DNA of 64,000 nt from Epilithonimonas caeni DSM 17710 (lineage in GTDB: Bacteria > Bacteroidota > Bacteroidia > Flavobacteriales > Weeksellaceae), in assembly GCF_000426465.1 (NCBI RefSeq), contig NZ_AUFK01000009.1, positions 372,001 to 436,000 of the forward strand, given 5' to 3'. Shown here piece after piece: positions 1 through 64,000 of this stretch; position 1 is the first letter of the stretch; each line of letters begins with the position of its first letter. The position numbers and the translations under genes were made by a program. Below the pieces are notes generated by a model. That model ran no database searches, was not told the DNA's origin, and was given only the letters and a program-made list of their open reading frames with translations.

Positions 1-1734
1 TTTATATTTTTGGATGACAATGTTTCTTTTGATTTTAAGAGTCGGTGTGATCTCGCCACTTTGAATTTCGAAATCAGCAGGCATCAAAACGAATTTTTTG
101 ATTTTCTCAAAACCAGGAAGATCCTTCTGAATATCATCGATCAATTGATGATAAAAAGAAAGTACCTTTTCGTTTTTCACGACTTCTACCCAATTCGTGA
201 ATGTCACACCTAAACTTTTTATTTTCTCCGTCATCGATTCGAAATTTGGAACAATGACAGCAGTTACATAAGGTTTATCTTCCGCCACCAACATTATCTG
301 ATTGATGTAACTGTTATTCGAAAACATATTCTCAATGGGTTGTGGAGCGATATATTTTCCGTTGGAAGTTTTCATCAGGTCTTTGATCCGGTCTGTGATC
401 ACAAGGTTGCCTTCATCATCCATAAATCCGGCATCACCTGTTTTCATCCAGCCATCATTATCAAAAACTTTCGCCGTTTCTTCCGGTTTGTTGTAATAAC
501 CTTTCATTAGCCCGCTTCCTTTCACTAGGATTTCATCATTCTCACCAATTTTGATCTGAGAATCTCCTAATAATTTTCCTGCAGTCCCGTATTTATATTT
601 AGTAAAAGGAAAAGCTGTAATTGTAGCCGTAGTTTCCGTCATCCCGTAACCAACGGTGATATGGATTCCCATTGCATCAAAAAACTCGGTCACTTCAGCT
701 GAAATAGAGGCGCCTCCGCAAGGCATGAACCAAAGTTTTCCACCCAGTTTTTTCTTTACTTTACCAAAAACCAGAGCATTGGCGATTTTATTTTTAATAC
801 TCAATCCAAATGGAATACTTTGATTCAATCGTTTTTTCTCGGAAAATAAACTTCCGTTCTCAATTGCCCAACTGAATATCTTCTTTTTTAAATCCGAACT
901 GGAATTGACCATTTCGTTCAGTCCTGCATAGATTTTCTGATAGAATCTTGGAACAGAGCACATCATTGTCGGTTTCACTTCGGTCAATGCAGATGCAATC
1001 AGTTTTGGATTTTCCAGGAAACTGACCTTTGCACCGAAATGTAAACAAAGCAATGTCCAGCTTCTCTCGAAAATGTGTGTCAACGGCAAAAATGCCAACG
1101 AATGTTCGTCTTCAAAACGTTTGAATTTGAAAAATTCCATATGTGCCTCAAACGCTTTTAGGAAATTGGAATGTGTGATCATAACGCCTTTCGGAACTCC
1201 GGTTGTTCCTGACGTATAAATCAATGTTGCCAAATCATCTTCTCCTCTTTCAACAATTTCCAAATCCTCCGATGCTGATTCGATGAAAGTTTCTAAGTAG
1301 GAAGAATTTTCTTTTAGCTTGATATATTTTTTCGAAACAATAATCTGCTTAAGAGGCAAACCTTTCTTCAAAAGATTTTGGCAGACATTGTATTGCTCCT
1401 GATTTCCTGCAAAAATAATCTCTGCTCCGGAATCCTTGATGATGTATTCCACCTGGTCTTCGCCATTGGTAGAATAAACCGGAACTGTAACCGCTCCAAT
1501 CGCCATAATTGCCAAATCGAAAATAATCCACTCGGCAGAATTATCCGCATATATAGAGACTTTGCCGTTTTCTTTTACGCCACTTGCTTTGAGTGCGTTG
1601 GCGGTTTTAAAGACTAATCTTTTGAGTTGATACCAGCCAAGCTCTTTCCATTCGTGGTCTTTTTTGAAACCTAGCGCTGGTTTGGTCGGATATAGGTTAA
1701 CGTTTTTTTGAAGAAAACTAGTAACGTTGCTCAT
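1..1734 (-). CDS. Long-chain fatty acid--CoA ligase (AMP-forming), 3' end cut by window
   Basis: It activates long-chain fatty acids to acyl-CoA through an acyl-adenylate, in the cytoplasm or at the inner membrane. The frame is open from the ATG at 1734 to the left edge (578 codons). The AMP-binding signature TLIYTSGTTGVPKG is at residues 170-183, as in the FAA1/FadD15 type of ligase. The last visible residues (TPTLKIKRN and what follows) resemble the usual C-terminal lysine-containing segment, so only a few residues should be missing. It is the last visible gene of a minus-strand run; 96 nt separate it from the SDR gene upstream. The family call is firm, the substrate chain length is inferred. 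Confidence 0.93.
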   Translation of the reverse strand, partial: MSNVTSFLQKNVNLYPTKPALGFKKDHEWKELGWYQLKRLVFKTANALKASGVKENGKVSIYADNSAEWIIFDLAIMAIGAVTVPVYSTNGEDQVEYIIKDSGAEIIFAGNQEQYNVCQNLLKKGLPLKQIIVSKKYIKLKENSSYLETFIESASEDLEIVERGEDDLATLIYTSGTTGVPKGVMITHSNFLKAFEAHMEFFKFKRFEDEHSLAFLPLTHIFERSWTLLCLHFGAKVSFLENPKLIASALTEVKPTMMCSVPRFYQKIYAGLNEMVNSSSDLKKKIFSWAIENGSLFSEKKRLNQSIPFGLSIKNKIANALVFGKVKKKLGGKLWFMPCGGASISAEVTEFFDAMGIHITVGYGMTETTATITAFPFTKYKYGTAGKLLGDSQIKIGENDEILVKGSGLMKGYYNKPEETAKVFDNDGWMKTGDAGFMDDEGNLVITDRIKDLMKTSNGKYIAPQPIENMFSNNSYINQIMLVAEDKPYVTAVIVPNFESMTEKIKSLGVTFTNWVEVVKNEKVLSFYHQLIDDIQKDLPGFEKIKKFVLMPADFEIQSGEITPTLKIKRNIVIQKYK

Positions 1735-1830
1735 TAATGATAATTAAGTAGATGAAAGATAATAGATATGAGATAATAGACTTACAATCACTCTGTTTTA
1801 TTGATGAAATTTATCTTTAATTCATAATCT

Positions 1831-2835
1831 TTATATTTTTTGAGATTCCATGTAATTTTTGAGATGGAAATCTATACTTTCAGAAACCGGAATAAATTGA
1901 TAATTCAGAAATTCTGTTATTTTTTGATTAGAGACTTTGGAATCTGTTCTTACCGTTTCGATGTTATCTTTACTCAATAATTTCAGAATCGGAAATAACC
2001 ATCCGAAAAGAAACGAAATAATTGGCAAAACTTTGTAAATAAATTCTGGAACCAATTTAGCTTTCGGTTTTCCAAGTGCAGTTCTTACTTTATCAGAAAC
2101 TAGACGGAATTTTTCATTTTCAGAAATGATGATAAAACGTTCTGCAAAAGCATTTTTATCCATCAGTTCAATAGCGATTTTCGCAACATCTCTTACGTCC
2201 ACATAAGCAGTTCCGCCAGGAAAAGTTCTGGAATGAGAGGATTTTTTGAATAAATCACCACTGCTATTTCCCCAGTTTCCTGTTCCGATAATTACACCAG
2301 GATTGATGATAACTGTATTGAGACCCTCATATTGAGCACGCCAGACCTCCATCTCGGAAATATATTTGGAAATCGCATAATCGGAATGATGAAGTTTTTC
2401 ATTAAAATCAGAATTCTCATCCATCTCACCCTTTTCATTAAATCCATCCAAAACGGCTATGGAACTTACAAAAAGAAACTTTTTGATTTTCAAGGGGTCT
2501 ATCGCGAAAAGTAATTTCTCCGTTGCCCCAGAGTTATTTTTGTATAGACTTTTTTCATCTTTTGGATTGAAGCTTACTTTTGCGGCGCAATGATAAATCT
2601 CGTCCACATCTTTCAGAACATTTTGAAGTGAATCCAAATCTTCGAAATCAACATCCACCCACTCTATCTGATCAAAATAAAAATCAGGCCGGTCGGTATA
2701 AAACCTGTAAGATTCTAAAACATCTCTTAAGTTGCTGGATCTTCGTTTGGTTGCACGGACCTTCTTCCCCTTTTTCAAAAGTTCAAGAGCAACAACTCTT
2801 CCTAAAATCCCTGTGGCACCAGTAATTAGAATCAT
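1831..2835 (-). CDS. NAD(P)-dependent epimerase/dehydratase family protein (extended SDR)
   Basis: This is a 334-residue Rossmann-fold oxidoreductase of the extended SDR family. The dinucleotide-binding GATGILG is at residues 6-12, a serine pair at about 124-125, and the catalytic Y153-x3-K157 in YAISK. The C-terminal third has a hydrophobic stretch (about 255-275), as in 3-beta-HSD-like or dihydroflavonol-reductase-like members. Its start overlaps the stop of the upstream 77-residue membrane protein by 4 nt, so the two are probably translationally coupled. The substrate cannot be told from sequence; nucleotide sugars, sterol-like compounds and quinone-pathway compounds all remain possible. 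Confidence 0.88.
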   Translation of the reverse strand: MILITGATGILGRVVALELLKKGKKVRATKRRSSNLRDVLESYRFYTDRPDFYFDQIEWVDVDFEDLDSLQNVLKDVDEIYHCAAKVSFNPKDEKSLYKNNSGATEKLLFAIDPLKIKKFLFVSSIAVLDGFNEKGEMDENSDFNEKLHHSDYAISKYISEMEVWRAQYEGLNTVIINPGVIIGTGNWGNSSGDLFKKSSHSRTFPGGTAYVDVRDVAKIAIELMDKNAFAERFIIISENEKFRLVSDKVRTALGKPKAKLVPEFIYKVLPIISFLFGWLFPILKLLSKDNIETVRTDSKVSNQKITEFLNYQFIPVSESIDFHLKNYMESQKI

Positions 2836-3065
2836 TCTTTAATAGATTTGATTTTTAAAAATCTAACGATGAAAATAGAATTCGCTATAGAATATGCGAG
2901 AATCACACCCATGAAATACCAAAAACTTCTGCCTTCTAAAAACCATTCTCCGTGACCAGAAAGTGAATCTCTGAGGACAAAAAACAGCAATATGATCAAA
3001 AAGATATTGATGAGAACAGAAAAAATCAAAATGATCTTATAAATGGTTTCTTGGTATTTTTTCAT
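2832..3065 (-). CDS. Small two-TM membrane protein, function unknown
   Basis: This 77-residue protein is not a family I recognise. It has two hydrophobic segments (about residues 8-30 and 48-68) joined by a short polar loop containing RDSLSGHGEW, and a basic C-terminal end. The stop overlaps the start of the downstream SDR gene by 4 nt, and 20 nt separate its start from the esterase gene upstream, so it sits in the operon. It is likely a real gene because of this coupling and its membrane-protein composition. Confidence 0.7.
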   Translation of the reverse strand: MKKYQETIYKIILIFSVLINIFLIILLFFVLRDSLSGHGEWFLEGRSFWYFMGVILAYSIANSIFIVRFLKIKSIKE

Positions 3066-3085
3066 TTAGGAATTACAAAGATAAT

Positions 3086-3862
3086 TTAATTCTGCAAAAA
3101 GTCTTTCACCGCGGCGTTGAAATCAACAGGATTATTGGCCTGGACCCAATGTTCTGCATTTTTGATTTTGATGAGTTGGTAATTCGGGAATTGTTGTCTG
3201 ATCAAAAACTCATCTTGCGGAAGTATATAATTGGAATTGGCTCCGGCAATGAATAAAGTCGGACCACTAAAAACCCCGAACTTAATTGCATTGGAAACAA
3301 ACTCGGTATATTTTGCAGCAAGAGTTTCAAGATTGAATCTCCAGGCCAGCTTCTTCTCCTCCGTCCAATATAGATTTTTCATCAAAAACTGAATCACAAA
3401 CTTCTCGTGGATATATTCTCCAAGAACTTTTTCTACATCCTGACGAGATTCAACCTTAGAAAAATCGACTGTTTGTAAAGCTTTGATAATTCCCTGATGA
3501 TGTGGCGGATAGGCTTTTGGAGAAATATCTGCAACAATCAGCTTTTCAACTCTTTCAGGAAAATTAATTGCGAATTGCATCACCGCCTTTCCACCAAGAG
3601 AATGTCCAAGAAGATTGGCTTTTTCGATCTTATGAAAATCCATATAATCCAGAATATCGTTGGCCAAATCATCGTGCGTCATAGAATCTGAATGAAAACT
3701 GCGACCGTGATTCCTGAGATCCAGCAAATGTGTTGGCATCAATTCCCCAAACTCTTTCCCGAAGCTTCCCCAGTTATCAAGCATCCCGAACAATCCGTGG
3801 AAAACCAAAAGTGGCGTTTCCATTCTTTCTTCTCCGTATATTTTTGAATGTAAAATTTCCAT
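3086..3862 (-). CDS. Alpha/beta-fold hydrolase (YbfF-type esterase)
   Basis: This is a 258-residue cytoplasmic hydrolase with no signal peptide. The nucleophile elbow GHSLGG puts the catalytic serine at S88. The oxyanion region HGLFG is at 22-26 and the catalytic histidine is probably H238 in NAEHW. Length and motifs fit the YbfF/acyl-CoA esterase branch. It lies 20 nt after the toxin-like gene and 20 nt before the small membrane protein. In related genomes, from memory, such a hydrolase often follows pdxJ directly, which suggests that the toxin pair was inserted between them. The natural substrate is unknown. Confidence 0.88.
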   Translation of the reverse strand: MEILHSKIYGEERMETPLLVFHGLFGMLDNWGSFGKEFGELMPTHLLDLRNHGRSFHSDSMTHDDLANDILDYMDFHKIEKANLLGHSLGGKAVMQFAINFPERVEKLIVADISPKAYPPHHQGIIKALQTVDFSKVESRQDVEKVLGEYIHEKFVIQFLMKNLYWTEEKKLAWRFNLETLAAKYTEFVSNAIKFGVFSGPTLFIAGANSNYILPQDEFLIRQQFPNYQLIKIKNAEHWVQANNPVDFNAAVKDFLQN

Positions 3863-3882
3863 TACAATTTTATAATTCAGTA

Positions 3883-4497
3883 TTATAGATTTAATTTAAG
3901 ATATTCTCTTATGATTTTTTGCTTGCAATTTTCCCAATCAAATTTTTTGAAAATCTCCGGACTATCCTGGTACTCGGCATCATCAAAATATGTTAGACTT
4001 TTCATAACCATAAAATAAGAACCATCCTGATATTTTTCATTATAAAAAGTCATCATTTGTTCCAAAGAAAATTCATTCAAAAGAAAAAATAAATCAATAA
4101 AATCTTTTTTGCTTCCTCTTCCAGAAATTGCGTTGAGTTTCATTGCAGCAATATCTTTTGTTGAAGCAAGACGGATTCCATCAATAGTTTTAAAGTCTTC
4201 AAGAAGCGGATAGCGATAGTTTACGAAATCAACTTTTATATTGTTAAGTGACAGAATAAGAATATTTTTGGTTTTTTGCAGTTTTATAACTTTACCAAAT
4301 TGTTCAAGTTCATCGATAAAAGCATCTTCATCAATCAAGCAATTTCCGAACATATCAATATCAATAGAATCACGATGTCCGATCTGCAAAGCCAAAGCTG
4401 TTCCTCCAACTAAAATAAAATCAGAAAAAAATTCTGATTTCATAATTTGCTTCAAGAGTTCCAGTAATTCTGGACTAACTGTCTGTGTTTGTAGCAT
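3883..4497 (-). CDS. AbiEii-like nucleotidyltransferase (putative toxin)
   Basis: This 204-residue protein has the features of the AbiEii/AbiGii nucleotidyltransferase fold. GGTALAL is at 31-37, followed by a D-x-D pair at D46 and D48 (SIDIDMF), a conserved K120, and KDFIDL at 131-136. AbiEii-type toxins modify tRNA or other nucleic acids with nucleotides, and AbiE systems act in phage abortive infection. The 5' end overlaps the upstream 101-residue gene by 46 nt, which is the usual antitoxin-first arrangement. The protein is shorter than classical AbiEii (about 300 residues), so it may belong to a compact subgroup. The toxin role is inferred, the fold is clear. Confidence 0.85.
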   Translation of the reverse strand: MLQTQTVSPELLELLKQIMKSEFFSDFILVGGTALALQIGHRDSIDIDMFGNCLIDEDAFIDELEQFGKVIKLQKTKNILILSLNNIKVDFVNYRYPLLEDFKTIDGIRLASTKDIAAMKLNAISGRGSKKDFIDLFFLLNEFSLEQMMTFYNEKYQDGSYFMVMKSLTYFDDAEYQDSPEIFKKFDWENCKQKIIREYLKLNL

Positions 4498-4757
4498 CTG
4501 AACTCGGTTTTATCTATGTTAAAAATAGTAGAAACAAAGGAAAGTGTAACTGCATCAAGGCTTCTTAAATTTAGCGAAACCTCTTTTATTTTATTTAAAC
4601 CGTAATACATCTTGAGTAAATTCCAGTCTTCAATTTTTCCATATTCCAAGACTTTTTGAATCATGTGAACATAGTGTTTATCCAAATCAAAAGTTGACAA
4701 ATCCACATCCCAAAAGAGGTGCGGTGAAAAATCGTTGACGGTAATTTCGGAATCCAT
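4452..4757 (-). CDS. DUF6922-type partner of the nucleotidyltransferase (putative antitoxin)
   Basis: This 101-residue soluble protein begins with an acidic stretch and LFWDVDLSTFDLDKHY. The pattern LFWD, D-x-D-K-H, a conserved GKIEDW and L-x-x-Y-x-G fits my memory of DUF6922, small Bacteroidota proteins found next to nucleotidyltransferases. The gene precedes and overlaps the toxin-like gene by 46 nt. Unlike AbiEi antitoxins, it shows no obvious winged-helix region. The antitoxin role is inferred from gene order and overlap only. It starts 20 nt after pdxJ. Confidence 0.75.
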   Translation of the reverse strand: MDSEITVNDFSPHLFWDVDLSTFDLDKHYVHMIQKVLEYGKIEDWNLLKMYYGLNKIKEVSLNLRSLDAVTLSFVSTIFNIDKTEFRCYKHRQLVQNYWNS

Positions 4758-4777
4758 ATTTCAAATTTAAGCAAAAT

Positions 4778-5497
4778 CTACCACTTCGCCAATCTCTTAA
4801 GATAAGCTTGCACCGTATTTTCCAAACCAAGATAAAGTGCTTCCGAAATCAAAGCATGGCCGATGGAAACTTCCAGCAGGTTTGGGATGTTATCTGCAAA
4901 ATATTTTAAGTTGTCTAGTGACAGATCGTGTCCGGCGTTGATCCCTAAACCAAATTCACTCGCAACAACAGCGGTTTTAAAATAAGATTCGACAGCAAAT
5001 TCTTTATGGTTAGGATAATGTTTTGCGTAAGCTTCTGTGTAAAGCTCGATTCTATCCGTTCCTGTTTCTGCAGCGAATTTTACCATTTCGGGATTCGGGT
5101 CAAGGAAAATCGAAGTTCTGATGCCAGCATGTTTGAATTCTGAAATAACAGATTTCAAGAAATCAAGATTCTTTTCGCAATCCCAGCCGGCATTGGAAGT
5201 AATCGCATCATCAGCGTCTGGAACCAAGGTCACCTGCTCCGGTTTAACTTCGAGAACCATATCGATAAAAGGTCTGTGAGGATTTCCTTCGATATTGAAT
5301 TCTGTCTTTACCAACGGCTTCAAATCGTAAACATCTTTTCTCGTGATATGTCTTTCGTCCGGTCTTGGGTGAATGGTAATTCCCTGCGCTCCGAATCTTT
5401 CCAGGCCCAAAGCGACTTGAGTTACACTTGGAACATCGCCTCCTCTTGCATTTCTCAACGTTGCGATTTTATTGATATTGACACTAAGTTTGGTCAT
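4778..5497 (-). CDS. pdxJ: Pyridoxine 5'-phosphate synthase
   Basis: PdxJ condenses 3-amino-2-oxopropyl phosphate with 1-deoxy-D-xylulose 5-phosphate to make pyridoxine 5'-phosphate, the last ring-forming step of DXP-dependent vitamin B6 synthesis. The protein is 239 residues, the normal length. It starts [17 protein letters not shown], and the phosphate and active-site segment [11 protein letters not shown] puts the catalytic histidine at H43. A second histidine lies in [12 protein letters not shown], and E-x-SIGHAL near the C-terminus also fits. It follows the MscS gene by 23 nt and precedes the toxin-like pair by 20 nt. The call is secure. Confidence 0.97.
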
Positions 5498-5520
5498 AAT
5501 TTATAAATGATAATTGATTT

Positions 5521-6780
5521 TTATATTTTGTTTACCTGCATTATCTCGAGGTCAAACTCTTTGGAAGCCACCAGAAGATGGTCAAAAATATCGGCTTGGA
5601 TCTGTTCAAAATTCTCCCAATTAGAATCATTTGTAAAACAATAGATTTCCAAAGGCATCCCTTGTGGTGTGATTTCCATTTGGCGAACCATTACAGTTCC
5701 GGTTTGGTCTATATTAGGATTATTTTTGATATAATTGTAAGCATAGATTCTGAAAGTTCCAATGTTGGTCAATTGCTTTCCATTGATGATTTCGTCAGAG
5801 TTTTTCAAAGTACTTTTCTCCAAATCAATTTCTTTTTTCTTTTCAAGAAGATAATCTTCAATCAGATTGATTTTAAGCAGTTCATTGAAAAGATTTTCAT
5901 CCAGAAACTTAAACGATTTGATATTGAAAACAATCGACTTTTTAATTCGTCGCGTGTTGGTTTCAGACATCACCTGCATATTTTTAATTTCCGTTGTCAG
6001 CAAGTCATATGTTGGGATTGTGGAAAGTGTCTTGTCAAAGTTTCTGATTTTTGTCGTCAACAAATCGATATCTTCAATATTCCCTTCTATAGAATATTTT
6101 GGAATGGCCACCCAATCTCCTACTTTCAGATTCTTGGATGTCGCTACGTGAATTCCTGTTACAAAACCTAAGATTGTATCTCGGAAAACCAAAACCATAA
6201 CCGCAGTTATCGCTCCAAGACTTCCCAAAACCGTTGTACTGCTGATTCCAAATAATACACAAATCGCAATTACTCCAAAAATAAATCCTCCAAAAATCCT
6301 AACTGTTTGTGAGATAGAATTAATGGCAATTATCTTATAATAATCTTTCTGAATCAAATAATAATTCTGTAAAACTTTGATAAATCTGAAAGCCATATTT
6401 GCAATCACGAATACAATCAAAATCCCAATTAATCTTTCTAGAAAAACAAAACTTTTCGGATGTCTATAAAAAATCGAAAACAAGGCATAATTCCCAAATC
6501 CTAAAGCTAAAATATTAGCAACAGAATTGGTCACTTTTGCTTTATAAATAGACTTCATCACCGGATATTTTTCCTTATCAAAGAAGAATCTGAAAACTAG
6601 ATTGATTCCGTTTTTCAGAAGAAAAGAAACCAAATAGATGAGGAATATGAGAAGAAAAAACTTAAGTGTGATCTGCATTGATAAAACAAACTCATCAGGA
6701 AAAAAGCCTTTGCAGAAGAAATGAATTTCATCACTGATTTGCTGAAGAAAATCTTTGTAATCTATAAGTTCATTTTTCAT
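5521..6780 (-). CDS. Mechanosensitive ion channel family protein (MscS, YbdG-like)
   Basis: This 419-residue inner-membrane channel opens on membrane tension and releases solutes on hypo-osmotic shock. Hydrophobic helices lie at about 36-56, 86-105, 113-134 and 160-182. The pore-lining MscS helix spans about 184-212, and the beta domain follows with LKVGDWV at 218-224. The C-terminal cytoplasmic domain is large, as in E. coli YbdG (MscM). It appears to be the first gene of the pdxJ run; its ATG lies 87 nt from the divergent DUF456 gene. The family call is firm, channel type is inferred. Confidence 0.9.
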   Translation of the reverse strand: MKNELIDYKDFLQQISDEIHFFCKGFFPDEFVLSMQITLKFFLLIFLIYLVSFLLKNGINLVFRFFFDKEKYPVMKSIYKAKVTNSVANILALGFGNYALFSIFYRHPKSFVFLERLIGILIVFVIANMAFRFIKVLQNYYLIQKDYYKIIAINSISQTVRIFGGFIFGVIAICVLFGISSTTVLGSLGAITAVMVLVFRDTILGFVTGIHVATSKNLKVGDWVAIPKYSIEGNIEDIDLLTTKIRNFDKTLSTIPTYDLLTTEIKNMQVMSETNTRRIKKSIVFNIKSFKFLDENLFNELLKINLIEDYLLEKKKEIDLEKSTLKNSDEIINGKQLTNIGTFRIYAYNYIKNNPNIDQTGTVMVRQMEITPQGMPLEIYCFTNDSNWENFEQIQADIFDHLLVASKEFDLEIMQVNKI

Positions 6781-6821
6781 TGAGGAGAATTATTTCACAA
6801 ATTTAAGGATAAAAAAAATCT

Positions 6822-6851
6822 TTTGGCATTAGTTTGAATGTTGTATTTTTA
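6822..6851 (+). promoter_or_regulatory. Promoter of the DUF456 gene
   Basis: A TTTG at 6822-6825 is followed after 18 nt by TATTTTTA at 6844-6851, a 7 of 8 match to the Bacteroidota -7 box TAnnTTTG. The ATG of the DUF456 gene is 16 nt further on. Spacing and sequence both fit the primary sigma factor of this phylum. Confidence 0.5.
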
Positions 6852-6867
6852 AATAAATTTAAAAACT

Positions 6868-7356
6868 ATGGATTCTGTATTTATAGATATTGTCGCTTTG
6901 CTCCTCCTTTTTATAGGAATGCTGGGGACTTTTCTTCCTGTTTTACCTGGCTTACTATTGAGTATCTGCGGATTACTGATCTTCAAATTCTGTACAGAAA
7001 ATAATATGCCAATGACATACGTTTGGATTTTTATTTTACTGACATTAATTTCAACAATTCTGAATTATGTAATTCCAGCCAAAACCAACAAAAAATACGG
7101 CGGCACACGCTACGGAAGCATTGGTTCTTTTATTGGAACACTTGTGGGATTATTTTTCATTCCGATTCCTCTGGGGTTTTTAATCGGAATGCTTCTGGGT
7201 GTTTTTCTTGGAGAATTATTACATGACATGAACGACCGAAAGAAAGCCTTCAATTCGATGAAAGGCGCTTTTATTGGGTTTGTTTACGGAACGGGATTCA
7301 GTCTGATGGTTGGACTGGCAATGTTTTTGGTTGTTGGTTATTATATTTTCTTTTAA
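6868..7356 (+). CDS. DUF456 domain-containing membrane protein
   Basis: This 162-residue integral membrane protein belongs to the DUF456 family, whose function is unknown. Hydrophobic segments lie at about 5-27, 30-45, 50-68, 85-110 and 128-160, with glycine-rich GTLVGLFFIPIPLGFLIG in the middle, typical of the family. It is divergent from the MscS gene and followed after 8 nt by a small lipoprotein gene, so the two probably share a transcript. A recognisable -33/-7 promoter precedes it. Confidence 0.85.
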   Translation: MDSVFIDIVALLLLFIGMLGTFLPVLPGLLLSICGLLIFKFCTENNMPMTYVWIFILLTLISTILNYVIPAKTNKKYGGTRYGSIGSFIGTLVGLFFIPIPLGFLIGMLLGVFLGELLHDMNDRKKAFNSMKGAFIGFVYGTGFSLMVGLAMFLVVGYYIFF

Positions 7357-7364
7357 AATTATAA

Positions 7365-7784
7365 ATGATGAATTTCAAACCACTTTTATTCGCACCGCTT
7401 TTATTATTGATGAGCAATTGCAAGACACAGTCACAAACTCAGACTTCTGAAAATGGAAATAACACGATCACAATCGGAATTAATAGATCTGTAAAAATCC
7501 CAAATTCCAAAATAAGTCTGGAATTCCTGAATATTGCAGAGGACAGCCGTTGTCCGGTTAATGTGACTTGTGTTTGGGAAGGCATTGCAAAGGTCAACGT
7601 AGAAGGAACTGATGGAAATCAGAAAACCAATTTTCAAGTTGGAACAAGAGATTTCTTACCACAGAATGTAAGCAAGTCTTTCAGTTTTTCAGGATACAGA
7701 TTTACATTAACTGATCTAAAACCTTATCCCGGCGGAAAAGAAGAAAGCGAATCTGTGACATTGAAATATGAGAAAGAAGAGTAA
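7365..7784 (+). CDS. Small secreted lipoprotein, function unknown
   Basis: This 139-residue protein has a signal peptide ending in the lipobox LMSNC, so it should be lipidated at about Cys-19. After a polar linker rich in Q and T, the mature part is a short beta-rich domain with RCPVNVTCVWEGIAKV, a pattern I have seen in small Bacteroidota lipoproteins of unknown role. The two cysteines in this segment could form a disulfide. It lies 8 nt after the DUF456 gene. The start could also be the second ATG at 7368. Confidence 0.8.
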   Translation: MMNFKPLLFAPLLLLMSNCKTQSQTQTSENGNNTITIGINRSVKIPNSKISLEFLNIAEDSRCPVNVTCVWEGIAKVNVEGTDGNQKTNFQVGTRDFLPQNVSKSFSFSGYRFTLTDLKPYPGGKEESESVTLKYEKEE

Positions 7785-7855
7785 TTTGTTGATGGTTTCT
7801 AGTTGTTAGTTGATAGAATTTTCGACTCAAAAACTCTCCTACTCTCAGACTCAGA

Positions 7856-8500
7856 TCAACCCCAAACAATAGGCTTTTTTCCTTTTTCTAATAGATAGTT
7901 ATTAATTTTAGAAAACGGTTTGCTTCCGAAAAAACCTCGGTGAACGGAAAACGGAGAAGGATGCGCGGATTGGATAATGAAGTGTTTGCTTTGGTCGATC
8001 AATACAGATTTTTTCTGTGCAAATGCGCCCCAAAGAACAAAAACAACATTTTGTTTTTTATCAGAGATCTGCTTGATGATATAATCGGTAAAAGTTTCCC
8101 AGCCAAGGTCTTTGTGCGAATTTGGCTGATGCGCCTGCACTGTCAAAGTTGCATTAAGAAGGAGAACGCCTTGTTTCGCCCAATCTTGCAGATCTTTGTT
8201 TTTCCTTTCTATTCCAATATCGTCCTTTAACTCGATGAAGATGTTTTTCAGCGAAGGTGGCGCAGTTACATTTTCTGAAACCGAGAAACAAAGTCCGTTC
8301 GCCTGGCCGTCATTATGGTAAGGGTCCTGGCCAATGATCACCACTTCTATATCATCAAATTCCGTCAGTTCCAAAGCACGGAAAATTTCATTTTTCGGAG
8401 GAAAACATTTCGCCGAATTGTATTCAATTTTTACCTTATTCCAAAGATTTTCAAAATAGTCACTTTCTTTGATCGGTTTCAAAACTTCTTTCCAAGTCAT
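7856..8500 (-). CDS. ung: Uracil-DNA glycosylase (family 1)
   Basis: Ung removes uracil from DNA as the first step of base-excision repair. The 214-residue protein is of normal length. The water-activating loop GQDPYH is at 57-62 (D59), the uracil-specificity motif GVLLLNATLTV at about 111-121, and the minor-groove intercalation loop HPSP starts at H180. It faces the lipoprotein gene convergently over about 70 nt and has its own good promoter. The call is secure. Confidence 0.97.
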   Translation of the reverse strand: MTWKEVLKPIKESDYFENLWNKVKIEYNSAKCFPPKNEIFRALELTEFDDIEVVIIGQDPYHNDGQANGLCFSVSENVTAPPSLKNIFIELKDDIGIERKNKDLQDWAKQGVLLLNATLTVQAHQPNSHKDLGWETFTDYIIKQISDKKQNVVFVLWGAFAQKKSVLIDQSKHFIIQSAHPSPFSVHRGFFGSKPFSKINNYLLEKGKKPIVWG

Positions 8501-8515
8501 TTCCAGATATTTTTA

Positions 8516-8547
8516 CAAAATTAGATTTAAAAAAGTATTAACGCAAA
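8516..8547 (-). promoter_or_regulatory. Promoter of ung
   Basis: On the minus strand, TTTG at 8547-8544 is followed after 20 nt by TAATTTTG at 8523-8516, a perfect match to TAnnTTTG. The ung ATG is at 8500, so the leader would be only about 10 nt long. Confidence 0.65.
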
Positions 8548-8819
8548 GGCACTAAATATTTTTATTAAAAACGTTTATAAGTCGCAAACTAAAAAACACT
8601 TTTGATATCCTAGAGAACCTCATGATGACATTGATAGTAAAATTCACACATTGTCAGGCTGAGGCTCTCGAAGCCATTAATAAATAATAAATTCATTAAT
8701 AAAACTTTTGCGACTTTCATCAATGAAAATAACTTTAAGCTTTTGTGATTTTGCATTAAAATCAAACAGGTAATCGCTGACTTTTCCCTTGCAATAAAGT
8801 TAATTTCTCTTAAAAGGTC
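8548..8819. other. Intergenic stretch between ung and the first lactonase gene
   Basis: This 270-nt stretch separates two divergent genes. It holds no credible reading frame. The only structure I see is a degenerate fragment of a dispersed repeat at 8651-8675 (see that entry). The flanking promoters of ung and of the lactonase gene lie just outside it. Confidence 0.4.
8651..8675. repeat. Fragment of dispersed intergenic repeat (TGAGGCTCTCGAAG type)
   Basis: The segment contains CTGAGGCTCTCGAAG, nearly the same as CTGAGGCTCTTGAAG inside the composite repeat near 51280, and related to the TGAGCTTGTCGAAG hairpins near 35411. It looks like a decayed single arm of that family. Confidence 0.4.
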
Positions 8820-8849
8820 TTTGGCTTAATTTTTAATGTAATAAATTCG
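8820..8849 (+). promoter_or_regulatory. Probable promoter of the first lactonase-fold gene
   Basis: TTTG at 8820-8823 is followed after 18 nt by TAAATTCG at 8842-8849, 7 of 8 to TAnnTTTG. The gene's ATG is 42 nt further on. Confidence 0.45.
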
Positions 8850-8891
8850 GGCAAAATTTAACATTTATCTGTAAAAATAGCTCAAATTAGA

Positions 8892-10004
8892 ATGAAAATC
8901 TGGAATAGTATTATTTTCTCAACAATTTTTATGGCCAATTTATCAGCACAGAACACCATCATCGTCGGAACTTACACCAATAGTGACAAGTGCAGTAGTG
9001 GTGGAATTTATGTTTTTGATTTTGATGAGAACACTTATAAATACGACCTCAAATATCACACAGAAAATATCATCAATCCGAGTTTTGTGAGTTTGAGCCC
9101 AGATAAAAAATTCTTATTCTCGGTCAATGAAAATGGAGATAAAAGTACAGTTACCTCATTTGAGATTGATGAAAATGAAACCAGATTAATAAAAAAGGAT
9201 GAGAGAAAAACCCAAGGTGAAGACCCGTGCTTTTTGATTTCTGATGAGGAAAATGTCATTGTTGCCAATTATTCCGGCGGAAGCATCAATGTCTTTAAAA
9301 GATATGCTGATGGGAAATTATCTGATGTTTTTCAGAATATCAAGTTCGAAGGTGTAGGCGTGAATCCAAAAAGACAGGAAAAATCACACATCCATCAGGT
9401 TCAGTTTTCTCCGGACGGCCAATATGTGTTGGCAAATGATCTAGGTTTAGATAAGATCTATGTTTTCAAATACAACAAATCCGGAGATAAAGTCTTGGAA
9501 AAAGTTGGCGAGTTTGATGCGAAAAAAGGTTCCGGACCAAGACATATAGCTTTCAATAAATCCGGAAAATTGATTTACCTTGTTCAGGAGCTTAGCGGGG
9601 ATCTGTCTGTTTTAAGTTTTGATGACGGAAAAATAGAATTGATCCAGGAAGAAACTCTGCTATCCAGAAAAGTAAGGTTCAATTTCAGGGCAGCGGACAT
9701 TCATTTATCTGATAATGAAAAGTTTTTATATGTCACTAATCGTGATGATGCAGATGACATTACCACTTTCAAAATCCTGAAAGATGGAAAAGTGAAAAAA
9801 ATTCAGCAGATCAAAACGACTGGAAAAAATCCAAGGAATTTTGCAATCAGTCCCAATAACAAATTGGTTTTGATCGCAAATCAGGACACCAATAGGATCA
9901 ACATTTTTAGCAGAGATCTGAAGTCGGGAGAACTTGCTCCTACAAAGAAATCCATACCTGTTTGCGCACCTGTGAATGTTATTTTTTATGAAAAAGGAAA
10001 ATAA
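8892..10004 (+). CDS. Secreted lactonase-family beta-propeller protein (paralogue 1)
   Basis: This 370-residue protein belongs to the lactonase family (PF10282), a seven-bladed propeller related to YbhE-type 6-phosphogluconolactonase and muconate-lactonising enzymes. Residues 1-19 form a signal peptide ending ANLSAQ, so it acts outside the cytoplasm and is unlikely to be the pentose-phosphate lactonase. The conserved active-site segment RQEKSHIH is at 161-168, and GSGPRHIAF at about 215-223 also fits. It is one of two paralogues flanking a DUF5686 gene. The substrate is unknown; an extracytoplasmic sugar lactone is one option. Confidence 0.85.
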   Translation: MKIWNSIIFSTIFMANLSAQNTIIVGTYTNSDKCSSGGIYVFDFDENTYKYDLKYHTENIINPSFVSLSPDKKFLFSVNENGDKSTVTSFEIDENETRLIKKDERKTQGEDPCFLISDEENVIVANYSGGSINVFKRYADGKLSDVFQNIKFEGVGVNPKRQEKSHIHQVQFSPDGQYVLANDLGLDKIYVFKYNKSGDKVLEKVGEFDAKKGSGPRHIAFNKSGKLIYLVQELSGDLSVLSFDDGKIELIQEETLLSRKVRFNFRAADIHLSDNEKFLYVTNRDDADDITTFKILKDGKVKKIQQIKTTGKNPRNFAISPNNKLVLIANQDTNRINIFSRDLKSGELAPTKKSIPVCAPVNVIFYEKGK

Positions 10005-10067
10005 TTCATTACACATATAATATTTTAATAAAATTTTAGTTTTAATAGCTTAATGTTCGAAGACTCG

Positions 10068-12368
10068 ATGTTTGATAAAAAAATTATTCTTTCATTTTTT
10101 CTGATTTGGTGTTCCGGATTGCTTTTTTCGCAAACCGAAAAAGAGAATGAAATTGAAAGCGTTACCATTAAATCGGTAAAGAAGTATAAAAATAAAAAAG
10201 AAAATCCTGCCTATGCGATCATGCAGCAGGTCTGGAAAAAAAAGAAGTCCAACGGACTGCTTCTCCATAAAGATTACAAATATAAAATTTACGAGAAAAT
10301 CGATTTCCGATTAGATAATATCGATAGTGCTTTTACGAAAAAGAAAGTATTCAAAGGTTTAGATTCTATTATTTTCAAATACAACGATTCATCCGAGATA
10401 GCAGGAAAAGCGGTTCTGCCGCTTTTCATAACAGAAAGTATCTCCCAGATCTACGGAAAAAACGACCCTAAGAAAGAAAGGAAAGATCTTCTTGCCATAA
10501 GGAATTCCGGACTTAAGAACAATCAGATCGTTGCGAAGACCATTCAGAACATGTATAAGGACATCAATATTTATGATAATACGATCAATTATCTGAATCT
10601 TGGTTTTACAAGTCCTGTTTCCACAGACGGTTTCGGTATTTTTGATTACAACATTACCGATACGATCGAGGTCAATACGGTCAGAAGCTACGAGATCCGG
10701 TTCACTCCAAAAAATCCTGAAGCATTGGCTCTGAAAGGTCGACTCTATATTTCGATGGACAAATATAATGTGATGAAAGTGGAGATGGAAACGAATAAAA
10801 GGATCAATATCAACTTTGTTAAAAATATTGCTACTGATCTTGAGTTCGATAATCCGGATGATTCTACTTTCATTCCGACCAGAAACGAGACCACGCTCAA
10901 TCTTGTCCTTAATGATAGAGACGGAGCAAAAAGTGTGATCGCAAAGCGGGTTGCGAATTATTCCAATTATGAATTCGATAAAGGAATAGATGATTCCTTT
11001 CTTAATAAGGTCTATATTCCGGAAGATTATTTGGTTGATAAAGATGAAAATTATTGGCAGGAAAACAGGACCGAAAAACTGACCGAAAGCGAACAGAATA
11101 TCTACAAAATGTATGACGAACTGGAAAATGTCCCAAAATACAAGCGGATTGTAAAACTGGTCCAGATCGGTAACACGGGTTATATTCATTTTGGAAAATG
11201 GCTGGATTTCGGGAATATTTTTCAGACCTGGGGATATAACGACATAGAAGGTCTGAGATTAAGAGCCGGCGCCAGGACTTATTTTGGAAAAAATGATATG
11301 TGGAGGGTTCAAGCCTATACTGCCTATGGTTTCCGTGATGAAAAATGGAAATTCGGAGGTGAAGCAAAATATATGTTCAATAAGACCAATCGTTTCCAAA
11401 TTGGTGCGGGCTACAGGCAAGATGTTTTGCAGCTTGGAGTTCAATTAACGACCGATGAAGGGATCATGACACGTTCATTCGCCTCGTCTTCTGTTCTTAA
11501 TAGCGGCGAAACAACATCGATGAGTTCTGTCAAACAATACAATTTTTTCACCAGCATAGAACCTTGGAAAAACTTCCAGATCAAATTGGATGCCACCACC
11601 CAAAACATCAGATCTGCCGATTCTAATCTTTTCAACATCGATTATTACAGACAGGGCGTTCTTAGAAATGATCTGAACGACACCAGATTTACGGCAACTT
11701 TAATTGCCAGACCGGGTATCAAATTTTCCACTTACGGAGTTGACCGATACGAGATGACCGCTTTGGCGACCAATCCAACATTGATCCTTAAATATACGAA
11801 AGGTGTAGGCGGCGTTTTTGATTCAGATTTTAATTATAACAAACTTCAGTTTTATTATTATCAGCCTGTGATCATAGGAAACTGGGGAAGACTGTTTGCG
11901 AATGTGGAAGTTGGTAAAAACTTTGATGCGCTCCCACTCGCTTTACAAAATGTCCTGCCTGCCAACCAATCTTACGGTTTGGTGAGAGGCGTTTTCTCTC
12001 TCATGAATTATTATGAATTCGTGGCGGACTCTTATGCGGTTTTATTCTTGGAACATCATTTCAATGGAAAAATTCTTTCTCAGATTCCATTAATTAAAAA
12101 ATTGAAACTAAGAGAAGTTGCATTTTTCCGTTCCGGGGTCGGAAGTCTGAAACAGGAAACTATCGACATGAATGCAGGAAGTATGAACCTGACTGCTCCA
12201 GATAAGCCTTATTACGAATATGGTTTCGGAATCGAAAATATCGGTTGGGGGAATTTCAGGATTTTGAGAGTTGATTTTAACTGGAGAGGAAATTATCTGA
12301 ATCACAAAACGACCAATACGGACGTAAGAAAATTCGGGGTTCAGTTTGGTTTCCAGATGAATTTTTAG
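10068..12368 (+). CDS. DUF5686 family outer-membrane protein
   Basis: This is a large DUF5686 protein of about 766 residues from this start. A signal peptide ends at GLLFSQ. The family pattern ENPAYAIMQQVWKKKKSN follows near residue 45, then a periplasmic-like domain to about 380, and a C-terminal half with alternating aromatic strands ending in FGVQFGFQMNF, typical of an outer-membrane barrel. It lacks the N-terminal carboxypeptidase-regulatory-like domain many relatives carry. The frame is open from 10053 (five codons more), but the start at 10068 gives the better signal peptide. It lies 64 nt after the first lactonase gene. Function is unknown. Confidence 0.85.
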   Translation: MFDKKIILSFFLIWCSGLLFSQTEKENEIESVTIKSVKKYKNKKENPAYAIMQQVWKKKKSNGLLLHKDYKYKIYEKIDFRLDNIDSAFTKKKVFKGLDSIIFKYNDSSEIAGKAVLPLFITESISQIYGKNDPKKERKDLLAIRNSGLKNNQIVAKTIQNMYKDINIYDNTINYLNLGFTSPVSTDGFGIFDYNITDTIEVNTVRSYEIRFTPKNPEALALKGRLYISMDKYNVMKVEMETNKRININFVKNIATDLEFDNPDDSTFIPTRNETTLNLVLNDRDGAKSVIAKRVANYSNYEFDKGIDDSFLNKVYIPEDYLVDKDENYWQENRTEKLTESEQNIYKMYDELENVPKYKRIVKLVQIGNTGYIHFGKWLDFGNIFQTWGYNDIEGLRLRAGARTYFGKNDMWRVQAYTAYGFRDEKWKFGGEAKYMFNKTNRFQIGAGYRQDVLQLGVQLTTDEGIMTRSFASSSVLNSGETTSMSSVKQYNFFTSIEPWKNFQIKLDATTQNIRSADSNLFNIDYYRQGVLRNDLNDTRFTATLIARPGIKFSTYGVDRYEMTALATNPTLILKYTKGVGGVFDSDFNYNKLQFYYYQPVIIGNWGRLFANVEVGKNFDALPLALQNVLPANQSYGLVRGVFSLMNYYEFVADSYAVLFLEHHFNGKILSQIPLIKKLKLREVAFFRSGVGSLKQETIDMNAGSMNLTAPDKPYYEYGFGIENIGWGNFRILRVDFNWRGNYLNHKTTNTDVRKFGVQFGFQMNF

Positions 12369-12415
12369 GAAATTTGTGACTAAACAGATTTAAGTCTGTC
12401 ATAAGTCAATTTCCA

Positions 12416-13558
12416 ATGAAAATCCCATCAATGAAAATCCAAAAAATCGCTTTATTATTAAGTCTCTTAATTTTTACTAATCTATATTCTCAAAGGCAAT
12501 TTGTGTTTTTTGGGTCTTACAATTGGGACAAAGGTTCAGAAGCGGTTTACGTTTATGAACTTAATAATGAAACAGGAAAACTAACTAAGGTTGCTTCATC
12601 TTCAAATGTTATTAATCCTGGTTACATTACTGTTTCGCCTGACGGAAAATATATTTACGCTTCATCCGATGCTAAAACTCCGAATTACGGAACAGTAAGT
12701 TCCTTCGCTTTCGATGCCGATAAAAAAACTTTGATTTTCCTCAATCAACAGAAAACAGGCGGTGAAAATCCTGTCTATGTGAATGTTGATAAAAGTGGTA
12801 AATGGCTCATCAATGCAACTTATAATCAGGCAACGATTTCCGTCTTTCCAATTCTTGGCGATGGAAGGATAGATTCGATCGCTCAACATTTTAAATTCAC
12901 GGCAGGAAGTGGCGTTGAGGCGAAAAGACAGGAAAAAGCACATACACATTCTGTAGTTTTTGCACCGGATTTTAGATCTGTTCTTTTTGCAGATCTGGGT
13001 GCAGATAAGATTTTGCAATATCCTTTTGACACAACACAAAAACAACCTTTGATTGACAGCCAAAGCACTTTCATCCATACAAGGCCAGGAAGCGGACCGA
13101 GACATATCACTTTCAGCAAAGATGGAAAATTAGCTTATTCTATTGAGGAATTGGCTGGAATGATCTCGGTTTATGATTTTTCTGAAAATAAACTGAAAGA
13201 AATCCAGAGAATTGCAACACATCCAGACAAAATAAAAGAAGGTTTTGAAAGTTCCGATGTTCATATATCGCCAGACGGAAAATTCCTTTATGCGACCAAT
13301 AGAGGGAATGAAAACAACATTGCAATTTTCAAAGTTTTAAATGACGGAAAATTAAAATCTATCGGCTATCAAAAAACAGGTGGAAAGCATCCAAGAACTT
13401 TTGCAATCGATGAAACTGGGAAATTCATTATTGTAACCAACGTTATTTCGCAAGATGTAACAGTTTTTAAGAGAAACTTGGAAACCGGAATGCTCAAAAA
13501 AGTCGGAAAACCTGTAAAAATTAAAAATGTCACTTGTGTGAAGACTAAAGGTTATTAG
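12416..13558 (+). CDS. Secreted lactonase-family beta-propeller protein (paralogue 2)
   Basis: This 380-residue protein is the second member of the lactonase family here. A signal peptide ends at TNLYSQ; the ATG at 12431 is an equally good start. The active-site segment RQEKAHTH is at 171-178 and aligns with RQEKSHIH of the first copy. GSGPRHITF is also shared, so the two probably arose by duplication. It follows the DUF5686 gene by 47 nt, so all three may be cotranscribed. The signal peptide argues against a role in the cytosolic pentose phosphate pathway. Confidence 0.85.
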   Translation: MKIPSMKIQKIALLLSLLIFTNLYSQRQFVFFGSYNWDKGSEAVYVYELNNETGKLTKVASSSNVINPGYITVSPDGKYIYASSDAKTPNYGTVSSFAFDADKKTLIFLNQQKTGGENPVYVNVDKSGKWLINATYNQATISVFPILGDGRIDSIAQHFKFTAGSGVEAKRQEKAHTHSVVFAPDFRSVLFADLGADKILQYPFDTTQKQPLIDSQSTFIHTRPGSGPRHITFSKDGKLAYSIEELAGMISVYDFSENKLKEIQRIATHPDKIKEGFESSDVHISPDGKFLYATNRGNENNIAIFKVLNDGKLKSIGYQKTGGKHPRTFAIDETGKFIIVTNVISQDVTVFKRNLETGMLKKVGKPVKIKNVTCVKTKGY

Positions 13559-13561
13559 TGT

Positions 13562-13632
13562 CGCTCCTAAGGAGCTGAGTCATTTTTGTAATTTATTTCT
13601 ACAAACATTTGCTTCCTACGGAGCTCAGTGTG
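13562..13632. repeat. Dispersed intergenic repeat, GCTCCTACGGAGC type
   Basis: The stretch has a short palindrome GCTCCTAAGGAGC at 13563-13575 and a second unit TTCCTACGGAGCTC around 13613-13626. Two related units occur at 55077-55140. It sits just after the second lactonase gene and could act as a processing site or weak terminator. Confidence 0.5.
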
Positions 13633-13684
13633 ACATCCGAATATCAATTGTCTGTCTGAGCGGAGTTGAAGACTTTAACACTTC

Positions 13685-13718
13685 TTTGGACTTTTCGTTA
13701 AATATAATTCTATCTTTG
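13685..13718 (+). promoter_or_regulatory. Promoter of rsmA, predicted leaderless
   Basis: TTTG at 13685-13688 and a perfect -7 box TATCTTTG at 13711-13718 are 22 nt apart. The -7 box ends 4 nt before the ATG at 13723, so transcription should start at or next to the start codon. Confidence 0.6.
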
Positions 13719-13722
13719 CAGA

Positions 13723-14493
13723 ATGGACGTTAGAGCAAAAAAACATCTTGGTCAGCATTTTCTTACAGACCAGAATATCGCACGCAACATTGTAGACTCG
13801 CTTTCTTTTGAAGGTTATAAAAAAGTATTGGAAGTCGGTCCGGGAATGGGCGTTCTTACAAAATTCCTTCTCGAAAAAGAATCTGAGATCTATGTTGCGG
13901 AAATCGATAACGAGTCCATCGATTATCTTAAAAAACATTACCAAAAATTAGAGGAGCAGCATTTTGTTGGTGATTTTCTGAAAATCAACATTCCGGAAGT
14001 TTTTGGTGAAGAACTCGCTGTGATTGGAAACTTTCCTTATAATATCTCTTCTCAGATCTTGTTTAAGATCATTGATAATTTCCAATATATTCTGGAAATG
14101 AGCGGAATGTTCCAGAAAGAAGTTGCCGAAAGAACCGCCGCAAAGCCGAGAACAAAGGATTACGGAATTTTGTCCGTCTTGGTTCAGGCTTATTATGATG
14201 TCGAATATCTTTTCACGGTTCACGAAAATGTGTTCAACCCGCCACCAAAAGTGAAATCCGGCGTTATCCGGATGACCAGGAACCTAAAAGAAGGATTGGC
14301 CGGAAATGAAATCTTATTCAAACAGATTGTAAAAGCTGGATTTGGGCAAAGACGTAAAAAGATGAGCAATGCTTTGAAAGTTCTTGGTATTCCAGAAAAT
14401 ATGAAATTCCATCCTTTCCTTGACATTAGAGCAGAAGAGTTGTCTGTTGCAGATTTTATTGGTTTTGCTAATGAGTGGAAATCAAGTTTGTGA
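13723..14493 (+). CDS. rsmA: 16S rRNA (adenine(1518)-N(6)/adenine(1519)-N(6))-dimethyltransferase
   Basis: RsmA (KsgA) dimethylates two adjacent adenosines in the 3'-terminal hairpin of 16S rRNA late in 30S assembly. The 256-residue protein starts with KKHLGQHFL, the family hallmark. The SAM-binding EVGPGMGVLT is at 37-46, and the catalytic NFPYNISS at 103-110 carries the target-adenine stacking residues. The C-terminal FGQRRKKMSN segment is also typical. The promoter position suggests a leaderless mRNA. The call is secure. Confidence 0.97.
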   Translation: MDVRAKKHLGQHFLTDQNIARNIVDSLSFEGYKKVLEVGPGMGVLTKFLLEKESEIYVAEIDNESIDYLKKHYQKLEEQHFVGDFLKINIPEVFGEELAVIGNFPYNISSQILFKIIDNFQYILEMSGMFQKEVAERTAAKPRTKDYGILSVLVQAYYDVEYLFTVHENVFNPPPKVKSGVIRMTRNLKEGLAGNEILFKQIVKAGFGQRRKKMSNALKVLGIPENMKFHPFLDIRAEELSVADFIGFANEWKSSL

Positions 14494-14526
14494 GTTGGGA
14501 GTTTATCCAAAAAACTAAATTATAAA

Positions 14527-14598
14527 ACACAATTTTCGTCATTCCGTAGAAATCTAAACTTCGCTCTCTAGATTCCTACGGAATGACGAAAATTGTGT
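14527..14598. repeat. 29-bp inverted repeat (hairpin) after rsmA
   Basis: Arms at 14527-14555 and 14570-14598 are complementary at 28 of 29 positions, with a 14-nt loop. The arms contain GTCATTCCGTAG. No T-run follows directly, so this is more likely a dispersed hairpin element than a simple terminator, though it may stop or stabilise the rsmA transcript. Confidence 0.8.
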
Positions 14599-14642
14599 CG
14601 ATTATTTTAATAGATAATGTTCTAATTATCGACAAATCCCCT

Positions 14643-14750
14643 AGCCCCGATTGCAGCGGCATCCTTTTTTGTTTTTGTGTAATAGTTCTATTCAAAGACG
14701 AAAATTTCTAAAAAACAAAAAAGATATAGCGGAAAGCGGGATTAAGCTCC
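14643..14750. repeat. Dispersed intergenic element, AGCGG/CTTTTTTG family, copy 1
   Basis: This 108-nt element starts AGCCCCGATTGCAGCGG and ends with AGCGGGATTAAGCT. Inner arms ATCCTTTTTTG and CAAAAAAGAT are complementary. A second copy lies at 34367-34472 with the same order of blocks, and a disrupted third one at 51221-51316. From memory such elements are common between genes in Flavobacteriia. Confidence 0.7.
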
Positions 14751-14772
14751 TAAAAATTTGTTTTAAAATCCT

Positions 14773-14780
14773 TATTTTTG
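14773..14780 (+). promoter_or_regulatory. -7 box of idi, predicted leaderless
   Basis: TATTTTTG is a perfect TAnnTTTG match and ends 4 nt before the ATG at 14785, the same geometry as at rsmA. A TTTG at 14757-14760 is closer than usual for a -33 element (12 nt). Confidence 0.5.
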
Positions 14781-14784
14781 TCAT

Positions 14785-15294
14785 ATGGAAAAAGTGGTAT
14801 TGGTGAATCCTCAGGATGAAGTTTTGGGACAAATGGAAAAATTGCAGGCGCACGAAAATGGTCTTTTGCATCGTGCTTTTTCGGTTTTTCTGTTCAATGA
14901 AAAGGGTGAAATGCTTTTGCAGAAACGTGCAGGCGAAAAATACCATTCGCCAAACCAATGGACCAATGCCTGCTGTTCGCATCCACGTTTAGACGAATCT
15001 TATCTTGATGGTGCAAAAAGACGTATGAAAGAAGAGTTAGGAATCGATTGTGAACTGACGGAGAAGTTTCATTTTATTTACAAGGCAGATGTTGGAGAAG
15101 GGCTTTGGGAACATGAATTGGATTATGTTTTTACAGGAAACTTCGATGGCGAATTTGATTTGAATCCTGATGAAGTTTCCGAGATCCGATATGTTTCGAT
15201 TACTGACCTGCAAACTGAAATTACTAAAAACCCTGATGATTTCACGGAATGGTTCAAAATTATCTGGGCTGAATATCGCAATCAGTTGAATTGA
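14785..15294 (+). CDS. idi: Isopentenyl-diphosphate delta-isomerase, type I
   Basis: Idi interconverts isopentenyl diphosphate and dimethylallyl diphosphate for isoprenoid and quinone synthesis in the cytosol. The 169-residue Nudix-fold protein shows LHRAFSVFLFN at 28-39 with metal ligand H29. The catalytic cysteine is in NACCSHP (C64 by alignment), the Nudix-like RRMKEELGI is at 79-87, and the catalytic glutamate in EHELDYVF is E111. Length is normal for type I enzymes. It has its own -7 box right before the start codon. Confidence 0.95.
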   Translation: MEKVVLVNPQDEVLGQMEKLQAHENGLLHRAFSVFLFNEKGEMLLQKRAGEKYHSPNQWTNACCSHPRLDESYLDGAKRRMKEELGIDCELTEKFHFIYKADVGEGLWEHELDYVFTGNFDGEFDLNPDEVSEIRYVSITDLQTEITKNPDDFTEWFKIIWAEYRNQLN

Positions 15295-15465
15295 AACATT
15301 GAACCACAAAAGACACAAAAAGAAATTTTAGAAAATTCACTTCTTTCCTGAATTTTGAAAAACCAAATTGACTTTAAGGCCTTGGTGACCGTTGTGTTAT
15401 AAATAAAAGCTTACAAAAGTGCAATACCAAAAATATTGCTTAACTTTATTATCAAATCCATATTT

Positions 15466-16125
15466 ATGAAAGCTTTGGTAATTGGTGCGACAGGTGCAAC
15501 GGGAAAAGACCTTGTGAATCAGCTCTGTAAAGACTCTGATTTTGACGAGATCGATATTTTTGTAAGAAAACGTTCTGACTTTCATGACGAAAAAGTCAAA
15601 GCACACATCATAGATTTTGACCGACCGGAAGAGTGGAAACACCTGGTTAAAGGTGATGTTGTCTTCTCTTGCCTTGGAACCACTTTAAAAGCCGCAGGAA
15701 GTAAGGATAACCAATGGAAAATCGATTATGATTATCAATATCAGTTTGCGAAAGCAGCGAAAGAAAATAATGTGGATGATTATATTTTGGTTTCTGCTTA
15801 CGGTGCCAATCCTAATTCAAAAATCTTCTATTCCCGAATGAAAGGTGAATTGGAGGAGGCTGTAAAAAACTTACATTTTCCTAAAACAACTATCTTCAAA
15901 CCAGGAATGCTGGAGCGAAAAAACACTGATAGAAATGCAGAAGTTACAGGCTTGAAAGCTTTGAAATTTCTCAACAGATTAGGACTTTTCAAAAGTCAGC
16001 AGCCTTTGCCGACAGACGTTTTAGCCAAAGCGATGGTAGTTGCTTCAAAAATAAAATCCAATAGTTTTTCAGAAATCAAGCTTCATAGCATTTTTAGTTT
16101 TGCCGAGAAGAAGACGCAACAATAA
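15466..16125 (+). CDS. NAD(P)-binding oxidoreductase, atypical SDR
   Basis: This protein (219 residues from this start) has a Rossmann N-terminus, MKALVIGATGATGKDLV, with the GATGATG nucleotide-binding loop, and FKPGMLERKNTDR further on. It resembles HTATIP2/CC3-like atypical SDRs and NAD(P)H-binding proteins. The frame opens 10 codons earlier at 15436, but that extension is not family-like, so 15466 is preferred. It stands alone, with 171 nt to idi, and is convergent with the lactate dehydrogenase gene. The substrate is unknown. Confidence 0.85.
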   Translation: MKALVIGATGATGKDLVNQLCKDSDFDEIDIFVRKRSDFHDEKVKAHIIDFDRPEEWKHLVKGDVVFSCLGTTLKAAGSKDNQWKIDYDYQYQFAKAAKENNVDDYILVSAYGANPNSKIFYSRMKGELEEAVKNLHFPKTTIFKPGMLERKNTDRNAEVTGLKALKFLNRLGLFKSQQPLPTDVLAKAMVVASKIKSNSFSEIKLHSIFSFAEKKTQQ

Positions 16126-16159
16126 GCTTAACTTATTTTTATTGATAAATTTGATTTGA

Positions 16160-17311
16160 TCATCTCACTCTGAAATTCTGCAATTGCTCAGGTTTATCAC
16201 AGCAAACCTGCTCCATAACTTGTCTGAATTGCATTTTTAGCATTTCGATAATATGGTCACCGCCTTTTTCGCCTAAAGCACCGACCGCATACATAAAAGT
16301 ACGCCCCATAAATGTGAATTCTGCACCGCAACTCAAAGCTCGGGCAACATCCGGACCGGTCCTCACACCGCTGTCCATCATTATTTTGATTTGACCTTTA
16401 TATTTTTCGCTAATTTCCTTTACAACTGCAATTGTAGATTCTCCTGCATCCAGCTGTCTACCGCCATGATTGGAAATGATCATTCCATCGAAGCCCAAAC
16501 GTACCGCTTCTTCCGCATCTTCATCAGAAGCAACACCTTTGATGACCAGTTTTCCCTTCCATTTGTCGCGGATGGCTTTGATCCTGTCCGGATTTAATCT
16601 GCCGGAAAAAGTGGAGTTCATGAACTGTCCCAGTTGTTTCACGTTCATATTCTTATCCATATATTTTTCCATCGTTTTAAAACTTGGCACACCGTGTTTC
16701 AGCATTTCCAGACACCATTGTGGTTTTACCAAAGCCTGAGAAACATTCCTGAAATTCAGCTGAGGGGGCATTGCCAGACCATTTCTGATCTCCTTTGCCC
16801 TGTAACCGAAAGTCGGGACATCTGAAAGTACGACTAAAACATCATATCCCGAAGCTTCGCAGCGGTCAAGAATATCGTCTCTTAACCATTCTTCTCTCGG
16901 ATGATAGAGTTGATACCAAGCCTTTCCTTCCGTTAATTCGGCAATTCTTTCGATACTGCTTGTGGTAACTGTACTTAGAATAAAAGGGATATTATGTTTG
17001 AAAGCTGCCTTTGCAAGAATCTCCGGTGCATTTGGCCACATCAATCCTTGTAAACCTACAGGCGATATCCCAAAAGGTGCAGAATATTTGACACCGAACA
17101 ATTCGGTTTCCATATTGGCTTCTGCATAATTATTATTAAGATAACGAGGTCGGAGCAGAACTTCTCTTAATTCGGTTGTGTTTCTGTCTCTGTTGATATT
17201 TTCGTTGCAGCCTCCATCAAGATACTCGAATGCAAAACGGGGCATTCTTTTTTTTGCCCTTTCGATCAACAATTCAAGCGAAGCATATTTGGTATCAAAT
17301 GGAAATGACAT
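16160..17311 (-). CDS. FMN-dependent alpha-hydroxy-acid (L-lactate) dehydrogenase
   Basis: This 383-residue TIM-barrel flavoenzyme belongs to the LldD/glycolate oxidase family. The family core is visible: LDGGCNENIN near 31-40, LSDVPTFGYRAKEIRNGL at about 162-179, K258, and the active-site ISNHGGRQLD with H282 and R285. It lies 3 nt after the sugar kinase of the rhamnose operon. The fused aldolase/dehydrogenase upstream should yield L-lactate, so the likely role is oxidation of L-lactate to pyruvate, feeding electrons to quinone. The family is certain; the lactate substrate is inferred from context. Confidence 0.9.
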   Translation of the reverse strand: MSFPFDTKYASLELLIERAKKRMPRFAFEYLDGGCNENINRDRNTTELREVLLRPRYLNNNYAEANMETELFGVKYSAPFGISPVGLQGLMWPNAPEILAKAAFKHNIPFILSTVTTSSIERIAELTEGKAWYQLYHPREEWLRDDILDRCEASGYDVLVVLSDVPTFGYRAKEIRNGLAMPPQLNFRNVSQALVKPQWCLEMLKHGVPSFKTMEKYMDKNMNVKQLGQFMNSTFSGRLNPDRIKAIRDKWKGKLVIKGVASDEDAEEAVRLGFDGMIISNHGGRQLDAGESTIAVVKEISEKYKGQIKIMMDSGVRTGPDVARALSCGAEFTFMGRTFMYAVGALGEKGGDHIIEMLKMQFRQVMEQVCCDKPEQLQNFRVR

Positions 17312-17314
17312 AAT

Positions 17315-18703
17315 CTATAAATTAAAAATTAAAGGTTGCAGCACATTCATCTTATAGTGTTGCTGTAAAAAAGTTTCATCGATCTCTTTATTTGAGATCA
17401 CCATTGCTGCCCCCAAAGCAGAACCTAACGGAGAGTGTGTAGACATCACGCTGTAATGCTGGAAATGATGGGACATCAGTTTCATAAAAACATCATTATC
17501 CGTGAATCCTCCATCAATATATATCGTTTCAATTTCCGAATTTCCGATAGCATTCTTAACGGTATGAATCTGCAAGTCCATCAGTTCAATCATCAATTGA
17601 TGATAAGCTTCTTCAAAGGTCGGAAATGAATTCAGATCTGTTTCACTGATCATTTTTCGTTTTAATGAAATCCCTTCAAAACGGAAATAAACCGCTTTGT
17701 GCTTCATTAAACGAAGGTACAAATCTTGGTCAAATTGCACTTCTCTGTGGAAACCGTATTCTTTTCCATAATGAGCACACAATTTTTCAACCTGGATCCT
17801 GTATTCATTTCCCATAAAAAATCGGGAAGCTTTTACACGTTTTCCGTCAACGCGCATATAATTCAAGCAGTTATTTTCGATGTCTTCATAAGTCAGACTT
17901 TCATCATTAAAAGGATTCAGAGAAATGCTCCAAGTCCCTGTTGAAACCAATAAGAACGGATCTTTTTTACTCAAAATATAAGGCAACAATGCAGAAGAAC
18001 TGTCATGGATCCCTACTCCGATCTTTATTTTTTGACCTTTATAAGATGTATTAATACTCGCCGATGTCGGGACAATTGGCGGTAACAAAGCATCAATCCC
18101 TTCTTCATAGACCCAGTCATGATAATCATTCTTATCATAATCCCATAAATTAGTGTGACAGCCTATTGAAGTAAATTCGGAGACACACAAACCCGTGAAC
18201 AAGTATGATAAATACTGAGGCAAATGAAGGGTGTAGCGGATTTTTTTGAAAACTTCAGGATGTTTGTACTTTAACCAAAACAACTGCATCCCGGAGTTCA
18301 ACATTCCTGATTGTGGAGAAGCGGTTTCTCGGGCTATTTTCAGTTTATCACCGTGTTTTTCGTAAAACAGATCAAGAATCTCCTGCTCCATTGGTTTTGT
18401 ATAATTGTACAATGGCGTCAGAACATTCCCTTTCTGGTCCAGATGGATCAAGCTTGCACCGTAACTGGAAAAATTGATTGCCTTGACCTCATAATCTTCA
18501 TTTTCCAATATCGAATGAAAATTATCTTTTATCCAGTTTTGCAAGGCAATGATATCTTCTGTCGGATAGCCATCTTCATCTGTCGTGAGCGGTAATTCTG
18601 TATATTCCCGAACAACTTCTTTATAATTTTTATCAAATAAAAAGAATTTTTTATTGGTCTTTCCAATGTCAAATACGATGCTTACCTTCTTCTTTTTGGA
18701 CAT
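17315..18703 (-). CDS. FGGY-family carbohydrate kinase, probable L-rhamnulose kinase
   Basis: This 462-residue kinase has the FGGY fold: an N-terminal phosphate-binding VFDIGKTNKKFFLFD at about 10-24, STGTWSISLNPF near 253-264, and a C-terminal IYIDGGFTDN. It should phosphorylate L-rhamnulose to the 1-phosphate in the cytoplasm. The role follows from its place between a rhamnose isomerase and the lactate dehydrogenase, in the same operon as the rhamnulose-phosphate aldolase. A fuculose or xylulose kinase cannot be excluded on sequence alone. Confidence 0.85.
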   Translation of the reverse strand: MSKKKKVSIVFDIGKTNKKFFLFDKNYKEVVREYTELPLTTDEDGYPTEDIIALQNWIKDNFHSILENEDYEVKAINFSSYGASLIHLDQKGNVLTPLYNYTKPMEQEILDLFYEKHGDKLKIARETASPQSGMLNSGMQLFWLKYKHPEVFKKIRYTLHLPQYLSYLFTGLCVSEFTSIGCHTNLWDYDKNDYHDWVYEEGIDALLPPIVPTSASINTSYKGQKIKIGVGIHDSSSALLPYILSKKDPFLLVSTGTWSISLNPFNDESLTYEDIENNCLNYMRVDGKRVKASRFFMGNEYRIQVEKLCAHYGKEYGFHREVQFDQDLYLRLMKHKAVYFRFEGISLKRKMISETDLNSFPTFEEAYHQLMIELMDLQIHTVKNAIGNSEIETIYIDGGFTDNDVFMKLMSHHFQHYSVMSTHSPLGSALGAAMVISNKEIDETFLQQHYKMNVLQPLIFNL

Positions 18704-18726
18704 CCTTGCAATGAATTATTTTGAAT

Positions 18727-18766
18727 ATTAAAATAGTCTCAAATCTCATCTCTGAACTATTTTAAT
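18727..18766. repeat. 11-bp inverted repeat upstream of the kinase gene
   Basis: ATTAAAATAGT at 18727-18737 and ACTATTTTAAT at 18756-18766 are perfect complements with an 18-nt loop, 24 nt upstream of the kinase ATG on the minus strand. It could be an operator or a leader hairpin. Confidence 0.45.
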
Positions 18767-18788
18767 AATTGGATTAAAATTTTTAAAA

Positions 18789-18838
18789 ACCATTAAGGAG
18801 TGTTTAGGTCTAGGAAAACTAAACTCTGCCTTAATGGT
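18789..18838 (-). terminator. Hairpin after the isomerase gene, likely (partial) terminator
   Basis: On the minus strand the outer stem ACCATTAAGG / CCTTAATGGT and an inner stem around TTTAG / CTAAA enclose a small loop. A run of five T follows at 18788-18784. It lies between the isomerase stop and the kinase gene, so expression may drop here. Confidence 0.6.
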
Positions 18839-18912
18839 AGTAAAGAATAAATTAACTTATAATAAAAACCTTTAAATTCTTAAAAGTTGAAATTATCAAT
18901 TTTAATAGGATC

Positions 18913-20193
18913 TTACAATCCTGTTGCTTTGGTTTCGAAACCTCTTTCGGAGATCAAAGTTTCTCTTACTTTGAGACTTCTGTAAGCTGAAATCGGGTCA
19001 AGTGCAGCTCCGGTCTGAAGTCTTGCAGCTTTCAACAACGGACGAACATCGGTTCTGTATGCTTCCTGTAAAATCTCCTGTGCACGAACGACATCATTGT
19101 TTAATTGAGCATCTTTCAATGCTTTTTGGTCAACTAAAAGTGCCTGTGCATAAGCCAATAAAATCGCTTCCAAAGACTGAATCAGATCTTCCAAAGGATC
19201 TTTGACATTATGACTCGCATCGATCATCCAGGCTGGATAAGGATTCTGAGGATTATTTTCGATGCCGTAAACCAATTCGTTGAAAATCAAAAATAACGCA
19301 TAGGGTTTGATCGAACCAACCGTCAGATCATCATCTCCATATTTGCTGTCATTGAAATGGAAACCACCCAACTTCCCTTTATACATTAAGGTTGCAACAA
19401 TCTGCTCAATATTTGAATTGGGTAAATGGTGACCCAGATCAACCAAAGTATAAGCTCTATCACCACAAGAATTTGCCAGCATAAAAGACGTTCCCCAATC
19501 TTGAATCGTGGTTGAATAGAAATTCGGTTCGTAAGGTTTATATTCGATGAATAACTTCCAGTCTTCCGGCATACCTGCGTAGATTTCCTTTAAACTCTGT
19601 TCGGTTTTTGACAAAGCTGTCTGGAAATTCAGTTGTCCGGGAAAACTTGCGCCGTCCGCTAACCAAACCGTCAAACTTTTTGAGTCTAATTCTTTTCCGA
19701 TTCTGATGACTTCTTTGTTATGCTCAACCGCATAAGCTCTGGAATCTTCGTTAACAGCATTCAAAGAACCGAATTTGTAAGAATGTTTTGCTCCCTGCTG
19801 GTCTTGAAATGTGTTGGAATTCATTGCATCAAAAACAAGTCCGTGAGAAGCCGCTCTTTCTTTGATAGCTTTCACATCACCCGGGATATCCCACGGAATG
19901 TGGAGTGAAACCGCTCCGGCAGAATGTGTCAGTGTGTGGATCAAGCCAATATCATCCAGTTTTTGCTCTAAAGATGAAGGTTCTCCTCCGTAAGAAAATC
20001 TTCCGAAACGAGTTCCTCCAGCTCCCAGAGCCCAGCTTGGAATGGCGACCTGAAAATCGGCAATTTTATCAACGATCTCGGAAACATTAACTCCTGATCT
20101 TGTCAGTTTATTCTGCAGATAATCAAAATCTGAATTAAAACTTTCTACTTCTCCTTTATTGTATTGTTCAATGATGTCTTTTCCTATGATCAT
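18913..20193 (-). CDS. Sugar isomerase, probable L-rhamnose isomerase (RhaI type)
   Basis: This 426-residue TIM-barrel isomerase belongs to the xylose-isomerase-like group that includes the Pseudomonas stutzeri type L-rhamnose isomerase. It should convert L-rhamnose to L-rhamnulose in the cytoplasm with a divalent metal. Visible metal-site segments include FIEYKP (about residues 213-218), LVDLGHHLPN and GGFHFNDSKYGDDD. The C-terminal helical extension (about 330-426) is typical. It lies 72 nt after the aldolase/dehydrogenase gene and 209 nt before the kinase gene. Confidence 0.88.
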   Translation of the reverse strand: MIIGKDIIEQYNKGEVESFNSDFDYLQNKLTRSGVNVSEIVDKIADFQVAIPSWALGAGGTRFGRFSYGGEPSSLEQKLDDIGLIHTLTHSAGAVSLHIPWDIPGDVKAIKERAASHGLVFDAMNSNTFQDQQGAKHSYKFGSLNAVNEDSRAYAVEHNKEVIRIGKELDSKSLTVWLADGASFPGQLNFQTALSKTEQSLKEIYAGMPEDWKLFIEYKPYEPNFYSTTIQDWGTSFMLANSCGDRAYTLVDLGHHLPNSNIEQIVATLMYKGKLGGFHFNDSKYGDDDLTVGSIKPYALFLIFNELVYGIENNPQNPYPAWMIDASHNVKDPLEDLIQSLEAILLAYAQALLVDQKALKDAQLNNDVVRAQEILQEAYRTDVRPLLKAARLQTGAALDPISAYRSLKVRETLISERGFETKATGL

Positions 20194-20220
20194 AATATAT
20201 TTAAATTTTTCAAAAAGAAA

Positions 20221-20238
20221 GCCTGCCCGTAAACAGGC
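20221..20238 (-). terminator. Weak intra-operon hairpin before the isomerase gene
   Basis: On the minus strand GCCTG and CAGGC pair around an 8-nt loop and are followed by TTTCTTTTT. It lies between the aldolase stop (20266) and the isomerase start (20193) and may attenuate downstream expression. Confidence 0.45.
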
Positions 20239-20265
20239 CCTCCAATTAATAAATTACTTTTATTT

Positions 20266-22368
20266 TTATCTTGGAAAGGCATTTGCCATTCCACCATCAA
20301 CATTGATGATATTCCCCGTACTCTTCTCCAGGATTGCAACACAGGCGAAAACACCGTTTGCTATATCTTCCGGAAGGATGATCTCGTTCAAAAGGTTTCT
20401 CTTTGCATAAAACGCCGGCAATTCTTCAACAGAAATACCATTCGCCTTTGCTCTTCCTTCCGCCCATTTTCCTTCCCAGATTTTGCTTCCAACGATAACG
20501 CCATCAGGATTTACAACGTTCACCCGGATTTTATCAGCTGCCAATTCTGCTGCCAACAGTCTCGTCATATGTTGCTGAGCTGCCTTTGCAGTTCCGTATG
20601 CAACATTATTTGGACCTGCAACCAAACCGTTTTTACTTGCAATGTTTACGATGTCGCCGCCAAGATTTTGCTTTTTCATAATCTCAACCCCAAATTTAGA
20701 CATTAAGAACTGACCTTTTACCAAAACATTTTCAAGAAGTTCCCAGTCTTTGGTCGTTGTGTCTTCCAATGATTTAGAAATCGCCAAACCTGCAGAATGA
20801 ACGATGATATCTACCCCACCAAATGCCAAAACTGTTTCTTTGAAAGCATTGGCAATCGCTTCTTCACTCGTTACATCGCAAGGAACGGCAACCGCCTGGT
20901 CTTTGTTATATTTTGAAGTTGCAGATTCTACAGCTTCTGTATTTAAATCTGTGTAAACTACAACGGCACCTTCTGCCAACATTTTATCTGCAATAGCCTG
21001 CCCGATTCCGCCGCCCGCTCCGGTTACAATTGCAATCTTTCTTGACAACGGTTTTTCTTTTGGCATCCTCTGAAGTTTTGCTTCTTCCAATAACCAATAT
21101 TCGATGTCGAAAGCTTCTTGTCTTGGTAAAGATGTGTATTCCGAAATAGCTTCTGCACCACGCATTACGTTGATTGCATTAACGTAAAATTCGCTTGCAA
21201 CACGAGTAGTTTGCTTATCTTTTGAGAAACTGAACATTCCAACTCCAGGATAAATGATGATCACCGGATTCGGGTCACGCATTGCTGGACTGTTTGGATG
21301 TTTGCAGGTTTCGTAATAGTCTTTGTATTCTTGTCTGTATTGTTCGAAAAGTGGATTTAGTTTTTCTAAAATAGCTTTGGAATCAGATAAATCTTCATTT
21401 TTGTCCAAAGTCAAAATCAACGGCTGAATTTTGGTTCTCAAGAAATGGTCCGGACAAGACGTTCCAAGCGGAGCCAGACGTTCCAAGTCATTACTGTTGA
21501 TATATTCCAACACGACATCGCTGTCTGTGAAATGACCCACCATTCTGTTTTCGGAAGAAGCTAAACCTCTTAATAAAGGCATAATCTGAGCAGCTTTACC
21601 TTTACGTTCTTCAGCCGGAAGAGATTCTACTTTTTGACCACCGAAAACCTGACCATTTTCCGCTATTTTCTTATTGATATATTCAGAAGCTGTTTCTATG
21701 ACTTCCAAACTATTGATGTAACATTCGTATGAAGTATCGCCCCAGGTAAATAATCCGTGGCTACCTAGTACAATTCCTCTGATCCCAGGGTTATCATTCA
21801 GACATTTTTCCAATTGTAACCCCAGGTCGAAGCCCGGCTTTTGCCAAGGTACCCAACCCATTGTATCCCCCCAGATTTCTTTGGTAATTGCTTCACTATC
21901 CTTTGCTGCTGCGACTGCGATCAAAGCATCCGGATGGAGGTGATCGATATGTTTGAACGGCAATAAACCGTGAAGTGGCGTATCAATTGAAGGCGCTTTA
22001 CTGTCCAGATCAAAAATACAGTGATTGAAAAGTCCAACCATTCTATCTTCATCTGCCAAGCCCTCATAAACATTTTTAAGATTTCTTAATCTTTCGGTAT
22101 AAAGACCTGCAATTCCTTTTCTGGTTAAAGTTCCGATATCACCGCCGGAACCTTTCACCCACATCACTTCAACTTCTTCGTTGGTCAGAGGATCTTTTTC
22201 GATGGTTTTACAGCTTGTGTTCCCACCACCGTAATTGGTAATTCTAAGATCTGCTCCTAATATGTTTGAACGGTATAAAAATAAGGCAACCTGATCATCA
22301 CCAAAAGATGCTGCTTTTTCTTCATCCCACAAATAATCTACATATTTAAATGTTCTTACGTTTTCCAT
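20266..22368 (-). CDS. Bifunctional rhamnulose-1-phosphate aldolase / L-lactaldehyde dehydrogenase
   Basis: This is a fusion of about 700 residues. Residues 1-430 are a class II aldolase domain with ITNYGGGNTSCK at about 43-54, the metal-binding histidines in HIDHLHPDA (about 140-148), and GSHGLF with H204. Residues 443-700 are an SDR domain with VTGAGGGIGQ (about 448-457), a serine near 578 and YGTAK (Y591, K595). It should split L-rhamnulose-1-phosphate to DHAP and L-lactaldehyde and oxidise the latter to L-lactate, as described for RhaEW-type fusions. The frame is open from 22422, but the ATG at 22368 gives the usual N-terminus. It is third in the susC-susD operon. Confidence 0.92.
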   Translation of the reverse strand: MENVRTFKYVDYLWDEEKAASFGDDQVALFLYRSNILGADLRITNYGGGNTSCKTIEKDPLTNEEVEVMWVKGSGGDIGTLTRKGIAGLYTERLRNLKNVYEGLADEDRMVGLFNHCIFDLDSKAPSIDTPLHGLLPFKHIDHLHPDALIAVAAAKDSEAITKEIWGDTMGWVPWQKPGFDLGLQLEKCLNDNPGIRGIVLGSHGLFTWGDTSYECYINSLEVIETASEYINKKIAENGQVFGGQKVESLPAEERKGKAAQIMPLLRGLASSENRMVGHFTDSDVVLEYINSNDLERLAPLGTSCPDHFLRTKIQPLILTLDKNEDLSDSKAILEKLNPLFEQYRQEYKDYYETCKHPNSPAMRDPNPVIIIYPGVGMFSFSKDKQTTRVASEFYVNAINVMRGAEAISEYTSLPRQEAFDIEYWLLEEAKLQRMPKEKPLSRKIAIVTGAGGGIGQAIADKMLAEGAVVVYTDLNTEAVESATSKYNKDQAVAVPCDVTSEEAIANAFKETVLAFGGVDIIVHSAGLAISKSLEDTTTKDWELLENVLVKGQFLMSKFGVEIMKKQNLGGDIVNIASKNGLVAGPNNVAYGTAKAAQQHMTRLLAAELAADKIRVNVVNPDGVIVGSKIWEGKWAEGRAKANGISVEELPAFYAKRNLLNEIILPEDIANGVFACVAILEKSTGNIINVDGGMANAFPR

Positions 22369-22529
22369 TTTTATATTTCTAAATTTTTTATCAAAATTAG
22401 ATGGTTGGATTTTCAACGGCATCCCGTACTATACTGATGAATCCTAGATTTAAAGTTAATTTAAAGTAACATTCAACTTCAATCCGATGATTATTGAAGT
22501 CAAACCAACCCTATCTAATTTGTAAAAGA

Positions 22530-24599
22530 TTAATAGCCTGGCAATTGGGTCAGATTTGGATTATCTATCATTGGGTGTCCTGCAGATGCTGCCGCGAATG
22601 GCAACAATTCTGTTTTATTGGTCTGGAAACCGAAGAATAGGCCGTCATTGGCAGACTCTACCCAACCAGGATAAGCATTTCCGTTCTCAGCATAACCAAA
22701 CGCTTTAGAATACATATTGTTACCCATTCCCAAAACGTTGAATCCCGCTCCAAACCCTACTGCTTTTCTCGCATTGCCGTTAAATGTACTGGTGTATGCT
22801 TCAAACATCTGCGTAGGATACCATTTATCTTCTGTCGAAGTAGGCTGTCCGTGTGCTGCTACAATCGCTCTTAATGCCGTTTGATAAGCTGCATAATTTG
22901 CTGAACTGGTCGGAACATTTTTAATCGTAGCAATTTCTGTTGGATCAGTGATATCAATGTAAGGCAAAGCCAAAAATGGGTCTCCGTAGGTCTGAGAATT
23001 TTTATGGAATTTGTAAAGCCTGTAAGTAGCAATATTTGCATATTTACCAACTCTTCTGGTCAGGTCTTTCATATCTTGTCTTGTAGCCTCGATTTCTGTG
23101 GTCAGGCTATTGGTTCTGATAAGGTCTGTACGAAGCATAAACTCGCCTGCAAATTCCCATTTTCTTTCCTGAACAATCGCTTTCAAAAAGTCGGCTTGTC
23201 CGGATGGTAATGGTAATGAACCAATGCCAGCTCTTGTACGTACGGCTGTCAATGCAGCGTTTGCAGCAGCTGTGGGGCCATTGTTAAGATAATTTTGAGT
23301 TTCAGCATACATCAAAAGGACATCTGCATATCTCAGCAACGGAATATTAAGATTTCTGTCAGCAGCGGCCTGTGGCTCAACGCACCAGGATAATCTGAAT
23401 TTTCCAGGCATTATTGCAGAATAAGTAGTTCCTACATCCACAAAAGTATCTCCTGCAGCACCAGCTTCCAGGAAGTAGACACTATAAGAAGTACAAGTCA
23501 CATCTCTACGTGTATCATTTTGATTGAACGAAAGATAGTAAGACGGCAATATCATTTGCTGGGAAGAACGAGAACCGAAAACACCATTTCTATAACCCGG
23601 ATGCGCATACACCTGGAATGCCGAATTGGTATTTTGTCCCAAAGATGCAACATGCCAAAGCATTTCGGAATTGACCGCACCAAAATTCCTACGGTCAAAA
23701 TTAAACCATAATGCTTCGAAACCACTTTTTCCACCTTGGCCTTGAACCAAACTTTTAGTTCCTCCATTGATGATAGCTGCACAAGCATTGTCCGCAATCT
23801 GGTACAATTCTCTTACTCTTGCATTGTCTGAACGGCGGGAAACCACACCCGGATTGGATGTGTTCAGTTCCCAGCGTAATGAATAACCTGCAGCATAAAG
23901 TGCAATTCTTGCAAGCAGTGCATTGACACCTTCTTTAGACAAACGTTCTGTGGTCCCGAAACCGCTGGCTGCCAATGTAGGAACAGTCACTGATGCTTCC
24001 TGCAAATCGCCTACAATTCTGTCATAGATTTCGTCGCGAGAGGCACGTTTTGGATAGAATGTATTTTCATCATTCGGGTCCAGTGTTTCCAATGGCTCGA
24101 ATACCGAAGGCACATCACCATAGATCCGAATCAGGTTATAATAACAAAATGCACGGATAGACTTAGCCTCGCCAATCAAGGCATCGCGCTTTTCACTTGC
24201 AGGCATTTTGCCTAATTGATAGACCGCAATATTAGTACGCTCTATAACGGCATACATTGCAGAATAAATTCCTGTTACTGTGAATGGGGTGTAGGCATCA
24301 TAATTATAGTTGCAGACATTGTATTTTGAATTATTAAGCGCTTCAACAGAATGGTTCACCGTGTCACCTGCACCCAGCTGATAGAACATCTCAGTGGGAA
24401 TCAAACCTCTGTAGCATCCCAATACGAACATCTCAGCGGTCTGCAGGTTTTGAAAAACAACATCCGAATCTGTTGTATTGTATGCTGGCTGGTCCAGAAA
24501 ATCTTCATTACAGGAGTTAGTTGTTAAAACAGCTAAAACCATTGAGGACATTAAGACCGTCTTCTTTAAAAATCTATGTTGGTTAAATATATTTTTCAT
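22530..24599 (-). CDS. SusD/RagB-family outer-membrane glycan-binding lipoprotein
   Basis: SusD proteins sit on the cell surface as the lid of the SusC transporter and capture oligosaccharides. This one has 689 residues, longer than the usual 500-600. The signal peptide ends in a lipobox with TTNSC, giving a lipidated Cys near residue 30. The TPR-like helical N-terminal part includes GEAKSIRAFCYYNLIRIYGDVP (about 142-163), a strong SusD hallmark. It starts 20 nt after susC. The ligand is probably a rhamnogalacturonan-derived oligosaccharide, judged from the locus. Confidence 0.95.
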   Translation of the reverse strand: MKNIFNQHRFLKKTVLMSSMVLAVLTTNSCNEDFLDQPAYNTTDSDVVFQNLQTAEMFVLGCYRGLIPTEMFYQLGAGDTVNHSVEALNNSKYNVCNYNYDAYTPFTVTGIYSAMYAVIERTNIAVYQLGKMPASEKRDALIGEAKSIRAFCYYNLIRIYGDVPSVFEPLETLDPNDENTFYPKRASRDEIYDRIVGDLQEASVTVPTLAASGFGTTERLSKEGVNALLARIALYAAGYSLRWELNTSNPGVVSRRSDNARVRELYQIADNACAAIINGGTKSLVQGQGGKSGFEALWFNFDRRNFGAVNSEMLWHVASLGQNTNSAFQVYAHPGYRNGVFGSRSSQQMILPSYYLSFNQNDTRRDVTCTSYSVYFLEAGAAGDTFVDVGTTYSAIMPGKFRLSWCVEPQAAADRNLNIPLLRYADVLLMYAETQNYLNNGPTAAANAALTAVRTRAGIGSLPLPSGQADFLKAIVQERKWEFAGEFMLRTDLIRTNSLTTEIEATRQDMKDLTRRVGKYANIATYRLYKFHKNSQTYGDPFLALPYIDITDPTEIATIKNVPTSSANYAAYQTALRAIVAAHGQPTSTEDKWYPTQMFEAYTSTFNGNARKAVGFGAGFNVLGMGNNMYSKAFGYAENGNAYPGWVESANDGLFFGFQTNKTELLPFAAASAGHPMIDNPNLTQLPGY

Positions 24600-24619
24600 T
24601 TTAAATCAATTTAAAAAAA

Positions 24620-27600
24620 TTAAAATGTTAAGTTAATTCCAAGTACATAACTTCTGGACCTTGGATAAGTAGAACTGTCATAGCCTGGTGTCACTGCCAC
24701 ACCACTTGCAGCAGAAACCTCCGGGTCAAAACCGGAATAGCCTGTAATCGTAGCCAAGTTATTAACTGTAACATAGATTCTGGCATTGGTCACCATAATG
24801 TCTCTCAGGAAATTTTTAGGTAAGGAATAGCCTAAGGTCAGCTGAGCAATTCTAAGGTACGAACCATCTTCTACATAATAGGATGACGGATAGGTTATGG
24901 TCTGTGTATTGGTATTGCTAAGACTCCAAAGTCTTGAATCTTCATTTGGGTTAAGTTCTTTCAATCTTGCAAGATTCATTGTCTGTTGTCCTGTGTTCGG
25001 GTCAATCAGATGATAGAAATTAGTTCCGAATTCTGATGGAACGTTCTGAAACAAAGCATAAGGACTCAAACTATGTTTAGTAGCATTGTAAACATCGCCA
25101 CCAACGCTGAACTTCATAAATACCGCTAAGTCAAAACCTTTGTAAGAAAAGTTATTGCTCATACCTCCGATGAAATCTGGCGTTGCATCACCAATCTTCA
25201 CCATCTTTCTCGTGAATTGGTCTCCGGCTTCGTTATCTGCCGCAAACTTGATGTCTCCTGGCTTCGGTGTTCCTGTTGCTGGTTTCACCACACCATCTTT
25301 CAAGGTCAATGAACCATTGGCGTTCTGGATGAAATCATCCGTGGTATAGATTCCCTGATAAACATAACCGTACATCTCACCAAGCTGCTCTCCAACCGTG
25401 GCATAATACGTTACCACACCGGCTCTATTACTTCCAACACTGAAGGTTCTGGAATCTCTTCCTCGTTCTAAAGAAAGTACTTTGGAACGGTTATGACCGA
25501 TGTTGAAGTCCGTGGACCACCTGAAATTATCAGACCTCCAGTTGATTGTGTTCAATGTAAACTCGACACCTCGGTTTCTCATATTCCCGATATTCTGGTA
25601 TTGTCTTGAGTAACCTGACGATGTCGGAAGAACGGCCTGCAAAAGCATATCACTCACATTGTTGTTATACCATTCAGATGTCAGTTTGATCCTGTTGTTG
25701 AATAATGCAAGGTCAACCCCAACGTTAGTCGATTTCAATTCTTCCCATTTCAAATAAGGATTCCCCAGGTTGGAGCTTGTAACATAAACTGGTGTTCCCG
25801 GCGTGTTGTTCATAGGATAATCCGTGATGGAATAAGTCGTCAGGAACAAATTGTTTCCGATATCATTATTTCCCGTCACACCATATTCAACCCTGAATTT
25901 TAAATCGTTGATAACATTATTGATTTTAGAATTCTGCCAAAAGCTTTCCTGAGAAGTTCTCCACGCAGCCGCTACTGACGGGAAAAAGCCCCATTTGTTT
26001 TTGTCACCAAATTTAGAAGAGCCATCTCTTCTCACTGTTGCAGTTAATAGATATCTGTCATCATAGTTATAAGTTACCCTTCCAAAGTAAGACAATAGGC
26101 TTGTACTGCTTCTGTCTGTGGACTTGTCGGAAACTGTTGCTGTGGAAATATCATCCAGACCGAAGTTAGGAAATGGGAATTTTATCAGAGTCATATTATT
26201 ACTTTCTGACTGAGAGTAAACGAGTTCCTGACCAATTAACGCATTAAGCTTATGTTTACCAAATGTATTGTTATATGTTACTGTATTTGTAATCTGATAG
26301 CCGTAGGATTCGCTGTTCCCGATTTTTCCATTGATTCCCGTAGTCGTAGGATCTGTAAGATTGGCTCTTGAATTTTCATCCGAGAAAGAAGTAGACTTGA
26401 CGCTTCTCCAGTTATATTGTCCCGCCGTTCTGAATGTAAAATTCTTCAGGAAATCGATTTCCAAACCTGTGTTGGCTACGAAGTTCCTCGTACGGGCGTT
26501 GGATGTGGAGGCCTGAAGTTCTATGAAAGGGTTTTCTGTATCATAGCTTGGGTCCAATGCTGTAAAATCACCGTAGGTCTGTGTATTGAAAAGCTGATCC
26601 AGACTAAAACGTGTCCCACCGCTAATTGGCTGAAGTAATATTTTCTTCATCCCGGAATAAGCACCGCCACCATTGAGGGAATTGGTATTGAACACAGAAT
26701 TGAAATCCACTCTTATTCCTTTATAAAGCTCAGAGGTGATATTGGCTCTCAATGAGTTTCTAGTCTCGCTAAAATTGCTCAGCAATCCATCCTGCTTGTT
26801 ATAGTTATAACTTACGAAGGCCTGTGTCTTTTCCGTTCCTACAGAAAAATTGAAGTTATGGTTCGTAGTCAGACCCGACCCGCCGAGCATTTTCTTCTGC
26901 CAGTCCAGTGTGGAAGCATTAGCATATCTTTCATCAATCCTGTTAAACACACCTGTGTAGAAACCCGGAGTTTCCGGTGGAAGATTATTATCGAAATAAT
27001 TGCTCCACTGAGCCGTTCTGCCAGCCAGGTTAGCCATCTCGTACTGATACTTTACATAATCTTCCGCATTGGAAATCATATCCAGTTTTTTGGACAATGT
27101 ATCGAATGAAGTAAAGTTATTATAATTGATAATCGTTTTTCCCTTCTTCCCGCCTTTTGTTTTGATAACGATAATACCGTTGGAACCACGCGCACCATAG
27201 ATGGCGATGGCTGAAGCACCTTTTAGTACGTCGATACTTTCAATATCGTTCGGGTTAATAACGTTAAGAGCATTATCCAACTGGAAACCGTCCACAATGT
27301 AAAGCGGTTCTGTTCCCTGTGTAATGGAAGCACCACCACGGATGGTCACATTGGCATTGGCGCCGGGTGCACCACTCGCCGTCACGATGTTAAGACCGGC
27401 CGCTCTTCCCTGTAAAGCCTGCAGCGCGTTCATCGCAGGCGTTGCAGCCAACTCCTTCGCAGAAACAGAGGAAACCGACCCTGTAAGGTCAGACTTCTTA
27501 ACCGTTCCGTAACCGATGACCACCACTTCATCAATAACTTTGGTACTGACCTGTACAGTATCGCTGACAGTCTCTTGTTGACCAGCAAGAAAAGCAGAGG

Positions 27601-27661
27601 ACAGTAAAAATGCCGGAAAAACGATTCCCTTTATTGCTTTGTGTTTAATGATTAAAGACAT
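24620..27661 (-). CDS. SusC/RagA-family TonB-linked outer-membrane transporter
   Basis: This 1013-residue barrel imports oligosaccharides across the outer membrane using TonB energy. A signal peptide (about 1-27) is followed almost at once by a TonB-box-like DEVVVIGYGTVKKSDLTGSV (about 45-64). The plug domain follows to about 170 with NALQALQGRAAGLNI and YGARGSNGIIVIKTK, then a 22-strand barrel ending YVLGINLTF. The N-terminal carboxypeptidase-regulatory-like domain found in many SusC proteins is absent. It is first in an operon with susD and the intracellular rhamnose enzymes, and has a CAGGA-repeat operator upstream. Confidence 0.96.
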   Translation of the reverse strand: MSLIIKHKAIKGIVFPAFLLSSAFLAGQQETVSDTVQVSTKVIDEVVVIGYGTVKKSDLTGSVSSVSAKELAATPAMNALQALQGRAAGLNIVTASGAPGANANVTIRGGASITQGTEPLYIVDGFQLDNALNVINPNDIESIDVLKGASAIAIYGARGSNGIIVIKTKGGKKGKTIINYNNFTSFDTLSKKLDMISNAEDYVKYQYEMANLAGRTAQWSNYFDNNLPPETPGFYTGVFNRIDERYANASTLDWQKKMLGGSGLTTNHNFNFSVGTEKTQAFVSYNYNKQDGLLSNFSETRNSLRANITSELYKGIRVDFNSVFNTNSLNGGGAYSGMKKILLQPISGGTRFSLDQLFNTQTYGDFTALDPSYDTENPFIELQASTSNARTRNFVANTGLEIDFLKNFTFRTAGQYNWRSVKSTSFSDENSRANLTDPTTTGINGKIGNSESYGYQITNTVTYNNTFGKHKLNALIGQELVYSQSESNNMTLIKFPFPNFGLDDISTATVSDKSTDRSSTSLLSYFGRVTYNYDDRYLLTATVRRDGSSKFGDKNKWGFFPSVAAAWRTSQESFWQNSKINNVINDLKFRVEYGVTGNNDIGNNLFLTTYSITDYPMNNTPGTPVYVTSSNLGNPYLKWEELKSTNVGVDLALFNNRIKLTSEWYNNNVSDMLLQAVLPTSSGYSRQYQNIGNMRNRGVEFTLNTINWRSDNFRWSTDFNIGHNRSKVLSLERGRDSRTFSVGSNRAGVVTYYATVGEQLGEMYGYVYQGIYTTDDFIQNANGSLTLKDGVVKPATGTPKPGDIKFAADNEAGDQFTRKMVKIGDATPDFIGGMSNNFSYKGFDLAVFMKFSVGGDVYNATKHSLSPYALFQNVPSEFGTNFYHLIDPNTGQQTMNLARLKELNPNEDSRLWSLSNTNTQTITYPSSYYVEDGSYLRIAQLTLGYSLPKNFLRDIMVTNARIYVTVNNLATITGYSGFDPEVSAASGVAVTPGYDSSTYPRSRSYVLGINLTF

Positions 27662-27694
27662 ATGTTAATTTTTAGTAATATTAAATTAATACTG

Positions 27695-27740
27695 CCAAAG
27701 TACATTGTTAAGAAAAGTTTGGCATCCTGCATTGTCCTGC
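27695..27740 (-). promoter_or_regulatory. Operator-promoter A of the susCD-rhamnose operon
   Basis: On the minus strand two GCAGGA half-sites lie at 27740-27735 and 27730-27725, 10 bp apart. After 22 nt comes TACTTTGG at 27702-27695, 7 of 8 to the -7 box TAnnTTTG. No clear TTTG -33 element is present, as expected for an activator-dependent promoter. The susC ATG is 33 nt further on. The same layout occurs at three other promoters of the locus. Confidence 0.75.
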
Positions 27741-28034
27741 ATTATTAATTTAATAATTTATCATAATTTTTAATGATTATTTCAACCACATATTCAAAAT
27801 ATTAAGAATTATGTTTAAATATTCAAAATAAAATTGTTAATATAAAATTGACTGAATTTTTGATTTTAGAAAAAAATTTCGGATTATTTTTCGGAAATCT
27901 ACATTAATTATAAAAAAAGAACACTGACAAAAATCAGTGCTCAATTTTCATTTAATTTGAAAGGAATTTGTATAAGAAATTTATACAATATATAAGAGAA
28001 AATTTATTCATAATTGATTATCAATATTTGTTTC
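27741..28034. other. Intergenic stretch between rhaT and susC
   Basis: AT-rich and non-coding. It holds the rhaT terminator hairpin at 27919-27942; the remaining bases show only AT-rich runs without a repeat or a reading frame I would support. The susC operator lies just past its left end. Confidence 0.4.
27919..27942 (-). terminator. Terminator after rhaT
   Basis: On the minus strand GAGCACTGA and TCAGTGTTC form a 9-bp stem (one G-T pair) with a 6-nt loop, followed by seven T. It lies 93 nt past the rhaT stop and separates rhaT from the susC operon. Confidence 0.75.
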
Positions 28035-29123
28035 TTATCTCAACGAGTTACCATAACCCACAATCAAAATCGAGATAAACATCACGATCATCCCGACAAT
28101 AATAGTTGAAATAGTTTTTCTGGAAACGCCTTTCCATTCCTTGATAATCACGCCCCAAAGATTGGCAATAAGAATGATGAATGCCATGTGTAAAATCCAT
28201 GAACTTGGACCATTGCCCATCTTGCTCTCTCCCATTCCGTAGAAGAAAAACTGTAAGAACCACATCGTTCCGGCCAGTGCACAGAAAATTATATTTTTTA
28301 CAACAGGTACATTTTTCTTGGTATAATCGGTGTAAGATTTATTTTTAAATGAAAGATAAAGACAGCCGATAAGATTGGAAGCCATCCCGCCCCAGAGGAC
28401 AACAACATACGTCACATTATTTTGAAAAAGGAATTCACCTTGTCCCGGATTGGCTAGTTTCCACGCCTCGTTTGCGACCATTGCCATTGGTTTCCCCGCT
28501 TCCAGCCCAAAATTGAAACACGCGCTTAAAACTCCCGAAATAATCGCAACTGTTAAACCTAAACCGAATTTGTATTCCGTTTTTGTCTGACCTCCGTGCG
28601 GGTCAAAAGATTCGGTCTGAAGTTCCCTGTCTTTCATCACTCCTGCTTTTCCACTGATGATGATTCCCACAACGCAGACCAAAAGTCCGAGCAAAACAAA
28701 CTGTCCCCAAGTGTTTGAAAACATTAATCCGATATTATCTTTTCCCGCTTCAGGATTGAATTCATAATAAATTGACGGCAAAAGTGAGCCAATCACCATC
28801 GTAAGTCCTAACATAATACTGCTTCCCAGTGCAACACCCAGATAACGAACGCCCAAACCATACATAAAACCGCCAATTCCCCAAAGTGCACCGAACAAAA
28901 AAGTCAGTCCCAAAATGGATGAAGATTCATTCTGAATGATTTTCCAGAAATTGGGAATGGTAAGAAATGCAGCCAGCGGCGGAACAATAATCCAGGAAAA
29001 AACACCTCCGATTAACCAGAATGTTTCCCATTGCCAACCTTTTACTTTTTTATACGGCAAATAGAAACTTCCCGATGAAAAGCCTCCTAAAAAATGAAAT
29101 ATTACGCCTAATAGTGCATTCAT
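28035..29123 (-). CDS. rhaT: L-rhamnose/proton symporter
   Basis: RhaT carries L-rhamnose with a proton across the inner membrane. The 362-residue protein has about ten hydrophobic helices and starts LGVIFHFLGGFSSGSFYLPYKKVKGWQWETFW, which I give only as the pattern of residues 5-36; the region around FYLPYKKVKGW is a RhaT hallmark. It has its own CAGGA-repeat promoter (site B) and a terminator, so it is regulated with the locus but not in the same transcript as susCD. Confidence 0.94.
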   Translation of the reverse strand: MNALLGVIFHFLGGFSSGSFYLPYKKVKGWQWETFWLIGGVFSWIIVPPLAAFLTIPNFWKIIQNESSSILGLTFLFGALWGIGGFMYGLGVRYLGVALGSSIMLGLTMVIGSLLPSIYYEFNPEAGKDNIGLMFSNTWGQFVLLGLLVCVVGIIISGKAGVMKDRELQTESFDPHGGQTKTEYKFGLGLTVAIISGVLSACFNFGLEAGKPMAMVANEAWKLANPGQGEFLFQNNVTYVVVLWGGMASNLIGCLYLSFKNKSYTDYTKKNVPVVKNIIFCALAGTMWFLQFFFYGMGESKMGNGPSSWILHMAFIILIANLWGVIIKEWKGVSRKTISTIIVGMIVMFISILIVGYGNSLR

Positions 29124-29145
29124 AATTATTGTAATTGTTGAATCT

Positions 29146-29191
29146 GAAAATTAACAAGACGAAATCGATTGCGCATCTTGCTCTGTCCTGC
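29146..29191 (-). promoter_or_regulatory. Operator-promoter B of rhaT
   Basis: On the minus strand GCAGGA (29191-29186) and GCAAGA (29181-29176) are spaced 10 bp apart. After 22 nt comes TAATTTTC (29153-29146), 7 of 8 to TAnnTTTG. The ATG of rhaT is 22 nt further on. The bases after the proximal half-site read TGCGCA, also shared in part with sites A and C. Confidence 0.75.
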
Positions 29192-29245
29192 AAAGAGAAA
29201 TTCAGTTGCGAAATGTATAAAAATAATCCGGAAATGTTGATGATT

Positions 29246-30979
29246 TTAGTAATGTGTATGATTGACCACGGTATTTTTCAGGTACATTTCATCTTTCTTT
29301 TTGTCTTTACCCGATTTTTCAGCAGATTTGCTGCCCCAAACTCGTAAATATCCTGAACCTAACGTAATGACTTCTTCCGCACCGTTACCCGTAAAATCGA
29401 ACATATGAAAAACCGGGTCAGGAAAATCAAGTTGTCCTTTTCCTTTTTCATTAATCAGAAATTTATACCAAAAAAGTTGCTCTGTTTTGCCATTCCAAAA
29501 TCCCTTAACAAAATCCGGATTGCCGTTGACAGGATTTCCCGGCCATTTAAAAAGAAAATCTCCGCTTTGATTAAACCAATACAGCTGACTCGAGAGATAA
29601 GGTTCTCCCAATTTTCTGTTGCCGTATGTGCGTGCGCCGGCAACAACCTGTAATCCGGGCATATTCTTAAGAAAATTTCCAACCTGAATCTGCTGTGTAT
29701 GTTCAGCAACATTCTGCCAGATGATGTTCCCCGTCATTCCATCATAAATAAAAACCCCGGTTTCACTGTTGGCGGTGACAAGGTCTGTTTTTCCGTCCCC
29801 GTTGATGTCAGCCAACTTATAACTGTCGGCGTGGTCGTGATTATCCGGCAGTAAATCAAACTTATTCCAGATTTCATTTCCTTTTGCGTCCAGTAAAAGT
29901 GAACCGATGAGAACTTCATCGATTCCGTCGTTATTTAAATCAACCGGATAGATGTAATGTCCCAAATTATCTTTTTTCCGCTTCTCGGTATGTTGCCAAA
30001 GTTTTTTTAGTTGGCTATCATAAGCCGTAATGTTTATTGTATTTCCCATATCGGTAAAAACGGCCAGTTCATTCGGACGGTTTTTGGTAAGTTTTCCAAC
30101 AGCAAGACGGAAATTATTGTACACGTGTGGAAGTGGCTGAGTCGGCCATTCGGTTTTATATTTTATTTTTCCTGTGGTTCCATCGACAATGACAAGAAAT
30201 TCTTTCCCGTCAATCATTCGCCAATGTGCAACTTCCGCCTTTCCGTCATTATCAAAATCCCAAATAACGCCCGGCGCCTCAAACTCGGAACGCTCTTTCG
30301 AATATTCTTCAGGCGCTTTCCATTGCCAGAGTTCTTTTCCGCTGTTATCATAAACACGAGCCGAAAAATCTCTTTCCAAAACCAGAAAATCTGTTTTTCC
30401 GTCGCCATTCACATCACCGAATTTCACAGCATTGCTTGTCGGAATTTTATATTCTTTGATGAGAACTACGTCTTCATTCAATTGTTTCGAACGAATATCT
30501 TCAATTTTGAGATTCGGATTTTTACTGAATGCGAAAACATTGAACATTGCTCCGCCACGAATTCTTGTGATTTTGATGTCGTTAATACCTTTTCTCAGCT
30601 TAAAAACACCTCCATTCTGCCAATTCATTTTATCACGTCCAAAAATTCCTGAAGTAATCTGGTCATTGACAATCACTTTGAATGAACTCTTTTCATTGCC
30701 GCTGCTGCGGACAAAAAGATGGTAATCGTCTGCTTGGGGAACAATAATTCTGGTCATCAGATTGGTTTCTGAATTGAGCAGAATCCCCGTATTGTTGAAC
30801 AGCCATTCCTGCTTTTGCTGATTGGCATCGGTGAGATAATTACCTTTCGGAATTTCATCTACAAAGTCGGACGCCGGAACAATAATATCCTTAACTCGGT
30901 CATTCTGGGCATTAAAAAATGATATCGAAAATATCAAAATTATTAAACTCATTTTTTTTGAGAATGAACATTGCTCCAT
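29246..30979 (-). CDS. Secreted FG-GAP/VCBS-repeat protein, possible glycan-active enzyme
   Basis: About 577 residues from this start. A signal peptide ends at SFFNAQ, without a lipobox or sorting domain. Residues about 30-165 form a beta-sandwich-like module with GVFKLRKGINDIKITR. The rest has five calcium-loop repeats of FG-GAP type: DVNGDGKTD, DFDNDGKAE, DLNNDGIDE, DINGDGKTD and DFTGNGAEE. This looks like the propeller part of PL11 lyases, but I cannot assign an enzyme family. The frame opens earlier at 31090; the ATG at 30979 fits the signal peptide. It is the last gene of the lyase operon, 128 nt past GH105. Confidence 0.75.
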   Translation of the reverse strand: MEQCSFSKKMSLIILIFSISFFNAQNDRVKDIIVPASDFVDEIPKGNYLTDANQQKQEWLFNNTGILLNSETNLMTRIIVPQADDYHLFVRSSGNEKSSFKVIVNDQITSGIFGRDKMNWQNGGVFKLRKGINDIKITRIRGGAMFNVFAFSKNPNLKIEDIRSKQLNEDVVLIKEYKIPTSNAVKFGDVNGDGKTDFLVLERDFSARVYDNSGKELWQWKAPEEYSKERSEFEAPGVIWDFDNDGKAEVAHWRMIDGKEFLVIVDGTTGKIKYKTEWPTQPLPHVYNNFRLAVGKLTKNRPNELAVFTDMGNTINITAYDSQLKKLWQHTEKRKKDNLGHYIYPVDLNNDGIDEVLIGSLLLDAKGNEIWNKFDLLPDNHDHADSYKLADINGDGKTDLVTANSETGVFIYDGMTGNIIWQNVAEHTQQIQVGNFLKNMPGLQVVAGARTYGNRKLGEPYLSSQLYWFNQSGDFLFKWPGNPVNGNPDFVKGFWNGKTEQLFWYKFLINEKGKGQLDFPDPVFHMFDFTGNGAEEVITLGSGYLRVWGSKSAEKSGKDKKKDEMYLKNTVVNHTHY

Positions 30980-31107
30980 TAAAAACTTTTTGTGGAAAAG
31001 CAACAGCCTCATTTTAAATTCAATAATAAACAATTTGAAAAGCATATCTCGAATATCTTCTGAAAATGTAATATTAGTTTTGATTTGCATACGCTGTTGC
31101 TTTTTTG

Positions 31108-32268
31108 TTATTTCAACTTATAAACCTCGCTTCCAGCCAACAACAAGCAGCCTAATCCGTAATCTTCAAAATCCGGCACCTTATCAACCGCTAAAGGTTG
31201 TCCGTCTTTCGGTTCCTTTCCTGTTCCCTGAACCCAGCCTAAAAATCCGTTCGGCTGCACAGAATCTTTTACAATGGCATTCCACGCTTTGACCAAAACC
31301 GGCAGATAAGTTTCTCTGTCGATTAAATTATTGTTGACGCCATATGCCATTCCATAAACGAAAAGTGCCGTTCCGGTCATTTCTTTTCCGCCAAAATTCG
31401 TGGGGTCGTGAAGACTTACATTCCAGAAACCATCTCCCCGCTGAATCGGCAACAAAGCCGCCAACAAATCTTTGTAATCTTGGAGATATTCCTGATAATG
31501 AGGGTCAGATTTCGGTGTATCGTGCAATGTTTTTGCCAAAGCAGCGACTACCCAACCGTTTCCACGGCTCCAGTAGCAATCTTCACCATTTGGTTCTTTG
31601 TAAGGCGGAATAAAACTTTTGTCTCTCCACCAGATTTTATCAGCCTGGTTGTACAGACCGTTTCCGCCTTCTTTGTACTTGGTGTGGGCATACATTTCAT
31701 AATTTCTGTCAAAATATTTTTGCTCACCTGTTATTCTTCCCAATTTGGTAAAAATCGGCATCGACATCTGAAGCGCATCAATCCACCACCAGTCATCCAC
31801 TTTATTGGTGGCAATCATACTGTCCATCGCAGCTTTCACGTTTTTGATTCTTTCCGGATTTTTTCTTTCGTCGATTTCATACAAATCGATATAGGTCTGT
31901 CCGCAAGCTTGGTGGTCGGCGTTTCGGGTGTAGGTTCCTCGCTGTAATTCCCAGTTGTGATTATTTGCCCAAGACATTGCATAATCATAATATTCTTTTT
32001 TTGGGTCAACAGAATATAACGCCATCAACCCTTCATAATACACCGCTCTTGTCCAAAGATTACTCGGCCAAACTTTTTTCCCGACAATCTCCTTTTTCGT
32101 ATCGGGCCATTTGTTCATAAAATATTGATTGGCTCGTCTTGAAACTTCCAAAACTTCTTTTTTATTTGGAATTTCAACTTTTGACGCCGTGTTGCTTTTC
32201 TGTACAGAGCAGGAAGTAAAACCTCCGATGATGAGTGCCAAAAAACCTGTTGTTAATAGTTTCTTCAT
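31108..32268 (-). CDS. GH105 unsaturated rhamnogalacturonyl hydrolase, lipoprotein
   Basis: GH105 enzymes remove the unsaturated galacturonyl residue from the non-reducing end of lyase products, here probably those of the PL11 next door. The 386-residue protein has a lipobox GGFTSC (Cys near 20), so it is membrane-anchored, most likely periplasmic or on the outer membrane. The alpha/alpha-barrel motifs include TRNADHQACGQTYIDLYE (about 115-132), WWWIDALQMSMP and YWSRGNGWV, as in YteR/YesR. It lies 44 nt after the PL11 gene. Confidence 0.93.
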   Translation of the reverse strand: MKKLLTTGFLALIIGGFTSCSVQKSNTASKVEIPNKKEVLEVSRRANQYFMNKWPDTKKEIVGKKVWPSNLWTRAVYYEGLMALYSVDPKKEYYDYAMSWANNHNWELQRGTYTRNADHQACGQTYIDLYEIDERKNPERIKNVKAAMDSMIATNKVDDWWWIDALQMSMPIFTKLGRITGEQKYFDRNYEMYAHTKYKEGGNGLYNQADKIWWRDKSFIPPYKEPNGEDCYWSRGNGWVVAALAKTLHDTPKSDPHYQEYLQDYKDLLAALLPIQRGDGFWNVSLHDPTNFGGKEMTGTALFVYGMAYGVNNNLIDRETYLPVLVKAWNAIVKDSVQPNGFLGWVQGTGKEPKDGQPLAVDKVPDFEDYGLGCLLLAGSEVYKLK

Positions 32269-32312
32269 TATATTGATTTTATTTTTTAAATTGAATTTCT
32301 AATTGCTTGGAA

Positions 32313-34190
32313 TTAATTTCTTTTTACAGAGATAACATTTGGCTTCGGCAGTTCTTTAATTGATTCATCCAAATAATAATTGGTGTGCGGCGGTTGATTG
32401 TAGCCTACATTTTGCCAGACAATACTTAGTCGATACTGCGGATTGTGCATCAAAGTATACAATCGATGTTGCGTCGGAATGGTTGTACTGAAAATTCTCA
32501 ATTCCTGATTATCGGCCGTTCTGTACATTACTTCTTCGCGCCAGTCCCCAAACAAATCGGCAACAAGAGCCGGATTTTTCTTTGTCCCGTTATTCGATTC
32601 GCATTGAAAATCTTTTGCATCGAAAATCAAATTGGATTTTTCTCTTTTCCAGTCCCATTTTGAAACAACAGTTCCGTCTAAAATCTCGCTTAAAAAATCA
32701 CCGTCCCAATAAATCCCCATATTCACTGCCGGATTTTTATCACTGATTTTTTTGCCTTTTGCGCTGTAAACACCTTTTAATCCTGCGCCGGATGCCCAAC
32801 ATTCTGAACCTTCATACCGAGGGTCAATGTTCAGCGACAAACCCCTTCCCGGTCCTTGAAATTTACTTGCCTGACTATAAACGGTTGACGGTAATTTCCA
32901 CAAAACTTTTCCTGTTTTCCCGTCTCTGAAATGCGCTCCCGCATCGTCAAACCGTTCCTGAATATCAAAAATTTCCAATCCGGGATTGGTTGGGTCTAAA
33001 TCGCCAACGTGTAAAGCATCGCCGTGACCGTAACCTGTACTGTTCAGAACTTTCCCATCATCGTCAACCGTCATTGCTCCGAAAATAATTTCATCTTTTC
33101 CATCATTATCAACATCTGCAATGCTCAGATTATGATTTCCCTGTCCGCGGTATTGTTTGTTTTCTTCGGAACTTTCGGTATCAAAAAGCCATCGAAGACT
33201 GAGTTTTTTATCTTTGAAATCCCAAGCAGCAATCGCTGTTCTAGTGTAATACCCTCTCGACATAATGACACTTGGCCTTTTTCCGTCCAAGTAAGCAACA
33301 GCTCCTAAAAATCGGTCGATACGGTTTCCTTTGGCATCGCCCCAGGTTTCGGTCATTTCTTCGTTGGTAGGATTTAAACCCCCTGCGAATCTTGGAACTT
33401 CATAATTTACTGTATTAATTTCCGCCCCGGTTTGTCCGTCAAAAACCGTTAGAAATTCCGGACCAGAAAGAATCATTCCGTTTTCATTGACGTAGTTTTT
33501 TGTTGGGTCACCAATATATTTTCCTTTTCCGTCTTTGCTTCCATCAGCAGTTTTCATTACGATTTCCGCTTTTCCGTCCTGGTCTAAATCATAAACTAAA
33601 AACTGTGTATAATGCGCTCCTTCCCTAATATTTTTGCCTAAATTGATTTCCCACAAAAACTGTCCGTTCAGTTTGTAGGCCTGAATAATCGGCGGGTCAG
33701 TTTCTCCTTTTTGGCTGTTATCGTGCGACCTTCCCGTTTGATGAAGGATGATTTCGTATTCTCCGTCTCCGTCCAAATCGGCAACTGAAGCATCATTTGG
33801 AGTGTAGCCTTCCGGTGTTTTTAAAGGAATTGAAAAATAAGATTTCTGATTGGCTATATATTTTGCAAAATCCTGGTCAACATCCTGATGTTGCGTATTT
33901 GATTTTATAAAATAGGTGTAATTTTTTCCTATGTCAGCGGTTTTATCTAAAAAATTAGTTTCATTGAACAACGGTTTCTCATTCAGTTTTTTGGTCTGAT
34001 TATTTTCTGTGCGGTATACATCGAAATGGGTATCCTGAGCTTCCGTTCCCAACAATCGCCAACTTACAAAAACACCTGATTCTGCAGGAATTGCAACGAT
34101 TCCACGCTTTAAATATTCCATTTGTCTTTGGGCAAAGAAGATTTGCGAAAGAAATAAAGCGGATGTAATGAAGATATATTTGATTTTCAT
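32313..34190 (-). CDS. PL11 rhamnogalacturonan lyase
   Basis: PL11 lyases cleave the rhamnose-galacturonate bond in the RG-I backbone by beta-elimination. The 625-residue protein has a signal peptide ending at IFFAQ, an N-terminal fibronectin-like segment (GVFVSWRLLGTE at about 39-50), and an eight-bladed propeller with calcium loops such as DLDGDGEYE, DLDQDGKAE and DVDNDGKDE. It shows no lipobox or T9SS domain. It stands before GH105 in the operon. The family call is firm; endo or exo action cannot be told. Confidence 0.95.
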   Translation of the reverse strand: MKIKYIFITSALFLSQIFFAQRQMEYLKRGIVAIPAESGVFVSWRLLGTEAQDTHFDVYRTENNQTKKLNEKPLFNETNFLDKTADIGKNYTYFIKSNTQHQDVDQDFAKYIANQKSYFSIPLKTPEGYTPNDASVADLDGDGEYEIILHQTGRSHDNSQKGETDPPIIQAYKLNGQFLWEINLGKNIREGAHYTQFLVYDLDQDGKAEIVMKTADGSKDGKGKYIGDPTKNYVNENGMILSGPEFLTVFDGQTGAEINTVNYEVPRFAGGLNPTNEEMTETWGDAKGNRIDRFLGAVAYLDGKRPSVIMSRGYYTRTAIAAWDFKDKKLSLRWLFDTESSEENKQYRGQGNHNLSIADVDNDGKDEIIFGAMTVDDDGKVLNSTGYGHGDALHVGDLDPTNPGLEIFDIQERFDDAGAHFRDGKTGKVLWKLPSTVYSQASKFQGPGRGLSLNIDPRYEGSECWASGAGLKGVYSAKGKKISDKNPAVNMGIYWDGDFLSEILDGTVVSKWDWKREKSNLIFDAKDFQCESNNGTKKNPALVADLFGDWREEVMYRTADNQELRIFSTTIPTQHRLYTLMHNPQYRLSIVWQNVGYNQPPHTNYYLDESIKELPKPNVISVKRN

Positions 34191-34254
34191 ATTTAAAATC
34201 TCTTGTTTTTAATAAGTTTGGCTGAATGCTTTTATAAACTAATATTTCCACAAT

Positions 34255-34327
34255 GTCATTCTGACGAAGAAGAATTTCATTGGTTTAGTTAAGATTCTTC
34301 ACTCCATTTCATTTCGTTCAGAATGAC
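34255..34327. repeat. Imperfect inverted repeat, GTCATTCTGA type
   Basis: GTCATTCTGACGAAG at the left and CGTTCAGAATGAC at the right end are complementary over about 13 bp, enclosing a second weak pairing of AAGAAT with ATTCTT. It resembles the hairpins at 14527 and 35358 in its GTCAT[TC]C ends. Confidence 0.6.
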
Positions 34328-34366
34328 AAATGCTCTAATAATGACATTTAAAACGTTTAATTTTTC

Positions 34367-34472
34367 GCAGCCCGACTTGAGCGGAAATCCTTTTTTGCAT
34401 ATTCCTCAAGTTCTATTTAGACCGAAATCTTCTTGCAAAAAAGATTGGGAGCGGAAGGCGGAAAAGCTGCCC
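34367..34472. repeat. Dispersed intergenic element, AGCGG/CTTTTTTG family, copy 2
   Basis: It starts GCAGCCCGACTTGAGCGGA and ends with AAAGCTGCCC; inner arms CTTTTTTGCA and TGCAAAAAAG are complementary. Block order and length (106 nt) match copy 1 at 14643-14750. It lies between two genes transcribed to the left. Confidence 0.7.
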
Positions 34473-34516
34473 AAATAATCCCCAACAATTAAATTCAATC
34501 GATTGCACACACTCAA

Positions 34517-35320
34517 TTATTTTTTGGAAACCTGCTTGAGTAACCATTTTACCCATTCTTCGGTTCCTTCATAATTGGAAAAATCCTCGGTAAGCTTCTT
34601 TCCATCGATGTACTCATTGTAGCACCAAGGGTCACCTAACGCAAACACAGTTCCCTTTCCAACTTTTGCGATAGCACCAATCGCCTGATTCTGAGCATAC
34701 AAAAATGGCTTTGCAGGTGCTTTTACCGAAATGGTACTGACTTCTTTCATATATAATTTAAGTTCCGAAAACACTTCATTTCCCGGTTTTACGTAGACTG
34801 CACCTTTCTCAAACTCCCTGCCTTTCAATCTGTTGATGCTGTCATCGTTAAAATGAATGCCGAACTTTTCCGCCAGTTTATTGAAATACTCAAACTCGGA
34901 ATTGCCATTGTCGTTGCTCATCAAAACCAAAACACCGCCTTTTTTCACCCATTCTGTAAGGTTTTTGATGGAATTAGCGTCAATCAAATTGGCTTTTCCT
35001 CCGTACGCTTCTTTGTCGATATCGGGATCAACGATGATATAAATATTAGCGTTTTTCAAGTCTTTTTTGGATGGAGCGGTCGTCAAAGTGCTGATTTCTG
35101 CACCTTGCTTTTGGAAGATTTCGCCTAGCAAAGAAAATCCGCCGTTGGAAGTGTCGTTCCACGTGTAATGCCACGATTCCAAAACTTTGGTTTCTTTATT
35201 TTCCTTTTTTTCGTTGTTGAAAAAGTTGTCCAAAACGACTTTCGGTTTGTTTTGAGCATTGGAAAATCCAAATGTGAGGAGCGTTCCTAATGCCAATGTT
35301 TTTACGATATTTTTATTCAT
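34517..35320 (-). CDS. Secreted DUF4350-like protein of the pectin locus
   Basis: This 267-residue protein has a signal peptide ending at GFSNAQ. The mature part looks like a flavodoxin or class I glutamine-amidotransferase-like fold of the DUF4350 kind: NANIYIIVDPDIDKE, WVKKGGVLVLMSND and GKGTVFALGDPW. Such proteins occur in polysaccharide loci, but I know of no established activity. It is flanked on both sides by dispersed hairpin repeats, between GH106 and PL11. Function is unknown; a binding or accessory role is possible. Confidence 0.75.
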   Translation of the reverse strand: MNKNIVKTLALGTLLTFGFSNAQNKPKVVLDNFFNNEKKENKETKVLESWHYTWNDTSNGGFSLLGEIFQKQGAEISTLTTAPSKKDLKNANIYIIVDPDIDKEAYGGKANLIDANSIKNLTEWVKKGGVLVLMSNDNGNSEFEYFNKLAEKFGIHFNDDSINRLKGREFEKGAVYVKPGNEVFSELKLYMKEVSTISVKAPAKPFLYAQNQAIGAIAKVGKGTVFALGDPWCYNEYIDGKKLTEDFSNYEGTEEWVKWLLKQVSKK

Positions 35321-35357
35321 AAATATTTATTTCTATTTTCAAAAGGCTTCGACAATC

Positions 35358-35431
35358 CTTCGACAAGCTCAGGATGACAACGCTAAAATATAACGTTTAT
35401 TAGTAGAGATGTCACACTGAGCTTGTCGAAG
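35358..35431. repeat. 21-bp inverted repeat, TGAGCTTGTCGAAG type
   Basis: Arms 35358-35378 and 35411-35431 are complementary at 19 of 21 positions around a 32-nt spacer. The same sequence type (ATCCTGAACTTGTCGAAG) is found inside the composite repeat at 51246-51264. It lies between GH106 and the DUF4350-like gene. Confidence 0.75.
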
Positions 35432-35462
35432 TGTCTCTATAATATTAATTCCTAATTCTAAA

Positions 35463-38234
35463 TTATTTTGAGAAATATACAGGAATTAATTGAATTTCGC
35501 CATCCAAACCTGAAGGTTGTACTTTCCAATTTGATGCATCGAATGGTTTGTAATCAATGTTTACAAAATTGATTTCGTGGTAATTTCGCCACTGGATTTT
35601 ATTCTGGTCCATATAACGGATTCGGTTGGCCATCAGGTTTGAAACCTCAATCTGAATGGTATTTTTTCCCTTTTTCAAATATTTTCCGACGTTGATTTCA
35701 AACGGTAAACTCCAGACAATTCCCGCATCTTGTCCGTTGATGATCACTTTTGCACTTTCATATAATTTGTTGAATTTCAGTACAAAATCGTCGGCTTTTT
35801 TATTTAATTTAAATGAAGTCGTGTAAACTCCGGTTCCTGAAAAACTCTGTGTTGAAGCGTCTTCAGTAAAATTTGTCCAAGGCTGAATTCTGTCTAAAAC
35901 TCTCGATTTCGGAAGTTCGGGACCGCCTTCTTTGAAAGTCAGTTGCCAAGGTTGATTTAAAATAATTGGGGCTTCCATTTTTTCAATATATTTCCATTTT
36001 GAAATTGAATTATCCGTAGTTTCTGAAGCTTTTATAATTAATGATTTTCCTGATTTCAGTTGAACTTTTACCGAATTATTCTGTGCTTCAGCAACACCAA
36101 AATCTCCGTTTTCAGGATTCATTAAGGCAATCTGTTTTCCGATAAAATTCAAAGGAATTTTCTGATTGATTTCTTTTGAAGTATGATTGACAATGTAATA
36201 ATATTTTCCACCGTCAAACTTTCTTCTGACAAATTTCAATCCTGTATCCGTTAATTTTTCTCTTTCAATTTTTAAATATTCTAAAGCTTTTTCAACATCA
36301 GAACTCAACACAATTCTTCCTTTTCCGAATGTTGCTGATTGTAAATTTCCATCCTGCTGAAAAGGAATTTTAGCCCATAAAGATTGTAATTCTTTTCTTC
36401 TTTTTTCAAATTCAAAAAATCCCGGAACGTTTTTTGGCTCGCTTTGGAAAATCACTGAAGCGCCATTTTGAGCTAAGTTTAAAATATTTCTTAAAGTGGA
36501 TTCAGAAGAATAAATCAACTGAGGAATAATTAAAACCTTGTAAGAACCACCATTTTTCGAAACCTGAATATTTTGATTTTCAAACTTTGCTTCACCAACC
36601 ATTTTATCTGAAATCATATCCAGAGAATAACCGGATTTTCCTAATTTTTCAAGGTTTTCGTAAAATACGGTCGGATGCAACCACTTTTCAATATTATGAA
36701 TTTTGAACGCCATATCTTTCCCTTTCGGACTCGCCCATTGGTCGTAAACCGGCCAATACATCAGGATTTCGTTGTCTGATTTTCCACTTTGCAAAACGGA
36801 TTGTGTTCTTTCGATGTAAGAATTTAAACCTTTAATATTCGGCCACAACGAATTTTCTGGAACAAAATTCGTCGAAGCATAAAACAACCAGCCCGGAAAC
36901 TGAACATCAGCGGGCGTATACGTCGTTCCGTGATAAAAAATATGGTTGATTCCGGATAAAAAAATCTGTTCTGCTTCAGGTTTTACCTGTGACCAAGACG
37001 TTTTAAAATGTTCCGTCAACCAAGTAAAGGATTCATTGGAAATCAAAGATTTTCCGGTAATATTGGCTGCCGAAGAAGCGAATTTCAACATATTGATGTC
37101 GGGAATTTCTTTCGTATTAATGTCTTCCAGATTCCTTCTCAAACCCTGAATATCAAATTTTGTGCTTCCGAAAGTTTCAGATTCAGGAATATCCACTGCA
37201 GCGTATAAATCCAGCAAATTCCCCGGAGAACCGTGTGCCTGATTCGTATTTTTTGAGTTTTTGGAATGTGCCCAATTCGTAAAGTTTTCTGTGAAATTAT
37301 GAAGAATCAGTTCGCTCATCGTTTCACGATAATCTGATTTTATTCTTCCGGCGATTTCACTTTCATCATCGCTCACCAAATATTTGATATACTGACTTAA
37401 ATCGTAACCTCTTCTTTTTTTGAATTCTTCTTTAAAATTTACCGTCCAATCTGCACCATAAACCTCATAACTGTCATTGAAAAACGAACGGACTCCATAG
37501 TTTGAATTTCCGAAAGCTTTATCGAAAGTTTTCAGATAATCCTTTGTTGCATCGGGAGAAAAATGGTCTAAAGTGTAGCCATCGCCACCCGGAGCGGCAC
37601 GCTTTACTTTCTGTAAAGTTTTGCCAACAAAAACTGCGTAGATTGTCCATTTTCCAGAGATTGGTTTCCAGTTTAAAGTTCCGTCTAGAGCTACTTTATC
37701 TGTTAAGACAAACGCTTCATTCTTCTCATTGTAAGCGGTTACAATATCGAGTTTTGTGGCTTTTATATTCTTCTGTTTCTCGTCTTTTAAAACAATCTTT
37801 TCAGAAAATTTTTCATTCGGTTGAATGTCATAAGTCTGAACAATCATTTTTGTTGCTGCATCATTTTCATCAACTTGCAGTCCGCCAATTGGCCAGCCTG
37901 TTCCAACCGACATATCAACGCCCATATTCAGACTTTTAGCCTTGTCAGTCGTGAATTGTAACATTTTCATCCATTCCGGAGAAAGATAATTTATGTATTT
38001 GTTTTCAAAACCTTTAGCACCATAAATCGGGACAATCTCTACTCCACCAAAACCTGCTTTGGAAAGGGTTGTCAGTTGTTTATCCAAACCTTTTTCATCG
38101 ACCGCACTTCCCATCCACCACCAACGAGTCCACGGTTGAGCGGTATTGTTTGCTTTTGGCCACGGATTCTGTGCGGAAAGATTTCCGAAGGTGAAACATA
38201 GAACGCTGAGTTTGAGTATACTTTTAATTTTCAT
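35463..38234 (-). CDS. GH106 family glycosidase, probable alpha-L-rhamnosidase
   Basis: GH106 enzymes release terminal alpha-L-rhamnose, often from RG-I oligosaccharides. About 923 residues from this start. A signal peptide ends at GNLSAQ, then NPWPKANNTAQPWTRWWWMG and GFGGVEIVPIYG, both family hallmarks at the N-terminus. The C-terminal part has a beta-sandwich with a galactose-binding-like region (FKLNKKADDFVLKFNKL onward). The frame opens at 38315, but the ATG at 38234 starts the signal peptide. It lies 183 nt after the GH2 gene and supplies rhamnose for RhaT. Confidence 0.93.
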   Translation of the reverse strand: MKIKSILKLSVLCFTFGNLSAQNPWPKANNTAQPWTRWWWMGSAVDEKGLDKQLTTLSKAGFGGVEIVPIYGAKGFENKYINYLSPEWMKMLQFTTDKAKSLNMGVDMSVGTGWPIGGLQVDENDAATKMIVQTYDIQPNEKFSEKIVLKDEKQKNIKATKLDIVTAYNEKNEAFVLTDKVALDGTLNWKPISGKWTIYAVFVGKTLQKVKRAAPGGDGYTLDHFSPDATKDYLKTFDKAFGNSNYGVRSFFNDSYEVYGADWTVNFKEEFKKRRGYDLSQYIKYLVSDDESEIAGRIKSDYRETMSELILHNFTENFTNWAHSKNSKNTNQAHGSPGNLLDLYAAVDIPESETFGSTKFDIQGLRRNLEDINTKEIPDINMLKFASSAANITGKSLISNESFTWLTEHFKTSWSQVKPEAEQIFLSGINHIFYHGTTYTPADVQFPGWLFYASTNFVPENSLWPNIKGLNSYIERTQSVLQSGKSDNEILMYWPVYDQWASPKGKDMAFKIHNIEKWLHPTVFYENLEKLGKSGYSLDMISDKMVGEAKFENQNIQVSKNGGSYKVLIIPQLIYSSESTLRNILNLAQNGASVIFQSEPKNVPGFFEFEKRRKELQSLWAKIPFQQDGNLQSATFGKGRIVLSSDVEKALEYLKIEREKLTDTGLKFVRRKFDGGKYYYIVNHTSKEINQKIPLNFIGKQIALMNPENGDFGVAEAQNNSVKVQLKSGKSLIIKASETTDNSISKWKYIEKMEAPIILNQPWQLTFKEGGPELPKSRVLDRIQPWTNFTEDASTQSFSGTGVYTTSFKLNKKADDFVLKFNKLYESAKVIINGQDAGIVWSLPFEINVGKYLKKGKNTIQIEVSNLMANRIRYMDQNKIQWRNYHEINFVNIDYKPFDASNWKVQPSGLDGEIQLIPVYFSK

Positions 38235-38417
38235 TAAATTTATAATTAAGAACAAAACTTTTTTCAGACTTAAATTATTTAAAGTTTTGTAATTCTGCTT
38301 TTCAGAAGAATACATTAGTTTTAAAAATCAAAGATTTATTTTTCAACATTAAGAAATGAAGATTTATGGTTTTATTATTTAAATTCTTATATCAAATCAA
38401 TTTATTTAGCCTGATAA

Positions 38418-41273
38418 TTAATCCGTCAAAATATTTTCTTTTGGCATTGTAAACTGTTTATTTTCATCGCCTAAATCCGGCAATCCGAAATAGAAATATA
38501 AGGTTCTTTTAAACGTTCCGTTCAGATGATTCGGTTCGCTTTCCGGTCCTAACGATTCGGTTTTATCGTTAATGTTAAACGCCAAAACAGTTCCCAACGG
38601 CGGAATCGCATCTAAAAATGAAATATTTCCGCTTGGCAATTTCGGATAACCTTCCGCTCCATAAATTCCGTAAAAATCGAAAAGTCTGACGAACATTTTT
38701 TCTTCTTTTGTTCCAATCGTAATTTTTCCTTCGGCTGTATCCAGTTGCAACCACGAAACATCATCAAAATAACCTTTAAATTCAGGGTAAATCCACGGCG
38801 ATTGTCCGGTTCTTGTTGAGTTTTTTAAATTCTGCCAAACATTGTAAGTCTGTCCCTGAGTTCGGTTTTTCCAAATGTGATAAGGGCCTTTTCCAAGCCA
38901 TTTTGCGTTGATGACATAATTTTCTGGATAATCGAAACTTACGCCTGCAAACTGATAATCTCCCGCTAAAGAATACTCATAATTTAATTCTAAAATCCCA
39001 TTCGGATTGAGCTTCCAAATGATTTTATTTCCGTTTTTGTAATTGACTTCAATCAGTTGGTTTTGTCCTTCTGCAAAAGATTTTATAGATGATAATTCCA
39101 TTGTTCCGTTCACGAAAACAGGGCCATTTTTGAAGGTCATTTTCTTGCCTTTTTTATCGACAATCACAGATTTTAATAAGCCATCTTTTTTTCCAATGGC
39201 AAATTCTTTTTCGTCTGATTTTAGAATAAATTCAGCATCATTTTCAGTCACAGAAACCTGAAATTCTTTGATTAAAGATTTTGAAAACTGCTTTGAAATT
39301 TCATCATTCGACTTCAATTTCCAGGTCCAGGTATAAATTTCTTTTCCGAAAGAATCAGTTGCCGCTAATAACAAGCCTTCATTTTCTTTCCAGTTTGGAG
39401 GAAGATTTAAACTTATATTTCCTTTTTCTGTCGGTTGAATATTTGGAGATTCTGCTTTTCCTGTTTTAATAATATCAAAACCTGATTCAGAAGAAAATGG
39501 TGTTTTAAATTTAATTAATTTCCATTCAAATTGACAGTCTTTTAAATTCGTAAAATGATAGCGGTTTTCAACAGGAATATTTCCGTTAAAATCGTTTGGT
39601 AACGATTTCAAATCAATTTTTACCGGGCTGTAAATTTCACGGATAGCATAGAAACTACCTTCCTTTTCACGATGTGGCCCCAACACTCCGTCGGGAGCAT
39701 TAATCGCATTGACATCAATCTGATTATTAAAATCCGTTCGTACCAAACCTTCATCCACAAAAGCCCACAAAAAACCTCCCGCTCCTTTCTTGGAATTCCA
39801 ATGCAATTCCCAATAATCGGCGAGAGAAGTTCCGCCACCGCCGTCGTCCTGTGCGTGTAAAAACTCGGTCGGCATATAAATATTTTCGCCTTCGAGGATA
39901 TTTTTTGTGCTGTAATAATCTTCATAATGATTGCAGTCGATGCCGTTGAAAGCGTTTCCTGGTTTGTGATGCGCGTGAATGACAGGTCGGTTTGACAAGT
40001 CGTATTTTGCAAACTCGGCATCCAAATCAAAATTATGTCCGCCTTCATTTCCGTTGCTCCAGAAAATAATTGACGGATGATTGGCATCTCTTGTAACCAT
40101 TTCTTTTACAAGCTTTTTCCCGACTTCTGTGCTGTACTTTCTTTGCCAACCCGCCAATTCATCCAAAACATATAAACCAAGCGAATCGCAAATTTTCAGA
40201 AACGATTTATTCGGTGGATAATGAGAACAACGAACGGCATTCATATTCATTTCTTTGATGAGCTTAACGTCCATTAAATCGATATTTTCCGTGACCGCTC
40301 TACCCGTTTCCGGCCACCAAACGTGACGATTGATGCCTTTCATTTTTACCTTTGTTCCATTGATGAAAATTCCGTCACCTTTGCGGATTTCAATCGTTCG
40401 GAAACCAAACTTTTCTTCAGTTTGACTGATTGTTTTTTTGTTTTTATTTAAAGTGAATTTAGCTTTGTATAAATTCGGTGTTTCCGCTGTCCATAGTTTT
40501 GGGTTTTTAACGGAAAACTGAATCTGTTTTAAAATATCTCCTTTTTGAATTTGAACCTGAGATTCACCAACCAAATTATTTTTAATATCAAAAATTTCAA
40601 CTTTCAAATTATTTGTGGAATTAATTCCTTTCAACCTAATATTCGAACGGAAAGTTCCGTCTGCTTTAGCATCAATTGCCGTTGATGAAATATGTTCTTT
40701 CGAAGTTGCTTCCAAATAAACCGGTCGGAAAATTCCACCTAAAATCCAATAATCAGCTAAGCGTTCTGCATTGTTGACAGATTTATCAGCTGACATTTTG
40801 GAGACTTTTACCTCCAGAATATTTTCTTTTCCAAATTGAATTTTATCCGAAACATCATATTTAAACTCATAAAAAGCACCCTGATGAATTGCTCCTGCCG
40901 ATTTTCCGTTGATTTTCACTTCGGTATCGGTCATTGAACCTTCAAAAACGATGTTGATGGTTTTTCCTTTCCAGGAATTGGGAACGGTGAATTTGTGTTT
41001 GTACAAACCTGTTTCGTCATGAAACTTGAAGTTTTTACCATACGTTACATAATCCCGACCGTAATTGTACGAACCAAAACCTTGCTGTTCCCAATGAGAA
41101 GGCACATTGATTTTGCTCCAGCTTCCTGATTTTCTACCTGAATTTATCCAAAAATCCCATTCTTTGGTATGTTCAGCATCTTTCCCACTTAAGAATTGAA
41201 TTTCTTTAGACTGAGAAAACAAAAACTGTGAACAGACACATAACAGAGCTAATATTTTGGAAAAAAAACTCAT
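38418..41273 (-). CDS. GH2 family glycosidase, probable beta-galactosidase
   Basis: This 951-residue exo-enzyme has a signal peptide ending near FLFSQ and the GH2 order: sugar-binding domain with NVPSHWEQQGFGSYNYG (about 56-72), immunoglobulin-like domain, TIM barrel, and C-terminal galactosidase domains. The acid/base is E410 in SNGNEGGHN and the nucleophile E470 in YMPTEF. KGINRHVWWPETGRAV fits the barrel start. It probably trims galactose side chains from RG-I. Its ATG overlaps the GH28 stop by 1 nt (TAATG), so translation is likely coupled. Confidence 0.93.
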   Translation of the reverse strand: MSFFSKILALLCVCSQFLFSQSKEIQFLSGKDAEHTKEWDFWINSGRKSGSWSKINVPSHWEQQGFGSYNYGRDYVTYGKNFKFHDETGLYKHKFTVPNSWKGKTINIVFEGSMTDTEVKINGKSAGAIHQGAFYEFKYDVSDKIQFGKENILEVKVSKMSADKSVNNAERLADYWILGGIFRPVYLEATSKEHISSTAIDAKADGTFRSNIRLKGINSTNNLKVEIFDIKNNLVGESQVQIQKGDILKQIQFSVKNPKLWTAETPNLYKAKFTLNKNKKTISQTEEKFGFRTIEIRKGDGIFINGTKVKMKGINRHVWWPETGRAVTENIDLMDVKLIKEMNMNAVRCSHYPPNKSFLKICDSLGLYVLDELAGWQRKYSTEVGKKLVKEMVTRDANHPSIIFWSNGNEGGHNFDLDAEFAKYDLSNRPVIHAHHKPGNAFNGIDCNHYEDYYSTKNILEGENIYMPTEFLHAQDDGGGGTSLADYWELHWNSKKGAGGFLWAFVDEGLVRTDFNNQIDVNAINAPDGVLGPHREKEGSFYAIREIYSPVKIDLKSLPNDFNGNIPVENRYHFTNLKDCQFEWKLIKFKTPFSSESGFDIIKTGKAESPNIQPTEKGNISLNLPPNWKENEGLLLAATDSFGKEIYTWTWKLKSNDEISKQFSKSLIKEFQVSVTENDAEFILKSDEKEFAIGKKDGLLKSVIVDKKGKKMTFKNGPVFVNGTMELSSIKSFAEGQNQLIEVNYKNGNKIIWKLNPNGILELNYEYSLAGDYQFAGVSFDYPENYVINAKWLGKGPYHIWKNRTQGQTYNVWQNLKNSTRTGQSPWIYPEFKGYFDDVSWLQLDTAEGKITIGTKEEKMFVRLFDFYGIYGAEGYPKLPSGNISFLDAIPPLGTVLAFNINDKTESLGPESEPNHLNGTFKRTLYFYFGLPDLGDENKQFTMPKENILTD

Positions 41274-42649
41274 TATTTTGCAGCAATTTTTGAATCGTCT
41301 TTTTTATCGTAAGATAGTGTAAGAGAAGCCACTTTCGTTACGTTAACTTTATTTTGCTTTAAATTCTGAATGGTTTTTAAATTCTGTTCTTCAGGCTTTA
41401 TGGCTTTAATTTTAAGATTTTCAAAAGTGAAATCTTTTAAATCAAATAAATCTGATTTTTCAATAGAAAAAGTGGTCTCGCAGGTGATATCAATATTTTT
41501 TAAAGTAATGTTATTGGCTAATCCTTTTCCAGGTCTTTCCTCACCTTTCAAATCAAAAAACTGATTCCAGCCTTTTACATACAAAAAGGTTTTTACATTT
41601 CCTTTGATGTTTTCGACCGTCACATATTCGTAGTGTTGAGGCGTGTCTGGACGCATTTTCAGGTGCAGCAATCTTGATGGGTCTTTCACCACAGAGTTGC
41701 GTAAAAGCACGTTGTAATTGTGGATAGATTCGCTTCCGCAAGTCAAAACCGAATGACAGAAACCAAAGGTACTGTCTTCAATCAAAATATTTCTGTTTTC
41801 TCCGTTATTTGGGTCTGTGTCGGCTTTCGGACCTTTTCCTCCTTTCAGAGCGATGGCATCGTCATTGACTGACATATAGCAATTTTTAATCAGGAAATTC
41901 GTGCAGGCATCGATGTCAACTGCATCCGTACTTGGGGCTTTTACCGGAGCTTTTGGAGCAAGAATCGTGAGATTTAATAATTTAACGAAATGAGATTTGT
42001 AATAATGCGTGCTCCAGAACGGTGAATTTTTTACCGTAATTCCTTCAATCTGAATATTTTTTGAATTGGAAACATAGATGATCCTCGGCCTCATTTCATC
42101 CATATTTGTGCATTTAGGATTCCATTCGCGTCTTTTCCAGAATGATTTCCAGAATCTTAGTCCGTTTCCGTCAAGGGTTCCCTTTCCTGAAATGGTAAAA
42201 CCGTCTAATCCATCTGCATTGATCAAAGCCGGAAAATATTTTACGGTCTGCCCTTCCATTCTTGTTGTCACCACAGGAAAATCGTTGATATCATCGCTTC
42301 CTTTTAATTTTGCACCATTTTCTAAATATAAATGAGTTCCTTGTTTAAAGAAAACCGAACTAATAAGAAAAGTTCCTTTCGGGACGATGATAACACCGCC
42401 GCCGTTTTTCGCAGCAACATCAATAATTTCCTGAAGCTTTTTGGTCTGAAGAACCGTACTGTCGTTCTTCATTCCGTTTTCTGTAATGATGTATTTTTTG
42501 CCTAATGTATTGACATCGGTTGGCTTGTTTTCTTTGAACCACTTCGGAATGGCTGTTCCGTCTGGAAATTTGTCCTGACTTTTTAAAGATGAAAAAGAAA
42601 AGAGAAGAGAAAAAGTTAAGAAAAGCTTTGATATATTGTGAAATTTCAT
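41273..42649 (-). CDS. GH28 family glycosidase (polygalacturonase or rhamnogalacturonan hydrolase)
   Basis: About 458 residues from this start; the signal peptide ends at SSLKSQ. The right-handed beta-helix shows STDAVDID and NDDAIALKGG, carrying the catalytic aspartates. The usual GHG appears as CHS in FGFCHSVLTCGSES and the usual RIK as LHLKMRPD, so this is a divergent GH28 subgroup. Given the locus, hydrolysis of galacturonic acid from RG-I or from homogalacturonan stubs is likely. The frame opens at 42721 inside the operator; the ATG at 42649 is the true start. It is first in the operon. Confidence 0.9.
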   Translation of the reverse strand: MKFHNISKLFLTFSLLFSFSSLKSQDKFPDGTAIPKWFKENKPTDVNTLGKKYIITENGMKNDSTVLQTKKLQEIIDVAAKNGGGVIIVPKGTFLISSVFFKQGTHLYLENGAKLKGSDDINDFPVVTTRMEGQTVKYFPALINADGLDGFTISGKGTLDGNGLRFWKSFWKRREWNPKCTNMDEMRPRIIYVSNSKNIQIEGITVKNSPFWSTHYYKSHFVKLLNLTILAPKAPVKAPSTDAVDIDACTNFLIKNCYMSVNDDAIALKGGKGPKADTDPNNGENRNILIEDSTFGFCHSVLTCGSESIHNYNVLLRNSVVKDPSRLLHLKMRPDTPQHYEYVTVENIKGNVKTFLYVKGWNQFFDLKGEERPGKGLANNITLKNIDITCETTFSIEKSDLFDLKDFTFENLKIKAIKPEEQNLKTIQNLKQNKVNVTKVASLTLSYDKKDDSKIAAK

Positions 42650-42679
42650 AATCGATTTTATATAGCTAATAAACGAAAA

Positions 42680-42725
42680 TAAAAATATAGTTTTTGTGTA
42701 ATTAGCGCATCCTGTCCTCACCTGT
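42680..42725 (-). promoter_or_regulatory. Operator-promoter C of the GH28 operon
   Basis: On the minus strand ACAGGT (42725-42720) and ACAGGA (42715-42710) are 10 bp apart. After 22 nt comes TATTTTTA (42687-42680), 7 of 8 to TAnnTTTG. The GH28 ATG is 30 nt further on. TGCGC follows the proximal half-site as in site B. Confidence 0.75.
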
Positions 42726-42903
42726 CAATAAAATATCAATGAAGTTATAAAACATATTTTTCATCGATTGAATGTTAAATTTTGATTCTAAAACATTTTA
42801 TTTGATACAAATCCAATCATCTTCAAACCTTGATTAAATCTTAATTCAAGTTAATATTTAATTAATACAAAATTCACAATAAATCATAACAACCTGATAA
42901 TTA

Positions 42904-42949
42904 ACAGGATTCGACAGGACAGTCATCTTGATGGTTGTTTCTAATTTTC
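42904..42949 (+). promoter_or_regulatory. Operator-promoter D of the pectate lyase gene
   Basis: Two ACAGGA half-sites lie at 42904-42909 and 42914-42919. After 22 nt comes TAATTTTC (42942-42949), the same -7 sequence as at rhaT. The ATG is 37 nt further on. Sites C and D drive divergent transcription from one 337-nt gap, whose middle (42726-42903) is AT-rich without other structure. Confidence 0.75.
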
Positions 42950-42986
42950 CATCACATCAAAAGCCCTTTAATTAATCAGAATTATT

Positions 42987-45977
42987 ATGAAAGAAAAAAT
43001 TCTACCTATTAAGCAAATGCTTAAGCTATTTATGTTTTGTGGAGCAATTTCAACGACTATCGGTATTGATGCACAAACATTGGCCTTTCCGGAAGCGAGT
43101 GGTTTTGGAAGATTTGCAACAGGTGCACGCGGTTCAGCAAATCCTGAAATCTATATGGTAACCAATCTAAATGATAGTGGGCCAGGTTCTTTCCGCGATG
43201 CAGTGAGTAAAGAAGGGCGATTTGTGATATTCAAAGTTGGTGGTATCATCAGGACCCAATCGCAAATCGTGATTCCTAAAAACACAACCATTGCCGGACA
43301 AACTGCGCCAGGGGAAGGTATTGTTCTCCTTGGTTCCAGGGTTACTTTCACAGGTGCGAGTAATACGATTTCCCGTTATGTAAGAATCCGCTTTGGAAGC
43401 ACTACACAAGGTCAAGACACATCGGGATTAGCCAATGGTGCGAATATGATCTTTGACCATATGTCTTTCACTTGGGGAACCGATGAAGTTTTCTCTATCA
43501 ACTGGGATAACAAAGGCGACAGTCCTGATAATATAACAATTCAGAATTCTATTATCGGCCAGGGTTTGCATCGTCATAATCATTCGGCTGGAGGATTGAT
43601 GCAACCTTCCGGTGGAAAAATCAGTTTAATAGGAAACTTGTATATCTGTAACAAAACCCGAAATAATAAAGTAAAGGGAATCAACGAATTCGTCAATAAT
43701 ATCGTTTATAACTGGGGAAATTATGGCAATACCTACGGCCATACAGAATCCGGTGATGCTTATATTATGGGTGGAGACTCAGCAGGAACTTCGGATGTTA
43801 ATATCATCAATAATTATTTTATTGGTGGCCCAAATACAAGCAACACCGTCACAACGCCTTTTAACAGAGGGAATGATAACTTCTCTTTGTACGGTTCGGG
43901 AAATTATTTTGACAATAATAAAGACGGAATCCTAAACGGCACTTTGGTTCCTTCGGATTTGACAGGTTTTCCTACGGGAGATATTAATTCCATCAAATCA
44001 GAACCTTATGATTATCCGATGAAAAATCCGACTTTGACAGCTCAACAAGCTTATGACAAAGCGATTTTGGATGTTGGTGCATCCTATCCCAGACGTGATC
44101 AGGTTGAGAAACTTATGATTTCTGATCTGCAGTCAAAAGGAACAACGGCAACTTATGTTTATGTTCAGTCCGACCTTGCGTCACAATTTGGTTTTACAAA
44201 CGGCGGTGCAGGACACGTTTACGGTGCTCCAGCTCCCTTGGATACAGACAATGACGGAATGCCGGATGCCTGGGAAGAGGCGAACGGATTGGATAAATAT
44301 ACGCCAGATGCTCTGAATGTAAGCACAACGAATGCGCCGTATCTCAACATCGAAGTTTATATCAACAGCTTACCCTATCAAACTCCGCCGGATTTTATAA
44401 TTCCGCCAACTGACCTGAATTTCACGAATGTTACGACAACAGAAGTTCCGCCTGCAAGTTCTTTCACAGTTAACTGGAGCGATAATTCGATTAATGAAAC
44501 TAATTATATTCTGGAACGTTCGACCGACGGAAATAATTTTTCTGAAATCGCAACCTTGTCTGCAAATACTGTAAGCTATAATGAAACAGGATTAACTCCA
44601 AATACTCAATATTATTACAGAGTTAAAGCGAGTAATGCAACAGGATCTTCAGTTTATACTTCAATAGAATCAATTACAACTCCACCAATTCCGTCCGCTC
44701 CAACAAAAGCTACAAATCCTACTCCGACAATTGGAAACAACAATGTAGAATTAACCAGCGGTAATCTACTTTTGAAATGGTCAGGAAGTAATAATACAAA
44801 GATCTATTCAGTGTATTTTGGAACTAATGCATCCAATTTAAGTAAAGTGGCAGATGTTACTTATTCAGCTTCTCCGTCTTATCAAATGACGGGATTGAGT
44901 CCTGGAACAACTTACTATTGGAGAATTGATGCTTCGAACGAAAAGGGCACCGCAACTGGTGACGTTTGGAATTTCCATACATTAACTCCAGGTCTTGTTG
45001 GGCATTGGCCATTCAAAGAAGCACCTTTTGAAGGTGAAAAAATTGCAGATGTCACAGATCATGAGAATAACGGCATACTGGATACAGCTTATGATAATGC
45101 TAATGTCAGAATCGCAGGAAAAGAAAATTATGCACTTGATCTATTGACCTCACCCAGTAATATGTACATTGCAAGTATTCCAAATCAAGACCATATTTTC
45201 TTCGATAAAAATTCATTCACGGTGTCTTTTTGGATGAAAGCTCCTACGAGTATGATTCCAACTTCATCATCAACAAGTCTCTATGTACTTTGTAAAGGCT
45301 CATTTACAAGGAATACAACAACGGGAGCAACGGGAAAACGCTACAATATTGAGATAAAGGGCGGACAATTACGTTTTGCTATCGATGATGATGTGACCAA
45401 GAAAGAGATCACTTCACCAATTGCCAATTATTTTACTGGAGATTGGGTCAATGTGGTAATAATGAGAGACATTGTTGCCCACAAAATGAGAATTTACACA
45501 AACGGAGTCTTGAGTGCAGAAGGCGATGAAACGGCTGTTACAGGAATTGGAGAAGTCAGCGACTTGGTAATTGGAAATATTGGAGAATTGGAATTAATGT
45601 CAACCACAACTCCGGCGCCTTATAAGGGCGCATTTGATGAACTGAAAATGTTTAACTATGCATTAACTCTATCAGAGGTACAAGCTTTGTACAGCCAAGC
45701 GACATTAAGTACGGATAAATTCCTTTCTAAAAAAGGCATTATATATCCTAATCCTGCAAAAGACCAGATCTCGATACAGCTTCCTGATTATAAAAAATCC
45801 AATTTGACTGCAATACTAAGAGATATGACAGGAAAAATTATCATTGATGAAAAAATCAATTCTAAGGAAAAAGGAATTTTCATTTTAAACATTTCCAGCA
45901 GAAAAGCTTACGGGGCTTATATCTTGAATGTTTCCGGAGAAAACCTGAATAGTAATTTCAAAGTTATTATAGAATAA
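42987..45977 (+). CDS. PL1 pectate lyase with FnIII, LamG and T9SS sorting domains
   Basis: This 996-residue protein is secreted by Sec (signal peptide 1-29) and then by type IX secretion. Residues 30-370 are a PL1-type beta-helix with DHMSFTWGTDEVFS at 157-170 and a histidine-rich GLHRHNHSAGGLMQPSGG at 193-210. A calcium loop DTDNDGMPDAWE is at 419-430. Two fibronectin type III domains cover about 474-565 and 570-665, a LamG-like domain about 666-905, and a T9SS type A sorting domain about 918-996 (starting near IYPNPAKDQISIQLP). It should cut galacturonan at the cell surface as the initiating enzyme. It is convergent with pgl. Confidence 0.93.
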   Translation: MKEKILPIKQMLKLFMFCGAISTTIGIDAQTLAFPEASGFGRFATGARGSANPEIYMVTNLNDSGPGSFRDAVSKEGRFVIFKVGGIIRTQSQIVIPKNTTIAGQTAPGEGIVLLGSRVTFTGASNTISRYVRIRFGSTTQGQDTSGLANGANMIFDHMSFTWGTDEVFSINWDNKGDSPDNITIQNSIIGQGLHRHNHSAGGLMQPSGGKISLIGNLYICNKTRNNKVKGINEFVNNIVYNWGNYGNTYGHTESGDAYIMGGDSAGTSDVNIINNYFIGGPNTSNTVTTPFNRGNDNFSLYGSGNYFDNNKDGILNGTLVPSDLTGFPTGDINSIKSEPYDYPMKNPTLTAQQAYDKAILDVGASYPRRDQVEKLMISDLQSKGTTATYVYVQSDLASQFGFTNGGAGHVYGAPAPLDTDNDGMPDAWEEANGLDKYTPDALNVSTTNAPYLNIEVYINSLPYQTPPDFIIPPTDLNFTNVTTTEVPPASSFTVNWSDNSINETNYILERSTDGNNFSEIATLSANTVSYNETGLTPNTQYYYRVKASNATGSSVYTSIESITTPPIPSAPTKATNPTPTIGNNNVELTSGNLLLKWSGSNNTKIYSVYFGTNASNLSKVADVTYSASPSYQMTGLSPGTTYYWRIDASNEKGTATGDVWNFHTLTPGLVGHWPFKEAPFEGEKIADVTDHENNGILDTAYDNANVRIAGKENYALDLLTSPSNMYIASIPNQDHIFFDKNSFTVSFWMKAPTSMIPTSSSTSLYVLCKGSFTRNTTTGATGKRYNIEIKGGQLRFAIDDDVTKKEITSPIANYFTGDWVNVVIMRDIVAHKMRIYTNGVLSAEGDETAVTGIGEVSDLVIGNIGELELMSTTTPAPYKGAFDELKMFNYALTLSEVQALYSQATLSTDKFLSKKGIIYPNPAKDQISIQLPDYKKSNLTAILRDMTGKIIIDEKINSKEKGIFILNISSRKAYGAYILNVSGENLNSNFKVIIE

Positions 45978-46000
45978 TACAAAATCAAATTTTTCATAAA

Positions 46001-46033
46001 AAACCTCTTTCAAAATCTTTGAAAGAGGTTTTA
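46001..46033. terminator. Bidirectional terminator between the pectate lyase gene and pgl
   Basis: A 15-bp perfect stem (46001-46015 with 46019-46033, containing CCTCTTTCA / TGAAAGAGG) has a 3-nt loop and is flanked by A-rich and T-rich runs, so it can work for both convergent genes. Confidence 0.9.
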
Positions 46034-46055
46034 TTTTTTTGATCATTAATTAAGA

Positions 46056-46763
46056 CTATCCCATTGCTTGCTTGTCCGTAAAAAACTGAAATGTTCCTTT
46101 CTTCTCAATTAATTGAATTGGATATAATTCCGGATTGTATTCTCCGTTTAGAACTTCATTCAGAGCATGTTTCTTTGATTCACCAAAGGCAACTACCAAG
46201 ATGTTTTCAGCTTTATTAATGATCGGTGCCGTCAATGTAATTCTGAACATCTTCTGGGACTCCAGATAATAAGCACTTACCCATTTTTCTTTTTCGTGGA
46301 GAATTTTTTCACCTGGAAAAAGCGACGCTGTATGACCATCATCTCCCATTCCTAAAAGTATGAAGTCGAAGACTCCTTTTCCCAAAACCGATCTGATCTT
46401 CTCTTCGTATTTTCTAGCATATTCTTCTGGTTCAATCCCATCTTCATACATCGGGAAAATATGATCACTATTAACCGGAACTTTATTCAGCAATGTTTCG
46501 AAGGTCATTTTAGCATTACTTTTCTCATCATTGAGTGAAACCCATCTTTCATCGACCCAGAAAAAATAGACCTTGTCCCACTCTACTTTATCTTTATAAT
46601 CTTGAGTTGCCAATAAATTAAAAATCGCCTTTGGAGAAGAGCCTCCACTCAACGCAACAACAAATTTGCCATGCTTCTGAACAGATCTTTCCGAAAGTTC
46701 AACAAATTTATCAGCCGCCTTTCTATACAGCGCATCCAGATCATCAAATACTGTGATATTCAT
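46056..46763 (-). CDS. pgl: 6-phosphogluconolactonase (DevB type)
   Basis: Pgl hydrolyses 6-phosphogluconolactone to 6-phosphogluconate in the cytosolic oxidative pentose phosphate pathway. The 235-residue protein is of normal length and has no signal peptide. VVALSGGSSP near 35-44 is the phosphate-binding loop; FFWVDERWV and LLGMGDDGHTASLFPG are the other hallmarks. It is third in the gnd-zwf-pgl operon, 15 nt after zwf. It is the true pathway lactonase; the two propeller proteins at 8892 and 12416 are not. Confidence 0.96.
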   Translation of the reverse strand: MNITVFDDLDALYRKAADKFVELSERSVQKHGKFVVALSGGSSPKAIFNLLATQDYKDKVEWDKVYFFWVDERWVSLNDEKSNAKMTFETLLNKVPVNSDHIFPMYEDGIEPEEYARKYEEKIRSVLGKGVFDFILLGMGDDGHTASLFPGEKILHEKEKWVSAYYLESQKMFRITLTAPIINKAENILVVAFGESKKHALNEVLNGEYNPELYPIQLIEKKGTFQFFTDKQAMG

Positions 46764-46778
46764 TTTAAATTTTATAAA

Positions 46779-48260
46779 TTAAACCCATTTGTGACCTTGT
46801 CTTTCAACTAAAGCATTACTATCTTCCGGTCCCCAACTTCCTGCCTCATAATTGGGAAAGGAAGAATCTTTGGTCTTTTCCCAGGTTTCCTGAATGGTTT
46901 TCATAACATCCCAGGCTTCCTCTACCTGATCAGAACGCATAAATAAAGTCAAATCACCCAAAAGAGCTTCCAACAACAATGTCTCATAAGCTTCAGGCGT
47001 GTCATTCTGACAGGCAAAATTATCAAATATCATTTCCACAGGTTTCAACTCCAATGAGAGTCCAGGTTTCTTTGCCATAAACTGCAATCTGATATCCATC
47101 TGAGGTTGGATATTAATGATTAATCGATTAGCTGATAAAAGCTGTGAACTTTCTGAAAATGTATTATGTGGAAGCGGCTTAAACTGAATCGTGATGTAAG
47201 AATGCTTTTCTTTCATCTTTTTGCCAGTACGGACATAGAAAGGAGTATTCTGCCATCTTTCATTATCAAGATAAAATTTTATAGCGACGAAAGTTTCGGT
47301 ATTGGAGTCCGGGGCAACTCCTTCTTCCTGACGATAACCTTTTTCTGGAACGCCATTAACTGTACCTTTTCCATATTGCCCTCTCACAGCATAATGATCA
47401 ACTTTGTCGGGCGAAATTCTGCGAATCGATTTCAGAACATCAACCTTGCGATCTCTGATCTCACTTGATTCCAATGAAACAGGCGGCTCCATAGAAACCA
47501 TGCAAAGGATCTGTAACAAATGGTTCTGGATCATATCTCTAAGTGCTCCTGTCTGCTCATAGAAAGCAGCCCGTGTTTCCACTCCGACTTCCTCCGCAAC
47601 AGTGATCTGTACAGATTCTATGTGCCTGTGATTCCACAAAGGTTCGAATATCGAGTTTCCAAATCTGAATGCCAGAATGTTCTGAACTGTTTCTTTCCCA
47701 AGATAATGATCGATACGATAGATCTGTTCCTCTTCGAAAGCCTGGGAAAGAAGGTCATTCAGCTCGATCGCAGATGCCTTATCATGACCAAAAGGCTTCT
47801 CTATTATGATTCTATCCTTCTTGGGATTGGAAGCAATTGATGTATTTTTGATATGACCGGAAATAACCGATACAAAATTGGGAGCGATCGATAAATAGAA
47901 AAGCCTGTTGCCTCTTGTCCCATAGACCTTGTCAAAACCCTCTAATTTCTGATACAGATTTTTATAAGAATTTTCCTCGTCCAATTGATGTTGAAAATAC
48001 TTAATATGAGCCTGAAAGCCGGCCCAATCTTCCAAAGTCACTTTTCTTCTTGAAAAACTTTCCAGATTTTCTTTAATATGATTTCTAAAGTTCTCATCCG
48101 TATTCTCTGCTCTTCCCAAAGCCAGAATATTGAATCCTTTGGGCATTCTTCCATCAATATACAAATTATAAAATGCCGGAAAAAGTTTTCTTTTCGCTAA
48201 ATCTCCTGTTGCGCCAAAGATAACAATGGTCGTTGGCTGCAAAATTGTGTGTTCGCTCAT
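46779..48260 (-). CDS. zwf: Glucose-6-phosphate 1-dehydrogenase
   Basis: Zwf oxidises glucose-6-phosphate to the 6-phospholactone with reduction of NADP. About 493 residues from this start. The nucleotide-binding GATGDLAKRKL is near 15-25 and the active-site RIDHYLGKETVQNILAFRF near the middle, both canonical. The frame opens 30 codons earlier at 48350, inside the end of gnd, but the ATG at 48260 gives the usual N-terminus. It lies 16 nt after the gnd stop, so the two are cotranscribed. Confidence 0.97.
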   Translation of the reverse strand: MSEHTILQPTTIVIFGATGDLAKRKLFPAFYNLYIDGRMPKGFNILALGRAENTDENFRNHIKENLESFSRRKVTLEDWAGFQAHIKYFQHQLDEENSYKNLYQKLEGFDKVYGTRGNRLFYLSIAPNFVSVISGHIKNTSIASNPKKDRIIIEKPFGHDKASAIELNDLLSQAFEEEQIYRIDHYLGKETVQNILAFRFGNSIFEPLWNHRHIESVQITVAEEVGVETRAAFYEQTGALRDMIQNHLLQILCMVSMEPPVSLESSEIRDRKVDVLKSIRRISPDKVDHYAVRGQYGKGTVNGVPEKGYRQEEGVAPDSNTETFVAIKFYLDNERWQNTPFYVRTGKKMKEKHSYITIQFKPLPHNTFSESSQLLSANRLIINIQPQMDIRLQFMAKKPGLSLELKPVEMIFDNFACQNDTPEAYETLLLEALLGDLTLFMRSDQVEEAWDVMKTIQETWEKTKDSSFPNYEAGSWGPEDSNALVERQGHKWV

Positions 48261-48276
48261 TTTTTTTTCGAGATTT

Positions 48277-49695
48277 TTAATTATTTTCACTATTCCAGAA
48301 AGTATGGAAAACACCCTCTCTATCAACTCTTTGATAGGTATGTGCCCCAAAATAATCTCGTTGAGCTTGAAGAAGATTCACAGGTAAAGATTCCGTCGTG
48401 TAAGCATCAAAATAGCCCAAAGCCGTCTGGATTCCTAAACTGGGGATTCCGTTTGACACGGCAAAAGCAGCAGTTTTCCTTAATGACAGAATTTTATCTT
48501 TCACAATTTCAGAAATTCCGTGATCTAATAAAATATTAGACAGGTTCTCGTCTTTAGAGTAAGCCTTGTAGAATTTTTCCAATAAAACCGAACGAATGAT
48601 ACATCCGCCTCTCCAGATTTTCACAACATCCTTTAATGGAATTTCAAACTGATACTCTTCAGAAGCTTTTACCAATAATGCCAAACCTTGCGCATAACTG
48701 ATCAAAGTTGATAAATAAAGCGCTTCACCAACTTCTTTGATGAATAATTCTGTATTTTCCGGCTTCGAGATGTCTGCTTTAGAATATAATTGGGATGCCT
48801 TTACTCTCTCATCTTTATAAGCGGATAAAATTCTTGAGGTTACGGCTATATCAATTGTCGGGATAGAAACTCCGATCTCCATGGCCTGTTCGGAAGTCCA
48901 TTTTCCGGTTCCTTTGGCACCTGCTTTATCAAGAATCCTATCGACAAGGTAAGCATTTGTCAAATCATCTTTTTGCTTAAAAATATCTCTTGTGATCTCT
49001 ATCAGGAAAGAATTCATTTCGCCTTCATTCCAAGCTTTGAAAACCTCGTACAACTGGTCGTTATTAAGGTCTGCGCCTTTTTTCAACAAATCGTAAGCTT
49101 CGCTGATCAATTGCATAATAGCATATTCGATTCCGTTGTGCACCATTTTCACATAGTTTCCGGCAGAGCCCTTGCCCATATAAGCTGTACACGCTTCGCC
49201 ATCAACTTTTGCAGAAATCGCTTCCAGCATCGGTTGTAGAAGACCGAAAGCTTCCAGGTCTCCCCCAGGCATTATACTGGGCCCTCTTCTGGCCCCTTTC
49301 TCTCCTCCGGAAACTCCCATGCCCATAAAATGCAGATTTTTTGATGCCAGGTCAGCAATACGCCTGTTTGTATCGGCGAAATAAGAATTCCCTGCATCTA
49401 TTACGATGTCTCCTTTGTCTAAAAGTGGTGTAATATTTTCTAATACTGCATCTACAGGTTTTCCCGCAGGAACCATCAGTATGATTTTTCTCGGACTTTC
49501 CAATGCAGATACAAATTCTTCCAAAGACACTGTTCCCTGCACTGTTGTTCCTTCAGTTGCACCATTGTGAAGTTCTTTTACCTTTTCCTCGTCAAGGTCA
49601 AATCCCGCAACCGAAAAACCGTTGTCGGCTATATTATAGAGAAGGTTTCGTCCCATTACTCCAAGACCAACGATCCCATAATTAAGTTTTTTCAT
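48277..49695 (-). CDS. gnd: 6-phosphogluconate dehydrogenase, NADP-dependent decarboxylating
   Basis: Gnd converts 6-phosphogluconate to ribulose-5-phosphate with NADPH and CO2 release. About 472 residues from this start. GLGVMGRNL (about 8-16) binds the cofactor; GGEKGARRGPSIMPGG (about 128-143) and KMVHNGIEYAIMQ (about 182-194) are the substrate and catalytic motifs. The frame opens at 49761; 49695 fits the family start. It is first in the operon. Its 254-nt upstream gap is divergent from dps and holds stress operator S1. Confidence 0.97.
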   Translation of the reverse strand: MKKLNYGIVGLGVMGRNLLYNIADNGFSVAGFDLDEEKVKELHNGATEGTTVQGTVSLEEFVSALESPRKIILMVPAGKPVDAVLENITPLLDKGDIVIDAGNSYFADTNRRIADLASKNLHFMGMGVSGGEKGARRGPSIMPGGDLEAFGLLQPMLEAISAKVDGEACTAYMGKGSAGNYVKMVHNGIEYAIMQLISEAYDLLKKGADLNNDQLYEVFKAWNEGEMNSFLIEITRDIFKQKDDLTNAYLVDRILDKAGAKGTGKWTSEQAMEIGVSIPTIDIAVTSRILSAYKDERVKASQLYSKADISKPENTELFIKEVGEALYLSTLISYAQGLALLVKASEEYQFEIPLKDVVKIWRGGCIIRSVLLEKFYKAYSKDENLSNILLDHGISEIVKDKILSLRKTAAFAVSNGIPSLGIQTALGYFDAYTTESLPVNLLQAQRDYFGAHTYQRVDREGVFHTFWNSENN

Positions 49696-49839
49696 TTTTA
49701 ATTTAATTAATTTAAGGAATAAAATTACGGAAATGCTAAAGACGAAAAAAATTAAACACAAAAAAATTATTTAAAAAAGGCTATAGTCAAAATGAATTGA
49801 TAATACTTTGAAATTTTTTTTCAAAAGCTATGTGTCATT

Positions 49840-49905
49840 CAACGACTCATTTTGCCCGTTCACCGAAAACATGGTCATTTTAACAAGATTCCTCCCGAAC
49901 TTTAC
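49840..49905 (+). promoter_or_regulatory. Stress-cluster operator S1 and promoter core of dps
   Basis: CAACGA-CTCAT-TTTGCC (49840-49856) is followed by CGTTCACCGAA to 49867. TTTACATC starts at 49901, exactly 61 nt after the motif start. The dps ATG is 49 nt after the TTTAC start. The same motif and spacing occur upstream of the genes at 54430, 55291 and 58267. Confidence 0.75.
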
Positions 49906-49949
49906 ATCAGAAAAAGAGCAATAAAGCTCTCAAATTAAATCTTACCATT

Positions 49950-50423
49950 ATGAAAACAAAAATCGGAATTACAGAAAAAAACACAGAAGCAGTTGCAGAA
50001 CAATTGGCAAAACTTTTAGCTGACGAAACGCTTCTTTACATCAAAACAAGAAACGCTCACTGGAATGTAACCGGAGATAACTTCCACGCCAACCACATCT
50101 TTTTCGAAGAGCAGTACAAACAATTGGATGAACTGATTGACAGCGTTGCAGAACGTATGCGAAAAATCGGACATTATGCACCAGCAACGATGAAAGCTTA
50201 CCTGGAATTGACACATCTTACAGAATACAGCGACAGAACCAATGACGGTTTAGGCTATATGAAAGACCTGTTAAGTGACCATGAAAGCATCATCGAATTT
50301 CTAAGAGGAAACATCACGCCTTTTGCCGAAGAATTCAAAGATTACGGAACCAGCGATTTCATCACAGGATTGATGGAAACCCACGAAGAAATGGCATGGA
50401 TGATCCGTTCTTACTTTAGATAA
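49950..50423 (+). CDS. dps: Dps family DNA-protection / ferritin-like protein
   Basis: Dps forms a dodecamer that binds DNA and oxidises and stores iron with peroxide, protecting DNA in stress. The 157-residue protein is of normal length. The inter-subunit ferroxidase site is seen in RNAHWNVTGDNFHANHIFFEEQ (about 35-55, H37) and LDELIDSVAERMRKIG (59-74). The operator S1 shared with other stress genes precedes it. The response regulator at 50480 follows but has its own promoter. Confidence 0.95.
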   Translation: MKTKIGITEKNTEAVAEQLAKLLADETLLYIKTRNAHWNVTGDNFHANHIFFEEQYKQLDELIDSVAERMRKIGHYAPATMKAYLELTHLTEYSDRTNDGLGYMKDLLSDHESIIEFLRGNITPFAEEFKDYGTSDFITGLMETHEEMAWMIRSYFR

Positions 50424-50455
50424 TTTGAAAATCAGAAAAGGAATAATTATATTTG
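50424..50455 (+). promoter_or_regulatory. Promoter of the LytTR response-regulator gene
   Basis: TTTG at 50424-50427 and a perfect -7 box TATATTTG at 50448-50455 are 20 nt apart, and the ATG is 24 nt further on. This is a housekeeping-type promoter, unlike the stress operators around it. Confidence 0.7.
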
Positions 50456-50479
50456 TGTAAATCATAAATAACTATCCCT

Positions 50480-51175
50480 ATGAAAGCTCTCATCGTCGAT
50501 GACAACGACATTGCAAGAACAACATTATCTCATTTGGCAAAACAGGTTCCCAATCTCACGATTGCCAGCGAATTTTCCAATGCCATTGAGGCTTACAACC
50601 ACTTGCAGTCCAATCACGTCGATTTGATTTTTCTCGATATCGAAATGCCGGAAATGACTGGTATCGAACTTACTAAAAATCTTTCCGGAAAAGAAGTAAT
50701 CATAATTTTTACAACTTCTAATAAAGAATATGCCCTGGAAGCTTTCGAGCTCAACATCGCAGATTATCTTCTGAAACCTGTGATGCCCGCAAGGTTTTTA
50801 CAGGCGGTAAGCAAAGCGCAGGCGATTCTGGAAAGCCGGAAAGAGAATGTTGAAGTCACCAAAGACGAGTTCCTTTTCGTGCGAGATTCCAATATTACAA
50901 GGCGATTGAAGCTGGATGATATTTTGTATGCCGAAGCGATGGGCGATTATGTAAAATTCTACACCCGGGAAAAAATGTTTGCCATCCACGGAAAGATGAA
51001 AACGGCCGAAGAGCGTCTTCCAAAAGACCATTTCATACGGGTTCATAGGTCTTACATCGTATCTGTCGGTAAGATAGATACACTTCAGGATGGTGGAATT
51101 ATGATTAACGGAAAATTCATTCCCGTTGCAGATGCGTACAGAAAAGCGCTCAATACAAGGATGAATGTCTTTTAG
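50480..51175 (+). CDS. LytTR-family response regulator
   Basis: This 231-residue regulator has a receiver domain (1-115) with phospho-acceptor D53 in FLDIEMPEMTG and the conserved lysine in DYLLKP. A LytTR DNA-binding domain follows (about 130-231) with the typical RVHRSYIVSVGKID. LytTR proteins usually bind direct repeats upstream of regulated promoters. It stands before a hybrid histidine kinase gene and may be its partner. It is a natural candidate to control the S1-S4 genes, which lie on both sides, but that is an inference. Confidence 0.93.
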   Translation: MKALIVDDNDIARTTLSHLAKQVPNLTIASEFSNAIEAYNHLQSNHVDLIFLDIEMPEMTGIELTKNLSGKEVIIIFTTSNKEYALEAFELNIADYLLKPVMPARFLQAVSKAQAILESRKENVEVTKDEFLFVRDSNITRRLKLDDILYAEAMGDYVKFYTREKMFAIHGKMKTAEERLPKDHFIRVHRSYIVSVGKIDTLQDGGIMINGKFIPVADAYRKALNTRMNVF

Positions 51176-51220
51176 AATTTTAATTTTTATTTGACTAAGT
51201 CGAACTACCTTGTTAGGTTT

Positions 51221-51316
51221 GGGCAGCTTAATCCGTCTGGAGTTTATCCTGAACTTGTCGAAGGGCTCCCAATTGTCACTCTGAGGCTCTTGAAGAGTCC
51301 GCTCAAGCCGGGCTGC
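51221..51316. repeat. Composite repeat: AGCGG-family element (copy 3) with a foreign core
   Basis: The ends GGGCAGCTTAATCCG (51221-51235) and TCCGCTCAAGCCGGGCTGC (51298-51316) match, in reverse orientation, the ends of copies 1 and 2; the right end agrees at 18 of 19 positions with copy 2. The usual CTTTTTTG core is missing. In its place is a segment with ATCCTGAACTTGTCGAAG, the sequence type of the hairpin at 35358. It looks like one repeat nested in another. Confidence 0.6.
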
Positions 51317-51350
51317 GACAATTCGCTGTTCCAATTGCAATGCAAGAATT

Positions 51351-51367
51351 CCCCTCCTTTGGAGGGG
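51351..51367. repeat. Short hairpin CCCCTCC-TTT-GGAGGGG
   Basis: A 7-bp GC-rich palindromic hairpin with TTT loop, followed by TGGCGAAAATTC. From memory this unit is a common intergenic remnant in Flavobacteriia. It lies in the leader of the histidine kinase gene, so the frame opened at 51340 is repeat sequence, not protein. Confidence 0.55.
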
Positions 51368-51435
51368 TGGCGAAAATTCAAAGAATTTTTGACGGGGTGG
51401 TCAACAACAATTTTAAAGTCAAACTTAATAGACTT

Positions 51436-53649
51436 ATGAAAAAAATATCCTCGGTAATGGACAACAGGAGATTCAGTTATTTTATCATCCTCACATTTAT
51501 TGCGGGTTCTCTCCTATTGATAGCGGTTCAAATCAATTCAGCTCAAAATACGAAGGAACTTATCCGAAATAATAATAAGCTTCTCAACGAATTACGTTCG
51601 AGCAATCATCTGCGTGAAATCGACCGTGATATTTTGGGCGTTGAAAGCCGAATCCGGGCTTCCATTGCAACCAATGACACGACTCATCTCGAAGGAATCG
51701 ACCAAAAAATCAATCAGATAGAAAACTTTCTCGATTCATTATCAAAGGACAATGCAGATGATGTTGAAGAAAAATTAATTCACAGATTAAGTGTTCTTGC
51801 GATGGAAAAGAAAACAACCAAGGACAAATTATTGCTTCGTTATCACACCCTCGGAAATATGAATGACAATACTTCCATTGCCAATCCGAGAGCCCGAAAA
51901 ATATCCAATGAAATCACAACGATAACCGCAAAAATCTACGAAAGCCGCAAGATTCACATGGTGGGCCTCAGCAAAAAGACCGAAACCATGGGACAAAAAG
52001 CAAGGTTATATGATATTTCTTTATTGATTCTTTTGATTTTAAGCGGTTCAGTGGTTGGATATCATATTCTTCGCCAGTTCAGACGTCAGCAATTATTAAT
52101 TCAGGAATTGGATGTAGCGGAAAAAAAGGCTTCAGTTGCAGCACAGACTAAAGAGAATTTCCTTGCCAATATGAGCCACGAAATCAGAACACCTCTGAGC
52201 GGAATTCTCGGCTTTACCAACCTTTTACAGAAAAGACCTCTGGACGAGACTTCGAAAGAGTTTGTATCATCCATTCAGCATTCCGGGGAAAATCTGATGG
52301 CAATTATCAATGATATTCTGGATTTATCAAAAATCGAAGCCGGAATGATGCGCATTACCAAAGGAATATTCAGCATCAATGGATTGGTGAATTCTGTCGA
52401 AACGTTTTTTGTGGAACGTGCCAAAGAAAAAGGATTGACGATTTCCAGCAAAATAGATTCGTCCATTCCTGATACTTTGAACGGTGATGCAACAAGATTA
52501 ACTCAAATTTTAGTCAACCTCATCGGAAATGCCATTAAATTTACCCACCAGGGAAATATCAGTATCGAAATTTATAATAAACAACAGACAGAAAATGAAG
52601 TCATTGTCGGCTTCAAAGTTTCAGATACAGGCATTGGAATTGATAAAGAAAAACTCAGCGAGGTTTTTGATAGATTCAATCAAGGAGAAGATTCGACGAC
52701 GAGAAATTACGGAGGAACCGGACTTGGCTTATCTATTGTGAAAAGCCTGATTCAATTACAAAACGGCGATATTGAAGTAGCAAGCGAACAGGGAAAAGGC
52801 ACGACTTTTCATTTTTACATTCCTTATGCGATTGCAAAAGAACAGCTTAATGTGGCACCTGCCGTTGGCATCAATTATTTCAAAGATAAATCAAATGCAC
52901 CTCTGAGAGTTTTAGTTGTAGATGATAACGCCATCAATCAAAGCCTCATGAAACATCTTCTATCACAATGGAACATCGATTTCGACACCGCAAACAACGG
53001 TCTGGAAGCAGTAGAATATCTGAAAAATAACGATTGTGATTTGGTTTTAATGGACATTCAGATGCCACAAATGGACGGTTATGCTGCGACACAAAAAATC
53101 CGTGAAGAACTAAAGCTTGATATTCCGATTATCGCAATGACAGCGCACGCTTTGGCTGGTGAACGGGAAAGATGCATGAGCCGTGGCATGAATGAATATA
53201 TTTCAAAACCCGTCAATGAAGACGATTTATTCAAGCTAATTTCAAATTTCGGATTAAAAGAAATCAAAAAAACCGAAACGAAAACGGAGAAAACCGTCTC
53301 TGAATATGAATTCATCGACCTTACTTATATGAAATCCATCAGCAATGGTGACAAAGATTTTGAAAAGACGGTGACACAACAGTTTTTGGATAAAGTCCCG
53401 ATTCATTTGCAGGAACTGAAAATAGCTTATGAAAACAAAGATTTTAAATTGCTGAAATTAAGAGCGCACGATTTGAAATCGAGTGTGGCAATCATGGGAT
53501 TACTTCCTTTTCTGGAGGAAAAACTCAACATTTTGGAATTAACAAACGAAGAAAATCCAATATCAAAACAGACTTTGGAAGAAACAGAAAATATTTTGCT
53601 GAAATCTCTTTTTGAAAGCAAATTATTTCTGGAATCTATCAATAACTGA
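51436..53649 (+). CDS. Hybrid sensor histidine kinase with receiver and HPt domains
   Basis: About 737 residues. TM helices at about 14-32 and 193-212 enclose a helical periplasmic sensor of about 160 residues, CHASE3-like in length and character. HisKA starts near 240 with H248 in NMSHEIRTPLSG. The HATPase shows NAIKFT, DTGIGI and GGTGLGLS (to about 465). A receiver follows with D540 in LMDIQMPQMDG, and an HPt domain with H678 in RAHDLKSS. This is a full internal phosphorelay, probably ending at the LytTR regulator upstream. The frame opens at 51340, but that part is repeat sequence; the ATG at 51436 starts the family N-terminus. Confidence 0.94.
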   Translation: MKKISSVMDNRRFSYFIILTFIAGSLLLIAVQINSAQNTKELIRNNNKLLNELRSSNHLREIDRDILGVESRIRASIATNDTTHLEGIDQKINQIENFLDSLSKDNADDVEEKLIHRLSVLAMEKKTTKDKLLLRYHTLGNMNDNTSIANPRARKISNEITTITAKIYESRKIHMVGLSKKTETMGQKARLYDISLLILLILSGSVVGYHILRQFRRQQLLIQELDVAEKKASVAAQTKENFLANMSHEIRTPLSGILGFTNLLQKRPLDETSKEFVSSIQHSGENLMAIINDILDLSKIEAGMMRITKGIFSINGLVNSVETFFVERAKEKGLTISSKIDSSIPDTLNGDATRLTQILVNLIGNAIKFTHQGNISIEIYNKQQTENEVIVGFKVSDTGIGIDKEKLSEVFDRFNQGEDSTTRNYGGTGLGLSIVKSLIQLQNGDIEVASEQGKGTTFHFYIPYAIAKEQLNVAPAVGINYFKDKSNAPLRVLVVDDNAINQSLMKHLLSQWNIDFDTANNGLEAVEYLKNNDCDLVLMDIQMPQMDGYAATQKIREELKLDIPIIAMTAHALAGERERCMSRGMNEYISKPVNEDDLFKLISNFGLKEIKKTETKTEKTVSEYEFIDLTYMKSISNGDKDFEKTVTQQFLDKVPIHLQELKIAYENKDFKLLKLRAHDLKSSVAIMGLLPFLEEKLNILELTNEENPISKQTLEETENILLKSLFESKLFLESINN

Positions 53650-53672
53650 ATCTATTAAAAACCAAATTTATT

Positions 53673-54224
53673 ATGGAAACTCAGGGTGCATCTGTTGTTA
53701 TTACCCATCATATTCTCAAGGGAAAACAGCCGGAATATGAAAAATGGCTGAACGAAATCATGCCCATTGCCAAAAATGCAGAAGGTTTTATCGATTGGCA
53801 GGTGGTTCGCCCGATTCCGAATCTCACGTTTGTTTATACGGTTATTATCCGTTTTGATACCATCGAGCATCTCAGAAACTGGATGGAATCGGATGCCAGA
53901 AGACAATTGATTGAAAAAGCACATGCTTTGTTTACAAAGAAAGACAATTACGAAATCAAATCCGGTCTGGATTTTCTTTTCTACGGTGAAAAAACCGATG
54001 TGAAAACGCCTGTTAGATGGAAACAGTATCTGGCAACGTGGTCTGCCATCTTTCCTTTGTCACTTTTGATGCAATTGGTTTTGTTGCCATTTTTAAGGCA
54101 GCTTGGCATCCCTGCCAATCGTTATTCAGACACTTTAATAAGTACAGGCTGTCTGGTTTTTCTGGTCATTTTTGTAGTGATGCCGAATTATACGAAACTG
54201 ATTAGGAAATGGCTTTTTAAATAA
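53673..54224 (+). CDS. Antibiotic-biosynthesis-monooxygenase-domain membrane protein
   Basis: This 183-residue protein has an N-terminal ABM domain (about 5-100) of the dimeric ferredoxin-like fold, with VVITHHILKGKQPEYEKWL. Two TM helices follow, about 127-147 and 156-175. The combination is a known architecture of unknown function; the fold family includes haem-degrading and quinol-oxidising enzymes. It lies 23 nt after the histidine kinase gene and is followed by a terminator, so it is the last gene of the regulator operon. Confidence 0.85.
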   Translation: METQGASVVITHHILKGKQPEYEKWLNEIMPIAKNAEGFIDWQVVRPIPNLTFVYTVIIRFDTIEHLRNWMESDARRQLIEKAHALFTKKDNYEIKSGLDFLFYGEKTDVKTPVRWKQYLATWSAIFPLSLLMQLVLLPFLRQLGIPANRYSDTLISTGCLVFLVIFVVMPNYTKLIRKWLFK

Positions 54225-54251
54225 AAAAATTACTATCAATTTATAACTAAG

Positions 54252-54275
54252 AATCACTGTAAAAATGCAGTGATT
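54252..54275 (+). terminator. Terminator after the ABM-domain gene
   Basis: AATCACTG (54252-54259) and CAGTGATT (54268-54275) form an 8-bp stem around an 8-nt loop, followed by a T run. It is 28 nt past the stop codon. Confidence 0.75.
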
Positions 54276-54324
54276 TTTTTATTTGACATACCTTTTCGGG
54301 TTACAAAATTTCATCATACTGATT

Positions 54325-54390
54325 TAACGATACTTTTCGCCTGTTCACCGAACTTCGGTAGATTTCCCACTTAGTTGTCTGTAGCTTTAC
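54325..54390 (+). promoter_or_regulatory. Stress-cluster operator S2 and promoter core
   Basis: TAACGA-TACTT-TTCGCC (54325-54341) is followed by TGTTCACCGAA to 54352. TAGCTTTAC has its TTTAC starting at 54386, 61 nt after the motif start. The ATG of the next gene is 44 nt after the TTTAC start. Confidence 0.75.
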
Positions 54391-54429
54391 ATCATTAAAT
54401 TAATACAAAACAATTAAAACCAAAACATT

Positions 54430-54987
54430 ATGGAAATTCTACAAACACCAGAAAATGCATTGTCTCACTCAAGTGTAACTGCAATCATCAACGCACCATT
54501 CGAAAAAGTTAACATTGCAGATTGGTTATTAAACTTACCCGATGCCGAATATCAAAGATGCTCAACCCAGCACATCGGAGCCGCTATTTCTACTACTTTT
54601 GATGGCGAACCGGTTTCGCTAAATGTTGAAACAATCGGAGATGCTTTAATGGTTCAGCATTACGTGGCGACCGTGTATCGTCCTGATTACTGCAGAATGT
54701 TATCAATTTCAGATTCAATTACCAAAAACGGAAGAACAAAAGTTCAGGTTTTATGGGAACTGAAAGCGACAAAAATTGATGATAACACAACCTTGTACAC
54801 CAATGAAATCCACGCAACCGCAACTCCGGAAATGTTCGAATATTTGAAAGAGCACAATATTAATCTTGTAGATGCCGCAGCCTCAAGACAAGCCGCATCC
54901 GACGCCCACAACCACGAAGAAACGCCCAACTTTGCAAAAAGTATCGAGAACAAAGCTTTGACAGGCAAATACAATCAGCCTTTTTAA
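54430..54987 (+). CDS. Uncharacterised 185-residue protein of the stress cluster
   Basis: I do not recognise a firm family. The protein is soluble, without signal peptide. VTAIINAPFEKVNIADWLLNLPD (about 16-38) and the alternating strands after it are vaguely like the SRPBCC/START fold, where the pattern V-x-A-x-I-x-A-P-x-E-x-V is common. The C-terminal third is alanine- and histidine-rich with AAASRQAASDAHNHEETP. It is a single-gene unit with operator S2 upstream and a terminator downstream, so it is controlled together with dps and the bicupin operon. Confidence 0.75.
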   Translation: MEILQTPENALSHSSVTAIINAPFEKVNIADWLLNLPDAEYQRCSTQHIGAAISTTFDGEPVSLNVETIGDALMVQHYVATVYRPDYCRMLSISDSITKNGRTKVQVLWELKATKIDDNTTLYTNEIHATATPEMFEYLKEHNINLVDAAASRQAASDAHNHEETPNFAKSIENKALTGKYNQPF

Positions 54988-55012
54988 AATCAGCAATACA
55001 TATATTTTATTA

Positions 55013-55037
55013 AAATCATTGGTTCATCCAGTGATTT
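55013..55037 (+). terminator. Terminator after the gene at 54430
   Basis: AAATCATTGG (55013-55022) pairs with CCAGTGATTT (55028-55037) around a 5-nt loop with one G-T pair, and seven T lie at the 3' side of the stem. Confidence 0.8.
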
Positions 55038-55076
55038 TTTTATTTAAAAAACAACTGTGAATCAATAATTATCAGG

Positions 55077-55140
55077 TCGTTCCTACGGAACTCTTCAAAA
55101 TTAATATGTCATTCTATTAACAGAACGCTCCTACGGAGCT
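55077..55140. repeat. Dispersed repeat, GCTCCTACGGAGC type
   Basis: TCGTTCCTACGGAACTC (55077-55093) and CGCTCCTACGGAGCT (55126-55140) are two palindromic units about 35 nt apart. They resemble the pair at 13562-13632. Confidence 0.55.
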
Positions 55141-55175
55141 GGAAAAAATATGACCGTCTGACTATTAATAAAACT

Positions 55176-55241
55176 CAACGACTCATTTTGCCCATTCACC
55201 GAATGAGGTCTCAAAAACCACTGATTCAGAACTAATTTTAC
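55176..55241 (+). promoter_or_regulatory. Stress-cluster operator S3 and promoter core of the bicupin operon
   Basis: CAACGA-CTCAT-TTTGCC (55176-55192) is followed by CATTCACCGAA to 55203, nearly identical to S1 over 28 nt. TTTACAATAG starts at 55237, 61 nt after the motif start, and the ATG of the bicupin gene is 54 nt after that. Confidence 0.75.
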
Positions 55242-55290
55242 AATAGAAATAAAGACAAACACATATTAATAATCACTAAAAAATAATATT

Positions 55291-56337
55291 ATGAAAACAA
55301 CATCATTAAGTTTTAAGTACGAATTAGAGAAAAAAGAACCTCGCACCAATGATGGCGGAACTACAAGAGGGGCTTCTGTAAAAGATTTCCCTGCTTCTAT
55401 CGGTATTGCGGGAGTTTCTATGAGACTGCAACCCGGAAGTATGAGAGAATTGCACTGGCACGCCAACGCGGCAGAATGGGCATATGTGATTTCCGGAACA
55501 GTTCGTACAACGATTATTCATCCGGACGGAAAAAGTTACACCGATAATTTCGAGCCGGGAGATGTATGGTATTTCCCAAAAGGATACGGACACTCGATTC
55601 AGGCGACAGGAACGGAAGAATGCCATTTCATTCTGATTTTTGATAATGGAAATTTTTCAGAAGACCATACGTTCAGCGTTACAGATTTTGTATCAAGTGT
55701 ACCTCCTGAAATTGCAGCTCAAAACTTAGGATTAACGCTTGACGAAGTGGCAGCGTTACCACAAAAAGAAGCGTATTTCGCCGCAGGAATTGTTCCGGAT
55801 GAATTATCCTTCAATGCCACAGCAAGACCTGAAGAATCTGATATAGAACTCACCAATCTTCACCGTTATCCTTTGCATTCTCAACAGCCGAGAATTATTC
55901 CCGGAGGCGGTTTGCAGAGATTGGTAACGAGCAAAGAATTTCCTATCAGTAAAACGATGGCAGGTTCTGTTTTGGAACTGCAGCCCGGCGCTTTGAGAGA
56001 AATGCACTGGCATCCAAACGCTGATGAATGGCAGTATTTTATTTCCGGACAAGCAGAAATGTCGGTTTTCTTAGCAGAAGGTACCATTGTTACAGAACAG
56101 TTTAACGCAGGTGATGTCGGTTATGTTCCGATGGGAGCCGGACATTACATCAAAAATACGAGCGATACGGTTTGCAAAATATTGATTGGATTTAATAGCG
56201 GAACGTATGAATCTATTGATTTAAGCGAATGGCTGGCCGGAAATCCAAAAGATGTTGTCATAACGAATTTTGGTTTGAAAGAAGGTGAAATTGAAAAATT
56301 CCCTTCGAAAAAAGCATTTATTCAACCTGAAAAATAA
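55291..56337 (+). CDS. Bicupin, oxalate-decarboxylase family
   Basis: This 348-residue protein has two cupin domains. Metal ligands by motif are H55, H57, E62 and H101 in the first, and H239, H241, E246 and H285 in the second, with RELHWH and REMHWH. R52 matches the catalytic arginine of OxdC. The N-terminal lid reads FSEDHTF at 122-128, where B. subtilis OxdC has SENST; the key Glu (E124) is kept. Oxalate decarboxylase makes formate and CO2 and consumes protons. No signal peptide is seen. It is first in an operon with DUF1275, a peroxiredoxin and a DsbA-like gene. The substrate is inferred. Confidence 0.88.
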   Translation: MKTTSLSFKYELEKKEPRTNDGGTTRGASVKDFPASIGIAGVSMRLQPGSMRELHWHANAAEWAYVISGTVRTTIIHPDGKSYTDNFEPGDVWYFPKGYGHSIQATGTEECHFILIFDNGNFSEDHTFSVTDFVSSVPPEIAAQNLGLTLDEVAALPQKEAYFAAGIVPDELSFNATARPEESDIELTNLHRYPLHSQQPRIIPGGGLQRLVTSKEFPISKTMAGSVLELQPGALREMHWHPNADEWQYFISGQAEMSVFLAEGTIVTEQFNAGDVGYVPMGAGHYIKNTSDTVCKILIGFNSGTYESIDLSEWLAGNPKDVVITNFGLKEGEIEKFPSKKAFIQPEK

Positions 56338-56342
56338 AGGTT

Positions 56343-57035
56343 TTGAGTAAGGAAAAATCTCTTCTGTCTTCCGAAGAAATCAAAGTACAGGAGAAATTGG
56401 CTATCTTGTTAGCATTCATCGCAGGATATATCGACGCAACGGGATTGATTAAATGGAAAACCTACGTTTCCTTTATGAGTGGAAATACCACGCAATTGGG
56501 AGCTGCTTTTTCCAGTGAGAAATTTGGGGTCATCATTACATCAGCCACAGTAATCGGAAGCTTTTTAATTGGAATTTATGCCGGGACCTGTTTATCATTA
56601 TGGAAGAAATGCAGGATTAGGGTCATCGCTTTTTATATTGTTGCGGGAATTTTGATGCTTTATACTTTCATTAATTATTACTGTCAGTTTTCTGTGATTC
56701 CGTCCGTAGCCGTCATTGGTTTTGCAATGGGAATGATGAATACCATCGTAACTTCTGTTGGAAACCAAAAAGTAAATACCGATTTTGTAACCGGAACTTT
56801 GAATAGTCTTGCAAGAAATACCGCAATATTTACAATGAGCAATGATGAAAATGAGAAAAAAGAGTCTAAAGCCAATGCGATTCATCTTTTACTGTTATGG
56901 ATAGGGTTTGTGTCGGGAGCTTTTACTTCTCCATTCTTAATCAATTTATTAGGAAAATGGACTTTGCTTATACCTGCAGTTTTATTGCTAACTTGTAGTA
57001 GATTAATATCCAATTCATTAACACCAAAAAAATAA
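56343..57035 (+). CDS. DUF1275 (YoaK) family membrane protein
   Basis: This 230-residue integral membrane protein belongs to DUF1275. It has about six hydrophobic segments and the family pattern GYIDATGLIKWKTYVSFMSGNTTQLG near residues 25-50, with DFVTGTLNSLAR in the middle. It starts with TTG, 5 nt after the bicupin stop; no ATG exists before the conserved part. It is probably a transporter-like protein, but its substrate is unknown. Next to an oxalate-decarboxylase-like gene, anion or acid transport is possible. Confidence 0.85.
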   Translation: MSKEKSLLSSEEIKVQEKLAILLAFIAGYIDATGLIKWKTYVSFMSGNTTQLGAAFSSEKFGVIITSATVIGSFLIGIYAGTCLSLWKKCRIRVIAFYIVAGILMLYTFINYYCQFSVIPSVAVIGFAMGMMNTIVTSVGNQKVNTDFVTGTLNSLARNTAIFTMSNDENEKKESKANAIHLLLLWIGFVSGAFTSPFLINLLGKWTLLIPAVLLLTCSRLISNSLTPKK

Positions 57036-57040
57036 ACATT

Positions 57041-57502
57041 ATGTTAGCAAAAGGTACTGTTGCTCCCGATTTCACATTGTTTGCAACTCCCGACCAGAAA
57101 ATCACACTCTCCGAGTTTAAAGGAAAAAACGTCATCCTTGCCTTTTATCCAGCAGACTGGAGTCCCGTTTGCAGCAACCAAATGGCTTTGTACAATGAAA
57201 CCTTAAAGTTCTTTCATAAATATGATGCCGAAATCTTCGGAATCTCTGTGGACAGCAAATGGTGCCATCTGGCATTTTCGCAATCAAGAAATTTACATTT
57301 TCCTTTGTTGGCAGATTTTGAAGCTAAGGGAGAAACTGCCAAAAAATACGGCGTTTATGACGATGAGGAAGGCGAATGCAAACGAGCATTATTTGTCATC
57401 GACAAAGATGGAATTATAGAATGGAGTTACCTATCTCCTACTGCCATCAATCCAGGAGCAGACGGAATTTTAGAAGCTTTAGAAACACTTAATACAAAAT
57501 AA
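57041..57502 (+). CDS. Peroxiredoxin (AhpC/TSA-BCP type)
   Basis: This 153-residue thiol peroxidase reduces hydroperoxides in the cytosol. The peroxidatic cysteine is C44 in YPADWSPVCSNQ, matching P-x3-[TS]-x2-C with P37 and S41. Other cysteines lie in SKWCHLAF and EGECKRALF and could act in resolving. It starts 5 nt after the DUF1275 stop and 2 nt before the DsbA-like gene, so all three are one transcript. Confidence 0.92.
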   Translation: MLAKGTVAPDFTLFATPDQKITLSEFKGKNVILAFYPADWSPVCSNQMALYNETLKFFHKYDAEIFGISVDSKWCHLAFSQSRNLHFPLLADFEAKGETAKKYGVYDDEEGECKRALFVIDKDGIIEWSYLSPTAINPGADGILEALETLNTK

Positions 57503-57504
57503 CT

Positions 57505-58020
57505 ATGTCACTAAAACCAACAGTCAACAAAAATGACCACACACAGGGCAACGAAAATGCCGATTTGGTCATCGTAGAATACGGCGATTATCAATGTCCG
57601 TATTGCGGAGCAGCTTATCCTGTCCTGAAAGCATTGATGAAAGAATTTGGAGGTCAGGTAAAATTTGTTTTCAGAAATTTTCCGTTGTCGGAAATGCATC
57701 AATATGCAAGACCTGCCGCTATTGCAGCCGAAGCCGCTAATTTGCAAGGAAAATTCTGGGAAATGCACGATGCGATCTATGAAAATCAGCAGAGTTTGAA
57801 TGAAAACCTTTTGATGAGACTGGCAGAGAAATTAAAACTGAATATTTCTCAATTTGAAAAAGATCTGGAAAGCACAAAATTAGCTGAAAAAGTAGATTCG
57901 GATTTTGAAAGCGGAGTCATGAGCGGCGTGAACGGAACACCTTCCTTCTTCGTGAATGGAAAGAAATTCGATGGTGGCGCGCAGGATCTGATCGAGCTTT
58001 TAAGAGAAAACGCTGTCTGA
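57505..58020 (+). CDS. DsbA-family thioredoxin-fold protein
   Basis: This 171-residue protein has a thioredoxin fold with the active-site CPYC (C31, C34) in YGDYQCPYCG and a cis-proline segment NGTPSFFVNG. There is no signal peptide, so it is probably cytosolic and could reduce the peroxiredoxin encoded 2 nt upstream. This kind of domain is also found at the C-terminus of some NhaA antiporters. It is last in the bicupin operon; the next operator (S4) starts 4 nt past its stop. Confidence 0.88.
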   Translation: MSLKPTVNKNDHTQGNENADLVIVEYGDYQCPYCGAAYPVLKALMKEFGGQVKFVFRNFPLSEMHQYARPAAIAAEAANLQGKFWEMHDAIYENQQSLNENLLMRLAEKLKLNISQFEKDLESTKLAEKVDSDFESGVMSGVNGTPSFFVNGKKFDGGAQDLIELLRENAV

Positions 58021-58023
58021 TCC

Positions 58024-58089
58024 CAACGATAGTATTTGCCTTTGCGACACAAAGGAATATAATTTTGATACAAGTCTTCGTAGCTTTAC
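58024..58089 (+). promoter_or_regulatory. Stress-cluster operator S4 and promoter core
   Basis: CAACGA-TAGTA-TTTGCC (58024-58040) starts 4 nt after the DsbA-like stop. TAGCTTTAC has TTTAC starting at 58085, again 61 nt from the motif start. The CACCGAA tail of S1-S3 is not kept here. The ATG of the next gene is 182 nt further, so the leader would be long. Confidence 0.65.
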
Positions 58090-58159
58090 CATAGTTAAGA
58101 TAAAAAACGGCAAGCTTATTCTGTCGTCAAAAAATAAAATTTCAAAACAGCGAACGATT

Positions 58160-58173
58160 TTAACCTAGGTTAA
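58160..58173. promoter_or_regulatory. 14-bp perfect palindrome in the hydrolase promoter
   Basis: TTAACCTAGGTTAA is its own reverse complement. It ends 22 nt before a perfect -7 box, so it covers the -33 region and is a good candidate binding site for a dimeric regulator. Confidence 0.6.
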
Positions 58174-58195
58174 GATGTAATGAATTTAGCCGACC

Positions 58196-58203
58196 TAAAT
58201 TTG
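58196..58203 (+). promoter_or_regulatory. Second promoter (-7 box) of the hydrolase gene
   Basis: TAAATTTG is a perfect TAnnTTTG match, 63 nt before the ATG at 58267. Together with S4 this gives the gene two tandem promoters. Confidence 0.55.
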
Positions 58204-58266
58204 CTAAAGAATTAAGACAAAAAATAATAAACAAATATTAATCACAAACAACTAAAAAAGTAAATT

Positions 58267-59088
58267 ATGAGCACATTAAAATTAAAAGACGGAACAGAGA
58301 TTTTTTACAAAGACCAAGGAGAAGGACCAGTATTGATGTTTCATCACGGATGGCCGTTATCATCAGACGACTGGGATGCGCAGGTAATATTCTTTCTGAA
58401 AAAAGGTTACAGAGTTGTGACACACGACAGAAGAGGCCACGGACGTTCCAGCCAGAACATTTACAACCACACCATCGAGCAATATGCATCTGACGCGGCA
58501 GAACTGGTAGAGTTCCTGGATCTGAAAGATGTGGTTCACATCGGTCACTCGACTGGCGGTGGCGAAGTGATTCGATATGTGAATAAATATTCCAATGGCA
58601 GAGCTAAAAAAGCGGTTCTGATCAGCGCTATCCCACCGGTAATGGTTCAGAGCGAGACCAATCCGGATGGAGTTCCAATGTCTGTTTTTGATGATATCAG
58701 AGACCAGACAATGAACAACAGGAACCAATTTTATTTTGATTTGACCTTTCCTTTCTACGGCAACAACAGAGAAGGTGCCGATGTGAAAGAAGGTGTACAG
58801 AGAAACTGGTGGAGACAGGGACTAATGGGCGGGATTGTTGCACATTATGACGGGATCAAAGCATTCTCCGAAACAGATTTGACAGAAGATCTGAAAGCCG
58901 TTGATATTCCTGTTCTCGTAATGCATGGCGAAGACGATCAGATCGTTCCAATTGCAAACGCTGCATTGAAATCCATCAAATTACTGAAAAATGGTAAGCT
59001 GATCACTTATCCTGGTTTCCCTCACGGAATGCCAACTACGGAACATCAAACCATCAATAAAGACCTTTTGGAGTTTATTGAAGCTTAA
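58267..59088 (+). CDS. Alpha/beta hydrolase, non-haem chloroperoxidase/arylesterase type
   Basis: This 273-residue cytosolic hydrolase has FHHGWP (25-30) for the oxyanion hole, HDRRGHGRS (53-61), the nucleophile elbow GHSTGGGE with S95, D224 in MHGEDDQIVP and H253 in GFPHG. This full triad and its surroundings match cofactor-free haloperoxidases and arylesterases, which can make peracids from acids and peroxide. Its real role is more likely esterase-like. It has operator S4 and a second promoter, and a strong terminator follows. Confidence 0.93.
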   Translation: MSTLKLKDGTEIFYKDQGEGPVLMFHHGWPLSSDDWDAQVIFFLKKGYRVVTHDRRGHGRSSQNIYNHTIEQYASDAAELVEFLDLKDVVHIGHSTGGGEVIRYVNKYSNGRAKKAVLISAIPPVMVQSETNPDGVPMSVFDDIRDQTMNNRNQFYFDLTFPFYGNNREGADVKEGVQRNWWRQGLMGGIVAHYDGIKAFSETDLTEDLKAVDIPVLVMHGEDDQIVPIANAALKSIKLLKNGKLITYPGFPHGMPTTEHQTINKDLLEFIEA

Positions 59089-59108
59089 TTGGCGATAATG
59101 TATCATGC

Positions 59109-59143
59109 GACAAGCCGAAGAATGATCGATTCTTCGGCTTGTC
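59109..59143 (+). terminator. Rho-independent terminator after the hydrolase gene
   Basis: GACAAGCCGAAGAAT (59109-59123) and its complement (59129-59143) form a 15-bp perfect stem with a 5-nt loop, followed by TTTTT. It could also serve the convergent minus-strand signalling operon. Confidence 0.93.
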
Positions 59144-59248
59144 TTTTTATTATCAGCTAAATACTTTTGTCATAATTTCACAAAAGGATCAGTATTATGC
59201 ATTGCTATAAAATAAAAACAGCACAACAACATGCATCATGTTCCATAT

Positions 59249-59626
59249 CTAAAAAGAAGCCTTGTGATCAATCCATTTCAAAACTTTCTTCTCAAGATCT
59301 TCGAGATCAAAGGGCTTTGAAACATAATCATCAGCCATAGCCTCATTTGCCAAAGAAGCAATGTCATTATTAGCAGTAATATAAATTACAGGGATATTTT
59401 TATAATCGGAATGCGCCTTCAAAAGTTTAGTCGCTTCTACTCCGCCAATTACCGGAATCCAATTATCCATAATGATCACATCGGGTTGGAAATCTGACAC
59501 TTTTTGGATAATATCGTCAGCCGTTTCAGAAACCTCAACCTCATATCCCAAGTCGTTCAAAACAATAAAGATCACTTCTAAAATTGAAGTTTCATCATCA
59601 AAGATCAGGATTTTTTTCTTACTCAT
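59249..59626 (-). CDS. Single-domain response regulator
   Basis: This 125-residue protein is a stand-alone receiver: acidic D10-D11, phospho-acceptor D54 in IIMDNWIPVIGG, and the lysine in DYVSKPFD. It has no output domain, so it probably passes phosphate on or acts by protein contact. It is the last gene of the kinase-CheR-CheB operon, 25 nt past cheB. Confidence 0.9.
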   Translation of the reverse strand: MSKKKILIFDDETSILEVIFIVLNDLGYEVEVSETADDIIQKVSDFQPDVIIMDNWIPVIGGVEATKLLKAHSDYKNIPVIYITANNDIASLANEAMADDYVSKPFDLEDLEKKVLKWIDHKASF

Positions 59627-59651
59627 AATTTTAATAGTAATATTTATTTTT

Positions 59652-60224
59652 TTATAGTTTATTTAATTTTACTGGAAGATTTTCCGGTGTGATGATTTCA
59701 TCATATTTAATAATATCCATTGCCATCTTGGGCATATAATTGACTTCTGCCGTTTCCGGATCCTGAATCCAGATCTGCCCTCCCATTCTTTCAATAAGTC
59801 TAAGACCCTCGACACCATCGGAATTGGCGCCAGATAATAATATAGCAAGAAGATTTTTGCCAAAAATTTCTCCGGCCGAACTAAAAGAAACATCAATGGA
59901 AGGACGAGAATAGTTAAGTTTTTCCGAGCGGTCCAGAGACATCGTTTGTTTATCATCAAAAAGGAGATGAAAATCTGCCGGAGCTAGATAGATATTATTA
60001 TTTTCAATTTCTGCCTTATCGTCAATTTCTGTAACCTTAATAACAGAAAATTGCTGTAATAATGTTGGTAAGATATTAAGTCCTGAAGCCTTACGATGAA
60101 AAACAATGACTATTGCAAATTTTATGGGTTGATCCAGATCTTTCAACATATTTAGTAGGACCGGCAAACTACCTGCAGATCCGCCAATGATTACTAATTC
60201 TATTTCAAAACCTGATTCTTGCAT
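59652..60224 (-). CDS. CheB-type methylesterase domain protein (no receiver)
   Basis: About 190 residues, only the catalytic domain of CheB. The triad is present: S16 in IIGGSAGS, H43 in VFHRKASG and D136 in SGANSDGVEG. Classical CheB has an N-terminal receiver, which is missing here; the stand-alone regulator that follows may take its place. The frame opens at 60392 inside cheR, but the ATG at 60224, 1 nt past the cheR stop, gives the right N-terminus. The natural substrate is unclear because no chemoreceptor gene is nearby. Confidence 0.9.
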   Translation of the reverse strand: MQESGFEIELVIIGGSAGSLPVLLNMLKDLDQPIKFAIVIVFHRKASGLNILPTLLQQFSVIKVTEIDDKAEIENNNIYLAPADFHLLFDDKQTMSLDRSEKLNYSRPSIDVSFSSAGEIFGKNLLAILLSGANSDGVEGLRLIERMGGQIWIQDPETAEVNYMPKMAMDIIKYDEIITPENLPVKLNKL

Positions 60225-60225
60225 T

Positions 60226-61056
60226 TTATAATTGCTCCGTTTTTTTCCAGATGCGCTGGTCACCGATCTGATGATATTGTCTTCCCAGATCTGAAAACCG
60301 CAAAGTTTCCTTAGATCCAAGCGCAAGATATCCAAGATTTTCCAAACTATTGTCGAACAGCTTGAAAACACGCTCTTGGAGCATTCGGTCAAAATAAATT
60401 AAGACATTTCTACAAATAATCAGTTGAAAGCTGTTGAATGAACTATCTGAAACTAAATTATGCGTAGAAATGATCATTTTCTTCTGAAGCGATTTATCAA
60501 ACCTTGCGACATCATAATTGGCTGTATAATATATTGAAAAATCTTCTTTACCTCCGGAAAGCTGATAATTCTCCGAATATAGCTTCATCTGCTGAAGAGG
60601 AAAAACACCTGCACGTGCTGTCTCCAGAACAGATGGATTAATATCTGTCGCATAGATCAGGCTTTTATCATATAATCCCGCTTCCTTTAGCAAAATCGCT
60701 ACAGAATAAGCTTCTTCTCCCGTGGAACATCCTGCAAGCCAAATTCTGATGAGCGGATAAGTTCCCAATTGTGGCAATATCTTTTCTCTAAGACTTAGAA
60801 AAAAATCAGGGTCGCGGAACATCTCTGTTACGTTGACCGTAATTTCTTCCACAAAGCGCTTCAAATAATCCTGGTCATTGATAATTGTATACCTTAATTC
60901 TGCAAAACTGGCAAACTTATCAATAACACAGATCCTGTTTATTCTCCTTTTAAAAGAAGCTTTGCTGTACATCGAGAAATCATAACCATACAGATCATAG
61001 ATATCTTTTATCAGATATTCTAATTCTTCATCTTTAACAATACTGGGCTCTAACAT
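60226..61056 (-). CDS. CheR-type protein-glutamate methyltransferase
   Basis: This 276-residue SAM-dependent methyltransferase has the CheR N-terminal helical domain, TEMFRD at 77-82, the SAM-binding GCSTGEEAYS at 109-118 and CRNVLIYFD at 215-223. It would methylate glutamates of a receptor-like partner. Its ATG overlaps the stop of the upstream response regulator by 1 nt (TGATG). CheB follows directly, which gives a writer and eraser pair inside a kinase operon. Confidence 0.93.
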   Translation of the reverse strand: MLEPSIVKDEELEYLIKDIYDLYGYDFSMYSKASFKRRINRICVIDKFASFAELRYTIINDQDYLKRFVEEITVNVTEMFRDPDFFLSLREKILPQLGTYPLIRIWLAGCSTGEEAYSVAILLKEAGLYDKSLIYATDINPSVLETARAGVFPLQQMKLYSENYQLSGGKEDFSIYYTANYDVARFDKSLQKKMIISTHNLVSDSSFNSFQLIICRNVLIYFDRMLQERVFKLFDNSLENLGYLALGSKETLRFSDLGRQYHQIGDQRIWKKTEQL

Positions 61057-61421
61057 CAGGAAACTTTTTCTATAACATTCAATAATTGATCCACATCTAT
61101 AGGTTTCTTGATATAATCTGTGGCACCAGCATCAATACATTTTTGATAATCTTCTTCCATTGCCTGTGCTGTAACAGCAATGATGGGAATGTGATCAAGT
61201 CCATCTATTTTGCCGATCATCCCGATGGCCTGATAACCATCAATATCAGGCATCATCATATCCATCAAAATGAGATCTATATTTTTATCAATCGCCAATT
61301 TATCAATCGCTTCTTTTGCACTCAAAGCAGTTTCAATATCAAATCCTCTTGCTTTCAAAGTCAATTTGAGAGCAAAGATATTCCTTGGATCGTCATCAAC
61401 AATCAAGATCTTTTTATTCAT
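61056..61421 (-). CDS. Single-domain response regulator, similar to the kinase's last receiver
   Basis: About 121 residues with KILIVDDDPRNIFAL at the start, phospho-acceptor Asp in ILMDMMMPDIDGYQ, and IKKPIDVDQLL near the end. It closely resembles the third receiver of the adjacent kinase (KILITDDDVRNIFSL, ILMDMMMPEMDGYD, ITKPVDIDQLL), so it is probably a duplicate of it. The frame opens at 61532 over the kinase end, but the ATG at 61421 fits. It starts 10 nt past the kinase stop. Confidence 0.9.
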   Translation of the reverse strand: MNKKILIVDDDPRNIFALKLTLKARGFDIETALSAKEAIDKLAIDKNIDLILMDMMMPDIDGYQAIGMIGKIDGLDHIPIIAVTAQAMEEDYQKCIDAGATDYIKKPIDVDQLLNVIEKVS

Positions 61422-61431
61422 CCTATGACTA

Positions 61432-64000
61432 TTAACTTTCATACAACCAAACACGCAGAAGTGACAACAACTGATCAATATCAACAGGTTTCGTAATGTA
61501 ATCCGAAGCTCCTGCCTGGATGCATTTGTCACGATCTCCGATCATAGATTTTGCCGTAACTGCAATAATTGGCAGATCTTTGAAATCCTGCATCTTTCTG
61601 ATTTCCCTGATGGTATCATAGCCATCCATTTCCGGCATCATCATATCCATCAAAATAACATCTATGTCAGGATTTTCCTCTATTTTATCAAGGGCCTGTT
61701 TACCATCCATTGCCAGAACGACCTCGACTTTATATTTTTCGAGCGCTTTTGATAGAGAAAAGATATTTCTCACATCATCATCAGTGATCAATATTTTTTT
61801 CCCACTTAACGTTTCTGTTAAAGTACCTAAATTTTTAACTCTTCCGGATTCAGCAGATTGGTTATTTTCTTCCACCAAATGAAGGAACAAGCTTATCTCA
61901 TCCAAGATCCGTTGGTAAGAATGGGCTGTTTTTACAACAATAGAATCAGCATATTGCTTGATCTTGAGTTCTTCGGATTGGGTCAAATTACGTTCGGTAA
62001 AAATAATAACCGGCAAATTTTCCAGGCCTTCATGGCTTTTTATCCTTTCAACGATCTGATAGCTGTTTCCTCTTGCTGAACCCACATCAACGATCACACA
62101 ATCCACATTATCTTTTTGAAAAGCTTTTACACTGTCCTCCACATTGTTTTCTACAGACAAGGATATGCTGTAATTACTAAGAAAATAAGATAAAGCTTTT
62201 GCGTGTTGGGCGTTTTCCTCTACAATCAATACTTTTTGCGGCGATCGTTTCAATGCATCTTCAATTTTTTTGAATACATTGTTCATTTCTTCCATTGCTA
62301 CCGGTTTATTAATAAAATCAATAGCACCTCTCATCAGACTTTCTCTTTTGGCTTGTAGAGAGGACATCATGTGGACCGGGATAGGTTTTGTCTGGCTATT
62401 TGTTTTTAATTCGTTCATAACCTGCCATCCATCTTTAACCGGTAGCTGAATATCAAGCAGGATGGCCGCAGGCTTATATTCCAATGCGGCAGAAAGTGCA
62501 TAATCTCCTCTTACAACTACAACGGCTTTGTAATCGTTAACATGCGCATATTTCAAAAGTGCTTTTGCAAAATGTGTATCATCTTCAATTATCAAAATGA
62601 CCTTATCTCCTTTGGAGATATTATTTCGATCATCCTCAATCTCTTCAGGAATTTCCAGATGAGCTATTGAAGCTATATTTTCATCATCTGTTTCAATTAT
62701 TGCTTTAATATCTTCTACATCCTGGGAAATAACTTCTATCAAACTTTGTTCGGCAGAAATGATCTCTGAAGAATCTAACGGTTCTTTCGGGATAATCAGG
62801 CTAAAGTTACTTCCTTCGCCTAATTGGCTTTCAAGTGTAATTTTCCCACCTAGAAGTTTCGCAAGTTCACGACTGATGGAAAGTCCCAACCCCGTTCCTC
62901 CAAATTTTCTTTGCGTAGAACCATCAGCCTGCTGAAAAGCTTCGAATATCAGTTTCTGTTTCTCCTCAGGAATTCCCATTCCAGTATCTTTTACGGAGAA
63001 AACAATATAGTCGGAATTTTTAGGACATTCATAGATATTAAGGTCTACTGAACCTTCTTTGGTAAATTTGAAAGCATTTGAAAGTAAATTCCTTAATACC
63101 TGGTCTAATCTTAAGCGATCGGTATTTATAGTTTTATTTATAGAATCATCAAGATTTACATTGAATTGCACGCCTCTTTCGTTGACAATCGGCATAAAGA
63201 GGTTCTTGAGGTCCCTGGTAACATCCTCCAGTAAGACTTTTTCGTTCACCAGATTCATTTTTCCGGATTCTATCTTCGCAAGATCCAGTATCTCATCTAT
63301 CAATGTCAGGAGACTTGTCCCTGAGCTTTGAATTACTTTTGCTGATTCTATCTGGTCTTCGGTGAGATTCTCTTCCGGGTTTTCTGCCATTAAACGAGAT
63401 AGTAACAATATGGAATTAAGCGGTGTTCTTAATTCGTGCGACATATTTGCCAAGAACTCTGATTTGTATTGAGTACTAAGTGCCAATTCTTCTGCTTTCT
63501 TCTGGATCTCAATATTTCGTTCAGCAATTAGATGATTTTTTTCCTCTAATGCTTTTGAGCGCTCCTCTAGTTCGGTATTGGTTTGTAAAAGTTCTTCCTG
63601 CTGAACTCTCAGCTCTTCTTCCGAAGCCTGAAGTTTTTGAGTCTGCGCTTCCAATTCTGTATTGAGATTTTCCAATTCTGCATGCTGGACCTGCAATTCT
63701 TCTGACTGTGCCTGCGTTTCTTCCAACAAGCGCTGCTCTTTCTCCCTTCCTTTGGCTGCGCTTAGGGCAATTGCAATATTTCTGGCACCTTCATTGAAAT
63801 AATTGATTTTAGCTTCATCAAAATTATGTGTAGCACCCAGCTCCAACACCCCGAAAGTTTGTCTCCCGAGTATAATAGGAATTAGAATTATTCCATTGAT
63901 TTTGATCTTACTGCTTGCAAAGCTTGCTACAAAATCTTTATCATCAAGATCATTGAATACAGCTGTATTTTCATTCACAAAGGCTTGTCCAACCATCCCT
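61432..64000 (-). CDS. Hybrid histidine kinase with GAF, coiled coil and three receivers, 5' end cut by window
   Basis: The frame is open to the right edge; at least 855 residues are visible. Counting from the Met at 63996: the end of a GAF domain (about 1-80, with FGVLELGA), a long coiled coil (about 83-175, rich in E, Q and L), HisKA with H188 in NMSHELRTPLN, HATPase with NAFKFT, DTGMGIPE and GGTGLGLS, then three receivers. Receiver 1 (ILLDIQLPVKDG) and 3 (ILMDMMMPEMDG) are canonical; receiver 2 is degenerate with EE instead of the acidic DD pair and VIVDVGSARG at the acceptor. It heads the operon with CheR and CheB. The missing start lies outside the window. Confidence 0.93.
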   Translation of the reverse strand, partial: GMVGQAFVNENTAVFNDLDDKDFVASFASSKIKINGIILIPIILGRQTFGVLELGATHNFDEAKINYFNEGARNIAIALSAAKGREKEQRLLEETQAQSEELQVQHAELENLNTELEAQTQKLQASEEELRVQQEELLQTNTELEERSKALEEKNHLIAERNIEIQKKAEELALSTQYKSEFLANMSHELRTPLNSILLLSRLMAENPEENLTEDQIESAKVIQSSGTSLLTLIDEILDLAKIESGKMNLVNEKVLLEDVTRDLKNLFMPIVNERGVQFNVNLDDSINKTINTDRLRLDQVLRNLLSNAFKFTKEGSVDLNIYECPKNSDYIVFSVKDTGMGIPEEKQKLIFEAFQQADGSTQRKFGGTGLGLSISRELAKLLGGKITLESQLGEGSNFSLIIPKEPLDSSEIISAEQSLIEVISQDVEDIKAIIETDDENIASIAHLEIPEEIEDDRNNISKGDKVILIIEDDTHFAKALLKYAHVNDYKAVVVVRGDYALSAALEYKPAAILLDIQLPVKDGWQVMNELKTNSQTKPIPVHMMSSLQAKRESLMRGAIDFINKPVAMEEMNNVFKKIEDALKRSPQKVLIVEENAQHAKALSYFLSNYSISLSVENNVEDSVKAFQKDNVDCVIVDVGSARGNSYQIVERIKSHEGLENLPVIIFTERNLTQSEELKIKQYADSIVVKTAHSYQRILDEISLFLHLVEENNQSAESGRVKNLGTLTETLSGKKILITDDDVRNIFSLSKALEKYKVEVVLAMDGKQALDKIEENPDIDVILMDMMMPEMDGYDTIREIRKMQDFKDLPIIAVTAKSMIGDRDKCIQAGASDYITKPVDIDQLLSLLRVWLYES

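Follow-up and report, generated by a model that had tools for sequence, protein, structure and literature searches.

A tandem direct repeat stands at a fixed distance upstream of the -7 box at the promoters of a rhamnogalacturonan and rhamnose locus in a genome of the Epilithonimonas/Chryseobacterium group. With a probability that we put at about 0.85, these repeats serve as the operator of a GntR/LacI-type regulator that responds to rhamnose, here called RhaR, which would activate the promoters of the locus from a class II position. Genome sequences directly show the sites, the constancy of their spacing and their conservation, as well as the joint occurrence of motif and regulator.

Direct repeats at the promoters of the rhamnogalacturonan locus

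The window, i.e., the whole stretch of DNA that was analyzed, comprises 64 kb of contig C1 (positions 372001-436000); positions given without a contig name are those of the window. According to Pfam assignments, its minus strand harbors a gene for a susC-like TonB-dependent receptor (24620..27661) accompanied by susD (22530-24599), the gene of the L-rhamnose-proton symporter RhaT (PF06379; 28035..29123), and an operon coding for the aldolase/dehydrogenase fusion RhaEW, a rhaI-like isomerase, a rhaB-like FGGY kinase and an lldD-like FMN dehydrogenase (16160..22422). A further group of genes on that strand (29246..42650) encodes GH28, GH2, GH106, a DUF4350-like protein, PL11, GH105 and a second PL11-like protein, and serves rhamnogalacturonan depolymerization. 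Divergent from it, on the plus strand, lies the gene of a secreted PL1-like lyase with fn3, laminin-G-like and T9SS sorting domains (42987..45977); the name PL1 comes from the preliminary description of this DNA, and no pectate lyase Pfam domain scored above threshold in that protein.

That description had placed two half-sites 10 bp apart at four promoters, and we recovered all four with the same positions, strands and spacing. The candidate RhaR operators are GCAGGACAATGCAGGA at susC (27725..27740, minus strand; -7 box TACTTTGG at 27702-27695), GCAGGACAGAGCAAGA at rhaT (29176..29191, minus strand; -7 box TAATTTTC at 29153-29146), ACAGGTGAGGACAGGA at the GH28 operon (42710..42725, minus strand; -7 box TATTTTTA at 42687-42680) and ACAGGATTCGACAGGA at the divergent PL1-like lyase gene (42904..42919, plus strand; -7 box TAATTTTC at 42942-42949). 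A pattern search of the window with RCARGW-N4-RCARGW returned exactly these four matches, against a chance expectation of 0.29 per window, and none of 150 first-order Markov resamples reached four.

A fifth, degenerate candidate, TCAGTATAGTACGGGA, was found at the rhaEW-rhaI-rhaB-lldD operon (22422..22437, minus strand), followed by a -7 box that matches at 6/6 positions (TAATTTTG, 22399-22392). It had been overlooked because it is degenerate and extends into the first ATG of the open reading frame. When a weight matrix was built from related genomes only, excluding the window sequence, its top five matches in the window were exactly the five sites, with 25.4 bits for rhaT, 25.4 for susC, 22.5 for GH28, 21.5 for rhaEW and 21.3 for PL1; the next-best match scored 15.4 bits and had no -7 box. 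The repeated unit is a full 10-bp word of consensus ACAGGATAGT, present twice in tandem, with the core RCAGGA-N4-RCAGGA. Column similarity was highest for a direct repeat at period 10 (0.61), versus 0.43 for the best inverted arrangement.

A constant distance to the -7 box

Each of the four promoters had been described as carrying, 22 nt after the repeat, a -7 box matching TAnnTTTG at 7 of 8 positions. The distance holds at all four; the match has to be restated as 5/6 specified bases, since the count of 7 included the two Ns. When the downstream sequences were shuffled 5,000 times, there was no offset between 10 and 44 at which all four boxes reached at least 5/6. Averaged across promoter classes, the TAnnTTTG score has a sharp maximum at offset 22 (4.9/6; next 3.2), and the operator-to-box distance is 22 nt in six promoter classes, those of susC, rhaT, GH28, PL1, rhaEW and a second PL1-like gene, PL1b. 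The box of PL1b deviates (TAACTTGT); it lies at the same 22-nt offset and matches the variant TAnnTTGY, a promoter class described in F. psychrophilum, in which the -7 box spans -12 to -5 (PMC9723704). Applied here, that placement puts the 20-bp operator at about -50 to -31. On these predicted starts, the operator is centered near -41 and keeps a constant distance from the core promoter at all targets, which is the arrangement of class II activation. The promoters also combine a good -7 box with the absence of a -33 TTG, in support of the activator-adjacent geometry that had been proposed.

The repeat marks one predicted regulon and is conserved

The genome (4.1 Mb) was scanned by pattern searches for the site followed by 22 nt and TANNTT. 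With zero or one mismatch, only the promoters of susC, PL1, rhaT, GH28 and PL1b were found, PL1b being preceded at about 47 nt by a sixth site located on another contig (G000:C10:48062). Eleven further matches appeared at two mismatches, and the rhaEW promoter was retrieved at three (C1:394394-394437, i.e., window 22437-22394). The bare 16-mer without the box is uninformative, with about 1,000 genome matches at up to two mismatches. The motif in its promoter context is thus not equally frequent elsewhere in the genome, and its best five occurrences are promoters of the regulon.

For conservation we compared about 40 kb around RhaT from 19 relatives and the window, RhaT being present in 20 of the 149 genomes of the family, our own included. 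Across this set, sites precede susC (20 cases), rhaT (18) and GH28 (18), as well as PL1, PL1b and rhaEW. The operator of rhaT reads RCATGACAsTACAAGA in the relatives, and that of rhaEW, degenerate in the window, is conserved as GCAGTATAGTACGGGA. Additional sites were seen in Chryseobacterium before a PL1-like gene (L310, L311) and a susC-like gene (L312-L314). The earlier proposal of one operator for one regulon is borne out and turns out to be too narrow: the sites join surface lyases, SusC and rhaT and, through rhaEW, rhamnose catabolism.

A GntR/LacI-type protein accompanies the motif

As reported before, the window holds no cognate regulator; the only DNA-binding regulator seen in it is a LytTR protein (50480-51175). 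It is encoded beside a ferritin gene, and known LytTR sites have a repeat spacing of about 21 bp, so we rejected it as a reader of the 10-bp repeat.

A candidate was found on contig C10, where PL1b is directly followed by a gene (G000:C10:49634-50677) for a regulator that has 348 amino acids in the relatives. Its N-terminal part is a GntR winged helix (PF00392, residues 17-80, 45.2 bits against a cut-off of 27), and the solved structures related to it by sequence are GntR domains, that of AraR included. The C-terminal part resembles the LacI/GalR-type effector domain (PF13377, E 2e-5, slightly under the curated cut-off). An AlphaFold model computed from 12 sequences (pLDDT 84, pTM 0.67) gave LacI, SghR and CcpA as best Foldseek matches, with E values of about 1e-11 to 1e-10, as would be expected for the sensor part of such a protein. 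The protein thus shows both domains of an AraR-type regulator, and its putative operator is a direct repeat of period 10 rather than a palindrome.

Among the 149 family genomes, orthologs of this regulator with at least 88% identity and RhaT have an identical distribution, both being present in the same 20; the remaining family matches are paralogs of 35-39% identity. The exact site-plus-box pattern is found in 19 of the 20 carriers versus 1 of the 129 other genomes. The regulator gene adjoins lldD in at least 11 of the 19 relatives. We inspected the upstream sequences of the gntR gene by eye for an autoregulatory site at its promoter and found none there. The copy in our genome has a TAG at codon 335, where the relatives have Gln, and would thereby lose its 14 C-terminal residues, a stretch with two short strands in the predicted model; its activity in this genome is therefore uncertain. 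The good conservation of the operators suggests that the stop, if real, is recent or harmless.

The association extends to distant genomes. Orthologs of 40-63% identity, from Flavobacteriaceae-level and class-level relatives, share a cluster with rhaT, rhaEW, rhaI and rhaB, and most of their genes are oriented divergently to rhaT or rhaEW. The operator precedes rhaT or rhaEW in all 15 distant loci examined, once just past the called start; as a control, the same score of 10 was reached by 8 of 166 other genes of the same loci and a score of 11 by 4. Searched for in its strict form, MAGGAYAGTACAGGAYNG, the motif turns up 13 times, in 11 of the 296 genomes of the order, and all 11 belong to the 35 that carry a regulator ortholog, whereas the reversed pattern, used as a control, occurs in none of the 296. 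By chance, this coincidence would have a probability of the order of 1e-11 under an assumption of independent genomes, which does not hold. Two of the extra sites stand before susC-like genes (L316, L318). The strict Flavobacterium form has no match in our own genome, where the cores are separated by other letters.

Paralogs keep the layout and change the letters

Paralogs of 33-39% identity, where their surroundings were read, lie beside genes for aldose 1-epimerase and a GH53-like protein. Of 24 distinct loci at these galactose genes, 19 carry tandem units of the ACTGGTAGGT-ACTGGTATGT type, at a distance of 22-23 nt from a downstream -7 box in 18 cases and of 20 nt in one. The putative operators of the galactose paralogs therefore have the layout of the RhaR operator with different letters (ACTGGTAGGT twice). 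Beside xylose isomerase and xylulokinase genes, XylR-like paralogs are accompanied by AACAGAACGG twice, directly downstream of a TACTTTAG box, a result that comes from three closely related genomes and is only suggestive. There the repeat seems to lie downstream of the -7 box, so its position would not be uniform across the family. Three paralog loci at 51-52% identity (L220-L222) showed no clear repeat.

As judged by these sequences, tandem direct repeats of 10 bp seem to be the sites read throughout the branch, and their placement fits activation for two of its members and repression for one. A broader proposition has, in our estimation, even chances of being correct: that a branch of GntR/LacI chimeras in Bacteroidota uses tandem 10-bp repeats (about ACnGGnAnGT twice) for class II activation, with letter changes separating the rhamnose/RG-I, galactose and other regulons. 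If so, the layout common to RhaR and its galactose paralogs would allow the other operators of the branch to be predicted from sequence, providing a readable operator code for many Bacteroidota sugar loci.

Activator, repressor or another protein

The two units, which follow each other at about one helical turn, would be bound by RhaR in head-to-tail orientation on the same DNA face, and RhaR would be switched by a ligand derived from rhamnose (the sugar itself, rhamnulose or a phosphate). From about -50 to -31 it would serve as a class II activator, replacing the missing -33 contact; we favor activation because the position is constant and the -33 TTG is absent. Palindromes are the sites of most characterized GntR proteins, AraR among them, and proteins of the AraR type mostly repress. 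The same protein on the same operator may then be a repressor that blocks the -33 region until rhamnose or a product of it releases it. AraR of Firmicutes, the known protein with the same domain architecture, represses its targets; the operator includes positions -35 to -31, such that occlusion is possible; and the XylR-like paralogs have their tandem repeat just downstream of the -7 box. We nevertheless regard repression as unlikely, if a serious competitor: the spacing stays at 22 nt across six promoter classes, and nearly always at 22-23 nt for the regulon of the galactose paralogs, and a fixed distance between operator and box is better explained by contact with RNA polymerase than by occlusion. 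Moreover, promoters devoid of a -33 TTG would be weak unaided.

Activation by RhaR also has to be weighed against other readers of the repeat. The activator geometry had led to the proposal of an AraC-family or hybrid two-component regulator. The two helix-turn-helix motifs of one AraC monomer touch DNA about one turn apart, in keeping with that idea, and our genome encodes about 55 AraC-type domains. In Bacteroides, an AraC-type RhaR and hybrid two-component systems (HTCS) control rhamnose and rhamnogalacturonan genes (PMC3878776, PMC3870299). Their published motifs have a periodicity of about 21 bp (PMC3870299, PMC3878776), versus 10 bp here. The window contains no AraC-type domain, the conserved regulator linked to the locus is a GntR protein, and distant loci pair that GntR protein with the motif in the neighboring promoter. 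The regulator is thus very probably not AraC-like, and we give the AraC or HTCS proposal a slim chance. The 10-bp period agrees with DeoR-type RhaR proteins, whose motifs in several other phyla are direct repeats of 10-11 bp (PMC3870299). The one HTH_DeoR match of the genome is an HTH/WYL-like protein beside no rha gene, and a DeoR-family rhamnose regulator was rejected as nearly excluded, no candidate of that type being present in the genome or beside rha genes. The constant distance to the -7 box in every promoter would also be accounted for if the repeat belonged to an alternative-sigma promoter class and were not an operator. We find this highly improbable, as the boxes fit the sigma-A TAnnTTTG or the close TAnnTTGY class, the motif is limited to few promoters in each genome, most of them belonging to sugar genes, it tracks a DNA-binding sugar regulator, and the paralogs swap letters while keeping the layout.

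Relation to known systems

The putative RhaR resembles AraR of Bacillus subtilis, a GntR-family protein that joins a GntR winged helix to a LacI/GalR-type sugar sensor and governs how a sugar of plant cell walls, together with its polymers, is taken up and degraded (PMC4494728). AraR, described from Firmicutes, binds palindromes, represses and responds to arabinose, unlike the present system in Bacteroidota, with its tandem 10-bp direct repeat in a fixed, activator-like position. GntR proteins on direct repeats are known from the NanR, NagQ, FarR and MocR types (PMC4494728), and NanR of E. coli provides a precedent, its GntR winged helix binding direct repeats in a (GGTATA)3 operator (PMC8012715). 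NanR and the MocR type differ in their C-terminal domains and ligands, and NanR is a repressor of sialic acid genes.

Within the same phylum, RhaR of Bacteroides (BT3768), an activator of the AraC family, likewise controls rhamnose catabolism (PMC3878776, PMC3870299); it belongs to an unrelated protein family, and its one target operon lacks surface lyases and SusC. HTCS_Rgu-1 and HTCS_Rgu-2 of Bacteroides also control rhamnogalacturonan loci through direct repeats (PMC3878776). In contrast to RhaR, these are membrane-bound hybrid two-component proteins that sense oligosaccharides, their repeats have a periodicity of about 21 bp, and their regulons are without monosaccharide catabolic enzymes.

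In the searchable literature, which did not extend to subscription papers and RegPrecise, we found no rhamnose regulator of the GntR type described from Bacteroidota. The present analysis names a likely regulator and a precise predicted operator for the use of RG-I pectin and rhamnose in Chryseobacterium/Epilithonimonas and many Flavobacteriaceae, on which the searchable papers gave no account. If it is correct, one cytoplasmic sensor governs both cell-surface lyases and catabolic enzymes, in contrast to Bacteroides, where oligosaccharide-sensing hybrid systems run the lyases and an AraC protein runs catabolism.

The operators also bear on two gene starts. The ATG of the longest open reading frame, at 22422, begins where the rhaEW site ends, so rhaEW probably starts at 22368; likewise, the GTG start at 42721 lies inside the GH28 operator, and the true start is therefore probably the ATG near 42650.

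Regulator gene and extent of the regulon

Predicted rhamnose-type operators were also observed in Chryseobacterium and in Flavobacteriaceae-level relatives (loci L310, L311, L312-L314, L316, and L318). The genes behind these additional sites, a PL1-like gene and susC-like genes, are distant from the main cluster, and the regulon would thus be wider than that cluster. In E. caeni itself, the gene for the predicted GntR/LacI-type rhamnose regulator RhaR and the preceding second PL1-like gene, PL1b, lie on a different contig from the rha cluster. Codon 335 of the 348 in this regulator gene is TAG (G000:C10:50636-50638; L094/L120), at a position where the relatives encode Gln. Unlike in E. caeni, lldD adjoins the regulator gene in at least 11 of the 19 relatives.

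Promoter regions and neighboring genes

The longest ORFs of GH28 (window position 42721) and rhaEW (22422) begin at or inside operators, and the true starts are therefore probably located downstream, at about 42650 and 22368, respectively. Between the rhaT operator and the rhaT -7 box lies a LacI-type palindrome around GCAATCGATT (window 29158-29175). A search for TGCGCAATCGATTGCGCA allowing up to 3 mismatches returned only two sites in the genome, this one and G000:C2:529343-529360 (L320). As the palindrome core is also found in the rhaT promoters of most relatives, a second regulator may act on rhaT.

A 440-aa SGNH-like esterase gene conserved in relatives between GH106 and GH2 (e.g., L053/L054) is absent from the window. 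At 8892-13558, a 771-aa gene is flanked by two lactonase-type beta-propeller genes (PF10282).

In a xylose operon (L292-L294), two copies of AACAGAACGG form an exact tandem repeat upstream of the gntR gene, after a TACTTTAG box and before the start codon, a placement that appears repressor-like.
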